Shown piece after piece: positions 1 through 48,924 of a DNA stretch of 48,924 nucleotides; the stretch's first letter is position 1, and the number at the start of each line of letters is the position of its first letter. The translations under genes and the position numbers were made by a program. Below the pieces are notes generated by a model. The model made no database searches, was not told the origin of the DNA, and saw nothing but the letters and a program-made list of their open reading frames with translations. This DNA comes from a virus, in IMG/VR virus record IMGVR_UViG_3300031951_011417, positions 1 through 48,924 of that record. One strand, written 5' to 3'.

Positions 1-1014
1 TCAGATAATTTAAGAGTTAGATTTAATAAAAACAGTCCCGCAAAATCTTTGGCAAATATCACATTAGATGTGGGTGATTTTATTCATATGATTAAGGATT
101 CTCTTTATTATGCTGAGGATGATAAAAACATCATATTAAATTTATTTGGTGGTTATTATGGTCCTGATTATGAATTTATGAGTTGGGATTCGGCCTCAGA
201 GGATTGGGAAGGTGGGTATATACTTAGATATTTTGATAATGAAAGCATAGAACTTTTAAAAGAGATTTTAAAGTATTCCCCAACTCTAATTGATATTACC
301 GATAATGAATCTATAATTCAATTCCTATCAAAAAAAGAATTTGAAAGAGAAATTGATTGGATTACAACTGAATATCAGGATTTATACAATCAATGTGGAC
401 TTGAGAGTTTAAAGGAATACATTATGGGTGAACTATCCAACAAACTATTACCTTACAACATAATTGAGAAGTTTTTTATGAAGAACTACTATACCACCGT
501 TGGTAATTTATATAGGCTGTATAATGAATATAATGTTTCTCCTCACAATAGCGTTTTGGGTCTTTTTAAAATATTGTTAAAAAAAGAGATTGGTAGTAGT
601 ATTGGTGGTTATCATGAAGAAATATATGGTATGGGTTGTCGTAATTTTGATGATGAATCATTAAACATAGAAATTCATCGTCAATTAGAAAAGATTCTTG
701 AGAAGATTGAGGAAGGGATGGAAGATGAAGATTTTGACCGAGAACAATATGAAAGAATTATTAAGTATATCCAAAAATTAAAGGGTGTGAATCATAATGG
801 TAAGATGTGGTATCCGATACCAACAATGAAAGGTTACGCATTCACAATTAATAATGTTAACTATGCCAAGGGTATTGAGATTACAATACATAAGAATGAT
901 GACGATGCGTATAGGGAAAAGAGATTAATTAAATTTGATGACTTCCCGACTTTTATTGAGAATTATAAATTATTTGAATCAAAACGTCAAAAAAAATTTT
1001 TTCTAATTAAATAA
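1..1014 (+). CDS. Hypothetical protein, 5'-truncated by the window edge
   Basis: The reading frame is open from the first base, so the true start lies outside the window; a TTG at 49 is only an internal codon. The visible part is about 337 residues, ends in TAA at 1012-1014, and is rich in acidic, aromatic and lysine residues. No signal peptide, membrane segment or catalytic motif is evident. A middle segment is strongly acidic (around 'EEGMEDEDFDREQYE'). The next gene begins 17 bases downstream on the same strand, so the two are probably co-transcribed. I do not recognise the family. Confidence 0.75.
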   Translation, partial: SDNLRVRFNKNSPAKSLANITLDVGDFIHMIKDSLYYAEDDKNIILNLFGGYYGPDYEFMSWDSASEDWEGGYILRYFDNESIELLKEILKYSPTLIDITDNESIIQFLSKKEFEREIDWITTEYQDLYNQCGLESLKEYIMGELSNKLLPYNIIEKFFMKNYYTTVGNLYRLYNEYNVSPHNSVLGLFKILLKKEIGSSIGGYHEEIYGMGCRNFDDESLNIEIHRQLEKILEKIEEGMEDEDFDREQYERIIKYIQKLKGVNHNGKMWYPIPTMKGYAFTINNVNYAKGIEITIHKNDDDAYREKRLIKFDDFPTFIENYKLFESKRQKKFFLIK

Positions 1015-1031
1015 TTTCATACATTTGTCGT

Positions 1032-1844
1032 ATGGAAAGAGATTATCAATTATTGAAAGATGTTTTGTCAGTTCCGACAAAAACTTACAAAGAAGGTTTA
1101 ATGGTGGAATTTTTGGTTAAGTATTTAACCAGAAATGGGTACAAACATTACCTTGACGATATGGGGAACATCTATGTTACCAAACAAACTGATGATGTTG
1201 AGTTTTTTCCTTGTGTTGTTGCTCATACTGACACTGTTCATAACATAGACACAATCAATGTTAGAGAAGAGTCGTTACCTAATGAACAAGGTGTGTTAAA
1301 ACCAGCATTAAAGGCTTATAACGATAAGGGTAATCCAACAGGTATTGGTGGGGATGACAAGTGTGGTGTTTATGCTTGTTTGGAATTGTTAAAAGAATTG
1401 CCAAACCTTAAGGTTGCTTTCTTTGTGTCTGAAGAAACAGGTTGTCATGGTTCTCGTAATGCCGACCCCAACTTTTTTGATAATGTCGGATATGCGATTC
1501 AGTTTGACGCGCCTGGTAATCACATGGTCACTGAGTACTCTATGGGGGTTAGAATGTTTGATGATAAAGGTGAATTTAAAGAAATGTGTAACGAAGTGTT
1601 AACTGAAACATTTGATGGTAGACATCAGTTCCAATCACACCCATACACTGATGTATACGCGCTTAAAGAATCATTTGATTTTTCTTGTATTAACTTTTCA
1701 ATCGGTTATTATAGATATCATACACCTAACGAATATGTGGTTGTTGAAGATGTGTATTCAGGAATTGAAACTGGAAAAAAGATGATTGAAAAATTGGGAT
1801 ATTCCAAATACAAATTCAAAGAGAAATCAAAATATTATTTATAA
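1032..1844 (+). CDS. Compact M20/M42-type zinc metallopeptidase (peptidase T-like)
   Basis: Probable di-zinc aminopeptidase or deacylase of the M20/M42 fold. Visible metal and catalytic candidates in family order are H65-x-D67 in 'VVAHTDTVHN', the Asp pair in 'GIGGDDKCGV' (106-112), the Glu pair E134-E135 in 'VSEETGCHGS', D159 in 'FDAPG', and a C-terminal H230 in 'YYRYHTPNEY'. All five positions expected of the catalytic domain are present. At 270 residues it is much shorter than peptidase T (about 400), and the spacing suggests that the dimerisation (lid) domain is absent. No secretion signal, so a cytoplasmic role in peptide turnover is likely. A bidirectional terminator follows directly. 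No Shine-Dalgarno is seen. Confidence 0.8.
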   Translation: MERDYQLLKDVLSVPTKTYKEGLMVEFLVKYLTRNGYKHYLDDMGNIYVTKQTDDVEFFPCVVAHTDTVHNIDTINVREESLPNEQGVLKPALKAYNDKGNPTGIGGDDKCGVYACLELLKELPNLKVAFFVSEETGCHGSRNADPNFFDNVGYAIQFDAPGNHMVTEYSMGVRMFDDKGEFKEMCNEVLTETFDGRHQFQSHPYTDVYALKESFDFSCINFSIGYYRYHTPNEYVVVEDVYSGIETGKKMIEKLGYSKYKFKEKSKYYL

Positions 1845-1849
1845 AAAAA

Positions 1850-1871
1850 GGGGTTATTCAACCCCTTTTTT
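1850..1871. terminator. Bidirectional intrinsic terminator between convergent genes
   Basis: A perfect 6-bp stem GGGGTT (1850-1855) and AACCCC (1860-1865) with an ATTC loop, preceded by seven A (1843-1849) and followed by six T (1866-1871). It works as a terminator on both strands and lies exactly where the peptidase gene (+) and the Clp ATPase gene (-) converge. The stop codon of the latter is inside the stem. Confidence 0.85.
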
Positions 1872-3899
1872 CTTTCTACCCTTTTTCGGTTTATTATCAA
1901 TAAGAACATTAATTTTAATTTCTTTATCAACTACAGTCATAGTGTAATCAACATCTTCTAAAACATTTCCGTTTAAAATTTCTTCAGATATATAATCCTC
2001 AATTTTATCTTGAATCGCTCGTTTAAGAGGTCTTGCACCATATAGTTCATCAAATCCAACTTCGGATATTAGTTCTGTAACGGTATCATCAAACGTAAAG
2101 TTATATTTCATTTTTGAAAGTCGTTTTGATAAAACGTTAATTTCAAGTTTAACAATTTTCTTAACATCCTCTTTAACTAATTGATTGAATATAATAACCT
2201 CATCAATACGGTTTAAGAATTCAGGTGCGAAGAATTTTTGTAGTTCTTTCTTTAACATATCTCTTTTATGTTCTTCTTGAACATAAGTTTTCGCTTGAGT
2301 TCCAAACCCGATTCCACCACCAAAATCTTGTAATTTTTTAACTCCTAAGTTAGATGTCATAATGATAACACAGTTTTTGAAGTTAATCTTTCTACCAAGA
2401 CCGTCAGTGATGTGACCATCATCCAATACTTGTAATAAAGTTGAGAATACATCTTTATTCGCTTTTTCAATCTCATCAAATAAAATAACTGAATATGGTT
2501 TGTTTTTAACTTGTTCTGTTAATTGACCACCTTCATCATAACCAACATATCCTGGAGGAGCACCAATCAATCTTGAGATTGTATGTTTCTCTTGGAATTC
2601 GGACATATCAATTCTAATTAAAGCATCCTCATTTCCGAAGATTTGTTTAGCCAATTGTTTCGCCAAATATGTTTTACCGACTCCCGTTGAACCTAAGAAG
2701 ATAAATGAACCGATTGGTTTATTTGGGTCCTTAATACCAATTCTATTTCTTCTAATAGATTTCGCAATCTTTTTAATTGCATCAGGTTGACCAATAACAC
2801 TATCATTTAAACTATTCTCCAAGTTACTTAATGATTTTGCTTCGTCAGAGTTTAATTTAGAAATTGGAATTTTTGTCATATTAGATACTACATCATAAAC
2901 TAACTCAAGAGACACTTCTTTTTTATGTATACCTAACTCTTCCTCAAATTTTTTCTTTTCTTGTTCTAATTTATTTAGAACTCGTTTTTCTTTATCTCTA
3001 AGGTTAGCCGCTTCCTCATAGTCTTGACGTTTAACTACATCTAATTTTTGTAATTTAATTTCTTGTGCTTCGGCTTTTAGTTCGTCAATAATTGGTGGCA
3101 TTTTAACTTCCACTTGACTACGAGCACCAACTTCATCAATGATATCAAATGCTTTGTCAGGAAACTCTCTATCCGTGATATAACGCTCGGCTAAATCAAC
3201 ACATAAAGTTAATACTTCATCATTATAAGTAACTTTATGATAAGCTTCATATTTATCTTTTGCATTTAGAAGAATTTGTAAAGTTTCTTCTTTGGATGCT
3301 GGGTCAACAATTACTTTTTGAAACCTTCTCTCTAAAGCTCCATCCTTTTCAAAGTTCTTACGGTATTCATCCAAAGTGGTTGCACCTACGCATTGAATTT
3401 CTCCTCTTGCAAGTGCTGGTTTAAATATGTTGGAAGCGTCCATAGAACCCGATGAATTGCCCGCACCAACCATTGTGTGAATTTCATCAATAAAGACTAT
3501 GATGTTAGGGTTAGCCTGAAGTTCCTCAAGGATTACCTTCATCCTTTCCTCAAATTGACCACGGTATTTTGTTCCTGCCACAATTGATGTCATATCCAAA
3601 GAAACAATCTTTTTATCCATTAAATTTCTCGGACATTCACCATTATAAATTTTAATTGCGAGACCCTCAACAATTGCGGTTTTACCACAACCTGGTTCAC
3701 CAATAATGATTGGGTTATTTTTCTTACGTCTTGATAAGATTTGTGCTATCCTCGTTATTTCTTGGTCCCTACCAATAACAGGGTCTAATTTACCTTCTTC
3801 GGCTAACTTAATTAAATCACGACTAAAGTTATCCAATACAGGTGTGGATGAATCACCTTTCTTATTTCCTTTACCGCTATTCTCTGCAGATTCTATCAT
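1854..3899 (-). CDS. ClpC-like double-ring AAA+ unfoldase lacking the N-domain
   Basis: Two AAA+ modules are complete. D1 has Walker A GEPGCGKT (67-74), Walker B VFIDEI (135-140) and a KYRG pore loop (111-114). D2 has Walker A GSTGVGKT (403-410), Walker B ILFDEI (472-477) and a GYVGY loop (450-454). Between them a UVR-like coiled segment (about 290-325, 'QDYEEAANLRDKEKR') marks it as ClpC rather than ClpA or ClpB. The usual N-terminal Clp repeat domain (about 140 residues) is absent; D1 begins about 25 residues after the Met. An IGFG tripeptide-type loop (530-533) sits where ClpC/ClpA carry the ClpP-docking loop, so it could dock onto host ClpP and redirect proteolysis. This is inference; no clpP is seen here. 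It is transcribed alone, from the 3900-4000 intergenic region. Confidence 0.92.
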   Translation of the reverse strand: MIESAENSGKGNKKGDSSTPVLDNFSRDLIKLAEEGKLDPVIGRDQEITRIAQILSRRKKNNPIIIGEPGCGKTAIVEGLAIKIYNGECPRNLMDKKIVSLDMTSIVAGTKYRGQFEERMKVILEELQANPNIIVFIDEIHTMVGAGNSSGSMDASNIFKPALARGEIQCVGATTLDEYRKNFEKDGALERRFQKVIVDPASKEETLQILLNAKDKYEAYHKVTYNDEVLTLCVDLAERYITDREFPDKAFDIIDEVGARSQVEVKMPPIIDELKAEAQEIKLQKLDVVKRQDYEEAANLRDKEKRVLNKLEQEKKKFEEELGIHKKEVSLELVYDVVSNMTKIPISKLNSDEAKSLSNLENSLNDSVIGQPDAIKKIAKSIRRNRIGIKDPNKPIGSFIFLGSTGVGKTYLAKQLAKQIFGNEDALIRIDMSEFQEKHTISRLIGAPPGYVGYDEGGQLTEQVKNKPYSVILFDEIEKANKDVFSTLLQVLDDGHITDGLGRKINFKNCVIIMTSNLGVKKLQDFGGGIGFGTQAKTYVQEEHKRDMLKKELQKFFAPEFLNRIDEVIIFNQLVKEDVKKIVKLEINVLSKRLSKMKYNFTFDDTVTELISEVGFDELYGARPLKRAIQDKIEDYISEEILNGNVLEDVDYTMTVVDKEIKINVLIDNKPKKGRKKKGVE

Positions 3900-3983
3900 A
3901 TTGTTATGTTTTTAGTTAATTATAAATATTTTTTTAAAATTATCAAAGGTTAAAAATGTTCTTTTTTTTTTAAGAGATATATT

Positions 3984-3991
3984 TATAAATA
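3984..3991 (+). promoter_or_regulatory. T4-late-type promoter box TATAAATA
   Basis: Exact TATAAATA, identical to the T4 late -10 consensus. Only 9 nt separate it from the ATG at 4001. If initiation is about 6-7 nt after the box, as in T4, the mRNA leader would be only a few bases. The box lies in the AT-rich divergent region between the Clp ATPase gene and the head-side genes. Confidence 0.65.
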
Positions 3992-4000
3992 AAAATTATT

Positions 4001-4438
4001 ATGAAAAAAGTCATAAGATTAACAGAGTCTGATTTAATGAAAATTGTTAAACGAGTTATTAATGAATCTGAAAAACAAGTATTAAAAGAAGGGATTGAAT
4101 ATGGTGGAGTACAAATAGCGCCAACTAATACGCAATACGGAGGACCTGTTATGCTAACTTATAACGGGGTAAAAACTAAGTATACTATAAATGTTGTCGT
4201 TACTAAATTAGGTATTAATATATATAAAGGTAAGATTGGTGTTGTCGCTTTTTGGAAAAGTCCAAATGGATATTATGCTAAAGATAATACCGATAAAGTC
4301 TTTAAAATCCCAACTACAGAATTACAAAAAATGGTAAATGCTGCTAAAACTAACGCAAAACAAGTAAATATTTCAGGTACTGGTGAAGTTGCGGGTGTTG
4401 AGGGGAGTTTTAATGCAACGTTAACTAAAGTAGCTTAA
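4001..4438 (+). CDS. Small protein with capsid-targeting-type leader (candidate internal virion protein)
   Basis: 145 residues. The N-terminus 'MKKVIRLTESDLMKIVKR' followed by VINES closely resembles the N-terminus of the minus-strand protein ending at 24754 ('MKKVVRLNENELSFLIKR'), though the rest of the two proteins is unrelated. Prohead-protease-like sites L-T-E (7-9) and I-N-E (20-22) lie inside the leader. The remainder (about 30-145) is predicted to be beta-rich, with tracts such as YNGVKTKYTINVVV and a C-terminal 'GSFNATLTKV'. No enzyme motif is seen. By analogy with T4 internal proteins it may be packaged in the head and trimmed; that is inference. A TATAAATA box precedes it. Confidence 0.75.
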   Translation: MKKVIRLTESDLMKIVKRVINESEKQVLKEGIEYGGVQIAPTNTQYGGPVMLTYNGVKTKYTINVVVTKLGINIYKGKIGVVAFWKSPNGYYAKDNTDKVFKIPTTELQKMVNAAKTNAKQVNISGTGEVAGVEGSFNATLTKVA

Positions 4439-4484
4439 TACTACACTTTAATAAGATTCTATATTATTTTATAAAAAAATAATT

Positions 4485-4727
4485 ATGGCAATTTTAAAAG
4501 AAGAAATCGTTGGAACTAAGATTTTAAATGAAATTCAGTCAAGTAATATTACAAAGACTGAGTATGACACTGAAACTAAAAAATTGATTGTTGAATTTAA
4601 AAATGGGTTAAGGTATGAGTACGATGAGGTACCTCATCAACTATACACGCAATTTAGAATGTCTGAATCCCAAGGTAAATTTTTTAGCGGTAAAATATCC
4701 AAATCTTTTAAATACAAAAAATTATAA
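4485..4727 (+). CDS. KTSC-domain protein
   Basis: 80 residues. The central and C-terminal part fits the KTSC family: 'LIVEFKNGLRYEYDEVP' followed by a conserved 'S.GKFFSGKISKSFKY' end. KTSC proteins are small beta-rich domains of uncertain biochemical role, common in phages and sometimes fused to lysyl-tRNA synthetase-like or other proteins. The start ATG follows an A/T-only leader without Shine-Dalgarno. An I-L-N-E at 13-16 resembles the protease sites of neighbouring leader proteins but may be chance. Confidence 0.8.
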   Translation: MAILKEEIVGTKILNEIQSSNITKTEYDTETKKLIVEFKNGLRYEYDEVPHQLYTQFRMSESQGKFFSGKISKSFKYKKL

Positions 4728-4757
4728 TAAATTACTTTATTTAAGTATTTATTATTA

Positions 4758-5507
4758 ATGAATGAATTCAAAAAGATATTATCAAGTTTTAAATTAAAGG
4801 ATAGTTTGAATACTGACATTTGGGTTGAATCAGATGGTGAGTATCACATGAAACCAAGAGTTAGAGAACGTCTATTAAAAATCGCAAACGATTTTATTGA
4901 ATTTTTAGAAGTTGATTTAGTAATATCTGATATTATTATGTCAGGTTCATTGGCTAATTATAATTGGTCTGACTATTCAGATATTGATTTACATGTCACT
5001 GCGGACTTTACTCAATTTAATGATAGAGAAAAACCTTTATACGAAGAATTATTTAAAGTTAAAAAATCACTGTACAATAAAAAACACGACATAACTATAT
5101 ACGGTTATGAAGTTGAATTATATGTTGAGGATATAACTCAACATTATGACGTTAAAAACATCGCAAAATTTTCAGTATTAAATAATGAGTGGATTGAAAC
5201 CCCAATTAAAAATGACGTTAAGTTTAATAATGAAAGGGTTAAATTTAAAGCACAACAATGGATGAATATTATTGATGGTGTAATTGATAATGTTAAAGAT
5301 GAAGACCTTGATGATGCAAAAGAATTAATTAATAAGTATAGGAGTAAGTTAAGAAAATACCGTACATGCGGACTCCAAAAAGGAGGAGAATATTCTGATG
5401 AAAATTTAGTATTTAAAGTCTTAAGACGAAACGGATATTTGGCAAAATTAAAGGGTTTAAAAAATAAAATAACGGATAAAGAATTATCGTTAAAAGAATC
5501 AAGATAA
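4758..5507 (+). CDS. Polymerase-beta-type nucleotidyltransferase
   Basis: 249 residues. The signature of the superfamily is clear: G63-S64 in 'IMSGSLANYNWS' followed by D75-x-D77 in 'SDIDLHV', which binds the catalytic metal. A third acidic residue is probably E118 or E120 in 'GYEVELYVED'. Substrate specificity (tRNA, protein AMPylation, small molecule) cannot be told. The C-terminal 100 residues are helical and charged. It sits 30 bp after the KTSC gene and before a structural-type acidic gene, so it is probably expressed late. No HEPN-type partner gene adjoins it, which argues against a classic MNT/HEPN toxin-antitoxin pair. Confidence 0.8.
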   Translation: MNEFKKILSSFKLKDSLNTDIWVESDGEYHMKPRVRERLLKIANDFIEFLEVDLVISDIIMSGSLANYNWSDYSDIDLHVTADFTQFNDREKPLYEELFKVKKSLYNKKHDITIYGYEVELYVEDITQHYDVKNIAKFSVLNNEWIETPIKNDVKFNNERVKFKAQQWMNIIDGVIDNVKDEDLDDAKELINKYRSKLRKYRTCGLQKGGEYSDENLVFKVLRRNGYLAKLKGLKNKITDKELSLKESR

Positions 5508-5554
5508 AACCATTACACATAGAAAATTTTGACATTTCTATTTGGTAATATATT

Positions 5555-5562
5555 TATATATA
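5555..5562 (+). promoter_or_regulatory. Possible late promoter box TATATATA
   Basis: TATATATA lies in an AT-only tract upstream of the ATG at 5588, with 25 nt between box and start. It is a weaker match than the exact boxes at 3984 and 20662 and has a longer leader. A TTGACA at 5529-5534 could alternatively be read as a -35 element. Confidence 0.35.
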
Positions 5563-5587
5563 AAAATAATTTTTAAAACAAAAAACA

Positions 5588-6838
5588 ATGGGAGGAATAA
5601 AACCAATTGGTAGTGAAAAATTACAGGGAATGGATAAAATAAATCGCATTATGGAAATTGCGAGATATAATGAAAATATACCTAAATCTGTAAATGAAGA
5701 TACATCTGTTGAATATAAAATAACATTAGCTGATGGTAATACTTATCGTATTGATAAAGAGAAAAATGGTTATGTTATTAAAAAGGGTTTGAATGAGTCT
5801 TATGACTATATGGAACCAATGAAAAACAGAAAGTATTATTCTTCATATTCTCAAGCATTTAAAAGATTGAACTTAATTGCTAAAGAAGTTAATGTTAATG
5901 AAGGATATGATAAGAATGTTTCGTTGTTTAACGAAAGTGATGACACGAAATATTATTTAAAATTGAATAATGGTGGTGAAGTTGAGGAACAACCAGCATC
6001 ACCTGCGGCGGCTCCCGCACCCGCTCCTGCACCCGCTCCCGCACCCGCTCCTGCACCCGCTCCTGAAGGTGGAGAAATGCCTGACATGGGTGGTGAAGAC
6101 ATGGGTATGGAAGAACCTGAAGGCGAAGAAGATTTTGATATGGAAGAGCCTGAAGATGAAGATGAAGATGTTGTTACATTTAAAACAATCCAAAAACTTA
6201 CAGGTAAATTAGGTCAAAAAATTAGAGCGTTCTTATCAGATGAAGAAAACGAAATGACATCAAAAGATATTAAGTATGTGATTAACTCGGTTTTATCGGC
6301 ATTAGAATTAGATAATTTAGATGAAGAAGATAAAGAAGATATCTTGGATAAATTAGAAGGTGTTGGTGAAGAAGAAGGTGAAGAAGATTTTGATATGGAA
6401 GAACCTGAAATGGATGATGAAGAAGGTGAAGAATTATCACCTGAAACACCTGAAGTTCCTGAACCTGAAATGGCCGAAAGTTTTGCTAGACGTAGAAGAA
6501 TACATCACGATGATTTAACTGATGACGAATCATATCACGTTGAGGATATGTTTGAAGAAATTTTCTCTGAATCAAAAATTGATAAAGTATTAAATAAATA
6601 TTTTGGTGAAGAACCGACTAAGAAAGTTATTAAAGAAAGTGTTTCTAAAAAAGAAACTATGTTTACTAAAATACAAAAACTTTCTGAAAGTAAGTCTCAA
6701 GAAGCGGCTTCGGCTAAAGTTATGAGTAAATACCCAACCGCAAAACTTGTTGGTAAAACACCTAACAAAGATTTAGTTTTTGAAGTTGAGGATAAAAAAT
6801 TAAAAATATCAACTAAAGGTGGTTATAAACTACTATGA
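5588..6838 (+). CDS. Acidic Ala-Pro-rich structural-type protein
   Basis: 416 residues with a modular look. The N-terminal part (1-130) is mixed alpha/beta with 'EYKITLADGNTYRIDKEKNG'. An Ala-Pro repeat follows (about 140-160), then a very acidic stretch in which an EGEEDFDMEEPE motif occurs twice, separated by a helical segment 'TFKTIQKLTGKLGQKIRAFL'. A basic-to-acidic C-terminal part ends with a small domain 'KYPTAKLVGKTPNKDLVFEV'. No catalytic motif. Such acidic, low-complexity proteins are typical of T4-like prohead cores (gp67/gp68/gp22 class). Several V/L-N-E sites could be protease targets. A virion or prohead-core role is inferred from context. The stop overlaps the next start by 4 bp (ATGA). 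Confidence 0.75.
   Translation: MGGIKPIGSEKLQGMDKINRIMEIARYNENIPKSVNEDTSVEYKITLADGNTYRIDKEKNGYVIKKGLNESYDYMEPMKNRKYYSSYSQAFKRLNLIAKEVNVNEGYDKNVSLFNESDDTKYYLKLNNGGEVEEQPASPAAAPAPAPAPAPAPAPAPAPEGGEMPDMGGEDMGMEEPEGEEDFDMEEPEDEDEDVVTFKTIQKLTGKLGQKIRAFLSDEENEMTSKDIKYVINSVLSALELDNLDEEDKEDILDKLEGVGEEEGEEDFDMEEPEMDDEEGEELSPETPEVPEPEMAESFARRRRIHHDDLTDDESYHVEDMFEEIFSESKIDKVLNKYFGEEPTKKVIKESVSKKETMFTKIQKLSESKSQEAASAKVMSKYPTAKLVGKTPNKDLVFEVEDKKLKISTKGGYKLL
6012..6065 (+). repeat. Ala-Pro coding repeat
   Basis: Tandem alternation of hexamers encoding Pro-Ala (gctcccgcacc, gctcctgcacc), about nine Ala-Pro units. It stands out as a GC-rich island in a very AT-rich gene and forms a rigid linker in the protein. 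Slippage between units could vary its length among relatives. Confidence 0.85.
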
Positions 6839-7245
6839 GTTATTTAATTTATGTAAATGAATTAGGTCCAAATTATAAGGGTGATAATATCTACGAATTT
6901 ATCTTCTCAGATACTTTGGATGAGATTTGGGGAGAATCTTGGGAATCCAAACCTTCAAATGGATACCCAAGTCCTCCCGATTTAGAATTTGTAAAGAAAG
7001 TCGGGGTTTTGAAAAATGATACCATACAATTGGAAGTTATTCAAAATTCTGACTATTTTTGTATGGAGGATTCTATGGACGGTGTTATCGCACTGGCTTG
7101 GGAGAAAGAAAATGAGTATGTTGACTTTACACGAGTTAAAAGATTAGTTTTTAATTTTGGTGATGACGAACAGAAAGTAAAAGATAAATTATATGAACGT
7201 GATATCGTTTTAGAATTTGAAAAAAAAGTGGTCTATGAAAACTAA
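6835..7245 (+). CDS. Hypothetical protein
   Basis: 136 residues, start overlapping the previous stop by 4 bp (ATGA), so probably translationally coupled. The protein is acidic and aromatic-rich, with 'DTLDEIWGESWESKPSNG' and a repeated predicted beta pattern toward the C-terminus ('RVKRLVFNFGDDEQKVKD'). No membrane segments or recognised motif. Its position inside a run of structural-type genes suggests virion assembly, but nothing in the sequence proves it. Confidence 0.7.
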   Translation: MSYLIYVNELGPNYKGDNIYEFIFSDTLDEIWGESWESKPSNGYPSPPDLEFVKKVGVLKNDTIQLEVIQNSDYFCMEDSMDGVIALAWEKENEYVDFTRVKRLVFNFGDDEQKVKDKLYERDIVLEFEKKVVYEN

Positions 7246-8206
7246 TGAAAAAATATTAGGACTAATCAGTTACGGATTAAAACCATCTTGGGTTATGTCC
7301 CTTAATGAATCACAAATTGATGGTTTACATAAAAGGATGAGTAAATCCAAAAAAGAAACTAAAGAAGCGGTAACTAAAACTTCAACAACTACAACTTTTG
7401 ATTTAAGTAATTCTGCTGATGTGAATTTGGCTAACAAACAATTACAGGGGGTGGCTACTATAGACCCTAATCAGAAAAAAATGATTGTCACTAAAGAGGG
7501 TGAAATGACTGAAAAGGCGGTATCAAAACAACAACAAAAAATTATGGGATTAGCTCTTTCTGTTAAAAGAGGTGATACACCTAAATCAAAAGTATCTAAA
7601 TCAGTTAAAGATATGGCTAAAAAAATGTCTGAAAAAGATTTAGAAGATTTTGCATCAACAAAACATAAAGGACTACCTAAAAAAGTTAAAAAAACTGAAG
7701 CTAAAGAAGGTGGTTATATGGACATGGTTGGTAAAGCATTTAACAAAAATATGGCTAATAAAATTGCGGATATTAGGCCAAGTTTAAAATGGGAAAGTAT
7801 TTTAGAAGATGAATTTTCTCAAATAATTGAGAATACGGTTTTCCCAAAAATGACAAAAAAAGATTTTATAAAAACAATAATGGAATCTCCTGAAGTTGCT
7901 CCTGAAAAGGAAAGAACTAAAGAAAAGGAAAAAGAAAGAGAAACCGAAAAACGTCCTGACAAAAATGACCCTTTCAGACCTGGTAAAAGAAAACAACCAA
8001 AACCAGCACCAAAGGCGAAACATCATAAAGAAATGAGTGAGGCACCTGAAGTTGCGCCCGCACCTGTTAAAGTTCCCGAAAGAGAAAAACAAACAACACC
8101 CGATAAGAACGACCCTTTCAGACCTGGTAAAAGACAACAACCTAAACCAGCACCAAAGGCAAAATTACCTGATTGGTTATCATCAAAATCACTTGGAATT
8201 AAATAA
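7235..8206 (+). CDS. DUF3008-like protein with duplicated basic C-terminal segment
   Basis: 323 residues from the ATG at 7235; a TTG at 7217 is in frame but less likely because the ATG overlaps the upstream stop by 11 bp, as is usual here. Residues about 97-148 match the DUF3008 pattern ('SKQQQKIMGLALSVKRG' then 'KKMSEKDLEDFASTKHKGLP'), a short helical module common in phages. The C-terminal third is highly charged and carries two copies of 'PDKNDPFRPGKR.QPKPAPKAK', likely disordered and nucleic-acid or protein binding. An L-N-E|S site near residue 25 resembles leader cleavage sites elsewhere. Function unknown; head-associated role inferred from location. Confidence 0.75.
   Translation: MKTNEKILGLISYGLKPSWVMSLNESQIDGLHKRMSKSKKETKEAVTKTSTTTTFDLSNSADVNLANKQLQGVATIDPNQKKMIVTKEGEMTEKAVSKQQQKIMGLALSVKRGDTPKSKVSKSVKDMAKKMSEKDLEDFASTKHKGLPKKVKKTEAKEGGYMDMVGKAFNKNMANKIADIRPSLKWESILEDEFSQIIENTVFPKMTKKDFIKTIMESPEVAPEKERTKEKEKERETEKRPDKNDPFRPGKRKQPKPAPKAKHHKEMSEAPEVAPAPVKVPEREKQTTPDKNDPFRPGKRQQPKPAPKAKLPDWLSSKSLGIK
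7955..8020 (+). repeat. Direct repeat copy 1 (66 nt, coding)
   Basis: Encodes 'PDKNDPFRPGKRKQPKPAPK' plus two residues. It matches the copy at 8099-8164 almost base for base, with mostly synonymous differences, which indicates an intragenic duplication kept under protein-level selection. Confidence 0.8.
8099..8164 (+). repeat. Direct repeat copy 2 (66 nt, coding)
   Basis: Second copy of the segment at 7955-8020, same frame, with K to Q as the main amino-acid change. The start-to-start distance is 144 nt. Confidence 0.8.
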
Positions 8207-8213
8207 TAATAAG

Positions 8214-9650
8214 ATGAGTTTAAACGAAAATATGGAGAAATTTTTTAAAGTAAAAAAAACTTTAGAAAAAAAATTAGTTAATGAGGGGTTAACTAAAGAT
8301 GAAAAAGTTCTTTTAGAAAGAGTTAAGAAAGAAATTGGTGAAGCTCCGATTGATTACTCAGAAGTTGGCGGTGCTAGAATGGAGCCTGAACGTCAACGTA
8401 AATTTGAAAAGGGTGAAAATCCATATGCCAAATATGGTATGTCCCAAGAATTGATTGATATTTTAGGTAGTGAAGGTTTTAAAAAATCAGTTGAGAAAGT
8501 AAAAAGAGCACTTGGTGATAAGTCAGGTGTAGTGGAGGGTAATCCACAACAAGTATTTATGCAATTGATGATGGCGGCGATGAGAGATTTGCAAACCATT
8601 ATGTCAATACAGAGTAGAAAGAAAGAAGAGATTGAGGAGTTAGCCGAAAACTTGGTTGCGAGTCATTTTAATTTAGACAAACCACCATTTAATAAAAGAG
8701 TTAGACTTGAAGCAACATTAATTTCGGGACCAATGGGTGCAGCGGAAGGTATGAGAACTTCGGCTGAAGAACCTTCAGAAGAAGATGTTATTGAAGCGTT
8801 TAAAGATGCTGAGAAACACAAAGAGGAACTTGAAGACTTTGCTCGTGAAGTTGAGGAATTAGGTGGTAAATTTGATTCAAAACAAGCTGAGGAAGTTTTC
8901 GGTAAAAAAATGCAACAAGACGCATTAAAATCGTTTGAAGGTGAAAGAGGTAAAAGAAGAATGGTTAACACTATGATTCAAGGAGCGGCATTTAGTTTAG
9001 GTCATTTATATAAAACATTAAACGATGAGGTTGCAAGTATTGACCCAAGATTAATGAACCTATACAATGTTTCACAAGCAATTATGGAACATTTATATTG
9101 GTTATATCCTGATATGGAACAAATGGCTGGTAGTGGTGGTGGCCAATTAGGTCAGTCATCATTTGAAGAACCTGAAGATGAGGGTGGTCCATTTGTTATT
9201 AAAGCTAAAGCGCCAACATTACCATTATTGGTTCACGAATTGGTAAAAGGATTACTTGATTTCATGGCTTGGGATAGTTTGCCTGAAAATGAAAAACAGG
9301 CACAAATGGTTTTAGGTGCTGAAGACACATTACCAGGTGAAATTTGGGATTCATTATTAGGACCTGTAATTTGGTCTAAATTCCAAAGCATGATTCCTTC
9401 AGATTTATTTGATGATGATAAAAGACACATTCAGTTATATTTGTTCAACAGGTTCAGTAGGTTATCCGCTGATGAAATGAAAAAATTGACTGACGCAATA
9501 TTAAGAGGTGATAATAGCTCCCAAAAAATGATTAATAAAATGATTGAGGAAATTAAAGAATACTTACAAAATGCTCCTCAATATGATGATGAAGAAAGTG
9601 AAGAAGATGATTGGGACAGTGATATGTCTTGGTTAGACGATGAGGATTAA
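8214..9650 (+). CDS. Conserved-type hypothetical protein directly upstream of the terminase
   Basis: 478 residues from ATG 8214. The open frame continues upstream to 8037, but that part is antisense-like overlap with the preceding gene. The protein is largely helical. It has an N-terminal charged coiled segment, a central 'TLISGPMGAAEGMRTSAEE' region, a helical domain ('MVNTMIQGAAFSLGHLYKTL', then 'LMNLYNVSQAIMEHLYWLYP') and a very acidic tail ending 'DDWDSDMSWLDDED'. It is 3 bp from the terminase start, so tightly coupled. The slot corresponds to T4 gene 16 (small terminase), but the length is far beyond gp16 (about 164 residues), so I do not assign that. Confidence 0.75.
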   Translation: MSLNENMEKFFKVKKTLEKKLVNEGLTKDEKVLLERVKKEIGEAPIDYSEVGGARMEPERQRKFEKGENPYAKYGMSQELIDILGSEGFKKSVEKVKRALGDKSGVVEGNPQQVFMQLMMAAMRDLQTIMSIQSRKKEEIEELAENLVASHFNLDKPPFNKRVRLEATLISGPMGAAEGMRTSAEEPSEEDVIEAFKDAEKHKEELEDFAREVEELGGKFDSKQAEEVFGKKMQQDALKSFEGERGKRRMVNTMIQGAAFSLGHLYKTLNDEVASIDPRLMNLYNVSQAIMEHLYWLYPDMEQMAGSGGGQLGQSSFEEPEDEGGPFVIKAKAPTLPLLVHELVKGLLDFMAWDSLPENEKQAQMVLGAEDTLPGEIWDSLLGPVIWSKFQSMIPSDLFDDDKRHIQLYLFNRFSRLSADEMKKLTDAILRGDNSSQKMINKMIEEIKEYLQNAPQYDDEESEEDDWDSDMSWLDDED

Positions 9651-9653
9651 TTT

Positions 9654-11423
9654 ATGTCTTTAAGTAAAGAACAGATATTATTAGAATATGTTAAATGTAA
9701 AAGAGATACTGTATACGCATTAAGAACATATTTGCAGACATACGACAATACAGTTTCTAAGTATGTCCCACTAGAGTTATTCCCTGACCAAATTACTTTG
9801 TTAGAGGATTACGAAAATTACAATGAAAACATTGCATTAAAATATAGACAGGCGGGGGTATCTACGGTTACCGCCGCTTGGTCTTCTAAAAAATTGGTCT
9901 TAGCGTCCAAAGAAAAACCTGAAAAAATTCTTATAATCGCCAATAAATTAGATACATCTTTAGAGATGGCTAATAAAATTCGTGCGTTTGTCGGTCAATG
10001 GCCATCTTGGGTTGGGGTTGGATTTGCACCTGAGAAAAATTCACAAAAACATTATAAATTAACAAATGGATGTGAGGTGAAAGCCGTTGCAACATCCAAA
10101 GATGCCTTACGTGGGTTTACACCAACAATATTAATATTTGATGAGGCGGCCTTCATTGATGCTGATGGTGACTTCTGGTCAGCTTGTATGGCGTCCTTGT
10201 CTACGGGTGGTAAAGTAATTGTAGTCTCAACACCTAACGGTAATGACCCTATTTATTATGAAATTTACGACCAAGCATTACGTGGTATGAACGACTTCAA
10301 AATTACCGAAATGTATTGGTATCGTGACCCACGTTATACTAGTGACCTATATTTTATTAAAACTGATGACGCAATTCATTACCTTTTAAACAAAGAGGAG
10401 TATGGTCCTGAAAAAATAATTAGTTGGGCTGACAAACCATTTTCAGAAAGAAATTTTGATGACGTTAAAGAATTGATGAATAACGGATATAAACCGTGTT
10501 CTGATTGGTTTGAACGAATGGTTAAGAAACTTAAATACGATAAACGTAAAGTTTCTCAAGAGTTGGAATGTAACTTTCTTGGTTCAGGTGATAATGTATT
10601 TGACTCAAAATTAATGCAAAAAATTCGTGAGAATTACTTATTAGAACCTCAAAATAAAATGTTGGGTAATCAATTATGGATTTGGAAAGAACCTGTTGTG
10701 GGTCACAAATACATAATGGGGGTTGACGTTAGTCGTGGTGATAGTGAAGATTTTAGTTCCTTCCAAATAATTGACTTTGATAGTCGTGAGCAAGTTGCGG
10801 AATTTGTTGGGAAATTACCCCCAGATACAATGGCTGAAATATGTTACAAATGGGGTAATATGTATTCAGCGTATATTGTGATAGATATTACAGGAGGTAT
10901 GGGAGTATCAACCTCACGTAAATTACAAGAATTAGGTTATAAAAATTTATATACTGATGGTGTAGAATTGGGTAATACTTGGAAGTACAATCCTAAATCG
11001 GCCGAAAAAATACCAGGTATTAACTTTAACAATAAACGTGTCCAAATTATTGCTTCATACGAAGAAGCGATGAGACACGATTTTAAAATATATAGTCATC
11101 GTTTATATAATGAAATGGATACATTTATATATATTAACGGTAGACCTGACCACCAAAAAGGAAGACACGATGACTTACTTATGTCTATCGCAATGGCTAC
11201 TTATGTAGGTGAGTCATCGTTTAGTAATTTAACAAAAGTAACCGAACATACCAAATCAATGTTAGAATCTTGGACGGTAAGTAATAATGATGAAGCGTCA
11301 AAAACATTAGATTTTAACCCTGTTATACCTCATTATCAAGATAGAATAAGACAAATGAATGGGGGTTCTCAAGTTTCTCGCGAAGACTATATGAGATATG
11401 GGTGGTTATTTGGTACTAGATAA
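9654..11423 (+). CDS. terL: Terminase large subunit (T4 gp17-like)
   Basis: 589 residues; DNA-packaging motor ATPase plus headful nuclease. The ATPase domain has a deviant Walker A 'KYRQAGVST' (63-71), in which the usual GKT lysine is replaced and an upstream basic residue probably substitutes. Walker B plus catalytic Glu is 'ILIFDEAAF' (159-167) and motif III is 'STPNG' (192-196). The RNase H-like nuclease has acidic residues D358 ('MGVDVSRGD'), D411 ('YIVIDITGG') and D506/D507 ('GRHDDLLMSIAMA'). It lies upstream of the portal, as in T4, but gp18 and gp19 (sheath and tube), which lie between gp17 and gp20 in T4, are absent here. Confidence 0.95.
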   Translation: MSLSKEQILLEYVKCKRDTVYALRTYLQTYDNTVSKYVPLELFPDQITLLEDYENYNENIALKYRQAGVSTVTAAWSSKKLVLASKEKPEKILIIANKLDTSLEMANKIRAFVGQWPSWVGVGFAPEKNSQKHYKLTNGCEVKAVATSKDALRGFTPTILIFDEAAFIDADGDFWSACMASLSTGGKVIVVSTPNGNDPIYYEIYDQALRGMNDFKITEMYWYRDPRYTSDLYFIKTDDAIHYLLNKEEYGPEKIISWADKPFSERNFDDVKELMNNGYKPCSDWFERMVKKLKYDKRKVSQELECNFLGSGDNVFDSKLMQKIRENYLLEPQNKMLGNQLWIWKEPVVGHKYIMGVDVSRGDSEDFSSFQIIDFDSREQVAEFVGKLPPDTMAEICYKWGNMYSAYIVIDITGGMGVSTSRKLQELGYKNLYTDGVELGNTWKYNPKSAEKIPGINFNNKRVQIIASYEEAMRHDFKIYSHRLYNEMDTFIYINGRPDHQKGRHDDLLMSIAMATYVGESSFSNLTKVTEHTKSMLESWTVSNNDEASKTLDFNPVIPHYQDRIRQMNGGSQVSREDYMRYGWLFGTR

Positions 11424-11424
11424 T

Positions 11425-11463
11425 ATTTATCAAAGAAACATACTATTTAGTTATTGATAAATA
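11425..11463 (+). promoter_or_regulatory. Inverted repeat with GATAAATA box before the portal gene
   Basis: A perfect 9-bp inverted repeat: ATTTATCAA (11425-11433) and TTGATAAAT (11454-11462), 20-bp spacer. The right arm includes GATAAATA (11456-11463), a one-mismatch late promoter box, 16 nt before the portal ATG at 11480. It may be a promoter with a flanking operator-like dyad, or an mRNA hairpin after the terminase gene. There is no T-run, so it is not a standard terminator. Confidence 0.45.
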
Positions 11464-11479
11464 GAATTAAAATTGCTAT

Positions 11480-13306
11480 ATGGAAAATAAACAAAATAAT
11501 CTAACAGTTTGGCAACGATTGTCTCAAGCGTTTGGACCAAACTCGTTATTAAATCAAGATTATCCCACTTATAAGTTTGATAAGGAACAATTATTAAAAA
11601 CCACATCAAAACAAGACTATGATAGGGAAAAATTACAAGCACAACAAACTTATTATTTAGCTAATCAATGGACTAAAATTGAAAGTAACTTATATACTCA
11701 GGCAGTGTATTATGAACCAACACGTTTGGCTTCATTCTACGATTATGAATCAATGGAGTATACCCCTGAGATTTCTGCGGCGTTAGACATATACGGTGAA
11801 GAATCCACAACTGTGGACCAAAATGGGTTCATGTTACAAATATATTCAGAATCAAAACGTATTAAATCAATCTTAGCGGATTTATTTAATAATGTTTTAG
11901 ATGTTAACACCAATTTACCTATGTGGACAAGAAACACTTGTAAGTACGGTGATAACTTTGTTTATTTAAAACTAGATGCTGAAAAAGGTATTATTGGTTG
12001 TATGCAATTACCAAACATTGAAATTGAACGTTTGGAAAGAGGTATGGCGGCAAAATCTGCAAATGTTGAAGAGCCTGTTGAAAACAAAGGTTTAAGATTT
12101 AAATGGAAAGCGAAAGATATGGAATTTAATTCTTGGGAAATTGCTCACTTCCGTTTATTAGGTGATGACCGTAAATTACCTTATGGTACGTCAATGTTAG
12201 AAAAAGCAAGACGTATTTGGAAACAATTATTGTTATCTGAAGATGCGATGTTAATATATCGTACATCAAGAGCCCCTGAAAGACGTGTATTCAAAGTATT
12301 TGTTGGTAATATGGACGATAAAGACGTTGAACCATATGTACAACGTGTTGCAAACAAATTCAAAAGAAGTCAGGTTGTAGATTCTCAAACAGGTAATGTT
12401 GATATGAGATTTAACCAAATGGCGGTTGACCAAGATTACTTCATTCCTGTACGTGACCCAGCAGCGGCTAGCCCAATTGATACATTGCCTGGTGCCCAAA
12501 ACTTGGCTGAAATTGCCGATATTGAATATATCCAAAAGAAGTTATTAACAGCGTTACGTGTACCTAAAGCATTCTTAGGATTTGAGGAACCTGTTGGTGG
12601 AGGTAAAGATTTATCTTTAATGGATATCCGATTTGCAAGAACCATTAACAGAATTCAAAAATGTATGATTGCCGAATTAAATAAAATTGCAATTGTTCAT
12701 TTATTCTTATTAGGGTTTGAAGATGAATTATCAAACTTCACATTAGGATTAACCAACCCTTCTTCACAAGCTGATTTATTGAAAGTTGATATTTGGAAAG
12801 AAAAAATATTATTATATAAAGATGCGGTTGCTGGTATTGAGGGTATTGCCCCTGTTTCAGTTTCTTGGGCTAAAAAACATATTTTAGGGTTTTCAGATGA
12901 AGAAATTAAACTTGATTTACAACAACAAAGAATTGAGAAAGCAGTTGGCGCTGAATTAACAAATACCGCAACAATAATAACTCACACAGGTGTGTTTGAT
13001 AATATTGATAAATTATATGGTAATAAATCAGGCGGAACTCAAAATGCTGCGGCAACACCTCCACCTCCTCCTGGTGGAGACATGGGTGGATTAGGTGGTG
13101 AAATAGGAGGTCCTCCACCACCTCCAGGACCACCACCAGGTGGTGAAGCGGGAGTAACACCTGAATCTTTTGAGAGGAGAGATAATTTAAAAATATTATT
13201 AGAAAGTGATAATTTAACCGAAGACGATTCTTTCATTGATTTATCTAAAGCTAAGAATTCTTTAGGGGATATAGAGTCTCAATTGGATAAACTTCTAAAT
13301 AGTTAA
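11480..13306 (+). CDS. gp20: Portal vertex protein (T4 gp20-like)
   Basis: 608 residues. The diagnostic gp20 core is present: 'LLLSEDAMLIYRTSRAPERR' (250-269), 'VFKVFVGNM' next to it, then 'IDTLPGAQNLAEI.DIEYIQ' (333-352) and 'KKLLTALRVPKAFLGFEE' (353-370). It forms the dodecameric portal through which DNA is packaged and nucleates prohead assembly. Unusual features are a Pro/Gly-rich linker (about 523-560) with runs of five Pro, and an acidic C-terminal tail containing L-T-E (near 579-581), a possible prohead-protease site. The gene is followed 22 bp later by a prohead-core-type gene, matching T4 order. Confidence 0.95.
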   Translation: MENKQNNLTVWQRLSQAFGPNSLLNQDYPTYKFDKEQLLKTTSKQDYDREKLQAQQTYYLANQWTKIESNLYTQAVYYEPTRLASFYDYESMEYTPEISAALDIYGEESTTVDQNGFMLQIYSESKRIKSILADLFNNVLDVNTNLPMWTRNTCKYGDNFVYLKLDAEKGIIGCMQLPNIEIERLERGMAAKSANVEEPVENKGLRFKWKAKDMEFNSWEIAHFRLLGDDRKLPYGTSMLEKARRIWKQLLLSEDAMLIYRTSRAPERRVFKVFVGNMDDKDVEPYVQRVANKFKRSQVVDSQTGNVDMRFNQMAVDQDYFIPVRDPAAASPIDTLPGAQNLAEIADIEYIQKKLLTALRVPKAFLGFEEPVGGGKDLSLMDIRFARTINRIQKCMIAELNKIAIVHLFLLGFEDELSNFTLGLTNPSSQADLLKVDIWKEKILLYKDAVAGIEGIAPVSVSWAKKHILGFSDEEIKLDLQQQRIEKAVGAELTNTATIITHTGVFDNIDKLYGNKSGGTQNAAATPPPPPGGDMGGLGGEIGGPPPPPGPPPGGEAGVTPESFERRDNLKILLESDNLTEDDSFIDLSKAKNSLGDIESQLDKLLNS

Positions 13307-13310
13307 TATT

Positions 13311-13318
13311 TATATTAA
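13311..13318 (+). promoter_or_regulatory. Weak late-promoter-like box TATATTAA
   Basis: TATATTAA lies exactly 10 nt before the ATG at 13329, the same spacing as the exact TATAAATA boxes at 20662 and 26673 (minus strand). The box itself is degenerate, so it is supported mainly by position. Confidence 0.35.
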
Positions 13319-13328
13319 AAACGAAAAA

Positions 13329-14045
13329 ATGAAAATAGGGATATTAAAATCAAAAGTTGAGAAGTTATTAACTGAATCATATGGTAAAAACACTTTTAAA
13401 GACGAGATAAAGAACTTTAAGACGTATGTGTTGGAGAACAAAGACATTAGTAAATTGTTTTATCTTTACGATGAGTTAACCTCAAATAAAGGATTAACTG
13501 AGTCAGTTGTTGATGAATTTATTACTGAATGTAAAAATTTATATTCTAAAACAACTTCAAAAATTAAACCAAGTAGTTTAAAACAATTAAATGAGTGGGT
13601 TAAAAATATAAAAACAGAAAATGTTTATTCTCACATTGATGAATTATTTTCAGATAATATATTAACCATTGAGTCAAGAATTAACAGTAAAAGGTTAATA
13701 TATGAGTCACTAAAGAAAAAACCTACCGTTAAAAAGGAATCTCCAAAAGTACCTATTAGTTCTATGGTATCAATAGCTAATAAAACAATTACAAACTATA
13801 TTGAGACATTGAGTGAATCAGATAAAAAAGAATTATATAATTTATTATCTGAGGATGACGATAAATTAAGTAAAGACTTTCAGTCTCTAAAAGAATCGGT
13901 AATCTCTAAATTATCTTCTTTAAAAAGAGAAAATACTGATTATGAAACTGGTAAAAGAATTAATGAAACTATAAGTAAAGTTGAATCTGAAAAATATGAT
14001 AAACTTACATATTTTAAGATGAAAAGTTTAAATGAGAATCTTTAA
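13329..14045 (+). CDS. Probable prohead core protein (gp67/gp68 position)
   Basis: 238 residues, lysine/serine/glutamate-rich and almost entirely helical, between portal and protease genes, where T4 has the core genes 67 and 68. It is studded with sites of the prohead-protease type (L/I-x-E), for example LLTE (13-16), GLTE, FITE and ETLSE, as expected of a core protein that is degraded during maturation. No catalytic motifs. The assignment rests on position, composition and site density, not on recognisable homology. The last 4 bases overlap the end of the convergent bS21 gene. Confidence 0.7.
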   Translation: MKIGILKSKVEKLLTESYGKNTFKDEIKNFKTYVLENKDISKLFYLYDELTSNKGLTESVVDEFITECKNLYSKTTSKIKPSSLKQLNEWVKNIKTENVYSHIDELFSDNILTIESRINSKRLIYESLKKKPTVKKESPKVPISSMVSIANKTITNYIETLSESDKKELYNLLSEDDDKLSKDFQSLKESVISKLSSLKRENTDYETGKRINETISKVESEKYDKLTYFKMKSLNENL

Positions 14046-14236
14046 TTAGGATTGTTCTTATATTTTTTTTGAACGTACTTAGCTTTGTTGAGTACGTTTC
14101 TTTTTTTAACTGATTTTTTAACAAATTCTTTTCTCTCAGTTAATTTAGAACTTTGTCTTGTTTTAATAATTTTACCCTTATATTCTTTAAGTGCCCTTTC
14201 AATATTTGAGTTCTTATCTACTTTAACTATTAACAT
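14042..14236 (-). CDS. rpsU: Ribosomal protein bS21
   Basis: 64 residues, the normal length for Bacteroidota bS21. The N-terminal 'MLIVKVDKNSNIERALKEYK' matches the family start (beta strand then 'ENIDRALKRYK'), and 'KEFVKKSVKKRNVLNKAKYV' matches the basic second helix ('FVKPSVxRRxxxQKAxYxQ'). bS21 binds the 30S platform next to the 3' end of 16S rRNA; in Bacteroidota it helps to cover the anti-Shine-Dalgarno sequence. Phage-encoded bS21 is known from some large phages and is thought to replace the host protein. Here it lies antisense in the middle of the head gene block, with its own upstream region 14237-14311. Confidence 0.9.
   Translation of the reverse strand: MLIVKVDKNSNIERALKEYKGKIIKTRQSSKLTERKEFVKKSVKKRNVLNKAKYVQKKYKNNPN
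14072..14107 (+). terminator. Terminator-like hairpin for the core gene, inside antisense rpsU
   Basis: AACGTACT (14072-14079) pairs with AGTACGTT (14091-14098) around an 11-base loop, followed after TC by seven T (14101-14107). It could end rightward transcription of the 13329-14045 gene while lying wholly within the bS21 coding sequence on the other strand. Confidence 0.5.
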
Positions 14237-14311
14237 AATTTTTAGGTTTTTGACTATAATGGTAAATATACTTATATTTTAAAAAAATAAACGATTATAA
14301 TATGAAAAATA

Positions 14312-14779
14312 ATGAAAAAGGGGAAAACCTCAAAAATACAAGGGTTTGGTACATCTAAAATTGTGTATGGAACTGTTGATTCAATTAATTTTAAATCATT
14401 GTATTTAAATTTACAAACGTGGGTAGAACCAATAAAAGAACCTGAAAATTGGACAAGGGTTGTTCTTAATTTAAGTAGGTCAATTAAACATTCGGTATTT
14501 GAAACATTAGACAGAGATTTATTTGATGAGAATTTCATTGTTGATTTAGACTTACGCTCAAGTGGATTAACATTAGGAAAAAAATCATTTATGAATTTAG
14601 AAATAAATTTTTATCTGTCATCAGAAGAACTTGATTTTAAATCAAAAGAAATAAAAGAGAATTTAAAAGATATTGTAACAAGAATTTATGACGAGAATTT
14701 TAATGGAAATTATTATTTTAATTTTTCATTAACCAAAACCAAAAAACAAGAAGAATTGCTCCAAACCGAAAGTGTTTAA
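14312..14779 (+). CDS. Hypothetical protein
   Basis: 155 residues with an alternating beta-strand pattern: 'SKIVYGTVDSINFKSLYLNL' near the N-terminus, and a motif 'KSFMNLEINFYLSS' in the middle. The C-terminal half is charged and helical. It lies between bS21 (divergent) and the prohead protease gene. No recognised motif or signal; a prohead or virion role is only suggested by location. The ATG at 14302 is out of frame and was not used. Confidence 0.65.
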   Translation: MKKGKTSKIQGFGTSKIVYGTVDSINFKSLYLNLQTWVEPIKEPENWTRVVLNLSRSIKHSVFETLDRDLFDENFIVDLDLRSSGLTLGKKSFMNLEINFYLSSEELDFKSKEIKENLKDIVTRIYDENFNGNYYFNFSLTKTKKQEELLQTESV

Positions 14780-14785
14780 TATTTA

Positions 14786-14793
14786 TTAAATAA
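14786..14793 (+). promoter_or_regulatory. Late-promoter-like box TTAAATAA
   Basis: Part of the AT tract TTATTAAATAAAAAC, 11 nt before the ATG of the prohead protease gene at 14805. Six of eight bases match TATAAATA; spacing is like the other candidate late boxes. Confidence 0.35.
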
Positions 14794-14804
14794 AAACATT
14801 CAAA

Positions 14805-15530
14805 ATGGATTTAAAAATATTAAACCCTAACGAAATCGGGAAGGGTATTCTTATAGAATATGATGCGGGATATATATCTCCTAAAGAAAAACATAATTTA
14901 AACTTTATAAAGGAATCTAAAAATTTTTTAGACCATTCTAAACCGTTTGAATTTTATGCGGTGTTACAGAAATATGACACCCCAAATAGAAATGGTAGAA
15001 TATATCCTGAACGTATTTTAAAACGTGAAGCCGACAATTATAAAAAAATGATTGAGAAAGGAGTATCTCTATCTGAATTAAATCACCCAGAATCATCATT
15101 GATTGATTTAGATAGAGTATCCCATATGATAACTGAAATATGGTGGGAAGGTAATATCCTTATGGGTAAATTATTATTACTAACAAGTCCAGGTTTTCAT
15201 GAAAGAGGTATTGTATCAACTAAAGGTGATATGGCCGCTAACTATCTAAGACAAGGAGTTACTTTAGGTATTTCATCAAGAGGTGTTGGTTCATTAAAAA
15301 AAGTAGGTGAAAGAAACGAAGTTCAAGATGACTTTGAACTAATTTGTTTTGACTTAGTATCGTCACCATCAACACCTGGTGCTTATCTTTTCTCAAATCC
15401 TGATGATAGATTTAAGTATGAAGAGAATCTTGAGGAAGAAAAGAAGATGAGAGCGGGAACAGAAGTTAGTGATAATAATAACAAATCACTTGACTTAATG
15501 AAAAGATTGTCCGATTATTTGGGATATTAA
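14805..15530 (+). CDS. gp21: Prohead core protease (T4 gp21-like, peptidase S80)
   Basis: 241 residues. The fold and active site of herpes/T4-type maturation proteases are visible: 'FYAVLQKYDTPNRNGRIYPE' N-terminal strand region, catalytic His H94 in 'LSELNHPESS' and catalytic Ser S157 or S158 in 'LGISSRGVGSL'. It should digest the scaffold and trim capsid and internal proteins after (I/L)-x-E once the prohead is complete. It lies between the core gene and the scaffold gene as in T4. It is slightly longer than T4 gp21 (212 residues), with an acidic C-terminal extension that may itself be autocleaved. Confidence 0.93.
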   Translation: MDLKILNPNEIGKGILIEYDAGYISPKEKHNLNFIKESKNFLDHSKPFEFYAVLQKYDTPNRNGRIYPERILKREADNYKKMIEKGVSLSELNHPESSLIDLDRVSHMITEIWWEGNILMGKLLLLTSPGFHERGIVSTKGDMAANYLRQGVTLGISSRGVGSLKKVGERNEVQDDFELICFDLVSSPSTPGAYLFSNPDDRFKYEENLEEEKKMRAGTEVSDNNNKSLDLMKRLSDYLGY

Positions 15531-15541
15531 ACAAATTAATT

Positions 15542-15751
15542 ATGGACGAAAAATATTTTGTAGCAAGAATTACGACTGACTTGGTAGATTCCGATTCAGG
15601 TAAAGTGAAAAAAGTTAAAGAAGAAAAATTGGTAAAAGGTTACAGTCCCACAGACGTAGAAGCAAAGGTTACCAAAATTTACGAAAACTACACAATGGAT
15701 TGGAGAATCACCGCTATTGTTGAAAGTAAAATTGATGAGGTGATAGACTAA
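15542..15751 (+). CDS. DUF4494-like small protein
   Basis: 69 residues. The pattern 'YFVARITTDLVDSDSGKVKK' followed by 'V.E.KLV.GYSPTDVEAKVT' resembles the DUF4494 family of small Bacteroidota proteins (aromatic start, K..E...LV.A.S.TEAEA). Function unknown. It is co-directional, 11 bp after the protease gene, and is followed by a strong terminator. Confidence 0.65.
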   Translation: MDEKYFVARITTDLVDSDSGKVKKVKEEKLVKGYSPTDVEAKVTKIYENYTMDWRITAIVESKIDEVID

Positions 15752-15772
15752 AATTTTTTCAACGATAAATTT

Positions 15773-15801
15773 AAAAGGAGGGATAATACCCTCCTTTTTT
15801 T
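15773..15801 (+). terminator. Intrinsic terminator
   Basis: AAAAGGAGGG (15773-15782), loop ATAATA, CCCTCCTTTT (15789-15798), followed by more T to 15801. It ends the portal-protease transcript before the scaffold gene. Confidence 0.85.
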
Positions 15802-15819
15802 GTTTTTAACATTTTTCAG

Positions 15820-15898
15820 AATATTTATTTAAATAAAAAAGTTACGAGGAATAATCCTCAATAATAACTTTTTTAAAAATTAAAACTATTTATATAGA
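15820..15898 (+). promoter_or_regulatory. Scaffold/capsid leader: promoter-like boxes flanking a hairpin
   Basis: Within the 164-bp gap before the scaffold gene, an AT box ATATTTATTTAAATAA (15821-15836) is followed by a hairpin: AAAAAAGTTA (15835-15844) pairs with TAACTTTTTT (15865-15874), and an inner GAGG/CCTC stem (15846-15849 with 15856-15859) sits around AATAAT. A second box CTATTTATATAG (15887-15898) is 17 nt before the ATG. The hairpin with its T-run could be a leader attenuator or a second terminator, in which case the second box drives scaffold and capsid. Confidence 0.45.
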
Positions 15899-15915
15899 AA
15901 AAAACCAAACTGTAA

Positions 15916-17442
15916 ATGGAAAATAAAAAAAATTTGGTAGAAGAAGCGGTAATTCAAATTAAGAATTTGGAAGAAGCTATTGCCGAGAATGCAAAAGGAA
16001 TACTTCAGTCAACTATGGCAGGAGAAATCAAAGAATTAGTAAAAGAATCTCTTACGGAACAAGGTGATGAGATTGAAGAACCAGAGACTGACGTTGAAGA
16101 CGTTGAGGATGAAGTTGATTCCGATGAGGAAATGGCTGACGACGAAATGGACGACGCTGATGTTGATAATTTTGAAATGGATGACTTAGAGGATTCTGAT
16201 GACGAAGAACCTGTTATTGATTTAACAACATTAGGTGACAGTGAAGAGGATACTCAAGAGATGTTGAGAGTATTCCAACTAATGGGACCTGAAGATGAGG
16301 TAATCGTTAAGAAAGATGAAACAGGTAACATCAATTTAAAAGACAACCAAACAAACAAAGAATATATGATTGTACAAGAATCAGAAGAAGAGTTTGATTT
16401 TTCAGAAATGGACGAAGAGGATGATTTCTCATTTGAGTCTGAAATGTATGAAGATGATGACGAATCTGAATCTGAAGTTAAGGATATCATTAATAAAGTT
16501 TTCGCAACTGAAGAGTTTGAAGAAGAAGAGGATGAAGAAATCGTTTACGAAATTGAAATGGAGGACGAGGAAGAAGATGAATCTTACGAATTAGACGAAG
16601 AGTTTGAAGACGAAGAAGAGGAAGAAATCGTTTACGAAATTGAGATGGAAGATGAAGAAGAAGATGAGTCTTACGAATTGGACGAAGAGTTTGAAGAGGA
16701 AGAAGATGAGTCTTATGATTTGGATTCAGTAATGGAATCTAAATCGTTTAAAGCTAAAGGTGTAGGAATGGGTAAACCAAATAAGAAAAAAATCTATTCA
16801 GCTAAACCTAACCAAGAAGGTGGTTTTAAAACTGTTAAGAAAACAGCTAACAAAACTATGGGTACAGGAAGTGCTAAAAAAGGTTTCTCTTATAAAGATG
16901 GTGAAAACTTAGACGGTAAAATGAAATTAGTTAAAGGTAAAAAATCTGAAACTAAAGAAGCCGCTCGTACTTACGGAAATGGTTCTAAATCAGGACGTGG
17001 TTTGAGAAAAGGTATTACACCTAATAGAAATCTTAATCTAGAAAACGTTAACAACAACGAAATCAAAGTTTTAAGAGAAAAGAACGAAGAATACAGAAAA
17101 GCATTGAATGTATTTAGAGATAAGTTGAATGAAGTTGCAGTGTTCAATTCAAACTTGGCTTACGCTACACGTTTGTTTACTGAGCATACTACAACTAAAC
17201 AAGAAAAAATCAACATCCTAAAAAGATTTGATTCTGTAGAAACTATTAAAGAATCTAAAAACTTATATCATTCTATTAAGGATGAATTAACAAACACAAA
17301 ATCACAACCAATGAATGAGTCAATTGATAGAGCTATTAATAACTCACCATCAACAGGTTCAGCGGTTAATTTAATTGAGTCAAAAACTTACGAAAATCCT
17401 CAATTCTTGAGAATGAAAGATTTAATGGCAAAATTAAAATAA
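15916..17442 (+). CDS. Acidic scaffold / prohead core protein (T4 gp22 position)
   Basis: 508 residues. The N-terminal helix 'EEAVIQIKNLEEAIAENAKG' leads to an extremely acidic region (about 55-275) of Asp/Glu runs including a tandem repeat, then a basic linker (about 280-375, 'MGKPNKKKIYSAKPNQEGG') and a C-terminal coiled region. The latter ends in a gp22-like 'KQEKINILKRFDSVETIKES' and 'ENPQFLRMKDLMAKLK'. Position between protease and major capsid protein is exactly that of T4 gene 22, the main scaffold core. It is nearly twice the length of T4 gp22 (269 residues), with the acidic/basic middle accounting for the excess. Many L/I-x-E sites fit proteolytic removal. Confidence 0.8.
   Translation: MENKKNLVEEAVIQIKNLEEAIAENAKGILQSTMAGEIKELVKESLTEQGDEIEEPETDVEDVEDEVDSDEEMADDEMDDADVDNFEMDDLEDSDDEEPVIDLTTLGDSEEDTQEMLRVFQLMGPEDEVIVKKDETGNINLKDNQTNKEYMIVQESEEEFDFSEMDEEDDFSFESEMYEDDDESESEVKDIINKVFATEEFEEEEDEEIVYEIEMEDEEEDESYELDEEFEDEEEEEIVYEIEMEDEEEDESYELDEEFEEEEDESYDLDSVMESKSFKAKGVGMGKPNKKKIYSAKPNQEGGFKTVKKTANKTMGTGSAKKGFSYKDGENLDGKMKLVKGKKSETKEAARTYGNGSKSGRGLRKGITPNRNLNLENVNNNEIKVLREKNEEYRKALNVFRDKLNEVAVFNSNLAYATRLFTEHTTTKQEKINILKRFDSVETIKESKNLYHSIKDELTNTKSQPMNESIDRAINNSPSTGSAVNLIESKTYENPQFLRMKDLMAKLK
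16520..16693 (+). repeat. Tandem 87-nt coding repeat (two copies) in the scaffold gene
   Basis: Two 29-codon units, about 16520-16606 and 16607-16693, share 'EEIVYEIEMEDEEEDESYEL' and 'DEEFE'. Anchor: GAAGAAATCG at 16534 and again at 16621, 87 nt apart. A third partial unit 'EEDESYDLD' follows. Confidence 0.85.
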
Positions 17443-17479
17443 AAATAAAATAAACAAATAAAATAAAAACAAAAACAAA

Positions 17480-19363
17480 ATGGGAGCATTATTAGAATCA
17501 GGTCTTGTTGGTAACATCGGTCTTAAGCACCTTAAAGTTATCAAAGAAGATACTATTAACAAATGGGATAAATTAGGATTCCTAGATGGTCTTAAAGGAC
17601 ATCTTAAAGAGAACGTAGCTCAGTTATATGAGAACCAAGCGTCTCACCTAATCAACGAAGCAACTTCTGACGGTTCATCAGGTTCTTTTGAAACTGTGGT
17701 TTTCCCAATCGTTAGACGTGTATTCTCTAAATTGTTGGCAAACGATATCGTTTCTGTACAAGCAATGAACTTACCTATTGGTAAATTGTTCTACTTCGTA
17801 CCTAAAATCCAAGGTTATAATGGTGGTACTTATAATGGATTAGACGCTGGTCAATCAGGAGCACACTACGCACCAATTGGTTCACCAAGTAATCCTGATA
17901 CAGACGGAGCGGCAGTTGCGGCAGGTTATGACCCAGCTTATTCTTCAGGTTCTTACAACCCTACTTACAAGAAAAATCTTTATGATTTGTTCTACGAAGG
18001 AACTGAGCCAGGTTTAGACCCAGCAGGTTTATTTGACTACTCTAAAGGTCGTTGGTCAGCAATTACATCTTCTACTGTTGTTCAAAAATGGGATAATGGT
18101 AGTTTAGTTGACGCTGGTGCGGCATTTGACGGTAAAAATGTAAGAAAACTTATCATCAAAATGTGTGGTTTTGCTGATACAGGTGCTGGTAAATTAATTG
18201 GACCTGATGGAAACGAAATGGATACTGAAGCATTCTTAGCTGATTTACACGTTATTGCTAACGTTGCTGACTTCACAGTTTCTGCAACATCGGCTTGTAA
18301 TACAGTAGTTGATGCTGATGGTAATCCTGTTTCATTATTGTTCAGAGTTGTTACTCAACAATATGGTCAAGGAATTGTTAGTGGTTTAAACCCTGTTAAA
18401 CAAACAACTTGGGCTACTGATGGTAATGGTGGTTCATTCAGAAACGTATGTGACGCTAACGGATGTATCTATTTAGAAATTGACCTTTCTTGTCCTGTAT
18501 GTGCTACTTGTGAAGCAGAATCAATTGACGGATACAATGGTACATTGATTGACACTCTTGTTGATGACGCGGCTTTCACAGCTATCTTCAGACGTTACGA
18601 AGAGTTAGAATTTGAAGACAAAATTGGTGAGGTTTCTTTTGACCTTGAGTCAGTTACAGTTTCTGTGACAGAAAGAAAACTAAGAGCACAATGGTCTCCA
18701 GAATTAGCTCAGGACGTTGCAGCGTTCCATAACATTGATGCTGAAGCTGAATTGACAGCGTTGTTGTCAGAACAAGTTGCAGCTGAAATTGACCGTGAAA
18801 TTTTACGTGACCTACGTAAAGGAGCGGCTTGGAACCTACGTTGGGATTACAATGGATGGAGAAGAATTCAAGCAACTACATCTTACACTCAAAAAGATTG
18901 GAACCAAACTTTGATTACAGCAATCAACCAATTGTCAGCACAAATCCACAAATCTACATTGAGAGGTGGAGCTAACTGGATTGTTGTTTCTTCTGAAGTT
19001 TCAGCTATCTTTGATGACTTAGAATACTTCCACGTATCTAATGCGTCTCCTGAGCAAGACCAATACAACATGGGTATTGAAAGAGTTGGTACATTAGCAG
19101 GTCGTTACCAAGTTTACCGTGACCCTTACTTCCCAGCTAACCAAGTGTTAATTGGACACAAAGGAACGTCATTGTTAGACACAGGTTACATCTACGCACC
19201 GTATGTACCTCTACAATTAACTCCTACAATGTACAACCCATTCAACTTCACACCAATCAAAGGTATCATGACGAGATACGCGAAGAAGATGGTCAACAAT
19301 AGATTTTACGGTAGAATTACTGTAGATGGAGTTCGTACATTTGATTTAAGAGAATTGAGATAA
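17480..19363 (+). CDS. gp23: Major capsid protein (T4 gp23-like)
   Basis: 627 residues, about 100 longer than T4 gp23. N-terminal propeptide 1-60 ends in 'SHLINE' followed by 'ATSDGSSGSF', matching the T4 gp23 cut (FLTE|AEIGG). Conserved parts are 'FPIVRRVFSKLLANDIVSVQ' (75-94) and the C-terminal half with 'KLRAQWSPELAQDVAAFHNI', 'DAEAELTALLSEQVAAEIDR' and 'FYGRITVDGVRTFDLRELR'. An extra region in the middle (about 130-360) carries a cysteine cluster C324, C329, C338, C341, C344, unusual for a capsid protein. Codon choice is richer in C-ending codons than in neighbours, and the leader is purine/A-rich without G, both fitting very high expression. A strong terminator follows. Confidence 0.95.
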   Translation: MGALLESGLVGNIGLKHLKVIKEDTINKWDKLGFLDGLKGHLKENVAQLYENQASHLINEATSDGSSGSFETVVFPIVRRVFSKLLANDIVSVQAMNLPIGKLFYFVPKIQGYNGGTYNGLDAGQSGAHYAPIGSPSNPDTDGAAVAAGYDPAYSSGSYNPTYKKNLYDLFYEGTEPGLDPAGLFDYSKGRWSAITSSTVVQKWDNGSLVDAGAAFDGKNVRKLIIKMCGFADTGAGKLIGPDGNEMDTEAFLADLHVIANVADFTVSATSACNTVVDADGNPVSLLFRVVTQQYGQGIVSGLNPVKQTTWATDGNGGSFRNVCDANGCIYLEIDLSCPVCATCEAESIDGYNGTLIDTLVDDAAFTAIFRRYEELEFEDKIGEVSFDLESVTVSVTERKLRAQWSPELAQDVAAFHNIDAEAELTALLSEQVAAEIDREILRDLRKGAAWNLRWDYNGWRRIQATTSYTQKDWNQTLITAINQLSAQIHKSTLRGGANWIVVSSEVSAIFDDLEYFHVSNASPEQDQYNMGIERVGTLAGRYQVYRDPYFPANQVLIGHKGTSLLDTGYIYAPYVPLQLTPTMYNPFNFTPIKGIMTRYAKKMVNNRFYGRITVDGVRTFDLRELR

Positions 19364-19385
19364 TCAAAATCTTAAATAAAATATG

Positions 19386-19418
19386 AAAAAGGTCAGAGTT
19401 AATCTGACCTTTTTTTTT
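19386..19418 (+). terminator. Intrinsic terminator after the major capsid gene
   Basis: GGTCAGA (19391-19397) pairs with TCTGACC (19403-19409) around AGTTA-type loop bases, with AAAAA before and nine T after. A strong stop for the most highly expressed transcript. Confidence 0.9.
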
Positions 19419-19462
19419 ACTTGATATTGATATAATCGTTAATATGTTTATATATATAATAT

Positions 19463-20149
19463 ATGAAAAAAATAATTATTGATGGAATTATAGAAAAAGA
19501 AATTTTAAGACTTTACAACGAAGAATATTTAGGTAGTCCATCTATTTCTGAAAAATTAAATATTAAAAAACACATAGTTTTAAGAGTACTTAAAGAAAAT
19601 AAAGTTAATATTGGTCCATCTGGAAGAAAATATAAAGGTGGTAAAAGTGCTTCAGATAAAAGACATTATAATAAAAATAAAGAAAAAAGATTATCATATC
19701 ATAAACAATGGTATGAAGATAACAAAGATAAATGGAACGAATATATAAAAGAATACCGTGAAAAAAATAAAGAAAAAATTCGTGAAATAAAACGTAATTA
19801 CGAAAAAACCCGTAAAGCGAACGACCCCATTTATAAACTAATCAACAATTTCAGAACCGCAATTTATCAGGTTTTAAAGGAAAACAATGTTAAAAAAAAC
19901 GGTCATTATTTTGATATTCTAAAATACTCACCCGAAGATTTAATTGTACATTTGGAAAAACAATTTGATGAAAGAATGTCTTGGGACAATTATGGTGAAT
20001 GGCATGTTGACCATATAAAACCGATTTCATCATTCAACATCCAAGAGATTGGTGACAATGAGTTTATAGAATGTTGGTCATTAAACAATTTGCAACCATT
20101 GTGGGGTGATGAAAATATTCGCAAGTCAAATAAATTAGACTATTTATAA
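19463..20149 (+). CDS. HNH endonuclease (free-standing, homing type)
   Basis: 228 residues. The C-terminal HNH core is clear: 'WHVDHIKPISSF' (180-191) with the D183-H184 pair, then 'CWSLNNLQPLWGDENIRKSN' (204-223) with Asn/His-position residues. The N-terminus (5-45) looks like a helix-turn-helix ('GSPSISEKLNIKKHIVLRVL') and the middle is a long Lys/Glu helix. Placed just after the capsid gene terminator, as free-standing homing endonucleases often are in T4-like phages. The stop codon lies inside the TATAAATA box of the next gene. Confidence 0.9.
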   Translation: MKKIIIDGIIEKEILRLYNEEYLGSPSISEKLNIKKHIVLRVLKENKVNIGPSGRKYKGGKSASDKRHYNKNKEKRLSYHKQWYEDNKDKWNEYIKEYREKNKEKIREIKRNYEKTRKANDPIYKLINNFRTAIYQVLKENNVKKNGHYFDILKYSPEDLIVHLEKQFDERMSWDNYGEWHVDHIKPISSFNIQEIGDNEFIECWSLNNLQPLWGDENIRKSNKLDYL

Positions 20150-20152
20150 ATA
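20145..20152 (+). promoter_or_regulatory. T4-late-type promoter box TATAAATA
   Basis: Exact TATAAATA, 11 nt before the ATG at 20164. It overlaps the TAA stop of the HNH gene (20147-20149), so promoter and coding end share bases. The surrounding ATTTATAAAT is palindromic. Confidence 0.65.
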
Positions 20153-20163
20153 AAATCCTCTTT

Positions 20164-20640
20164 ATGAATTACACCCAACACATACTAAAAATTATAGTTA
20201 TATTAATATCATTACTATATCCTTTTGTGTTATTGTCAGTTGAGGGTGAACTTTTATCATTATCACAATATTGGAATACTTCATTACAACCATTATTTAT
20301 TGTTGCGAATGTAATGACAGCATATTTCTTTTTTGGAATAGACAATTGGAGGTTTTCATCTTTTTTATTAGTGATGGTAACCGCTTTCTCAGTTAAATTA
20401 TATCCAATGATACATAACGTTGTTGCCGTTATGTTTTTTTTATCTTGTCTTTATCCTTTATTTAAAAGTAAACGATTTAAATTTTATGCTTATTTATACC
20501 TTTTATCACCATTAGTTGGTTTTTTATTAGGGTTATTATACCTTGAAATTTATGGTATTATTATTTTATGTTCATATCATCTCCATAGTATTATACACGT
20601 TATGTCAGTTATGTATCAAAAACATAAATTGGAGGGGTGA
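20164..20640 (+). CDS. Polytopic membrane protein
   Basis: 158 residues, six likely transmembrane segments at about 7-26, 41-58, 63-80, 84-102, 107-127 and 128-146, joined by very short loops; basic residues (KSKRFK at 101-106) suggest one cytoplasmic loop. No signal for secretion and no known catalytic motif. Holin, superinfection-exclusion factor or host-membrane modifier are all possible; six segments is more than typical holins. The late-type promoter box suggests late expression. Confidence 0.75.
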   Translation: MNYTQHILKIIVILISLLYPFVLLSVEGELLSLSQYWNTSLQPLFIVANVMTAYFFFGIDNWRFSSFLLVMVTAFSVKLYPMIHNVVAVMFFLSCLYPLFKSKRFKFYAYLYLLSPLVGFLLGLLYLEIYGIIILCSYHLHSIIHVMSVMYQKHKLEG

Positions 20641-20661
20641 TTTTTCTTATTTTCAGATATT

Positions 20662-20669
20662 TATAAATA
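20662..20669 (+). promoter_or_regulatory. T4-late-type promoter box TATAAATA
   Basis: Exact TATAAATA in the 39-bp gap between genes, 10 nt before the ATG at 20680. It is the cleanest example of the box-to-start spacing seen repeatedly in this window. Confidence 0.7.
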
Positions 20670-20679
20670 AACATTTTTT

Positions 20680-21441
20680 ATGAAAAAAAAATTATTTGAT
20701 ATAGAATCTGACGAAGTAAAAAGGATTTTATCATTACATGAGGAAAGAACTAAAAATCAGTATTTAAATATTATTAATGAGGAAGGTGGAAACGTATCTG
20801 ACCCTAATTATGGTAAATCAAACGCACAACCAAAACAAAAAATAACTCCTCTACAATCATGGACTGTAAGTTCTGCAAGTTATTCTTTAGAAAATGCTAA
20901 AGGAGGTACATCTAACAATGAATTAAAATTTTTTAAAGGAACCAAATTTGTTCAAAAAATTAATAAACAAGGTAAACCTTATTTAATTACTCAAGCAACT
21001 ACAGTCCAATTACCACAAACTTTAACAGGAAAAATAAATGGTCAGGCGACCGCAAGTGTTATGTATAATTGTGCAACAGGTAAATTTAGTTTAACTAACG
21101 TTAAGAATATAAAAACACCATCAGTACAATTCCAAGACAAAAGTCAACGATGGTATGATGAGGAAAGATATTTAACGGCTCAACTAACTAAAGTTTGTCA
21201 ATATAAAGCACCAAAACAAGAACCCCCTGTAAAAGACGCCAATGCGGGTTCAGGAGGAGGTTCAGGCTCAGGAGGAGGTTCAGGCTCAGGAGGAGGTTCA
21301 GGCTCAGGAGGAGGTTCATCACAATTCACTCAAGATGTTGCAAATTTAAATACACAAATACAAACATCTTTAGGGGTTCAAACTCCAACAGGACAATTAA
21401 CCGATGCGGATATTGACGCAATATTAGCTAAATTAGGATAA
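20680..21441 (+). CDS. Leader-bearing protein with Gly-Ser linker (candidate internal virion protein)
   Basis: 253 residues. The leader 'MKKKLFDIESDEVKRILSLH' ends in 'IINEE' (31-35), with I-E at 8-9, L-H-E at 19-21 and I-N-E at 32-34 as candidate prohead-protease sites. The middle (about 55-185) is beta-rich ('KGTKFVQKINKQGKPYLITQ'). A flexible linker of SGSGGG repeats (about 190-212) separates it from a short helical C-terminal domain ending 'LTDADIDAILAKLG'. No known family recognised. Probably co-expressed with the next leader-bearing gene, 11 bp downstream. Confidence 0.75.
   Translation: MKKKLFDIESDEVKRILSLHEERTKNQYLNIINEEGGNVSDPNYGKSNAQPKQKITPLQSWTVSSASYSLENAKGGTSNNELKFFKGTKFVQKINKQGKPYLITQATTVQLPQTLTGKINGQATASVMYNCATGKFSLTNVKNIKTPSVQFQDKSQRWYDEERYLTAQLTKVCQYKAPKQEPPVKDANAGSGGGSGSGGGSGSGGGSGSGGGSSQFTQDVANLNTQIQTSLGVQTPTGQLTDADIDAILAKLG
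21247..21319 (+). repeat. 18-nt Gly-Ser coding repeats
   Basis: About four tandem copies of an 18-nt unit (ggttcaggctcaggagga) encoding SGSGGG. The copies are almost identical in DNA, so the array is recent or actively homogenised, and length variation by slippage is likely. Confidence 0.9.
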
Positions 21442-21452
21442 GAAATTATATT

Positions 21453-21902
21453 ATGAAACAAAGATTAATTATAACTGAAGAAGAGAAAAATCAAATTATA
21501 AATCTTCATAGAAAATTTATAAATGAGGCGGGACCTGGTGGTATTGACCCATCTTTACAACAAGGTACCACAACATCAGGAGTGACATCAGGTGCGACAT
21601 CAGGTGCGACATCAGGTGCGACAGTACAACCCACGGTAATCCAAAAAGGCGTTAAAAACCCAAAAGTTGAGGCATTACAAACTAAATTAAATGAAAAATT
21701 TAATTCAGGATTAGTTGTTGATGGTAAATGGGGACCAAAAACAGCGGCGGCAGTTCAAACAGCGTTGACTTCATTACAAGGTGCTCAACAACCTAATGCA
21801 AGTACTCAACCATTACAAAAACCAACAACCGATTATGCAAAACAATTCCAACAAAACGCACAGAATATTATAAATCAAAACCCGTTTAGAAGAACGAATT
21901 AA
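21453..21902 (+). CDS. Peptidoglycan-binding (PG_binding_1) protein with leader
   Basis: 149 residues. Leader 'MKQRLIITEEEKNQIINLHR' then 'KFINEAGPGG': candidate cuts I-T-E (7-9) and I-N-E (23-25), the latter followed by Ala like the capsid protein site. A TSGA repeat linker (41-57) leads to a PG_binding_1 domain (about 66-105) with 'KVEALQTKLNEKF', 'VVDGKWGPKTAAAVQTAL'. The Gln/Asn-rich tail is probably disordered. The domain binds cell wall; combined with a capsid-type leader it could be a virion protein delivered at entry, or a lysis accessory factor. No catalytic muralytic domain is present. Confidence 0.85.
   Translation: MKQRLIITEEEKNQIINLHRKFINEAGPGGIDPSLQQGTTTSGVTSGATSGATSGATVQPTVIQKGVKNPKVEALQTKLNEKFNSGLVVDGKWGPKTAAAVQTALTSLQGAQQPNASTQPLQKPTTDYAKQFQQNAQNIINQNPFRRTN
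21573..21623 (+). repeat. 12-nt Thr-Ser-Gly-Ala coding repeats
   Basis: Four tandem 12-nt units of the type acatcaggtgcg (the first with agtg) coding for TSGV/TSGA, forming a linker between leader and PG-binding domain. Confidence 0.85.
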
Positions 21903-21909
21903 AATAAGA

Positions 21910-21938
21910 AAGACGGACTTACTCTCCGTCTTTTTTTT
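21910..21938. terminator. Intrinsic terminator between convergent genes
   Basis: AAGACGGA (21910-21917) pairs with TCCGTCTT (21925-21932), loop CTTACTC, followed by T to 21938. It serves the plus-strand leader-protein genes; its loop includes the stop codon of the minus-strand gene. Confidence 0.85.
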
Positions 21939-22170
21939 GCTCTTCAGTTTCTTCAGTAATTTCAGGTCTATTTAACACCCTAATTGATTTTGATATCACC
22001 TCACATTCACCGAGAGAAAAGACATTTTGATGGTAAGCCATTTTAACCGCTTGTATTAATAATGTCGTCGCGTTGTCTTTATCAAGGGAATCTAATATGG
22101 CATCCAAATGGCTTTCGTTATATAGTGGTATCGTGTTAAATAATTTTCCGTATAAATCTTGTTGTTCCAT
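21919..22170 (-). CDS. Hypothetical small protein
   Basis: 83 residues from the ATG at 22170 ('MEQQDLYGKLFNTIPLYNES'); an in-frame TTG at 22179 is less likely. Helical and acidic at the C-terminus ('EITEETEEQKKDGE'). No motif recognised. It is divergent from the 22207 gene, with which it shares a 36-bp promoter region, and convergent with the PG-binding gene. Confidence 0.6.
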   Translation of the reverse strand: MEQQDLYGKLFNTIPLYNESHLDAILDSLDKDNATTLLIQAVKMAYHQNVFSLGECEVISKSIRVLNRPEITEETEEQKKDGE

Positions 22171-22206
22171 AAATTCCAAAATGTGTTGATATTTATAATT
22201 ATAAGA

Positions 22207-23172
22207 ATGAAAAATAATAAAATCTATATTAACGAAGCAACTTCAACTAATACTGGTGGTAGGGGTTCATATATCGCGCCTTTACAACCTGGATTACGAC
22301 CCTTTAAAAAAGACACGTTAACACCGTTTACAGATTCAGTTTCTGATTATGATAGTCCACTATTACAATATGATAGTTATGATGGAAAAATGGATGAAAG
22401 GTTAGACCAAATAAAAAAACTTGAGAAGACCGCAAAAAAAATTACAGACTATATTAAACACCACCCATATTCCACATTTAGTGATGATGAAGGTAATATT
22501 GTTAATGAATACCCTAAAGGTAAAAATAAATTAGGTATTGTTCCTATTAAGGAGTGGGTTGATGTTGACGATATAATCATTGAGGTAACATCAACAAGTT
22601 CAGGTGAATATAACGGACCCCAAGAATTAGGGTTAAAAAAATGGAAAGAAAATATTTTATCTCCCTTCACTGAATTTGTTGATAGTGATATCAATCACAA
22701 AAAGAAACAAAAAACAATGAAGAATAATATTAAAAAAGAAGTTGGTTTTTGGGAAAAAAGTTCTGATGGGACCTACAATAATCCAACTCATGATGTACAT
22801 ACTATTAATGAAGATTTGGCGGTTTGGTTTGGTACAAAGAAAAAACCAAAAGGTAGTTCACAACCAAAAGGACCTTGGGTGAATATTTGTCGTAAAAAAG
22901 AAGGTGGGGGACATCCCCCTTGTGGTAGACCTGAAGCATCTGACAAGGGTTACCCAAAATGTAGAGCGGCGGGTGTTGCATCCAAAATGACAGATGCTCA
23001 GAAAAGGTCGGCTTGTCAACAAAAAAGAAAAGCTGAAAAAACTCATTCTAAGAGTGGGACAGGTAACAAACCTAAGATGGTATCGTACAAACCAAAAAAA
23101 ACCTCTAAGAACGAATCTTTTGAGGTTAGAATTAAAAACTATCTATTAGAGTTTATTAAAAATAAAGGTTAA
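22207..23172 (+). CDS. DUF5872-like Cys-containing protein with internal duplication and INE leader
   Basis: 321 residues from ATG 22207. It begins 'MKNNKIYINEATSTNTGG', where INE|AT is the same sequence as the major capsid cut. A segment 'EATSTNTGGRGSY...FKKDTLTPFTDSVSDYDS' (10-50) is repeated in altered form around 135-175 ('EVTSTSSGEYNG', 'WKENILSPFTEFVDSDI'). The C-terminal module has 'KGPWVNICRKKEGGGHPPCG', 'YPKCRAAGVASKMT' and further basic sequence, resembling the DUF5872 module of phages and large viruses (C..., CGR, YP.CRP); the three conserved Cys/Arg positions suggest metal or nucleic-acid binding. Function unknown. Confidence 0.75.
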   Translation: MKNNKIYINEATSTNTGGRGSYIAPLQPGLRPFKKDTLTPFTDSVSDYDSPLLQYDSYDGKMDERLDQIKKLEKTAKKITDYIKHHPYSTFSDDEGNIVNEYPKGKNKLGIVPIKEWVDVDDIIIEVTSTSSGEYNGPQELGLKKWKENILSPFTEFVDSDINHKKKQKTMKNNIKKEVGFWEKSSDGTYNNPTHDVHTINEDLAVWFGTKKKPKGSSQPKGPWVNICRKKEGGGHPPCGRPEASDKGYPKCRAAGVASKMTDAQKRSACQQKRKAEKTHSKSGTGNKPKMVSYKPKKTSKNESFEVRIKNYLLEFIKNKG

Positions 23173-23603
23173 TATTTTTTACTAACTTTTTCTAAAATAC
23201 TACTTAGTGAACTTTTAATTTGTGAAATCATCTCGTCTTCAAACTCCTGTCTAATTTTTTCGGTCTTATTATCATACATACCTGTAATTCTATCCCAATC
23301 TCTTTCGTTTAGAACTACATCATAATGGTATACGTGATTTGTGATACTAATCCTTCTTTCATCAAGAATAATAAATAAACCTAATCTTGTATTTTTTATA
23401 TAACGTTTACCTGAGATAGGTGCAATCAAAAATTTAGAGTCATCTTGATTAATCAATTTATGACAAATTGATTTACAAATTCGTTCATTATAATTTAGTT
23501 TTTGGACTTCTTTACCAAATGCGCTGTTAAAATGTCTATATCTTGCCCATATAAGATATTTAACATATTGTCTTTTAATCAAAGTTCGTAATCGTTCTAA
23601 CAT
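23169..23603 (-). CDS. Hypothetical basic protein
   Basis: 144 residues, basic N-terminus ('MLERLRTLIKRQYVKYLIWA') followed by a mixed domain with 'KFLIAPISGKRYIKNTRLGL' and 'RRISITNHVYHYDVVLNERD', then a helical acidic tail. No membrane segment or recognisable motif. It converges with the preceding gene with a 4-bp overlap of stop regions and no clear terminator. Confidence 0.6.
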   Translation of the reverse strand: MLERLRTLIKRQYVKYLIWARYRHFNSAFGKEVQKLNYNERICKSICHKLINQDDSKFLIAPISGKRYIKNTRLGLFIILDERRISITNHVYHYDVVLNERDWDRITGMYDNKTEKIRQEFEDEMISQIKSSLSSILEKVSKKY

Positions 23604-23659
23604 ATTAATCTATTTAAAACAAATATATGAATGTTTTTTTAAATAGGGTATAAATTAAA

Positions 23660-24145
23660 CTATTTTTTTTGAAATAAAACGTTTAGGAATTCAGACCATG
23701 TTTCCACATCATTCTCATTTCTACCAATATTGGCAGCATAGCAAGTTAAAACAACATTATCTTTAGTATACCCTTTATTTCTATCTAACCTATCAAGGGA
23801 AGGTTGTTGAGGGTGTTTTTTACCAGTAGAAGGTGTTAAAGGTATTTTAAACCAATAACATAAACCATTCTGTTTTTCATATAATTCATTTATAAAATCA
23901 ACATCAATTTCACGTATGACATTTCTTTTATTAGAATCATTAAGTAAAGTATTTTGCCATAACCTTACTCTACGTTCTTTTTGTTTTTTACTTTCATTTT
24001 TCCTAAATTCAGGAACCATACGTTTGTTTTTTTTATATTCTCTTCCGATTTGTAAAGTACATTCTCTACATTTAGTTCCTCTTTGTGATTTGTAAAAATC
24101 ATTAATATTTTTTATAACACCACATTTACTACATTGTTTATCCAT
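23660..24145 (-). CDS. HNH-type endonuclease with N-terminal zinc-ribbon
   Basis: 161 residues from ATG 24145 ('MDKQCSKCGVIKNINDFYKS'); the open frame extends upstream, but this start begins directly with the zinc-ribbon. Two CxxC knuckles, C5-x2-C8 and C26-x2-C29 ('GTKCRECTLQIG'), are followed by a basic helical linker and an HNH-like core 'NGLCYWFKIPLTPS', 'PSLDRLDRNKGYTKDNVVLT', 'CYAANIGRN'. The last motif (DR.D...GYT.DNV.L.C) is characteristic of phage homing HNH enzymes. It probably cuts phage-related DNA and spreads itself. Confidence 0.8.
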   Translation of the reverse strand: MDKQCSKCGVIKNINDFYKSQRGTKCRECTLQIGREYKKNKRMVPEFRKNESKKQKERRVRLWQNTLLNDSNKRNVIREIDVDFINELYEKQNGLCYWFKIPLTPSTGKKHPQQPSLDRLDRNKGYTKDNVVLTCYAANIGRNENDVETWSEFLNVLFQKK

Positions 24146-24177
24146 AACAATAAATATATGGATAAACATAAAAGAAT

Positions 24178-24204
24178 AAAAAAAAGGAGAATTAATCTCC
24201 TTTT
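24178..24204 (-). terminator. Intrinsic terminator downstream of the leader-bearing minus-strand gene
   Basis: GGAGA (24185-24189) pairs with TCTCC (24195-24199), loop ATTAA, flanked by A7 (24178-24184) and T5. On the minus strand it reads as stem plus T-run just after the gene 24215-24754. Confidence 0.75.
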
Positions 24205-24214
24205 TAAAAATTTG

Positions 24215-24754
24215 TTAAACTCTTTTCCATTTACCCCCCTTGGACTTATATCGTTTGGCGGCGGCCCCATTACAATAAGCACTTGGGCAAACTTTATATC
24301 GTGCCCTTGCCCAAGATAAACATTGTTGCCATAGTTTAGGGTTTGTAGGTTTGTTTTTTTTAGTTTTCTCAGTTATTTCATCCATTTCATTAACTGACAT
24401 TGCTAAACCTAAATCAGGATTAGTCATACTAATCGCCAATGCCTCGTCTTCTTGAGTATTGTCGTCTTCATACATCTCCATTTCAGAGTTGTCTCTTTTT
24501 GTTTCATTCATTAAAAAATCAAACACTTGGTCCATATTGTTTTTGGCTTCAGCAATATGGTCTTGAGCCCAATCGTGACCATTCTCTAAAATAGAACTAA
24601 TTTCTTCTTCGTCCATGTCTAAAAGAATTTCACATTGTCTTTTAATTTGTTCTAAATTAGAAAAGAACATATATCTACTATTCTCTTGTTCTTTAATTAC
24701 TCTTTTAATTAAAAAACTTAATTCATTTTCGTTTAATCTAACAACTTTTTTCAT
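24215..24754 (-). CDS. Leader-bearing protein with C-terminal Cys/basic module (candidate internal protein)
   Basis: 179 residues. The N-terminus 'MKKVVRLNENELSFLIKR' then VIKEQ mirrors the plus-strand protein at 4001, with L-N-E (7-9) and I-K-E (20-22) in the same positions. A helical region follows ('LDMDEEEISSILENGHDWAQ', then 'NNMDQVFDFLMNET'), an acidic linker, and a compact C-terminal module 'LWQQCLSWARARYKVCPSAY' plus 'CNGAAAKRYKSKGGKWKRV'. The latter (CPSAYCNG..AKRYK) recurs in phage proteins as far as I recall; its Cys and basic residues suggest nucleic-acid or metal binding. Role unknown. Confidence 0.75.
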   Translation of the reverse strand: MKKVVRLNENELSFLIKRVIKEQENSRYMFFSNLEQIKRQCEILLDMDEEEISSILENGHDWAQDHIAEAKNNMDQVFDFLMNETKRDNSEMEMYEDDNTQEDEALAISMTNPDLGLAMSVNEMDEITEKTKKNKPTNPKLWQQCLSWARARYKVCPSAYCNGAAAKRYKSKGGKWKRV

Positions 24755-24756
24755 AA

Positions 24757-26070
24757 TTAATTATATAATCCATTTGGACCGCCTAAAGCGACCGTGTTTA
24801 ATTGTATTACATCTCTACCACTCCCATCACTATATATTGCATGAGGGACTGAAATAGAACTTGTTTCACCTGAACATACCAAACACATAAAATATTCGGT
24901 ATTGGCGCTTATAGGGACTAACGCTTCATTTATTAATTTACCAAAATGATTAAATGGTGGGTAATTACTATCACCACCTAAAAATAAAAACCCATCGTTA
25001 GGTGTTAACGCGAAAGCTAAAAATACATCATCATAATTAGGGTTTAAATAAAAAGAATTGTCTAATGAAGTATTACTTAAAAACTTAATTAATTTATTTG
25101 CCGTAATAAAATCAACTAAGGACGTATAGTATTTTGTGAATGAACCACCTACAATAATTTTATCATCTGATTGGATTATTAAAGAACTTACTTGTGAGTC
25201 TAACCCAAATGAAAATGAATTTGAAAAAGACCCGTCACTATTTATTCTTACTAACTTACCAAATGATAAATCATTACCATTGTAATCGGTAAAATTACCG
25301 CCAAGAATTATTTTACCCGTTGATTGTAAACCCACTGTGGTTACTAATGCGTTTGTACCAGTACCAACATTAAAAGAAGAATCAAAGCCGCCACCTGTTA
25401 AAATTCTAACAACATTTGGTGATGAGTTCCCATCATATGTATCAAAAAGACCTACTGCGATTAATTTACCATCAGGTTGTTTTAAAACATCTAACACGTA
25501 AACCGCAGGTCCACCATCCTCTATTCCATTACCTATCACAAATGTGGGGTCAATAGTACCATCAGAATATAACCTTATTATTCTATTATATGATTGACCA
25601 TCGTATTGAGTAAATTTACCCCCAACAACTATTTTTCCATCATCTTGGACTTCTATTTTATAGACCTCATCATTAAATCCTGTACCACCACTAAAAGTAT
25701 TATCAACCGTACCATCAGAATTAAATCTAATAATACGACCAACATTATAGGTTATACTATCTCTTGTTAATTGAGTAAAAAATCCACCGACTAATATTTT
25801 ACCATCAGTCTGAATATGAATAGTTCTTACGCTCTCATTAAAACCTGAACTACCAACTGTAATATCAAAAGTAGGGTCAAAAGTCCCATCCGAATTTAAT
25901 CTTAAAAGATATGGGGACACATATAATGTTCCTTCATAATCATAATGCTCAAAATCACCAGAAACAAGTATTTTACTATCACTTTGAATTTTAATGTCAT
26001 GTACGTCTTTATCAAAACCGTAATTAACCCCTTGGGGGAATGTATTATCTAATAATCCAGCAGTTGACAT
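24757..26070 (-). CDS. Delta-60 repeat (DUF5122) beta-propeller tail fibre/adhesin
   Basis: 437 residues. Seven repeats with the core 'DGKI.VGG.F..Y.G' can be counted: SKILVSGDF, GKILVGGFF, GKIVVGGKF, GKLIAVGLF, GKIILGGNF, DKIIVGGSF and a final divergent DGFLFLGGD. This suggests a closed seven-blade propeller. The last 50 residues form a separate module (SANTE, CLVC, PHA.Y.D, NTV.LGGP.GL) also found at the end of the adjacent gene. Likely a receptor-binding or decorating tail protein on the virion. No signal peptide. It is the last gene of the minus-strand tail block. Confidence 0.85.
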   Translation of the reverse strand: MSTAGLLDNTFPQGVNYGFDKDVHDIKIQSDSKILVSGDFEHYDYEGTLYVSPYLLRLNSDGTFDPTFDITVGSSGFNESVRTIHIQTDGKILVGGFFTQLTRDSITYNVGRIIRFNSDGTVDNTFSGGTGFNDEVYKIEVQDDGKIVVGGKFTQYDGQSYNRIIRLYSDGTIDPTFVIGNGIEDGGPAVYVLDVLKQPDGKLIAVGLFDTYDGNSSPNVVRILTGGGFDSSFNVGTGTNALVTTVGLQSTGKIILGGNFTDYNGNDLSFGKLVRINSDGSFSNSFSFGLDSQVSSLIIQSDDKIIVGGSFTKYYTSLVDFITANKLIKFLSNTSLDNSFYLNPNYDDVFLAFALTPNDGFLFLGGDSNYPPFNHFGKLINEALVPISANTEYFMCLVCSGETSSISVPHAIYSDGSGRDVIQLNTVALGGPNGLYN

Positions 26071-26074
26071 AATA

Positions 26075-26662
26075 TTAACTATTTAAACCATCGGGTCCTC
26101 CTAAAACGACCGTATTCATTTGGGTAACCGCAATACCTTGAGCATCGGTATAAACCGCATGTGGGGGAGTTACAGTACTTGTTTCTCCGCTACATATAAC
26201 ACATATTACCGTTTCAGTATTTGCGCTTCTTGGGGTTCTATCTTGACAACCACAATCATCATAATAACCACTCACAATAAATGTCGCTTCAAACAAGGTA
26301 TCCAACACCCCTAAAATTTCAAAACATAAAGAACCTTCCCAAAACGGACCTTCAATAGTTGAGAATCTACCTATAGGGTTTTGTGAAAAATAAATCGCGT
26401 TTACTGGTCCTTCTAATTCAGGATTGGTACAAGCTCTCACTAAAAATGATTTATCATTTTCTTGGTAACAATTTAAACAGTCAGTATGACTAACGTTATA
26501 CAAACTCAATGGTGTAATAGGGTCTGAAGTCACCCCTAATACAGTACCACATAACGAAGTTTCACCAATAAAAAATGAAACAACTTCACCTACCGATAAT
26601 GATGTTGCACTAACTACGTAAGTATCACCTGAAGCACAATTTTCTATATTATAATTTGGCAT
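26075..26662 (-). CDS. Cys-rich tail protein sharing its C-terminal module with the propeller protein
   Basis: 195 residues with about a dozen cysteines (for example 'HTDCLNCYQEND', 'SGYYDDCGCQDRTP'). The C-terminal 50 residues (SANTE, CVICSGETS, PHAVYTD, NTVVLGGPDGL) are clearly homologous to the end of the propeller protein next to it, while the rest is unrelated. The shared module is therefore probably a docking or trimerisation domain for tail fibres. A TATAAATA box lies 10 nt upstream of its ATG, and the propeller gene follows after 4 bp, so the pair forms one late transcript. Confidence 0.75.
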   Translation of the reverse strand: MPNYNIENCASGDTYVVSATSLSVGEVVSFFIGETSLCGTVLGVTSDPITPLSLYNVSHTDCLNCYQENDKSFLVRACTNPELEGPVNAIYFSQNPIGRFSTIEGPFWEGSLCFEILGVLDTLFEATFIVSGYYDDCGCQDRTPRSANTETVICVICSGETSTVTPPHAVYTDAQGIAVTQMNTVVLGGPDGLNS

Positions 26663-26671
26663 TTTATTTTC

Positions 26672-28132
26672 TTATTTATAGTTTATTATTTGAAATTTTA
26701 TTTGTTGTTTATAAGTATTAACTTCACCACTACTAATCACTTTTATATCAATATAATATTCGTTAGGTATTTTATCTCTTGTGTCAAAAATGAAATAATA
26801 TTCATTTGGCGCTCTATTAATTGAGGTCCAACCCTGAACTTGAACTTCGGTTTGACCTTCCCTAACATAAACCCTATAACTAGCATCAATATGTTGTAAT
26901 AATTTTTTAGTTGAGTACGCCTGTTTAATAATTACACCAACTTTTCTAACATCAGTGTTAAATATTTTTTCATCTTGTTTAATACCATAAAAATCAAACC
27001 CATATAATTTAGGGTCAACTGAGGAGGTACCAATTTGGATTGAACTTTTTAATGGTAATAGTGTAAATTCATTAAAGATAGTCGGTAAAGTAAAACCATT
27101 AAGTTTTAAATTGTACCACTTATCGGTAAATGTACATGGTGTTTTATAACCTATAAGTGGAGGTATTATAACCTCATAAACACCTTTGGTTTTTTGACAA
27201 GTTGTTAATCCCGTTAACCCATCAATTGGGTTACCAGAAGAGTCATGAATATCAACATTTGGAGTAAAATCCAAGTTAATTGGATTTCCATTATCAAATA
27301 AATAAAGATAAAGTTTATTTGTTTTACCAAGAGAAAATAAATTCCTATCATCTTCAATTAAATCATTATAAGAAGTTTCTAAATATGGCTCATAAAATGT
27401 TTGAGTATGGCGAGTAAAAAATTGAACCTCATAATTTTCTGTTAAACCCGTTAAATTTTCAACTTGAGGTTTAAAGGCGACCCCCCATCCTGAAATATTA
27501 TTTAATGAACCATTTAATATTGAGTTTATCTCATCAGTCATATCAAAACTGATGTTCTCATTACCAAATTCAAAATGTTGTATATCAACAATAGTTAAAC
27601 CTGAATAATTCACATTACCATTATTTTTGTTATTGTAAATACCTGGTTCAGTCCAAACCCCAATAGTTGTTGTTTGATACCAATTGGATGGTCTGTCTGA
27701 AAAATTTTTATCATTTTTAATTTCGTAAATTAGGTCCGCATAATCGTAACCCACACCTTCATCCCATAATTGTGGTAAATTAGGGTCATCATTTATAAAT
27801 GGGATTCTAAACAAAATCAAATCAAAAGATGTTGCTCTCATTCTACTTTGAGATGTTGTTGTATTTAATAGGTCGTTGAATGTTGAGGTATTAACCATTC
27901 TTAAAGTATGTTTGATATCGTCAGTACAAGTTGTTGATATCGTACCATCAGCAATTTTTTCTTTTAAAAGAGTCAAATCCAAATCAAATATAAAACGACT
28001 ATAATTGTTAGGATACTGAGTTGAGATTACTGAACCATAAAAAAGTTCTGTTACAGGGTTTCTACCTGTATTAACAAAACTGTTGTAAATTATAGTATTG
28101 TTTCTACTGAAGAATGAATTGTTGATTGACAT
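26672..28132 (-). CDS. Probable tail or baseplate structural protein
   Basis: 486 residues, beta-rich throughout, aromatic and Asn-rich as in fibre and baseplate proteins. The N-terminal part has 'SRFIFDLDLTLLKEKIADGT', reminiscent of DNRLRE-type carbohydrate-binding modules found on surface proteins; the C-terminal part has an immunoglobulin-like look ('TDVRKVGVIIKQAYSTKKLL', 'YRVYVREGQTEVQVQGWT'). No enzyme motif. Its place between the hub/spike gene and the fibre genes supports a baseplate-to-fibre role. Exact family not recognised. Confidence 0.65.
   Translation of the reverse strand: MSINNSFFSRNNTIIYNSFVNTGRNPVTELFYGSVISTQYPNNYSRFIFDLDLTLLKEKIADGTISTTCTDDIKHTLRMVNTSTFNDLLNTTTSQSRMRATSFDLILFRIPFINDDPNLPQLWDEGVGYDYADLIYEIKNDKNFSDRPSNWYQTTTIGVWTEPGIYNNKNNGNVNYSGLTIVDIQHFEFGNENISFDMTDEINSILNGSLNNISGWGVAFKPQVENLTGLTENYEVQFFTRHTQTFYEPYLETSYNDLIEDDRNLFSLGKTNKLYLYLFDNGNPINLDFTPNVDIHDSSGNPIDGLTGLTTCQKTKGVYEVIIPPLIGYKTPCTFTDKWYNLKLNGFTLPTIFNEFTLLPLKSSIQIGTSSVDPKLYGFDFYGIKQDEKIFNTDVRKVGVIIKQAYSTKKLLQHIDASYRVYVREGQTEVQVQGWTSINRAPNEYYFIFDTRDKIPNEYYIDIKVISSGEVNTYKQQIKFQIINYK
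26673..26680 (-). promoter_or_regulatory. T4-late-type promoter box TATAAATA (minus strand)
   Basis: TATTTATA on the plus strand, hence exact TATAAATA on the minus strand, separated by 10 nt from the ATG whose first base is 26662. It sits just past the end of the upstream gene, whose stop region it overlaps (26672). Confidence 0.65.
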
Positions 28133-28142
28133 TTATACGTTT

Positions 28143-28150
28143 TATATATA
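28143..28150 (-). promoter_or_regulatory. Late-promoter-like box TATATATA (minus strand)
   Basis: TATATATA on the minus strand within TTGATATTTATATATAAAAC, exactly 10 nt before the ATG (first base 28132). One base differs from TATAAATA; spacing is the same as for the exact boxes. Confidence 0.5.
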
Positions 28151-28154
28151 AATA

Positions 28155-29789
28155 TCAATTAATTCTAATATTTTGATTTAAGATAGTATTTTGTGAATCC
28201 GCCAATATTGCAAGTATCTCCGCAGTTGTTTGGCCATTACCTGATGAAACAGGAACTGGTGGCATTGTTGCAATAGGATGTACGTGACCTGTGACAAAAT
28301 CAAAAATTTTCATTAATAATTTCATTAACTCATCACCCCTTACTGTTGGGTACGTTTTTTGGAAGATACTATTCTCAGTACCACTAGAACCCGTACCCCC
28401 AATAAAATTGTCTTGAGGTATACCATAAAGAGTATTTTGTAAGTCAATAGTACCTTTAGGTCCTGTTGAATCGTGAGATAGTAAGTATAATTTTTGACCC
28501 CCTAAGACCCCATAAGTAACATCCCTATTCAAAGTCTCAAATGGTGTCACCTTACCAATTTTTAATTCCTGTTGTACACCAATAACAGGTTGACCTTGTT
28601 TGTTATCCCAAACTAAGAAAAAACCTTTTTTTGTGTCATCAGTTATTGGCTTTATTTTTTGTATAAAATTAGTGTAATTCTTTATTTCATTTATATCTTG
28701 ATTAGTACTTATGACAGTAAATCTTTGACCCCATCCCGTTTCGTAAGTTAGTTTAGAAGGTGTTACTATAAATGGGAAAGATTCTTTAGGGTCAACATTT
28801 GTTTGAGAGTTTGTGGTATATCCTGAAATGTTTAAATTACCAATAACAACTCCTTGTATCACGTTATTTATTATTGTCGTTATTTCATCAATCCCTTTAG
28901 CGTTAAATTCAAATTTTTCTATAGGACCAACATAATTAGTTCCAATAGATATTTTAGTAATAGTATCGTATTTAAAATTTTGGGTGTTAACTTCTTTACT
29001 TGGTAGTACGTTATAGATACTAACAGAACCATTAAATGCGTTTTGAGTATTCTCTAAATTAGATATGTCCCATACAACCATTTTTTTCACAACTTTCGGA
29101 ACCTCAATAAATGATGCAACTTTTTCTTCTGGTTGAGCCACTTTTTCTTGACCAAATGTTGACAATTGTAAAAACGCTCTTTTAGTGTTGGCAACAGGTA
29201 ATTCAGTTTTACTTAATTTTTTTGTTTTACCCGCTCTAATTAAAACATCATTTTCTTTAACAATAATATCCGCAGTCCCACGACCTAATAAAGAGTTATC
29301 ACCTGGCTCAGGAAATACGCCTTTACTAAAATCTTGTTTATATGTACCATCTTGATTTTTAATGGATATACTGTCTTGTATTCTATCACCAGTACCCAAA
29401 AACTTTTTAGCGCCCTGAAAATTCTCAAACGGTGATGTCATTGGTGACGAAAATGGTCCTTGAATATAGAATTGGTTGGTATAAGGGAACTCCTTATTAT
29501 AGTACATTATGTGTACGTATTCATTTTTTTTAGGGGTTTGACTAATAAAAAATGGTAATAATGGTAAAAATAAAACTGGGTCTTTTGATGTCCATTTATC
29601 TTTTTCTTCATCCCAATCAGCAATAGAGTCAATAATATCTCTATATGCCTTTGTTTCAGGAACAACTCGTAACCTACCTAACATCATTGGGTCTTGGTCA
29701 TCGTAAACAATACCAGGAAAAATAATTTGACTTAAATTAAGTTTTCTCAAATAATTTGAGACTATTTTTTCTATTTGACTAGTATCCAT
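28155..29789 (-). CDS. Baseplate hub/spike-type protein (gp5 N-terminal OB-fold-like)
   Basis: 544 residues. The N-terminal '[20 protein letters not shown]' (22-41) matches the OB-fold start of T4 gp5/gpV-type hub proteins (GIV.D..DP..LGR.RV). The C-terminal '[20 protein letters not shown]' then VHP is typical of phage hub proteins that end in a helical stretch with HVHP. No lysozyme domain is visible, unlike T4 gp5. The central part is beta-rich with no known motif. It would form the tail tip or spike platform that contacts the envelope on contraction. Confidence 0.7.
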
Positions 29790-29795
29790 TTTTTA

Positions 29796-30008
29796 TTAAG
29801 TATTGGTTCTTTTTTGATATTCCTTTAATACAACATTATAGGTTTCTTCTAACTTATCTAAATGATATGTTAATTTTATTAACGTATCTTTAGTATGTGT
29901 AAAATCTTTGTTTAGTAAATCCATAGCAAAAATTAAATCCTTATTTGAATGATTATTAAGGTCTTTAATGATTTCTAATAATTTTTCAGTATCTTTAGTT
30001 GTTACCAT
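29796..30008 (-). CDS. Small coiled-coil protein
   Basis: 70 residues, almost entirely helical with heptad-like leucines ('LTYHLDKLEETYNVVLKEYQ'). It sits 6 bp upstream of the hub gene and 2 bp after the large baseplate gene, so it is probably a baseplate component or an assembly chaperone of its neighbours. No family recognised. Confidence 0.6.
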   Translation of the reverse strand: MVTTKDTEKLLEIIKDLNNHSNKDLIFAMDLLNKDFTHTKDTLIKLTYHLDKLEETYNVVLKEYQKRTNT

Positions 30009-30010
30009 AA

Positions 30011-31927
30011 TTATATTTTTTTTCCAAATGCACTTGCTGGTACAGTAAATCCTGCGGGTGTTATAGTTAACGGACCTAAAGCAACTTGTACCTTACCATT
30101 TTCATTTTCTTCATTTGATGATGCTTTTAATTGTGAGAACATTGATAATACAGTTAAATTAGGACTACCATCTGGCATATCGCCTGTCGGTATTCCAATC
30201 TTTTGTAATTCACTAATTGTCCCAATAAATGCTCTTGTTTCCGAATAACCATCCAAAAGCCTTGCCGTGTATAAAATTGGGAATGGTATTAATTGAACTC
30301 CCGTAGTCCACGTTTGAATAATACTTAGAAGTTCATCAACCACACTTTTACATTTCCTCCAATCAGAAATAAGTTTTACTAAATCAGCAACGGTTAAAAG
30401 TATTTTAACTAATCTTAGAATCATTTTAGTTCTTTTATCTAGTTTTTCTTTTGTAATGTCTTTAATTACACTTAAAATTAAATTTTTAATATCTCTTTTA
30501 ATAATATTAAAAAGCTCCTCAACAAATACCGCCCCTATTTTGGTGATTAAATTAATAGAGAAATTCTTAAAAAATTTACAAAATTTCTCAAAACTGTCTA
30601 TAGTATCGTCAATTGTTTTACCAATAGCTTTAATCATAGTATATATTGGTAGTAAAATTTTTGGGGATAACAATGCTCCCACTAAACCAGCTAATAGTTG
30701 TTTTATGAAATCTTTATCAATTATATCATACCCTGGTTTATTATCACTTGTTGGTGAAACTACCATATCACTCAAACTATCGGCAGTGTTAATAAAATCC
30801 TCATCTTGGACATAGGTTAACTTATCTAATTCATCTAATAACCCTTCAGTGTTAACTGGTACCTTAACATTATCACAATCCTCAAACTCAATCACTCCAT
30901 TTTTTACATTAGAAATTTTTTGAGCGATTTCCCTTAACTCTATATCATCCAACTCAAAAAAAGAATTATCAATACCGTCAGATTGTGAAATCTTAGCATT
31001 ACCACTAACATCAATTTCAGTCCTATTATCAAAACATAAACCTAACATTCGTTGGACTTTTAAACTAAGCCAAGATTTGTCTCCTATTTGAGAGTCACTA
31101 TCTTTTTTCTTTATTGAAATTGCACCTGTTAAAAAATCTATTAACCAAGCATAAACATTGTGACCGTCAAATAGTTTGATTGTGTTTAAATAATCCTGAA
31201 CAAACTGACCAACTAAATTTTGATTAACATCAACTGCGTTAATATTCGCAATTCTAGCTTTTGGGGTTACTTTAAACCATCCACCACCAATCCCTGTTAT
31301 AGGGTTAATTTCTAAAAATTCAATGTCAAACAAATTTTGTTTTGAATCTCCTTTATAAAATTGAGAATGAACAACCGAATACGGGTTTGTGTTTTGAGTC
31401 ACGTTATACAGTTCTTTATTCATCGCAAATGGTTTGTTTTGAATAACAACACTATTTTTTTCGTAAATTAATTTACCAACTTTACTATTAGGGTCAATTT
31501 TTAAAATGCCCCCTAAATCTATTGAGGCAACACTGATTAATATTGGACTTTCCGCAACGTAAGTTTGTTGTTGGTCACAACCCACCGCAGTTAAAATTTC
31601 TTCAAATAAAATTTCTAAAATTTTAGGTTCAATAGTTTTAACTGTTTGTATTAATTTTTTTTTAACGTATTGTAATGAATTAGACCCCGTTACTTCATTT
31701 ATATCTAATAAATGGTCAAATTGAGATTTGACTTTTCTCTGAAAAGATTTAGTCTTGGCGGAAAATGAGTCTAAAGGACCTGTAATAGAGTCCTTTCTTT
31801 TTTCAAAAGAAGACCCATATTTTTTAGATGCATCATCATACCTTTTTTTTAGGTTTTTGTACGCTTTAGTGGACTCAACCTCAGTTTGTAATTTTTCGTA
31901 ATCAGCACTAATGTCAATAGACGCCAT
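30011..31927 (-). CDS. Large baseplate-associated structural protein
   Basis: 638 residues. The N-terminal 100 residues are coiled coil ('YEKLQTEVESTKAYKNLKKR'). The middle region is mixed, with 'INPITGIGGGWFKVTPKA'. Around 410-470 there are hydrophobic helices ('KQLLAGLVGALLSPKILLPI' and 'KNFSINLITKIGAVFVEELF') that could insert in membranes or pack in a hub. The C-terminus is Gly/Pro-rich with 'VQVALGPLTITPAGFTVPAS'. I do not recognise the family; position next to the hub/spike gene suggests baseplate or tail tip, and the hydrophobic helices could be tape-measure-like or membrane-penetrating. Confidence 0.6.
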   Translation of the reverse strand: MASIDISADYEKLQTEVESTKAYKNLKKRYDDASKKYGSSFEKRKDSITGPLDSFSAKTKSFQRKVKSQFDHLLDINEVTGSNSLQYVKKKLIQTVKTIEPKILEILFEEILTAVGCDQQQTYVAESPILISVASIDLGGILKIDPNSKVGKLIYEKNSVVIQNKPFAMNKELYNVTQNTNPYSVVHSQFYKGDSKQNLFDIEFLEINPITGIGGGWFKVTPKARIANINAVDVNQNLVGQFVQDYLNTIKLFDGHNVYAWLIDFLTGAISIKKKDSDSQIGDKSWLSLKVQRMLGLCFDNRTEIDVSGNAKISQSDGIDNSFFELDDIELREIAQKISNVKNGVIEFEDCDNVKVPVNTEGLLDELDKLTYVQDEDFINTADSLSDMVVSPTSDNKPGYDIIDKDFIKQLLAGLVGALLSPKILLPIYTMIKAIGKTIDDTIDSFEKFCKFFKNFSINLITKIGAVFVEELFNIIKRDIKNLILSVIKDITKEKLDKRTKMILRLVKILLTVADLVKLISDWRKCKSVVDELLSIIQTWTTGVQLIPFPILYTARLLDGYSETRAFIGTISELQKIGIPTGDMPDGSPNLTVLSMFSQLKASSNEENENGKVQVALGPLTITPAGFTVPASAFGKKI

Positions 31928-31935
31928 AATTTAAA

Positions 31936-32307
31936 TTATTTCATTTTATATGACCCTCCACCAGTATTAACATCCTTGTCAATTAAACTTTTAATCATCT
32001 CATCATCCATATCAATATCTGACAATGAAAAACTTTCACTAGTGTTATTTGATTTCTCCCAAATACTTGCTTGTAACTTAGATAAGGATAATTTTTTTTC
32101 CACACAGTCATTGATAATTTTTTGTTGTTTTTCAATAACAGGACCTATTAAAGTCATATCTTCAGGGTCCTTCATCATTGTTAACATTTTATTTTGAATT
32201 CTGATGGCAGTATTTCTCTGTTCTACAAGTTCATTGTAAATTTCTTGCATCAATGACAAAATTGATTCTTTGGTTAAATTAATTTCTTTTTTTGGTGGTC
32301 TTCCCAT
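31936..32307 (-). CDS. Small hypothetical protein with AT-hook-like start
   Basis: 123 residues. It opens with 'MGRPPKKEINLTKESILSLM': the GRPPKK piece looks like an AT-hook. The remainder is helical ('EIYNELVEQRNTAIRIQNKM') with an acidic, Ser-rich tail. DNA binding is possible but unproven; it could also be a baseplate accessory. A minus-strand GATAAATA box lies 10 nt upstream. Confidence 0.6.
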   Translation of the reverse strand: MGRPPKKEINLTKESILSLMQEIYNELVEQRNTAIRIQNKMLTMMKDPEDMTLIGPVIEKQQKIINDCVEKKLSLSKLQASIWEKSNNTSESFSLSDIDMDDEMIKSLIDKDVNTGGGSYKMK

Positions 32308-32317
32308 AGTATATAAA

Positions 32318-32325
32318 TATTTATC
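32318..32325 (-). promoter_or_regulatory. Late-promoter-like box GATAAATA (minus strand)
   Basis: Minus-strand GATAAATA, 10 nt before the ATG (first base 32307) and just downstream of the sigma factor gene. It would let the tail block be transcribed late, separately from the upstream sigma and glycosylation genes. Confidence 0.5.
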
Positions 32326-32333
32326 TAAAAATT

Positions 32334-33080
32334 TTATTTAACCATATTTTGGATTAGGTTTAAATAAATAACCTTGAATTTTTTCATTGAACTTCTTATT
32401 TCTTTTGTTGATAAATTTGTCATTTCTCTAAGAGATAATAAAACAATGTTTTTATTAAATTTATTATTATCATTCCCAATAAAAATACTTTCATAATTAT
32501 CAAACAAATCATATAGGGCCATTCCTAATTTATGCTCGTTCTCCGACAATTTTTCATTTTTAATGAATAAATCCAATTCAATTAAAAATTTATTAATAAC
32601 ACTGCTATAATCTATAGTATCCTTATCAAGGGAATAAGAAAACTGTTCACTATTTTCTAAGTCACTTGAAATGTCTTCATATGAAATTTTTCTATTTGTT
32701 TCCTTTTGGTCCTTTATGATTTGACCCATTAAATAGTTTTTACATATGGTACCAAAATAAGAATAGGCCTTTTTTTCTTTAGAAGGTTTAAATTTCTCAA
32801 TTTTAGTCATTAAAAATGAATGGGTATCTATATGTATTTCATAGAAATCCATATCTTTTCTGTATAACTTATACCGTCTAATAATTGACGATATCATTTT
32901 ATCTAAAGGTTTTCTCAAAAAATCATTATAAATTTTGTTTTTTTCTTCGTAAGTTTTGGCGGTTAAAAAATCTATAACCGCCATTTCTTCCTGTACATCA
33001 AAATAATTTGATTGTTTTGGTTTTCTACCTTTCTTTTTTACCTCATTTGATTGTTCTGACAGTTCATTTTTTTCGCTCAT
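32334..33080 (-). CDS. gp55: Late sigma factor (T4 gp55-like)
   Basis: 248 residues. The central part (about 50-135) follows the sigma region 2 layout as in gp55: 'FLRKPLDKMISSIIRRYKLY', 'HIDTHSFLMTKIEKFKPSK' and 'KAYSYFGTICKNYLMGQIIK' (105-124), then 'DQKETNRKISYEDI'. It should recruit host RNA polymerase to TATAAATA boxes; several such boxes are present in this window. A basic N-terminal tail ('KKKGRKPKQ') and a longer C-terminal domain than T4 gp55 (185 residues) are additions. Start ATG overlaps the upstream stop (TAATG). The assignment rests on motif pattern and on the boxes. Confidence 0.72.
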   Translation of the reverse strand: MSEKNELSEQSNEVKKKGRKPKQSNYFDVQEEMAVIDFLTAKTYEEKNKIYNDFLRKPLDKMISSIIRRYKLYRKDMDFYEIHIDTHSFLMTKIEKFKPSKEKKAYSYFGTICKNYLMGQIIKDQKETNRKISYEDISSDLENSEQFSYSLDKDTIDYSSVINKFLIELDLFIKNEKLSENEHKLGMALYDLFDNYESIFIGNDNNKFNKNIVLLSLREMTNLSTKEIRSSMKKFKVIYLNLIQNMVK

Positions 33081-33904
33081 TAAACAATTTGAGATTCATA
33101 CTTTATGTTTCTATCGGCATCAAATAAGTATTCTTTTTTTGCTGACTCAACCCAAAACCTAATCTCATCATTAGTTAATGGTTCATTACCATTTTTGTAA
33201 TTCCAAAAGATTGAGCCGTTTCTTAAATTAACGTGTTTGTAACCAATTCTTGGAATTGACATAATTTTAACTGATTTTTGAGTAAGTCTTAAAAACATTT
33301 CATAACCAAAAGTTAGTTTAAATGAAGGTTTAATTAAGTCGTAATCACTGAAAGAACTTTTTCTAATGACCATTCCCGACATTTGGAAATTTTGGTAGTC
33401 TTGTAAAGTTTCATTAGTTAATATACCCATTTCAGATGAGAAGTTAGCGGCAAATGTCGCTTCATTTGTAAATCCCGCAAATAATCCCTTTTCATCGGTA
33501 TCAACAACTATTGGTAAAAACGCATCAACATCTGGATATGATTCAGAATATTTTTTAACATTCTTAAACCAAATTGTGGAGTATTCATCATCAAACTCAA
33601 AAAGAGAAACCCATTTTGATTCTGAAGATTTAATACCGTAATTAATTTGTGAGGCATAATTAGGTTCTTCAGTCCACTCAAGTTTTTTAACATTTAACAA
33701 ACCAAAATCAAATCCGTTTAAATATTCGGTAAGAGAAGTTTCATTACAGTAAACAATTACAAGTTCGTTTATTTGAGTATTTTGAATTTTCAACGACTCA
33801 ACACATTTTTTAAAGTAATCTTCAAAACCAAGTACCTTACTGGTTTTAATCGGTAAAATAACCGATACATCAAATTTTTCTACATTTTCCATATTATTCA
33901 TCAA
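33080..33904 (-). CDS. Glycosyltransferase family 2
   Basis: 274 residues, GT-A fold. N-terminal 'FDVSVILPIKTSKVLGFEDY' is the nucleotide-sugar-binding start; 'WVSLFEFDDEYS' supplies the metal-binding DxD-type motif; 'GYEMFLRLTQKSVKIM' lies in the acceptor half. The alternative starts M1, M2 and M5 are all close; the first overlaps the upstream gene by 11 bp. No membrane segment, so it acts in the cytoplasm, presumably on a soluble acceptor. First of many glycosyltransferases in this minus-strand block. Confidence 0.85.
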   Translation of the reverse strand: MMNNMENVEKFDVSVILPIKTSKVLGFEDYFKKCVESLKIQNTQINELVIVYCNETSLTEYLNGFDFGLLNVKKLEWTEEPNYASQINYGIKSSESKWVSLFEFDDEYSTIWFKNVKKYSESYPDVDAFLPIVVDTDEKGLFAGFTNEATFAANFSSEMGILTNETLQDYQNFQMSGMVIRKSSFSDYDLIKPSFKLTFGYEMFLRLTQKSVKIMSIPRIGYKHVNLRNGSIFWNYKNGNEPLTNDEIRFWVESAKKEYLFDADRNIKYESQIV

Positions 33905-34958
33905 TTGTTTCTGTTTTTATTAATTGACCTTCAAATGACTCTAATCTCACCGAGATGTATGATTCAAATAAAGATAAAACGGTACTTTCAAACTGCTCTT
34001 GAGTTGATAATTCAGAAACAGTTTTATCCATTTCAGAAAAAATATTTTCATCAATATTATCCTCAAGCCAACTTTGGATATAGTCCGCAATAAAATCAAC
34101 CATCTGTATTTTATTATTAGCCCACAAACCATTTTTTTCATTCAACCACTTAGGTAATAAGTTAGGAACTAATCCCATAACAGGAACACCCGTTTTCATT
34201 GATTCTAATGGGAATGTACCGTAAGAACTTGTCTCATCAATCCATACTGATAAACAAGTATCTTTCAGTCCATCCGCAAACTGTTTCTCAGTTAATCCTC
34301 TCATATCACGAAAAGTAATCCATCTATATTGGGGGTATTTAATATAGAAGTTTTTAACTAAGTTAATAGAATCTCTTTGCTCTCTTGTGTTAATTGCGAT
34401 TATTGGTTTTGATGGTAAACTTGGTTTAGAAAATTTTTCAGGAATATAAGGTTCTAAAACATCAACTGAAACATTCTTCATCAATGATGAAATGTATTCT
34501 TTTTGTTCTTCTGATGTTGTAATACATTTATGGAACCCTAATTGACCCCAAGTTTGACCTGGCTGTAATGTCTCAAGAATATGGTCATAAGCTTGGCATA
34601 AAACAATTTTACCACAAGGTAATTTTGTGATTTGGCTCATTACAAACCCATAAAGTTCAGGTACTACAATAAAATCTTCGGGTGAAACTTCTAAGTTTTG
34701 ACCCTCAATTGATTGATGAGGTATTTTTTCCATGTACTCATTACCCAACCACTCACCAACACCTGTATAATCGGGTTTTTCGTGTAACATAATTACATTA
34801 TAACCAGAATTAATTAACGTTAATCCTAACCTATAAATGTATGAAATAGATGCTTTGGCGTTACCTTTAGTATCTTGAGCCAAAAGATAAATTTTAGATT
34901 TTTTATCCTTCATATTTTGGATAGACCTCTCTAATTTTGAAATTTGTTCTTGATTCAT
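33894..34958 (-). CDS. GT-B glycosyltransferase (GT4-like)
   Basis: 354 residues. A Rossmann-type N-terminal half ('KIYLLAQDTKGNAKASISYI', then 'GYNVIMLHEKPDY') and a C-terminal nucleotide-sugar domain with 'SVWIDETSSYGTFPLESMKT' followed by GVPVMG, the GT4-type E-x7-E-like region. Probably uses an activated sugar made by this operon or by the host. The acceptor cannot be inferred. Overlaps the next gene by 11 bp. Confidence 0.82.
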   Translation of the reverse strand: MNQEQISKLERSIQNMKDKKSKIYLLAQDTKGNAKASISYIYRLGLTLINSGYNVIMLHEKPDYTGVGEWLGNEYMEKIPHQSIEGQNLEVSPEDFIVVPELYGFVMSQITKLPCGKIVLCQAYDHILETLQPGQTWGQLGFHKCITTSEEQKEYISSLMKNVSVDVLEPYIPEKFSKPSLPSKPIIAINTREQRDSINLVKNFYIKYPQYRWITFRDMRGLTEKQFADGLKDTCLSVWIDETSSYGTFPLESMKTGVPVMGLVPNLLPKWLNEKNGLWANNKIQMVDFIADYIQSWLEDNIDENIFSEMDKTVSELSTQEQFESTVLSLFESYISVRLESFEGQLIKTETIDE

Positions 34959-34962
34959 ATGT

Positions 34963-35229
34963 TTAATATTTATTTATTATTTTTTTGTTTATTAGTGTAT
35001 TAAATGCTAATTTAAAAGGTATTGATATTTCAGAACTTTTTGGTCCTAATGTTTCGTCAACATCTTCACTTTCACTTAATAGAACATCAACCATAATTTT
35101 TAACATATCATATTTTACCACACTGATATGTTGTTCTGTACTTCCAGACTCTGAGTAGTTTGGTAGATTAACCAATTCCTCCATTTTATCTAAATCAAGA
35201 TAATAATGTTCATTTAAAATTTTTAACAT
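34963..35229 (-). CDS. Hypothetical small protein
   Basis: 88 residues, acidic, with 'LLSESEDVDETLGPKSSEIS' in the middle and helices either side. 2 bp from the HAD-like gene and 4 bp from the GT-B gene, so within the operon. No recognised motif. Confidence 0.6.
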   Translation of the reverse strand: MLKILNEHYYLDLDKMEELVNLPNYSESGSTEQHISVVKYDMLKIMVDVLLSESEDVDETLGPKSSEISIPFKLAFNTLINKKIINKY

Positions 35230-35231
35230 AG

Positions 35232-35825
35232 TTACAATTCTTTAATTTTATTTTCCAACTCTTTTATTGAGCTAATTGTATGAATGCAAGGAATATCTTT
35301 GTTATACTCCGTCTCATATTTTATTATAATTTTACCATCAGGATAATCTAATAATAAGGCGGGATTTGATGTAAGTAAAATATCCACCTCATCCCACATT
35401 GAATTAATTGTTAAATTACTATAGAATTTAACTTTTTCTAATTGACACCCAAATTTTGAAAGGAAGAATAATGATGCGGGTTTTGACCTACCAATTTCAT
35501 CTGAAACAATTAAGAAATCAAAGTAATCTCTGTAATTGACATATATATCATTTAAATCATTGAATGTAGTATATTCAGTTGATTGAGAATGCCCAAATAT
35601 TTCCATTGGGAATTCCTCATATAAAAATGAATACACCTCTTCGTCACTTTGGAATTCAAAATGATTTTTAAGTTCTAACGAATTTATTGGTGTGGTTATT
35701 TTGTATTCAAACGAATCCTCATCCTCAATACCTTCGGTCTTATCAATATAGAATTTTTGATAGGTTTGTTCTATCTTACCTAATGTATTTCTTAACACAC
35801 CATTTATCTCAATCCCAAATCTCAT
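35232..35825 (-). CDS. HAD-like protein with altered active site
   Basis: 197 residues. The N-terminus 'MRFGIEINGVLRNTLGKIEQ' has the shape of a HAD motif I (hhhDxDGVLxx) but the nucleophile Asp is Glu6 and the second Asp is Asn8. 'DFLIVSDEIGRSKPASLFFL' looks like motifs II-III and 'DEVDILLTSNP' like motif IV. Binding without phosphatase catalysis is plausible. It overlaps the PhoH gene by 4 bp. The family call is by pattern only. Confidence 0.55.
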   Translation of the reverse strand: MRFGIEINGVLRNTLGKIEQTYQKFYIDKTEGIEDEDSFEYKITTPINSLELKNHFEFQSDEEVYSFLYEEFPMEIFGHSQSTEYTTFNDLNDIYVNYRDYFDFLIVSDEIGRSKPASLFFLSKFGCQLEKVKFYSNLTINSMWDEVDILLTSNPALLLDYPDGKIIIKYETEYNKDIPCIHTISSIKELENKIKEL

Positions 35826-36562
35826 TCCTCGTATCTGTTTAAGATTTTAGTGATTAACGGGTTACGAACAACATCTTCCATACCAAATTCAAAAACTCCT
35901 ATCTCACTAACATTCTTAAGTTTTTGAATTGCATCCCAAAGACCCGTTTGTTTCTTATCTTTGTATCGGTCAGTCTGCTCCAAGTCACCCGATATGAAAA
36001 ATTTACTATTATAACCAATCCTTGTTAATAGTAATTTCATTTGATTAGGTGTTGAGTTTTGAGCTTCCTCAAATATTAAAATTGAATTGTCAATGTTCAT
36101 ACCTCTCATATAGGCCAAGGCAAACACCTCAACAAACTCAAGTTCTTTTAATTTTTCTCTAGCATCCTTACCAATAATTTTATTCATCAGATAGTAAGAT
36201 GGGAAAATGTAAGGGTCTAATTTTTCCTCAACGTTACCAGGTAATGCTCCCAACTTTTCTTCTGCCTCAACCGCAGGTCTAACAATAATAATTTTTTCAT
36301 ACTGATTATCAGGGTCGTATAATAAATTAAGAGCTGCGCTCATAGCCACAAAACTCTTACCAACACCTGCAGGACCCGTACAAATAGTTATTTGGTTATG
36401 TTTTAATGTCTCAAAATATTTTCTTTGATTTTCTGTTAAAAACTTCTCTTTGGGCTTCTTTTTTAAGATTTTACCAATGATGTCTTTTTTATTTAGAGGT
36501 CTTGAAGGTTCCTCACTCACCGAAGGCGTTGCTTGCGGAGATGGTTTTTTTCTTTGTGACAT
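35822..36562 (-). CDS. phoH: PhoH-like ATPase
   Basis: 246 residues. Walker A GPAGVGKS (63-70), Walker B 'ILIFEEAQN' (161-169) with Glu in place of the usual first Asp, and 'FISGDLEQTD' (189-198), all in PhoH order after 'LTENQRKYFETLKHNQ'. PhoH proteins are RNA/nucleotide-related P-loop ATPases frequent in marine phages, with uncertain role. The N-terminal 40 residues are basic and Pro-rich. An upstream 38-bp AT gap before the gmd gene end may hold a promoter, but no clear box. Confidence 0.9.
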   Translation of the reverse strand: MSQRKKPSPQATPSVSEEPSRPLNKKDIIGKILKKKPKEKFLTENQRKYFETLKHNQITICTGPAGVGKSFVAMSAALNLLYDPDNQYEKIIIVRPAVEAEEKLGALPGNVEEKLDPYIFPSYYLMNKIIGKDAREKLKELEFVEVFALAYMRGMNIDNSILIFEEAQNSTPNQMKLLLTRIGYNSKFFISGDLEQTDRYKDKKQTGLWDAIQKLKNVSEIGVFEFGMEDVVRNPLITKILNRYEE

Positions 36563-36600
36563 ATTATTTTAATTAAATTTTATAACTAAATAATACTCCA

Positions 36601-37584
36601 TTATTTATAATATTCAAGCCAATATTCAATCATCTCATCTAACATAGATTCAAAAGTATAATTTGGTCTCCAACCTGTCATTGATTTTAGTTTTGTACTA
36701 TCACCCTTCAAATCGTAAAGTTCTTCAGGACGATAAAATTTTTCATCAATTGTAACATATTCTCTAAAATCTAATTCTAACTTATTAAAGACATATTCAC
36801 ATAAATCTTTAACAGAATGTGATATACCCGTTGAACAAACAAAATCATCGGGTTTATCTTGTTGTAAAATCATCCACATCGCCTCAACATAATCTTTAGC
36901 GTGGCCCCAATCTCTAGTGGCGTCAAGATTACCAAGTTTTAATTGATTAGATAAACCTAATTTAATTTTAACAGCTTCTTTACATACTTTATTCGTAACA
37001 AAATTAGTACCTCTTCTTGGTGATTCGTGATTAAACAATATCCCATTAGAAACAAACATGTCATATGAGTTTCTATAATTTCTACAAATGTTATATGAGA
37101 ATACTTTTGCACATCCGTATGGTGATACAGGATTCATTGGAGTTGTTTCTCTTTGATACCCATCTTGGTCAATACAATTACCAAACATCTCTGAAGATGA
37201 TGCTTGATAAATTTTTATAGATGGGTCAATTAATTTAACCGCCTCTAAAAGATTTAATGTCCCAACACCAGTAACATTTGCCGTGTATAATGGTTGGTCA
37301 AATGAAATTCTAACATGTGATTGAGCCGCTAAATTGTAAATTTCAACGGGTCTAACTTCTTGAATGACACGAATTAATGATGACAAATCTGTCATATCGG
37401 CATAGTGTAGTTTAATTTTTTCGTATACCGAGTCTAATCTTGAAGTTTGATTTTCAGAAACTGAGTTTCGTTTTAAAGTCCCGTGTACCTCATAACCCTT
37501 GTCAAGTAAAAATTCTGTTAGGTATGAACCGTCTTGTCCGTTTATACCTGTAATTAATGCGATTTTATTTTCTAACGTTCTCAT
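36601..37584 (-). CDS. gmd: GDP-mannose 4,6-dehydratase
   Basis: 327 residues, short-chain dehydrogenase/reductase fold. NAD(P)-binding GINGQDG (13-19), catalytic 'QASSSEMFG' (127-135) with E132, and YGCAK (156-160) giving the Y-x3-K pair. 'FNHESPRRG' and 'LDATRDWGHAKDY' are Gmd signatures for GDP-mannose binding. It converts GDP-mannose to GDP-4-keto-6-deoxymannose, the substrate of the next enzyme (Fcl), whose gene ends 20 bp into this one. All key residues are intact, so it is probably active. About 45 residues shorter than E. coli Gmd. Confidence 0.95.
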   Translation of the reverse strand: MRTLENKIALITGINGQDGSYLTEFLLDKGYEVHGTLKRNSVSENQTSRLDSVYEKIKLHYADMTDLSSLIRVIQEVRPVEIYNLAAQSHVRISFDQPLYTANVTGVGTLNLLEAVKLIDPSIKIYQASSSEMFGNCIDQDGYQRETTPMNPVSPYGCAKVFSYNICRNYRNSYDMFVSNGILFNHESPRRGTNFVTNKVCKEAVKIKLGLSNQLKLGNLDATRDWGHAKDYVEAMWMILQQDKPDDFVCSTGISHSVKDLCEYVFNKLELDFREYVTIDEKFYRPEELYDLKGDSTKLKSMTGWRPNYTFESMLDEMIEYWLEYYK

Positions 37585-38476
37585 AATTTTTAATAAAGTA
37601 CTTTATAGTTTTTTTTAATCCATCATATAGTGGGGTAAAATTAAAATCGGGTAAATAATTTTTTAATTTTGAATTATCTGATGGTTTTCTATATTGACCA
37701 TCTGGTTTATTGACGTTGAAATATACCTTACCCTCAAATTCCATAATTTCAGTTATGATACTGACAACTTCTTTAATTGATATTTCTTGTGAAGTTGATA
37801 AAATAATTGGTTCGGATTCAGTGTAGTTATATAAAACCCATTCAGTTAATTTTGCAACATCTTCACTAAAAATGAACTCCCTTAATGAATTTCCTGACCC
37901 CCAAATTTCAAACGGAGTGTTATTTTTTTTGGCTAAATAACATTTATGAATTAATGAAGGTATGACATGACCATTTTCAATATTGTAGTTGTCATTTGGA
38001 CCATAGATATTAGTGGGTATAACCGATTTATAATTTAATCCGTATTGTTCTCTATATGCTCGTATCTGAATATCTGTCATTCTTTTGGCATATGCATATG
38101 CGTCGTTTGAAAAATGAGGTGGTCCTAAATGTATTTTATTCTCAGTTAAAGGATATTCTATATTGTCGGGGAATACACATGTGGATAAAAAAGCAACAAG
38201 ATTTTTAATACCGTGAACCCTTGCTGATTCAATAACATTCGTATTCATCATTATATTATCGTGAAAAAATTCACCTTTATAGTTCATATTTCCACCAACA
38301 CCCCCAACTCTACCAGCACAATGAATTATGGAGTCAAATTTTATCTTATTTAACACCTCGTCAATTTCGGTTCTATTTCTTAAATCACATTTACTTGACG
38401 ATAATGGGGTATAATTATCCCCATTAAATTCAGAACCAACAAGACCATAACCCCCTGTTACTAAAATATTTCCCAT
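37565..38476 (-). CDS. fcl: GDP-L-fucose synthase (GDP-4-keto-6-deoxymannose epimerase/reductase)
   Basis: 303 residues from the ATG at 38476, which overlaps the upstream stop by one base (TGATG); a GTG at 38479 is less likely. NADPH site GGYGLVG (8-14), 'HCAGRVGGVGGN', the S98-T-C100 pair in 'LSTCVFPD', YAYAK (127-131) and H170 in 'ENGHVIPSLI' reproduce the Ser-Cys-Tyr-Lys-His active site of Fcl. 'SLREFIFSEDVA' binds the substrate. Together with Gmd it makes GDP-L-fucose. The 20-bp overlap with gmd suggests stoichiometric expression. Confidence 0.93.
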   Translation of the reverse strand: MGNILVTGGYGLVGSEFNGDNYTPLSSSKCDLRNRTEIDEVLNKIKFDSIIHCAGRVGGVGGNMNYKGEFFHDNIMMNTNVIESARVHGIKNLVAFLSTCVFPDNIEYPLTENKIHLGPPHFSNDAYAYAKRMTDIQIRAYREQYGLNYKSVIPTNIYGPNDNYNIENGHVIPSLIHKCYLAKKNNTPFEIWGSGNSLREFIFSEDVAKLTEWVLYNYTESEPIILSTSQEISIKEVVSIITEIMEFEGKVYFNVNKPDGQYRKPSDNSKLKNYLPDFNFTPLYDGLKKTIKYFIKNYENVRK

Positions 38477-39696
38477 CACATCCCAATAATTTCAAAAGTG
38501 GGGCAAGGAACAATAAATTTACCCCCACTTTTTAAAAATTCTGACTCTCTTTCAACAAACTCATTTATAAAATGCCAAGGTAGTACTAACAAATAATCAG
38601 GTTTAGCCTTTCTCATTTCATCTTCAGAATAAATAGGAATGTTAGTACCGACTGTTTTAAGTCCGAACTTGTATATACTTCTTTCAGCAATACCGTCAAT
38701 CAAAGTATGGTCTAATCCAAAATATTGTAAAAGAGTATTACCTTTAGTTGATGCCCCATAGCCCCAAATTGTTTTTCCTTTGGATTTTTCTTCCTTAATA
38801 AAGGAGATTGTTTTTTCTTTTAAATCGTTAATCCTATCAAAAAATTTTAACCAAACCTCTTCTTTATCTAAACCTAATGTTCTTTCATATTCTAACGTAG
38901 ATTTTAATCTGAAATTACAAATATCACGATAAGGCTGAGTTCCGAATTTAGTTTTATCGGAATTTTCTTTCATACAATAAATTCTAAAAGACCCTCCGTT
39001 AGTGTCATTAAGTTGTATATCAACTATATCAATACCACATTCTTTAAATATTTTTTGGATATTAAACAATGAATAGTAATATACATGTTCATGGCAAATG
39101 TTATCAAAGGCTAATTGCTCAATCATCAATGGTGTGTATGATAATTGTAATACCCATACTCCATTATCGTCCAAAATTTCAACGATATCATTTACAAAAC
39201 TTTTAGGGTCTTCTAAATCATAAAACATTGCAATGGTAGTTATAACCTTTGCCTTTAATTTTCCAAATTTACTTTCTTTAAAAACCTTTGACGTGAAATA
39301 ATCCTGAATAATTAAATTGGCATGTTTTTCGGATTCTCTTTTAAATGAATCATCAACTGGGTCTATACCGACTTTAATTAAGTTATCGGGTACATTACTC
39401 AATAATGTACCATCATTACATGCGATATCCACCCATAAATCATTTTCGTTTAATTTAACAATGTCAGTTATTGAATTAACAATTGATTTTAATTCTTTTT
39501 TCATGGTATTATTAATTCCTGACCTATACCAATATTTTCCATACATAGTATCTAAAGGTGCTATTTTTTCTAATCTAACCGCACCCGTTTCAGGTTCTAA
39601 CATCATTTTCATCTCTACTGAACCACCTCTTGGGGATTCACCATCTTTTAAAAAGTCAGAAACATATAAATCTCCTAGTGTAAATAATTCTTTCAT
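38476..39696 (-). CDS. Sugar C-methyltransferase-like protein (TylCIII/Methyltransf_14 type)
   Basis: 406 residues. SAM-binding Rossmann part 'DLWVDIACNDGTLLSNVPDN' and 'LIKVGIDP'; then 'ICHEHVYYYSLFNIQKIFKE' with the His/Tyr pair and 'NDTNGGSFRIYC', and the C-terminal 'TIWGYGASTKGNTLLQYFGL', all diagnostic of NDP-hexose C-methyltransferases (Methyltransf_13/23/14 arrangement). The N-terminal zinc-binding cysteines of the family are missing; only 'FTLGDLYVSDFL' remains. It would add a branch methyl to a 4-keto sugar such as the Gmd product, though family members also act otherwise. Confidence 0.82.
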   Translation of the reverse strand: MKELFTLGDLYVSDFLKDGESPRGGSVEMKMMLEPETGAVRLEKIAPLDTMYGKYWYRSGINNTMKKELKSIVNSITDIVKLNENDLWVDIACNDGTLLSNVPDNLIKVGIDPVDDSFKRESEKHANLIIQDYFTSKVFKESKFGKLKAKVITTIAMFYDLEDPKSFVNDIVEILDDNGVWVLQLSYTPLMIEQLAFDNICHEHVYYYSLFNIQKIFKECGIDIVDIQLNDTNGGSFRIYCMKENSDKTKFGTQPYRDICNFRLKSTLEYERTLGLDKEEVWLKFFDRINDLKEKTISFIKEEKSKGKTIWGYGASTKGNTLLQYFGLDHTLIDGIAERSIYKFGLKTVGTNIPIYSEDEMRKAKPDYLLVLPWHFINEFVERESEFLKSGGKFIVPCPTFEIIGM

Positions 39697-39704
39697 AAGT
39701 TTTA

Positions 39705-40313
39705 TTATTTTAATAATTTATTATTAACATACCAATCTTCATATGGTTTGTTATACCATTCAGGATTTGGGTCTAAACACGGAGCGTTATCAACAACTCT
39801 AGAAAACCCGTTTTTAGTTAAAAGTTCAAAAATTTGATTTTTACGAGTATCACCATCACAATAAAGATTATGTTCTACAGTAATCAGACCAATCTCATAT
39901 TTGATAAAATCAAACTCTTTTAATGCGATATATTCGTAACCTTCAATATCTATAGATAAATAATCAATAACGTTTGGTGCATTATTTTCGTCTAATATAT
40001 TTAAAAGAGTGTCACAATCAATACTGATACCTTCATTAGTTATTTTATATTCATTAGCATTAAAATTACAAGTACCTTTATAATCAGTTACCGCCTTGTT
40101 GACGTTTACCGATTTCCTGTTTTTAATCAATGAATTAAAAACTGACGGATTAGCTTCAATACATATTCCTGACCAATTAAAATTTTTCTCAAAAAAATAA
40201 GTATTACTTGTTTGAATTCCATCATAAGCACCAACCTCAATAAAGTACCCATTTTTTTTGAATTCTAAAAATTCTGCGACCCATTTGTCTTGATTAGATT
40301 GTGAATAATACAT
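39705..40313 (-). CDS. FkbM-family methyltransferase
   Basis: 202 residues. 'YFIEVGAYDGIQTSNTYFFE' is the SAM-binding motif I, 'GICIEANPSVFNSLI' motif II, and 'IDYLSIDIEGYEYIALKEF' the FkbM-specific acidic segment. FkbM enzymes O-methylate hydroxyls, often on sugars. The Cys-containing C-terminal part is short. It lies 2 bp from a second FkbM gene. Confidence 0.88.
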   Translation of the reverse strand: MYYSQSNQDKWVAEFLEFKKNGYFIEVGAYDGIQTSNTYFFEKNFNWSGICIEANPSVFNSLIKNRKSVNVNKAVTDYKGTCNFNANEYKITNEGISIDCDTLLNILDENNAPNVIDYLSIDIEGYEYIALKEFDFIKYEIGLITVEHNLYCDGDTRKNQIFELLTKNGFSRVVDNAPCLDPNPEWYNKPYEDWYVNNKLLK

Positions 40314-40315
40314 TT

Positions 40316-40951
40316 TTACTTTTTTATATATATTTGATTATAATCAACGATGTCGGATAGATAATACCCAATACTTTCAAAATAATTCTTATATGAATCA
40401 TCATTTAAAAAATTTTCAACGACAATTAATTTACAATCAATATTTTTAGTATTTAGACCTCTCATAACCTCAATTTCCCAACCTTCAACATCAATTGATA
40501 AGATATCAACCTTATTAATATTGAGTTCACCTAATATCGTGTCTAGTTTTTTTATTTTGACTTTTATTTTTTCACTATTTTTATCTGTTAAAATAAAATT
40601 AGTGTTATTTAGATAACTTTCTTTAACGTCAATAGAAGAAAATGAGTGGTCGGTTACAACTCCCCCATACGCGTTTACCTCTTGATGAACTATAGTAAAT
40701 TCACCATCTCTATCTTCATAAGAACATGCAAATTCATACACTTCGTTACCAACCTCTTTATGTTGTTCTACAAAAGTAGGGTTAGGTTCAATTATAATTG
40801 ACCTCCAACCGTTATCTTTAAAGTGTTTTGACATTGATAAAAACTCAGGAGTCGCACCCCCAACCTCAACGATTAATCCTTTATATTCGTAATCTGAAAA
40901 ATATTTTTCTCTAATTATTTTATCAGTATCATATTCAGCGTAAAACTCCAT
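40316..40951 (-). CDS. FkbM-family methyltransferase (second copy)
   Basis: 211 residues. 'YKGLIVEVGGATPEFLSMSK', 'WRSIIIEPNPTFVEQHKEV' and 'VDILSIDVEGWEIEVMRGL' give the FkbM motifs. Only distantly similar to the neighbouring FkbM gene, so probably different position specificity rather than a recent duplicate. The 58-bp gap upstream (40952-41009) is AT-only and could carry a promoter. Confidence 0.87.
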   Translation of the reverse strand: MEFYAEYDTDKIIREKYFSDYEYKGLIVEVGGATPEFLSMSKHFKDNGWRSIIIEPNPTFVEQHKEVGNEVYEFACSYEDRDGEFTIVHQEVNAYGGVVTDHSFSSIDVKESYLNNTNFILTDKNSEKIKVKIKKLDTILGELNINKVDILSIDVEGWEIEVMRGLNTKNIDCKLIVVENFLNDDSYKNYFESIGYYLSDIVDYNQIYIKK

Positions 40952-41009
40952 ATTCCATTTTTTTATTATTTAAATTATTGTTAGGGTAATATTATTATTA
41001 ATTAATAAA

Positions 41010-41924
41010 TCACAGTTCCATTATTTTGTCAAAATTATTTATAAAATTTTCATTTGACCATTTTAGTTTATGTTCTAGTAAAGGAGAACAACCACCACTG
41101 ATTATATCAGTAATTTTATTTTTCTCAATAGAAATTTCATCACAAAATATATGTCTCATCATATTACAATTAGTGACCGCAATTGGTACATCAACTGATA
41201 ATGCGTAATCAATAACAGATGAGATACCTTTAGATGGTTTTTTATCATAATAGAAACAATTCACACTACTTTCATTTAACCACTCCAATAACTCATAATT
41301 ACTCATGTAATGGTCTGTAATAATAAATTCATTTTTATTATTTAACATATTCTCACATAATTTTAAAGTTTCGGTTTTCAAATGGTTATTTATGTCAACA
41401 TTTGCATTTGGAATATGGAATCTAATTAAAGAATCGGTATATTCTTCATTAATTTTATTAATTAAATTGTGAAATCCTTTATCCGGAAACCCAAACCCAA
41501 ATGAAGAAATAATTGGTCTTTCGTTATTTTGTTTATTTTTACTTGGTTTAAAATCAAATAAACACCGGTTAATATTATGTTCAGTAACATTATCAACAAT
41601 TTTTGTTGGGTCATTGTATAGTATTCCTTTTATACTAGAAAACTTTAAATCACCATCGTGATAAATAAAATAACAATTATATTGTGACGATAATTGATTA
41701 ACTATCTCATCTGTTATCCATCCCATAACCCATATAATGTAATTAAAAACAATAATATCTATTTTATTATTATTTAAAAAATTATTTAAAGTTGTAACGT
41801 CATTAGTTTCTAAGTAATAGTAATTGTTGTTTTTACTTTTTTTAAGACTTTCATATATGTTTAACCCATATTGATGAACACCACAATTAGTTGTTTGTCT
41901 ATTAACAATTAAAATATCTTTCAT
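41010..41924 (-). CDS. GT-B glycosyltransferase, 'CGV' type, copy A
   Basis: 304 residues. N-terminal 'ILIVNRQTTNCGVHQYGLNI' matches the N-terminus of the upstream gene ('ILYINHSKSQCGVYEIGKRI'), so the two are paralogues. 'SSFGFGFPDKGFHNLINKIN' and 'FYYDKKPSKGISSVIDYALS' form the nucleotide-sugar domain. Overlaps the upstream gene by 4 bp. Very AT-rich with Asn/Lys inflation. Confidence 0.78.
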   Translation of the reverse strand: MKDILIVNRQTTNCGVHQYGLNIYESLKKSKNNNYYYLETNDVTTLNNFLNNNKIDIIVFNYIIWVMGWITDEIVNQLSSQYNCYFIYHDGDLKFSSIKGILYNDPTKIVDNVTEHNINRCLFDFKPSKNKQNNERPIISSFGFGFPDKGFHNLINKINEEYTDSLIRFHIPNANVDINNHLKTETLKLCENMLNNKNEFIITDHYMSNYELLEWLNESSVNCFYYDKKPSKGISSVIDYALSVDVPIAVTNCNMMRHIFCDEISIEKNKITDIISGGCSPLLEHKLKWSNENFINNFDKIMEL

Positions 41925-42853
41925 AACGATTCTATCATTCTTTTATAATCATTTGTCATTCTTTCAGGTGACCACAAGTCGTACAACTCTTTTACTTTTG
42001 TATTGTTTTTTAAAAACGACTTTAAATTATTTTTTTGTTCAAAAAAACCTATGTGATTATGAAAATGTCGGTACATATAGGTATTATTAACCACTAAACT
42101 AGATTGCGAACTTACCGCCAAATCAGCACTTCCACCAACCCCGATAAACGGGTGAGGGGGATTATAAAAGTACATATTTAAATCATTTTTAGATAAGAAA
42201 TTAATAACCTCATCCTCAGATTCAAAATAAGTGTTAGTAATATTTAAATTAACGTTTTTCTTATTAATAATATTTTTCCATAAATTAAATTTATATGTAT
42301 CATCACCACCACCAAAAGTAGCTTGAGTTATATTCATATTAATATTTACCTCATCAAATTCGTCGTGTATTAGTTCAATCATCCTGTCAAACATTTTCCA
42401 AGGGGAAACACTAAAACCATGAGAACCTATATTTAAAATATTGTTTTCATTTTTTTGTTTTGTAAACCTTCTTATTGGTCTAATAGTCGTAAATTTATTA
42501 TCACTTATAGTTTGATTAGTATCGTCATGAATCACCCAACAATCAAAAGTTGTGTTGTAAAAACTAACCATTTCAGGAGTTAGTGGGTCATGGATTATAC
42601 CGATATGTTTAGCATTGGGATACTCATTAAAAAGACCTTTATGTATATATGGTAATGTACTTAGGTAATAATTATACAATACATAATTAGGTTTTTCATT
42701 TTCCATAATTGACCTATATTCCGATTCCCCATTTACAGGGGTTTCAAAATACTTAACAGGTAAAATGTTTTTATCTAAAAGGTCATAAATCCTCTTACCA
42801 ATTTCATATACACCACACTGTGATTTTGAATGATTGATATATAATATACTCAT
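41921..42853 (-). CDS. GT-B glycosyltransferase, 'CGV' type, copy B
   Basis: 310 residues, paralogue of the preceding entry. 'HIGIIHDPLTPEMVSFYNTT', 'IGSHGFSVSPWKMFDRMIEL' and 'HPFIGVGGSADLAVSSQSSL' correspond to the same parts, with the last segment contributing the sugar-nucleotide site. Substrate unknown. It starts 2 bp from the Gmd-paralogue gene. Confidence 0.78.
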   Translation of the reverse strand: MSILYINHSKSQCGVYEIGKRIYDLLDKNILPVKYFETPVNGESEYRSIMENEKPNYVLYNYYLSTLPYIHKGLFNEYPNAKHIGIIHDPLTPEMVSFYNTTFDCWVIHDDTNQTISDNKFTTIRPIRRFTKQKNENNILNIGSHGFSVSPWKMFDRMIELIHDEFDEVNINMNITQATFGGGDDTYKFNLWKNIINKKNVNLNITNTYFESEDEVINFLSKNDLNMYFYNPPHPFIGVGGSADLAVSSQSSLVVNNTYMYRHFHNHIGFFEQKNNLKSFLKNNTKVKELYDLWSPERMTNDYKRMIESL

Positions 42854-42855
42854 TT

Positions 42856-43797
42856 TTATTTTTTTAATTCTTTTTTTATCATGTCAATTATTAACTCATC
42901 AACATTATATTTTGGTTCCCACCCAATTGATTTAAGTTTAAAATTATTACCAATTATATTATAATCAATAGATAAATTTTTTGATTCTTCATAATCAATA
43001 TAGTCATAAAAATTTAAATTATGTAGGGTAAAAAATTTTTTAGCAAACTCAAACATATTAGTTGATACACCACTACTAAAAACAAAATCGTCATTGATTT
43101 TATTGTCAATAATTAATTTAACTCCACTCATAAAATCTTTAGCATGGCTAATATCTCTATTAAAATTTAAACCGTATAATTTTATTTTTTTGTTTTCTCC
43201 CTTAATTATTTGACCAACTAATGATGATATTTTTTTACTAACAAATTTATCACTTCTATAATAGGATTCATGATTAAAAAATATACCTGAAGAACATTTA
43301 ATACCGTATTTAATTCTATATTCGGACATTAAATTATGGACCGCTAATTTTGAAATCCCATAAGGGTACATTGGAGATGTTTTACTTTCTTCGGTAATTA
43401 TTTTTTCATTTGACCTTCCATACATTAATGATGAAGATGCCTGAAAGAAAAAAATATCTTTATTTTGTTTAACAATTGAATTTAATATATTTGAGGGAAT
43501 AATGTAATTATGTTCAAATGTTCTGTAAGTGTCTTCCCATGGATTTATAACATCAGTTTCTCCTGCAAAATTAACAACCACATCTGGTTTAATTGTTTTT
43601 ATTAATTGATTTACATAATTAAAATCTGACAATTCTGATAAACATAAATTAATATTGAATTTTTTATTATGTTCTTTTAACCTCTCAATCGGGGTCATCA
43701 TTCTACAAACCCCGTGCAATTCATAATCTTCTTGAATTATTTCGGTTAACAATATACCATCCTGACCTAAAGGGCCTGTTATTAGTATTTTAATCAT
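42856..43797 (-). CDS. Gmd-paralogue, SDR nucleotide-sugar reductase/epimerase
   Basis: 313 residues. Shares with Gmd the cofactor motif GPLGQDG (8-14), YGISK (146-150) and 'GIFFNHESYYRSDKFVSKKI', but in the active-site loop 'QASSSLMYG' (119-127) the catalytic Glu of the dehydratase is Leu124, and the 'SPRRG' arginines are altered. So 4,6-dehydration is unlikely; an RMD-like 4-reductase (GDP-rhamnose) or an epimerase acting on the Gmd product is more plausible. The Y-x3-K pair is intact, so it should still be a dehydrogenase/reductase. Confidence 0.82.
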   Translation of the reverse strand: MIKILITGPLGQDGILLTEIIQEDYELHGVCRMMTPIERLKEHNKKFNINLCLSELSDFNYVNQLIKTIKPDVVVNFAGETDVINPWEDTYRTFEHNYIIPSNILNSIVKQNKDIFFFQASSSLMYGRSNEKIITEESKTSPMYPYGISKLAVHNLMSEYRIKYGIKCSSGIFFNHESYYRSDKFVSKKISSLVGQIIKGENKKIKLYGLNFNRDISHAKDFMSGVKLIIDNKINDDFVFSSGVSTNMFEFAKKFFTLHNLNFYDYIDYEESKNLSIDYNIIGNNFKLKSIGWEPKYNVDELIIDMIKKELKK

Positions 43798-44567
43798 ATA
43801 TTAATGAACTTTTCAATACCATTTAAATGTTTATAACCCCCATAGGTTATATAATAATAATCATTAATATATTTCTCATCCCCAATATAATGAGTTTCAT
43901 CGGGTATGATTAGTTCACCCAAATGAGGTTTCCCCAAACAGTGGGCAATTGCTAATGGGGTTGACATATTACCTATAAAAAATTTACACGAATTAATTGA
44001 TTGTACAAGTTCATTAAATGAATTACAGTGAATCAATTCAACCTTATCTTTATATGGGAATGACTCATATTCATGTAGCGTGTTAATATTAGTAATAAAT
44101 TTACATTTATTTTCGTTTACTAATTTTTCCCAAGGAAAAAGGACTGTATGTCTGTGTAAACTTCTGTGGATTAGAATAGAATCCTCAAGACCCTCAATTT
44201 TATCAGATTGAACCCAGGGTGTTTTAGGAGGTTCTAAATTATAGTTATCACAAAGCATATCAATCCAGTTAGATTTGAAGAACAATTTGGACCACCTCCA
44301 TTGATTTAAGTTTATATAATCCTCAACAACATCCCCTTCTCTTAGTAAGTGGAATGAATTAATATAAATTTGAGACATTATAAATGGTTCTAAATCATAA
44401 TATGTACTGTGCATATCAAAATGAAACCCATCCCCACCATATTCGGATAAGTTTGTTATATATAAAACACCTTTTTTGTTATTTTTTTCGCATATTAATT
44501 TTATAACCATTAGGTTATGTAATAAGTCACCCGTTTTTCCCCCACATATAAAATTAATTTTTTCCAT
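43794..44567 (-). CDS. GT9-like (heptosyltransferase-type) glycosyltransferase
   Basis: 257 residues. 'INFICGGKTGDLLHNLMVIK' is the N-terminal GxxGD start of GT9-type enzymes and 'CKFFIGNMSTPLAIAHCLGK' is the nucleotide-binding signature (FIG..S....A..LG.P). The overlap with the Gmd paralogue is 4 bp and with the upstream small gene 14 bp. Acceptor unknown. Confidence 0.78.
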   Translation of the reverse strand: MEKINFICGGKTGDLLHNLMVIKLICEKNNKKGVLYITNLSEYGGDGFHFDMHSTYYDLEPFIMSQIYINSFHLLREGDVVEDYINLNQWRWSKLFFKSNWIDMLCDNYNLEPPKTPWVQSDKIEGLEDSILIHRSLHRHTVLFPWEKLVNENKCKFITNINTLHEYESFPYKDKVELIHCNSFNELVQSINSCKFFIGNMSTPLAIAHCLGKPHLGELIIPDETHYIGDEKYINDYYYITYGGYKHLNGIEKFINI

Positions 44568-44808
44568 ACATTTTGTTACTGCCTTGTTTATATAATTTTT
44601 GAGGTTTTTGATTTATTACAATATCGTTAATCATTTCATCAATTTCTTGTATTAAATCATTTCTTTGTTGGTTAGCAATATTAGTTATTTTGGTTGCGTT
44701 AGATATTTCAGAATCAGTAGCGTTAACATTTCGTTTAATATCCTCAGCCATCCAAATTCTAATATTGGTCACAGTTAATTTATCTATTAAGTTTCCTATT
44801 GTTTCCAT
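44554..44808 (-). CDS. DUF4254-like small glycan-cluster protein
   Basis: 84 residues. 'TIGNLIDKLTVTNIRIWMAE' and 'NQQRNDLIQEIDEMINDI' follow the pattern of small helical proteins next to glycosyltransferase genes (TIG.LIDKL.I.N...WH.ED, RN.LI.EID). Function not established; it may support or bridge the glycosyltransferases. Lies 1 bp downstream of the large GT2 gene. Confidence 0.6.
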   Translation of the reverse strand: METIGNLIDKLTVTNIRIWMAEDIKRNVNATDSEISNATKITNIANQQRNDLIQEIDEMINDIVINQKPQKLYKQGSNKMYGKN

Positions 44809-44809
44809 T

Positions 44810-46318
44810 TTAATTCATATTTAAAAAACATTCTTTAATTTTGTCGAAATTATCTAACATAAACGGTAATAAATTGTTATGGTAATCTTGTTGTAATTTT
44901 TTTAAATTATCACTATCCTCGTTCCTTGTTTGACTTTCATAATGATATGCAACAATGTTTCCATCACAATAATTTGTCAACCCCAATGTCACACATTTTA
45001 AATTTAACTCAACATCTTCTAAACAACTAATATAGTTTTCATTAAAATACCCACATTTTTCAAAAATGTCTTTCTTAATCATCAATAACCCACCTGTATT
45101 ACCCGTTTCCTTAGTTAGGGTTGTAGAATAATTATAATAATTTGTTAAATTTTTATGACTCAATCGGATATTACCACTTTTATCAACAAAAAGTATAATT
45201 CCATCATGCTGAATGGTTTTATTTTCAAAATGAAGTCTACCCCCAACAGTTCCGACCTTAGTTTTTTCTTTAAAAACTTTCAACATACCATAAATCGCAT
45301 TGTTCAACAACTTAATGTCATTGTTACAGAATAGGATAAATTCATATTCATTTCCAATATGATGTTTTACTACTTCATTATTTATCTTAGCAAAATTATA
45401 ATAATCAAATTCTATTAATTTAACATTTGTATTTTCATACCTTATTTTAATTAATTCCTTTTCTTCAACTGACGAACCTGTATCGGCAATAAAAATATCA
45501 TATAACAATGTATTACAGTGTTCGTGAAATGAATCAACACAATCAAATAATAAATTTAATTTACTTTTTGTTGGGATGATGACCGCAACTTTACCAACAT
45601 TTTTAATTTGTTTTTCTTTAATTTCAGGAACATATATTGATTCAGGTTTTAAATCTAACGGTAAAATTGACCTGAATTTATTAATAAATTTTTCTTTGGT
45701 TTCATAAAATTCTTGATTCGGTTTCCCAACCGATTGGTGGGTTATTTCAAATGATGAGGTAACACCTATCTTAACACCATCAACATAATTAGGTAAACAA
45801 AAACTATGGTCATAAAAATGGAAACGTCCCATGGTCTCATCAAATTTATGTATTATCTTTGTTTTGTCAAATGCCATAAATAAACCATCAATACTTACGA
45901 CAGGAACTAAGAATGGTAATTTTGGTGAGTATTTACTTAAAAACTTTTTATGACCGTCAGGATGATGATAAACTTGACCAACCATAGTTTGTTTTAATCT
46001 TTCCCAATACACACCCGACTCAGGAAAATAACAACTACCAGCCTTACCAATTATACCGAATTCAGGGTTGTTAGAAAAATCCTCTAACAATTTTTTACAC
46101 CAATTTTTTTCAAGTTTAATATAGTTATGACAACATACAACAATATCATACTTGGCATCTTTTATTCCTTTATTGTAAAGTTCGGATAATGAGTATTCGT
46201 TATGGTTTACGTAAGGTAAAACCTGTACCCATTGAAGTCCTGATGTTAACACAAGATGGTCATTAAACTTATCGTTGTATTCTTTATCTTTATGTGTTGA
46301 GTAAATTATTGTTATCAT
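44810..46318 (-). CDS. Two-domain GT2 glycosyltransferase
   Basis: 502 residues in two halves. The N-terminal (1-220) has 'IIYSTHKDKEYNDKFNDHLV' and 'DGLFMAFDKTKIIHKFDETM', then 'FHFYDHSFCLPNYVDGVKIG', resembling a small GT-A domain. The C-terminal (about 240-500) is a classic GT2: 'VAVIIPTKSKLNLLFDCVDS', 'FCNNDIKLL' (DxD equivalent) and 'GGLLMIKKDIFEKCGYFNEN' followed by the ED.E motif. The two could build a disaccharide. No membrane segments. Overlaps the upstream 56-residue gene by 29 bp. Confidence 0.87.
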   Translation of the reverse strand: MITIIYSTHKDKEYNDKFNDHLVLTSGLQWVQVLPYVNHNEYSLSELYNKGIKDAKYDIVVCCHNYIKLEKNWCKKLLEDFSNNPEFGIIGKAGSCYFPESGVYWERLKQTMVGQVYHHPDGHKKFLSKYSPKLPFLVPVVSIDGLFMAFDKTKIIHKFDETMGRFHFYDHSFCLPNYVDGVKIGVTSSFEITHQSVGKPNQEFYETKEKFINKFRSILPLDLKPESIYVPEIKEKQIKNVGKVAVIIPTKSKLNLLFDCVDSFHEHCNTLLYDIFIADTGSSVEEKELIKIRYENTNVKLIEFDYYNFAKINNEVVKHHIGNEYEFILFCNNDIKLLNNAIYGMLKVFKEKTKVGTVGGRLHFENKTIQHDGIILFVDKSGNIRLSHKNLTNYYNYSTTLTKETGNTGGLLMIKKDIFEKCGYFNENYISCLEDVELNLKCVTLGLTNYCDGNIVAYHYESQTRNEDSDNLKKLQQDYHNNLLPFMLDNFDKIKECFLNMN

Positions 46319-46460
46319 CTTCGTTTTCTTCTAATAATTTCTTTAACTTATCTAATTTTTCTGTCATATACCCATTCCACCACCCATCATTCATATTTGA
46401 CATGGCAATTTCAGACTTCACCTTTTCAATCTCACACTCTATTTCTTTTTTACTTTTCAT
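46290..46460 (-). CDS. Small 56-residue protein in an overlap region
   Basis: Reads 'MKSKKEIECEIEKVKSEIAM' to a TAA at 46290-46292, with a coiled-coil-like charged composition and a central 'NDGWWNGYMTEKLDKLKKLL'. The ATG overlaps the stop of the dUTPase gene by 4 bp and its end overlaps the start of the GT2 gene by 29 bp. This spacing (ATGA coupling) is the same as in the surrounding operon, which supports it as a real gene despite its length. No family recognised. Confidence 0.6.
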   Translation of the reverse strand: MKSKKEIECEIEKVKSEIAMSNMNDGWWNGYMTEKLDKLKKLLEENEDDNNNLLNT

Positions 46461-47062
46461 ATCCCTGTACTTCCAAATCCGTTATCACCTCTTTCTTTTT
46501 CGTTTATTTTTTCTTTTTCAACCAAATTAACCCACTTTCCATTAACAACAGGGCAAAGAACTGCTTGAGCAACCTTCATACCTTTAGTTATCGTTACAGG
46601 GTGATTATTTGTGTTAAATACAATTACTTGAACTTCACCTGTATATCCATTGTCAACAGTTCCTGGTGAGTTAAGAACCATTAGTCCTTGTTTAATCGCT
46701 AAGCCGCTTTTAGACCTAACTTGAATTTCGTACCCATCTTTAATATCAAATGAAAGACCTGTCGGAACTAAAACTCTACCAAAAGAAGGTATTTCTATTT
46801 CCTCGGTTGAATATAAATCAAATCCAGAATCACTTGAATAATTATAGAACGGGTCAATTGCATTTTCATTTAACTTAGTATACCCTAAATCAAGTGTTGG
46901 TTCATATTCATTAAATGCCTTTTCAATTTCACTAAAATCAACACCAAATTCGTCCATTATTGAGTCAAAATCTCCAACGTCATCATCTTTAGTTAATTTC
47001 ATAATCTCATCAATTTCTTTCATTTTTTCGTTGTAGAAATTGTAATTTTCAGGATTTGTCAT
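46457..47062 (-). CDS. dut: dUTPase (dUTP diphosphatase)
   Basis: 201 residues. All five trimeric dUTPase motifs are intact: SDSGFDL (77-83), VRSKSGLA (115-122), 'PGTVDNGYTGEV' (133-144), AQAVLCPV (165-172) and RGDNGFGSTG (191-200). It hydrolyses dUTP to dUMP and pyrophosphate, sparing DNA from uracil and feeding dTMP synthesis. Unusual is an acidic N-terminal extension of about 60 residues. Overlaps the exonuclease gene by 4 bp. Confidence 0.95.
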   Translation of the reverse strand: MTNPENYNFYNEKMKEIDEIMKLTKDDDVGDFDSIMDEFGVDFSEIEKAFNEYEPTLDLGYTKLNENAIDPFYNYSSDSGFDLYSTEEIEIPSFGRVLVPTGLSFDIKDGYEIQVRSKSGLAIKQGLMVLNSPGTVDNGYTGEVQVIVFNTNNHPVTITKGMKVAQAVLCPVVNGKWVNLVEKEKINEKERGDNGFGSTGI

Positions 47063-47760
47063 TTTAGTTCTTTTAATTTTTTTATAGCTTCTATTAATAC
47101 CTCCACATCCTTCTCACAATATTCGGCAATTTCTTTTATCATATTCTTATTCCAATAAGAATCGTGGACATTTGCCCCAGACACCTCACCACCTTTTGGT
47201 GATTCAATCCCCAAACAAGAGCAAAGTAAATCAAGGGACCCAATTGCGGTATAAGCCCCGTATTGCCATATTTCTTTAGTGTCAATCGCTTTAACTTCCC
47301 ATGGCTTTGTATCATATGATGGAAGAATCTTGGATGGCATAATCCCATTAATAATCATACGCTTAGCCAACATAGGAATATCAAAATTCTTTAAATTGTG
47401 ACCACATAGATAAAAATCAAGTTTATGACATCTATCTAAAAGATTTCTAACTTGGATTAAAAGTTCCTTTTCATCTTCACCTGAAAATGTTTGTTTTTTA
47501 ACATCACCATTATCCATAACAAATGCCATTGACACACAAACAATTTTTGCAAATTCGGGGACCAATGCCCCCCGTTTTATAAAAACATCATCAGGAACAA
47601 GTCCTACGTCTTCTGGAAATCTTTTTTGAAACCAATCAAAGTACTTACTGAATTGGTCCGCAAGTTCGGGACTAAATTTTTGACAAGATTCGTAATCAGG
47701 ACAACCCCCAACAGTCTCAATGTCTAAGAATAAAATTTTAGTAATTGGAATATTAATCAT
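47059..47760 (-). CDS. DEDDy 3'-5' exonuclease
   Basis: 233 residues, RNase H-like. The four catalytic acids and Tyr are visible: D13 and E15 ('LFLDIETVGG'), D127 in 'HNLKNFDIPMLAKR', and Y214-x3-D218 ('YCEKDVEVL'). 'DTKEIWQYGAYTAIGSLDLL' is the family linker. It resembles the PolB-like predicted exonucleases of phages and bacteria. Likely in replication or nucleotide salvage; no polymerase domain is attached. Confidence 0.9.
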   Translation of the reverse strand: MINIPITKILFLDIETVGGCPDYESCQKFSPELADQFSKYFDWFQKRFPEDVGLVPDDVFIKRGALVPEFAKIVCVSMAFVMDNGDVKKQTFSGEDEKELLIQVRNLLDRCHKLDFYLCGHNLKNFDIPMLAKRMIINGIMPSKILPSYDTKPWEVKAIDTKEIWQYGAYTAIGSLDLLCSCLGIESPKGGEVSGANVHDSYWNKNMIKEIAEYCEKDVEVLIEAIKKLKELK

Positions 47761-47763
47761 ATC

Positions 47764-48924
47764 TTATTTTATAATTGATTCGTAAAATTCTTTTCGCAAA
47801 ATGGTTACATTTTGTAAATTGTATTTGTCTTTAACAGTTTCATACAATCTTTCACCCATATCGGTAATCATATTAGGGTTCTCAACAAGTTTTTTAATAA
47901 ACTTTGACCAATCACTATGATTTTTAGTTTCGTCAACTAACAAAGCATTACCATCAACAAAATTACCATTTTTAAGTGAATGTTTCAAGTCAATTGTATA
48001 AGGACCAACGTTAGATGCGATTAACGCTTTTTTGTAAAACCCCGCCTCAATAACTTTAAGTTGAGATTTAACCCTGTTAAAAATATGGTTTTTAATTGGT
48101 GCTAAAGAAATATCAAATTTAGAGTAATTCATAGCGTAAGATGTTACAGGTTTTGTCCAAACTCTTTGGTATGGTAATATAATATCACTTTTGTATTCAT
48201 CTTCTTTAAATTCAAATAAGTAATCTTTGTATTTACCGTCAATAATTTTATAGTTATTTGTAAAAATCTCTTCATACTTAACCCAAACGGTTTCGCTAGG
48301 TTTAATTGGTCTTTGTTTTTGTTCACCTGTCTGTTGATTAACTTCAGTTACGGTCCCACGAATATCAAATCCACATAACACATATTGGATTTTATCATTA
48401 ATACTTGAGTTTTTTTGAACAAATCCATCCAATAATTTTAAATCATGTAAATGAGATGACCCCCCTAACCAACCAACTCTAATTCTTTCAGATTCTAATG
48501 TTGGTTGTTTGAACTGAGGTTCATCTGGATTTATTGCATTTGGAAAAACAACCACATTTTTATTGTATTTTCTAATTTCATCGGCAAAAATTTCTGTAGT
48601 TGTTGTTACATAATCCGCTAATTTTAGATTAGCAACAATTTTTTCATGTATTTTGTTTTGAACAATTAATGAGTGGATTGGGTGTTCTTTTGTTGGTAAC
48701 CAATAATCATCTAAATCAACAATAACTTTAATTCCTTGGGATTTTAAGTAGTTAATCAACTGTTGAGTCCCCTCATAAGATGAACCAACATTTCTATGGA
48801 TATGAACAATTTGATATTTTTTCCAATAATTAGGGTCATTTACTTTAGGTTCAAAATCAATATCCACATAAAAATCATTAGGATACATATTTTGTAACAT
48901 TACATGGGGGTCAACTGAGCGAAA
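47764..48924 (-). CDS. GT4-type glycosyltransferase, 5'-truncated by the window edge
   Basis: The frame is open past an ATG at 48898-48900 to the last base of the window, with upstream codons reading RSVDPHV before that Met, so the start is outside. Visible part about 386 residues: GT-B Rossmann start with 'YQIVHIHRNVGSSYEGTQQL', 'IKVIVDLDDYWL', 'ERIRVGWLGGSSHLHDLKLL', and the C-terminal 'LKVIEAGFYKKALIASNVGP', a GT4 nucleotide-sugar site. Beginning of the glycosylation block. Overlap or spacing to upstream genes cannot be seen. Confidence 0.85.
   Translation of the reverse strand, partial: FRSVDPHVMLQNMYPNDFYVDIDFEPKVNDPNYWKKYQIVHIHRNVGSSYEGTQQLINYLKSQGIKVIVDLDDYWLPTKEHPIHSLIVQNKIHEKIVANLKLADYVTTTTEIFADEIRKYNKNVVVFPNAINPDEPQFKQPTLESERIRVGWLGGSSHLHDLKLLDGFVQKNSSINDKIQYVLCGFDIRGTVTEVNQQTGEQKQRPIKPSETVWVKYEEIFTNNYKIIDGKYKDYLFEFKEDEYKSDIILPYQRVWTKPVTSYAMNYSKFDISLAPIKNHIFNRVKSQLKVIEAGFYKKALIASNVGPYTIDLKHSLKNGNFVDGNALLVDETKNHSDWSKFIKKLVENPNMITDMGERLYETVKDKYNLQNVTILRKEFYESIIK

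Follow-up and report, generated by a model that had tools for sequence, protein, structure and literature searches.

The bS21 gene analyzed here is encoded on the reverse strand within a block of head genes in a 48,924-nucleotide stretch of viral DNA (IMG/VR record IMGVR_UViG_3300031951_011417), referred to below as the window. The order of genes in the block is terminase large subunit (TerL), portal protein, a 238-residue hypothetical protein, bS21 (antisense), a 155-residue hypothetical protein, head maturation protease and major head protein (Table 1). The bS21 open reading frame starts with ATG and comprises 64 amino acid codons and a stop; its translation is MLIVKVDKNSNIERALKEYKGKIIKTRQSSKLTERKEFVKKSVKKRNVLNKAKYVQKKYKNNPN. 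The initial annotation placed the gene between core and protease genes. The protease side and the location in the head block agree with our results, but the upstream 238-residue protein was matched as 'core' in no library.

Table 1. Features of the bS21 locus and the surrounding head-gene block (window coordinates)
Feature	Position	Strand	Evidence
Terminase large subunit	9654..11423	+	phrog_2, E 5e-38
Portal protein	11480..13306	+	phrog_213, E 5e-66
238-residue hypothetical protein, convergent with bS21	13329..14045	+	no PHROG; DUF445 below cut-off
TTAA, 4-bp overlap of convergent stop codons (bS21 / 238-residue gene)	14042..14045		sequence
Phage bS21 coding sequence, 64 residues	14042..14236	-	Pfam and structure match, Tyr54 retained, dN/dS 0.02-0.16
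Intrinsic-terminator-like hairpin and T tract within the bS21 frame	14071..14108	+	conserved, compensatory stem changes
bS21/155-residue gene intergenic region with conserved block	14237..14311		conservation; promoter role inferred
155-residue conserved protein, divergent from bS21	14312..14779	+	AF2 model, bS21 adjacency
Head maturation protease	14805..15530	+	phrog_207, E 6e-42
Major head protein	17480..19363	+	phrog_138, E 3e-67

The Pfam profile search matched residues 4-55 of the 64 to Ribosomal_S21 (PF01165, E 3e-6) with 27.2 bits, a bare margin over the curated gathering score of 27 bits, and in the genome search the score of 26.3 was under this cut-off. With the NCBIfam equivalog TIGR00030 the protein scored 19.3 bits, under the cut-off of 28.95; by this profile, the window bS21 is a divergent homolog outside the canonical cellular equivalog. 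Among solved structures, the top match is Flavobacterium johnsoniae bS21 (7jil_z, E 1e-8), aligned without gaps over residues 1-57 with Tyr54 matched. The second is one other bS21 (E 1e-7), and all remaining matches have E > 0.04. Thus, the exact reading frame and the Pfam and structure matches bear out the earlier identification of a 64-residue antisense bS21.

A scan of viral contigs found 105 related coding stretches, and phage bS21 is under purifying selection (NG86 dN/dS 0.02-0.16). Both observations argue against a chance reading frame. One related bS21-bearing contig (L066) is 322 kb long. In a midpoint-rooted tree of 84 cellular Bacteroidia and 24 phage sequences (64 columns), all 24 phage proteins fall on one side of a branch with 100/100 support, and the window bS21 belongs to this separate phage clade rather than being nested among the cellular proteins. 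A phylogeny had been proposed as a check in the initial annotation; the window protein grouped with bS21, and grouping with non-bS21 proteins did not occur. The label 'flavobacterial-type' given there fits only in part, as phage bS21 is about 45-50% identical to cellular Bacteroidia copies and forms a clade of its own. Going by bS21 affinity, the window virus may infect Bacteroidota.

Residues 22-28 (the linker) follow a conserved, phage-specific pattern, K[VI]IKT[RK]Q, as opposed to KF[DE]KTG in cells. The initial annotation also linked bS21 to the anti-Shine-Dalgarno (anti-SD) sequence. This link is upheld by residue 54, which is Tyr in the window protein and Tyr (115), His (11) or Phe (2) in all 128 aligned distinct phage homologs. 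His54 is found in some host bS21 proteins as well.

The stop-codon overlap between bS21 and the convergent 238-residue gene recurs in the majority of 31 loci checked, nearly all close relatives included. On the strand that carries the convergent operon, the bS21 frame contains a hairpin with a 13-bp stem (14071-14099) followed by CTTTTTTTA. It thus has the hallmarks of an intrinsic terminator, namely, a stable stem, then a T tract, 3' of a stop codon. The convergent genes leave no room between them, and the hairpin spans codons 47-55 of bS21, including that of residue 54. None of 300 synonymous-codon recodings of the window bS21 was as stable as the native hairpin. The stem also covaries, with changes on both sides in 12 cells. 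Shuffles gave 4.9, with none of the 500 equaling the observed count, which is also far above that of slid registers; the changes represent only a few independent events. The codon pair GTA(48)/TAC(Tyr54) is swapped for either ATG/CAT (Met48/His54) or GTG/CAC (Val48/His54), and a hairpin is retained in 20 of the 22 His54 genes, which are mostly related to one another. A hairpin of -8 or lower is present in 52 of 159 distinct phage bS21 genes, and in other phage clades a hairpin with a T tract occurs at other places within bS21. We infer that the hairpin is a putative terminator of the transcript that includes TerL, portal and the 238-residue gene.

On its other side, bS21 is separated from the divergent 155-residue gene by a conserved block, TTTTGACTA-N7-AAATATACTTAT plus AAATAAAC. 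The + strand reads TTGACT (14250-14255)-N17-TATATT (14273-14278), while the - strand carries TATATTTA (complement of 14263-14270); AAATAAAC lies at 14285-14292. The distance from the block to the 155-residue gene is nearly fixed, whereas that to bS21 varies. Judging by its conservation, the block would fit a promoter for the + strand gene and, via TATATTTA, for bS21. TATATTTA resembles TATTTATA, a motif enriched before window genes: it occurs within 50 nt of the start codon in 9 genes (e.g. 20680, 20164, 13329, 4001) compared with 1.2 expected and is a possible phage late promoter element. The idea of a TTTTGAC promoter repeated across the window was rejected, as there are 20 sites and 18.9 expected; solely the copy in the bS21 intergenic region is supported, by its conservation. 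AAATATACTTAT likewise shows no excess elsewhere in the window.

Loci were retrieved with the 155-residue protein, taking the 160 closest out of over 580 candidates, near-duplicates included; in 153 of the 158 assessable ones bS21 adjoins the 155-residue gene on the opposite strand. The 155-residue gene is found without bS21 at L256, L313, L323, L329 and L342, possibly as a result of bS21 loss. The AF2 model of the protein is confident (pLDDT 86, pTM 0.80). It has no counterpart among PDB folds at E <= 0.001 (the top hit is at 0.011, TM 0.31) and matches one viral model, the uncharacterized A0A8S5L9A5 (TM 0.80). No homolog was detected in the annotated phage collection. The protein probably represents one of the two hypothetical families reported by Chen et al. 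to flank bS21.

Shine-Dalgarno (SD) signals were scored by pairing the 16S tail AUCACCUCCUUUCU with the 25 nt that precede each start codon, and values of -13 kcal/mol or lower were considered strong. By this measure, the bS21 leader in the window (+0.8 kcal/mol) is devoid of the extended SD of Flavobacteriaceae rpsU, the cellular bS21 gene, which is strong in 80 of 80 genes (-17.5 to -23.3 kcal/mol; among these records, a few are labeled with other or broader taxa). Among 137 distinct phage bS21 leaders, none has a strong SD and 10 have a moderate one (-8 or lower; 3.6 expected). In loci L226, L228, L232, L347 and L348, unlike in the window clade, GGAGG precedes phage bS21 (-10 to -12.5 kcal/mol). 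Leaders of window genes in general are SD-less and A-rich, with a median pairing of -1.35 versus -1.2 for shuffles, and 2 of the 48 genes scored show some SD pairing (-8.8 and -7.0). With phage messages being SD-less, nothing points to a preference for phage mRNA based on SD, and we found no sequence feature separating phage from host leaders.

Outside Flavobacteriaceae, rpsU genes often do without a strong SD. With the canonical anti-SD, -13 is reached by 7 of 30 rpsU genes in a class-wide Bacteroidia control and by 3 of 28 in an order-wide sample, in which 5 more match an alternative anti-SD. SD escape as a universal rule was therefore rejected, given also the phage leaders with a moderate SD. 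Because a strong rpsU SD is not universal, phage bS21 should escape host-type rpsU autoregulation only if the host is of the Flavobacteriaceae type.

Several other window genes are of interest. A ClpA/ClpC-like double-AAA+ unfoldase with a GIGFG loop (1854-3899, - strand) adjoins an M20/M42-type peptidase (1032-1844, + strand). A phage-encoded protease against host bS21 was raised as a speculation for such phages by McNutt et al. (PMC9976891). The region 36601-48900 (- strand) codes for GDP-mannose 4,6-dehydratase and glycosyltransferases, which are likely to serve surface polysaccharides, and a 437-residue protein with six DUF5122 beta-propeller stretches (24757-26070, - strand) is possibly related to tail or receptor.

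In F. johnsoniae, bS21 controls its own synthesis: ribosomes that lack it read the very strong SD of rpsU (McNutt et al. 2023, PMC9976891). Such ribosomes are slower to initiate on SD-less mRNAs, and those without functional bS21 gain SD-dependent initiation, with effects of Y54A and deletion reported (PMC9976891). In our preferred interpretation (rough probability 0.6), the window gene codes for a functional, phage-adapted bS21 that takes over from host bS21 at a late stage, with ribosomes kept SD-independent. Its expression would be late, driven by a promoter of its own within the head-gene block, and the protein would take the bS21 site on the Bacteroidota 30S platform, as expected from homology. 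Tyr54 could then stack on the 16S 3' tail, so that the anti-SD stays hidden and the ribosome is held in the SD-independent state that the SD-less phage messages would need. Without a strong SD in its leader, phage bS21, unlike Flavobacteriaceae rpsU, should not require ribosomes free of bS21 for its synthesis. Where the host rpsU has a strong SD, occupancy of the site by phage bS21 would hold that gene in its repressed state. Some mRNA preference may come in addition from the phage-specific linker (residues 22-28), in line with a proposal made by Chen et al. for divergent residues there.

The gene would be tied into the head block by the stop-stop overlap, the in-frame terminator-like hairpin and the shared divergent promoter-like region. 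We see even odds that bS21 is doubly encoded in the sense that codons 47-55 double as an intrinsic terminator for the head operon that converges on the gene, with selection for the RNA hairpin and for the ribosome contact acting on the same bases. Together with the SD-free leader, this would free the gene from host autoregulation and tie it into phage late transcription.

A more active role, in which phage bS21 would favor phage mRNAs, was put forward by Chen et al. 2022 and also by the initial annotation. Active selection would then work by way of the altered N-terminal/linker region of the protein. The strong conservation of phage-specific residues 22-28 speaks for it, as does the placement of divergent residues by Chen et al. 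at the site where mRNA would bind. Yet we found no distinguishing leader feature to be selected, and the SD-less, A-rich leaders of the window are just as described for host messages, which makes this explanation rather unlikely. Less probable still is a non-ribosomal role as a virion component, an RNA-binding regulator or a mere carrier of the antisense terminator. The location in the head block, the hairpin within the frame and an extra-ribosomal association of bS21 reported in another setting (PMC12054373) would be compatible with it, but selection acts at the amino acid level, the ribosome-contact residue is kept and 107 of the 159 homologs are without a strong in-frame hairpin. Finally, it is very improbable that phage bS21 displaces host bS21 so as to expose the anti-SD and favor SD-bearing phage messages: the SD-dependent initiation gained by ribosomes without functional bS21 (PMC9976891) and the two window genes with some SD pairing would fit, but an aromatic residue 54 is retained in every aligned homolog and the median pairing of window leaders is close to that of shuffles.

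If phage bS21 does replace host bS21, infection would yield specialized ribosomes. The idea of such ribosomes is debated, and in this phylum SD use is itself governed by bS21. As the host circuit is known (PMC9976891), reporters exist for testing its takeover by an SD-free phage bS21. The putative in-frame terminator, in turn, offers a testable case of RNA and protein coding overlapping at a functional residue.

The window bS21 is similar to F. johnsoniae bS21 (7JIL) in its ungapped alignment, Tyr54 and length. It differs in sequence (46% identity), in linker 22-28 and in that the phage gene has no extended SD. Pelagibacter phage HTVC008M also carries bS21, and its protein enters E. coli 70S ribosomes (Mizuno et al. 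2019, PMC6375957). HTVC008M is not a Bacteroidota phage; incorporation of the window bS21 into ribosomes is plausible by analogy. The closest counterparts are the Bacteroidetes jumbo phages of freshwater lakes described by Chen et al. 2022 (PMC9723584), with complete genomes of 293-331 kb. They carry a reverse-strand bS21 in the same head-gene block, and their bS21 proteins form a separate phage clade with an aromatic residue 54. These genes are expressed late together with structural genes, and divergent residues are placed where mRNA would bind. The authors hypothesized that phage bS21 enters host ribosomes and favors phage transcripts (PMC9723584). The window, a 48.9-kb fragment compared here with their published description, shares the antisense bS21 between two hypothetical genes in the TerL/portal/protease/major head protein block, a phage bS21 clade separate from cellular bS21, the aromatic residue 54, and PhoH and Clp-like genes. 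Hence, the layout, host group, Tyr54 conservation and ribosome-swap idea are already published, and the bias toward phage messages suggested in the initial annotation was already hypothesized by Chen et al. and is not a new inference. The main text of that study does not mention SD strength of the phage genes, a promoter or an in-frame terminator (PMC9723584). New here are the absence of a strong SD, the in-frame terminator-like hairpin and the pairing of bS21 with the 155-residue gene across a conserved promoter-like region.
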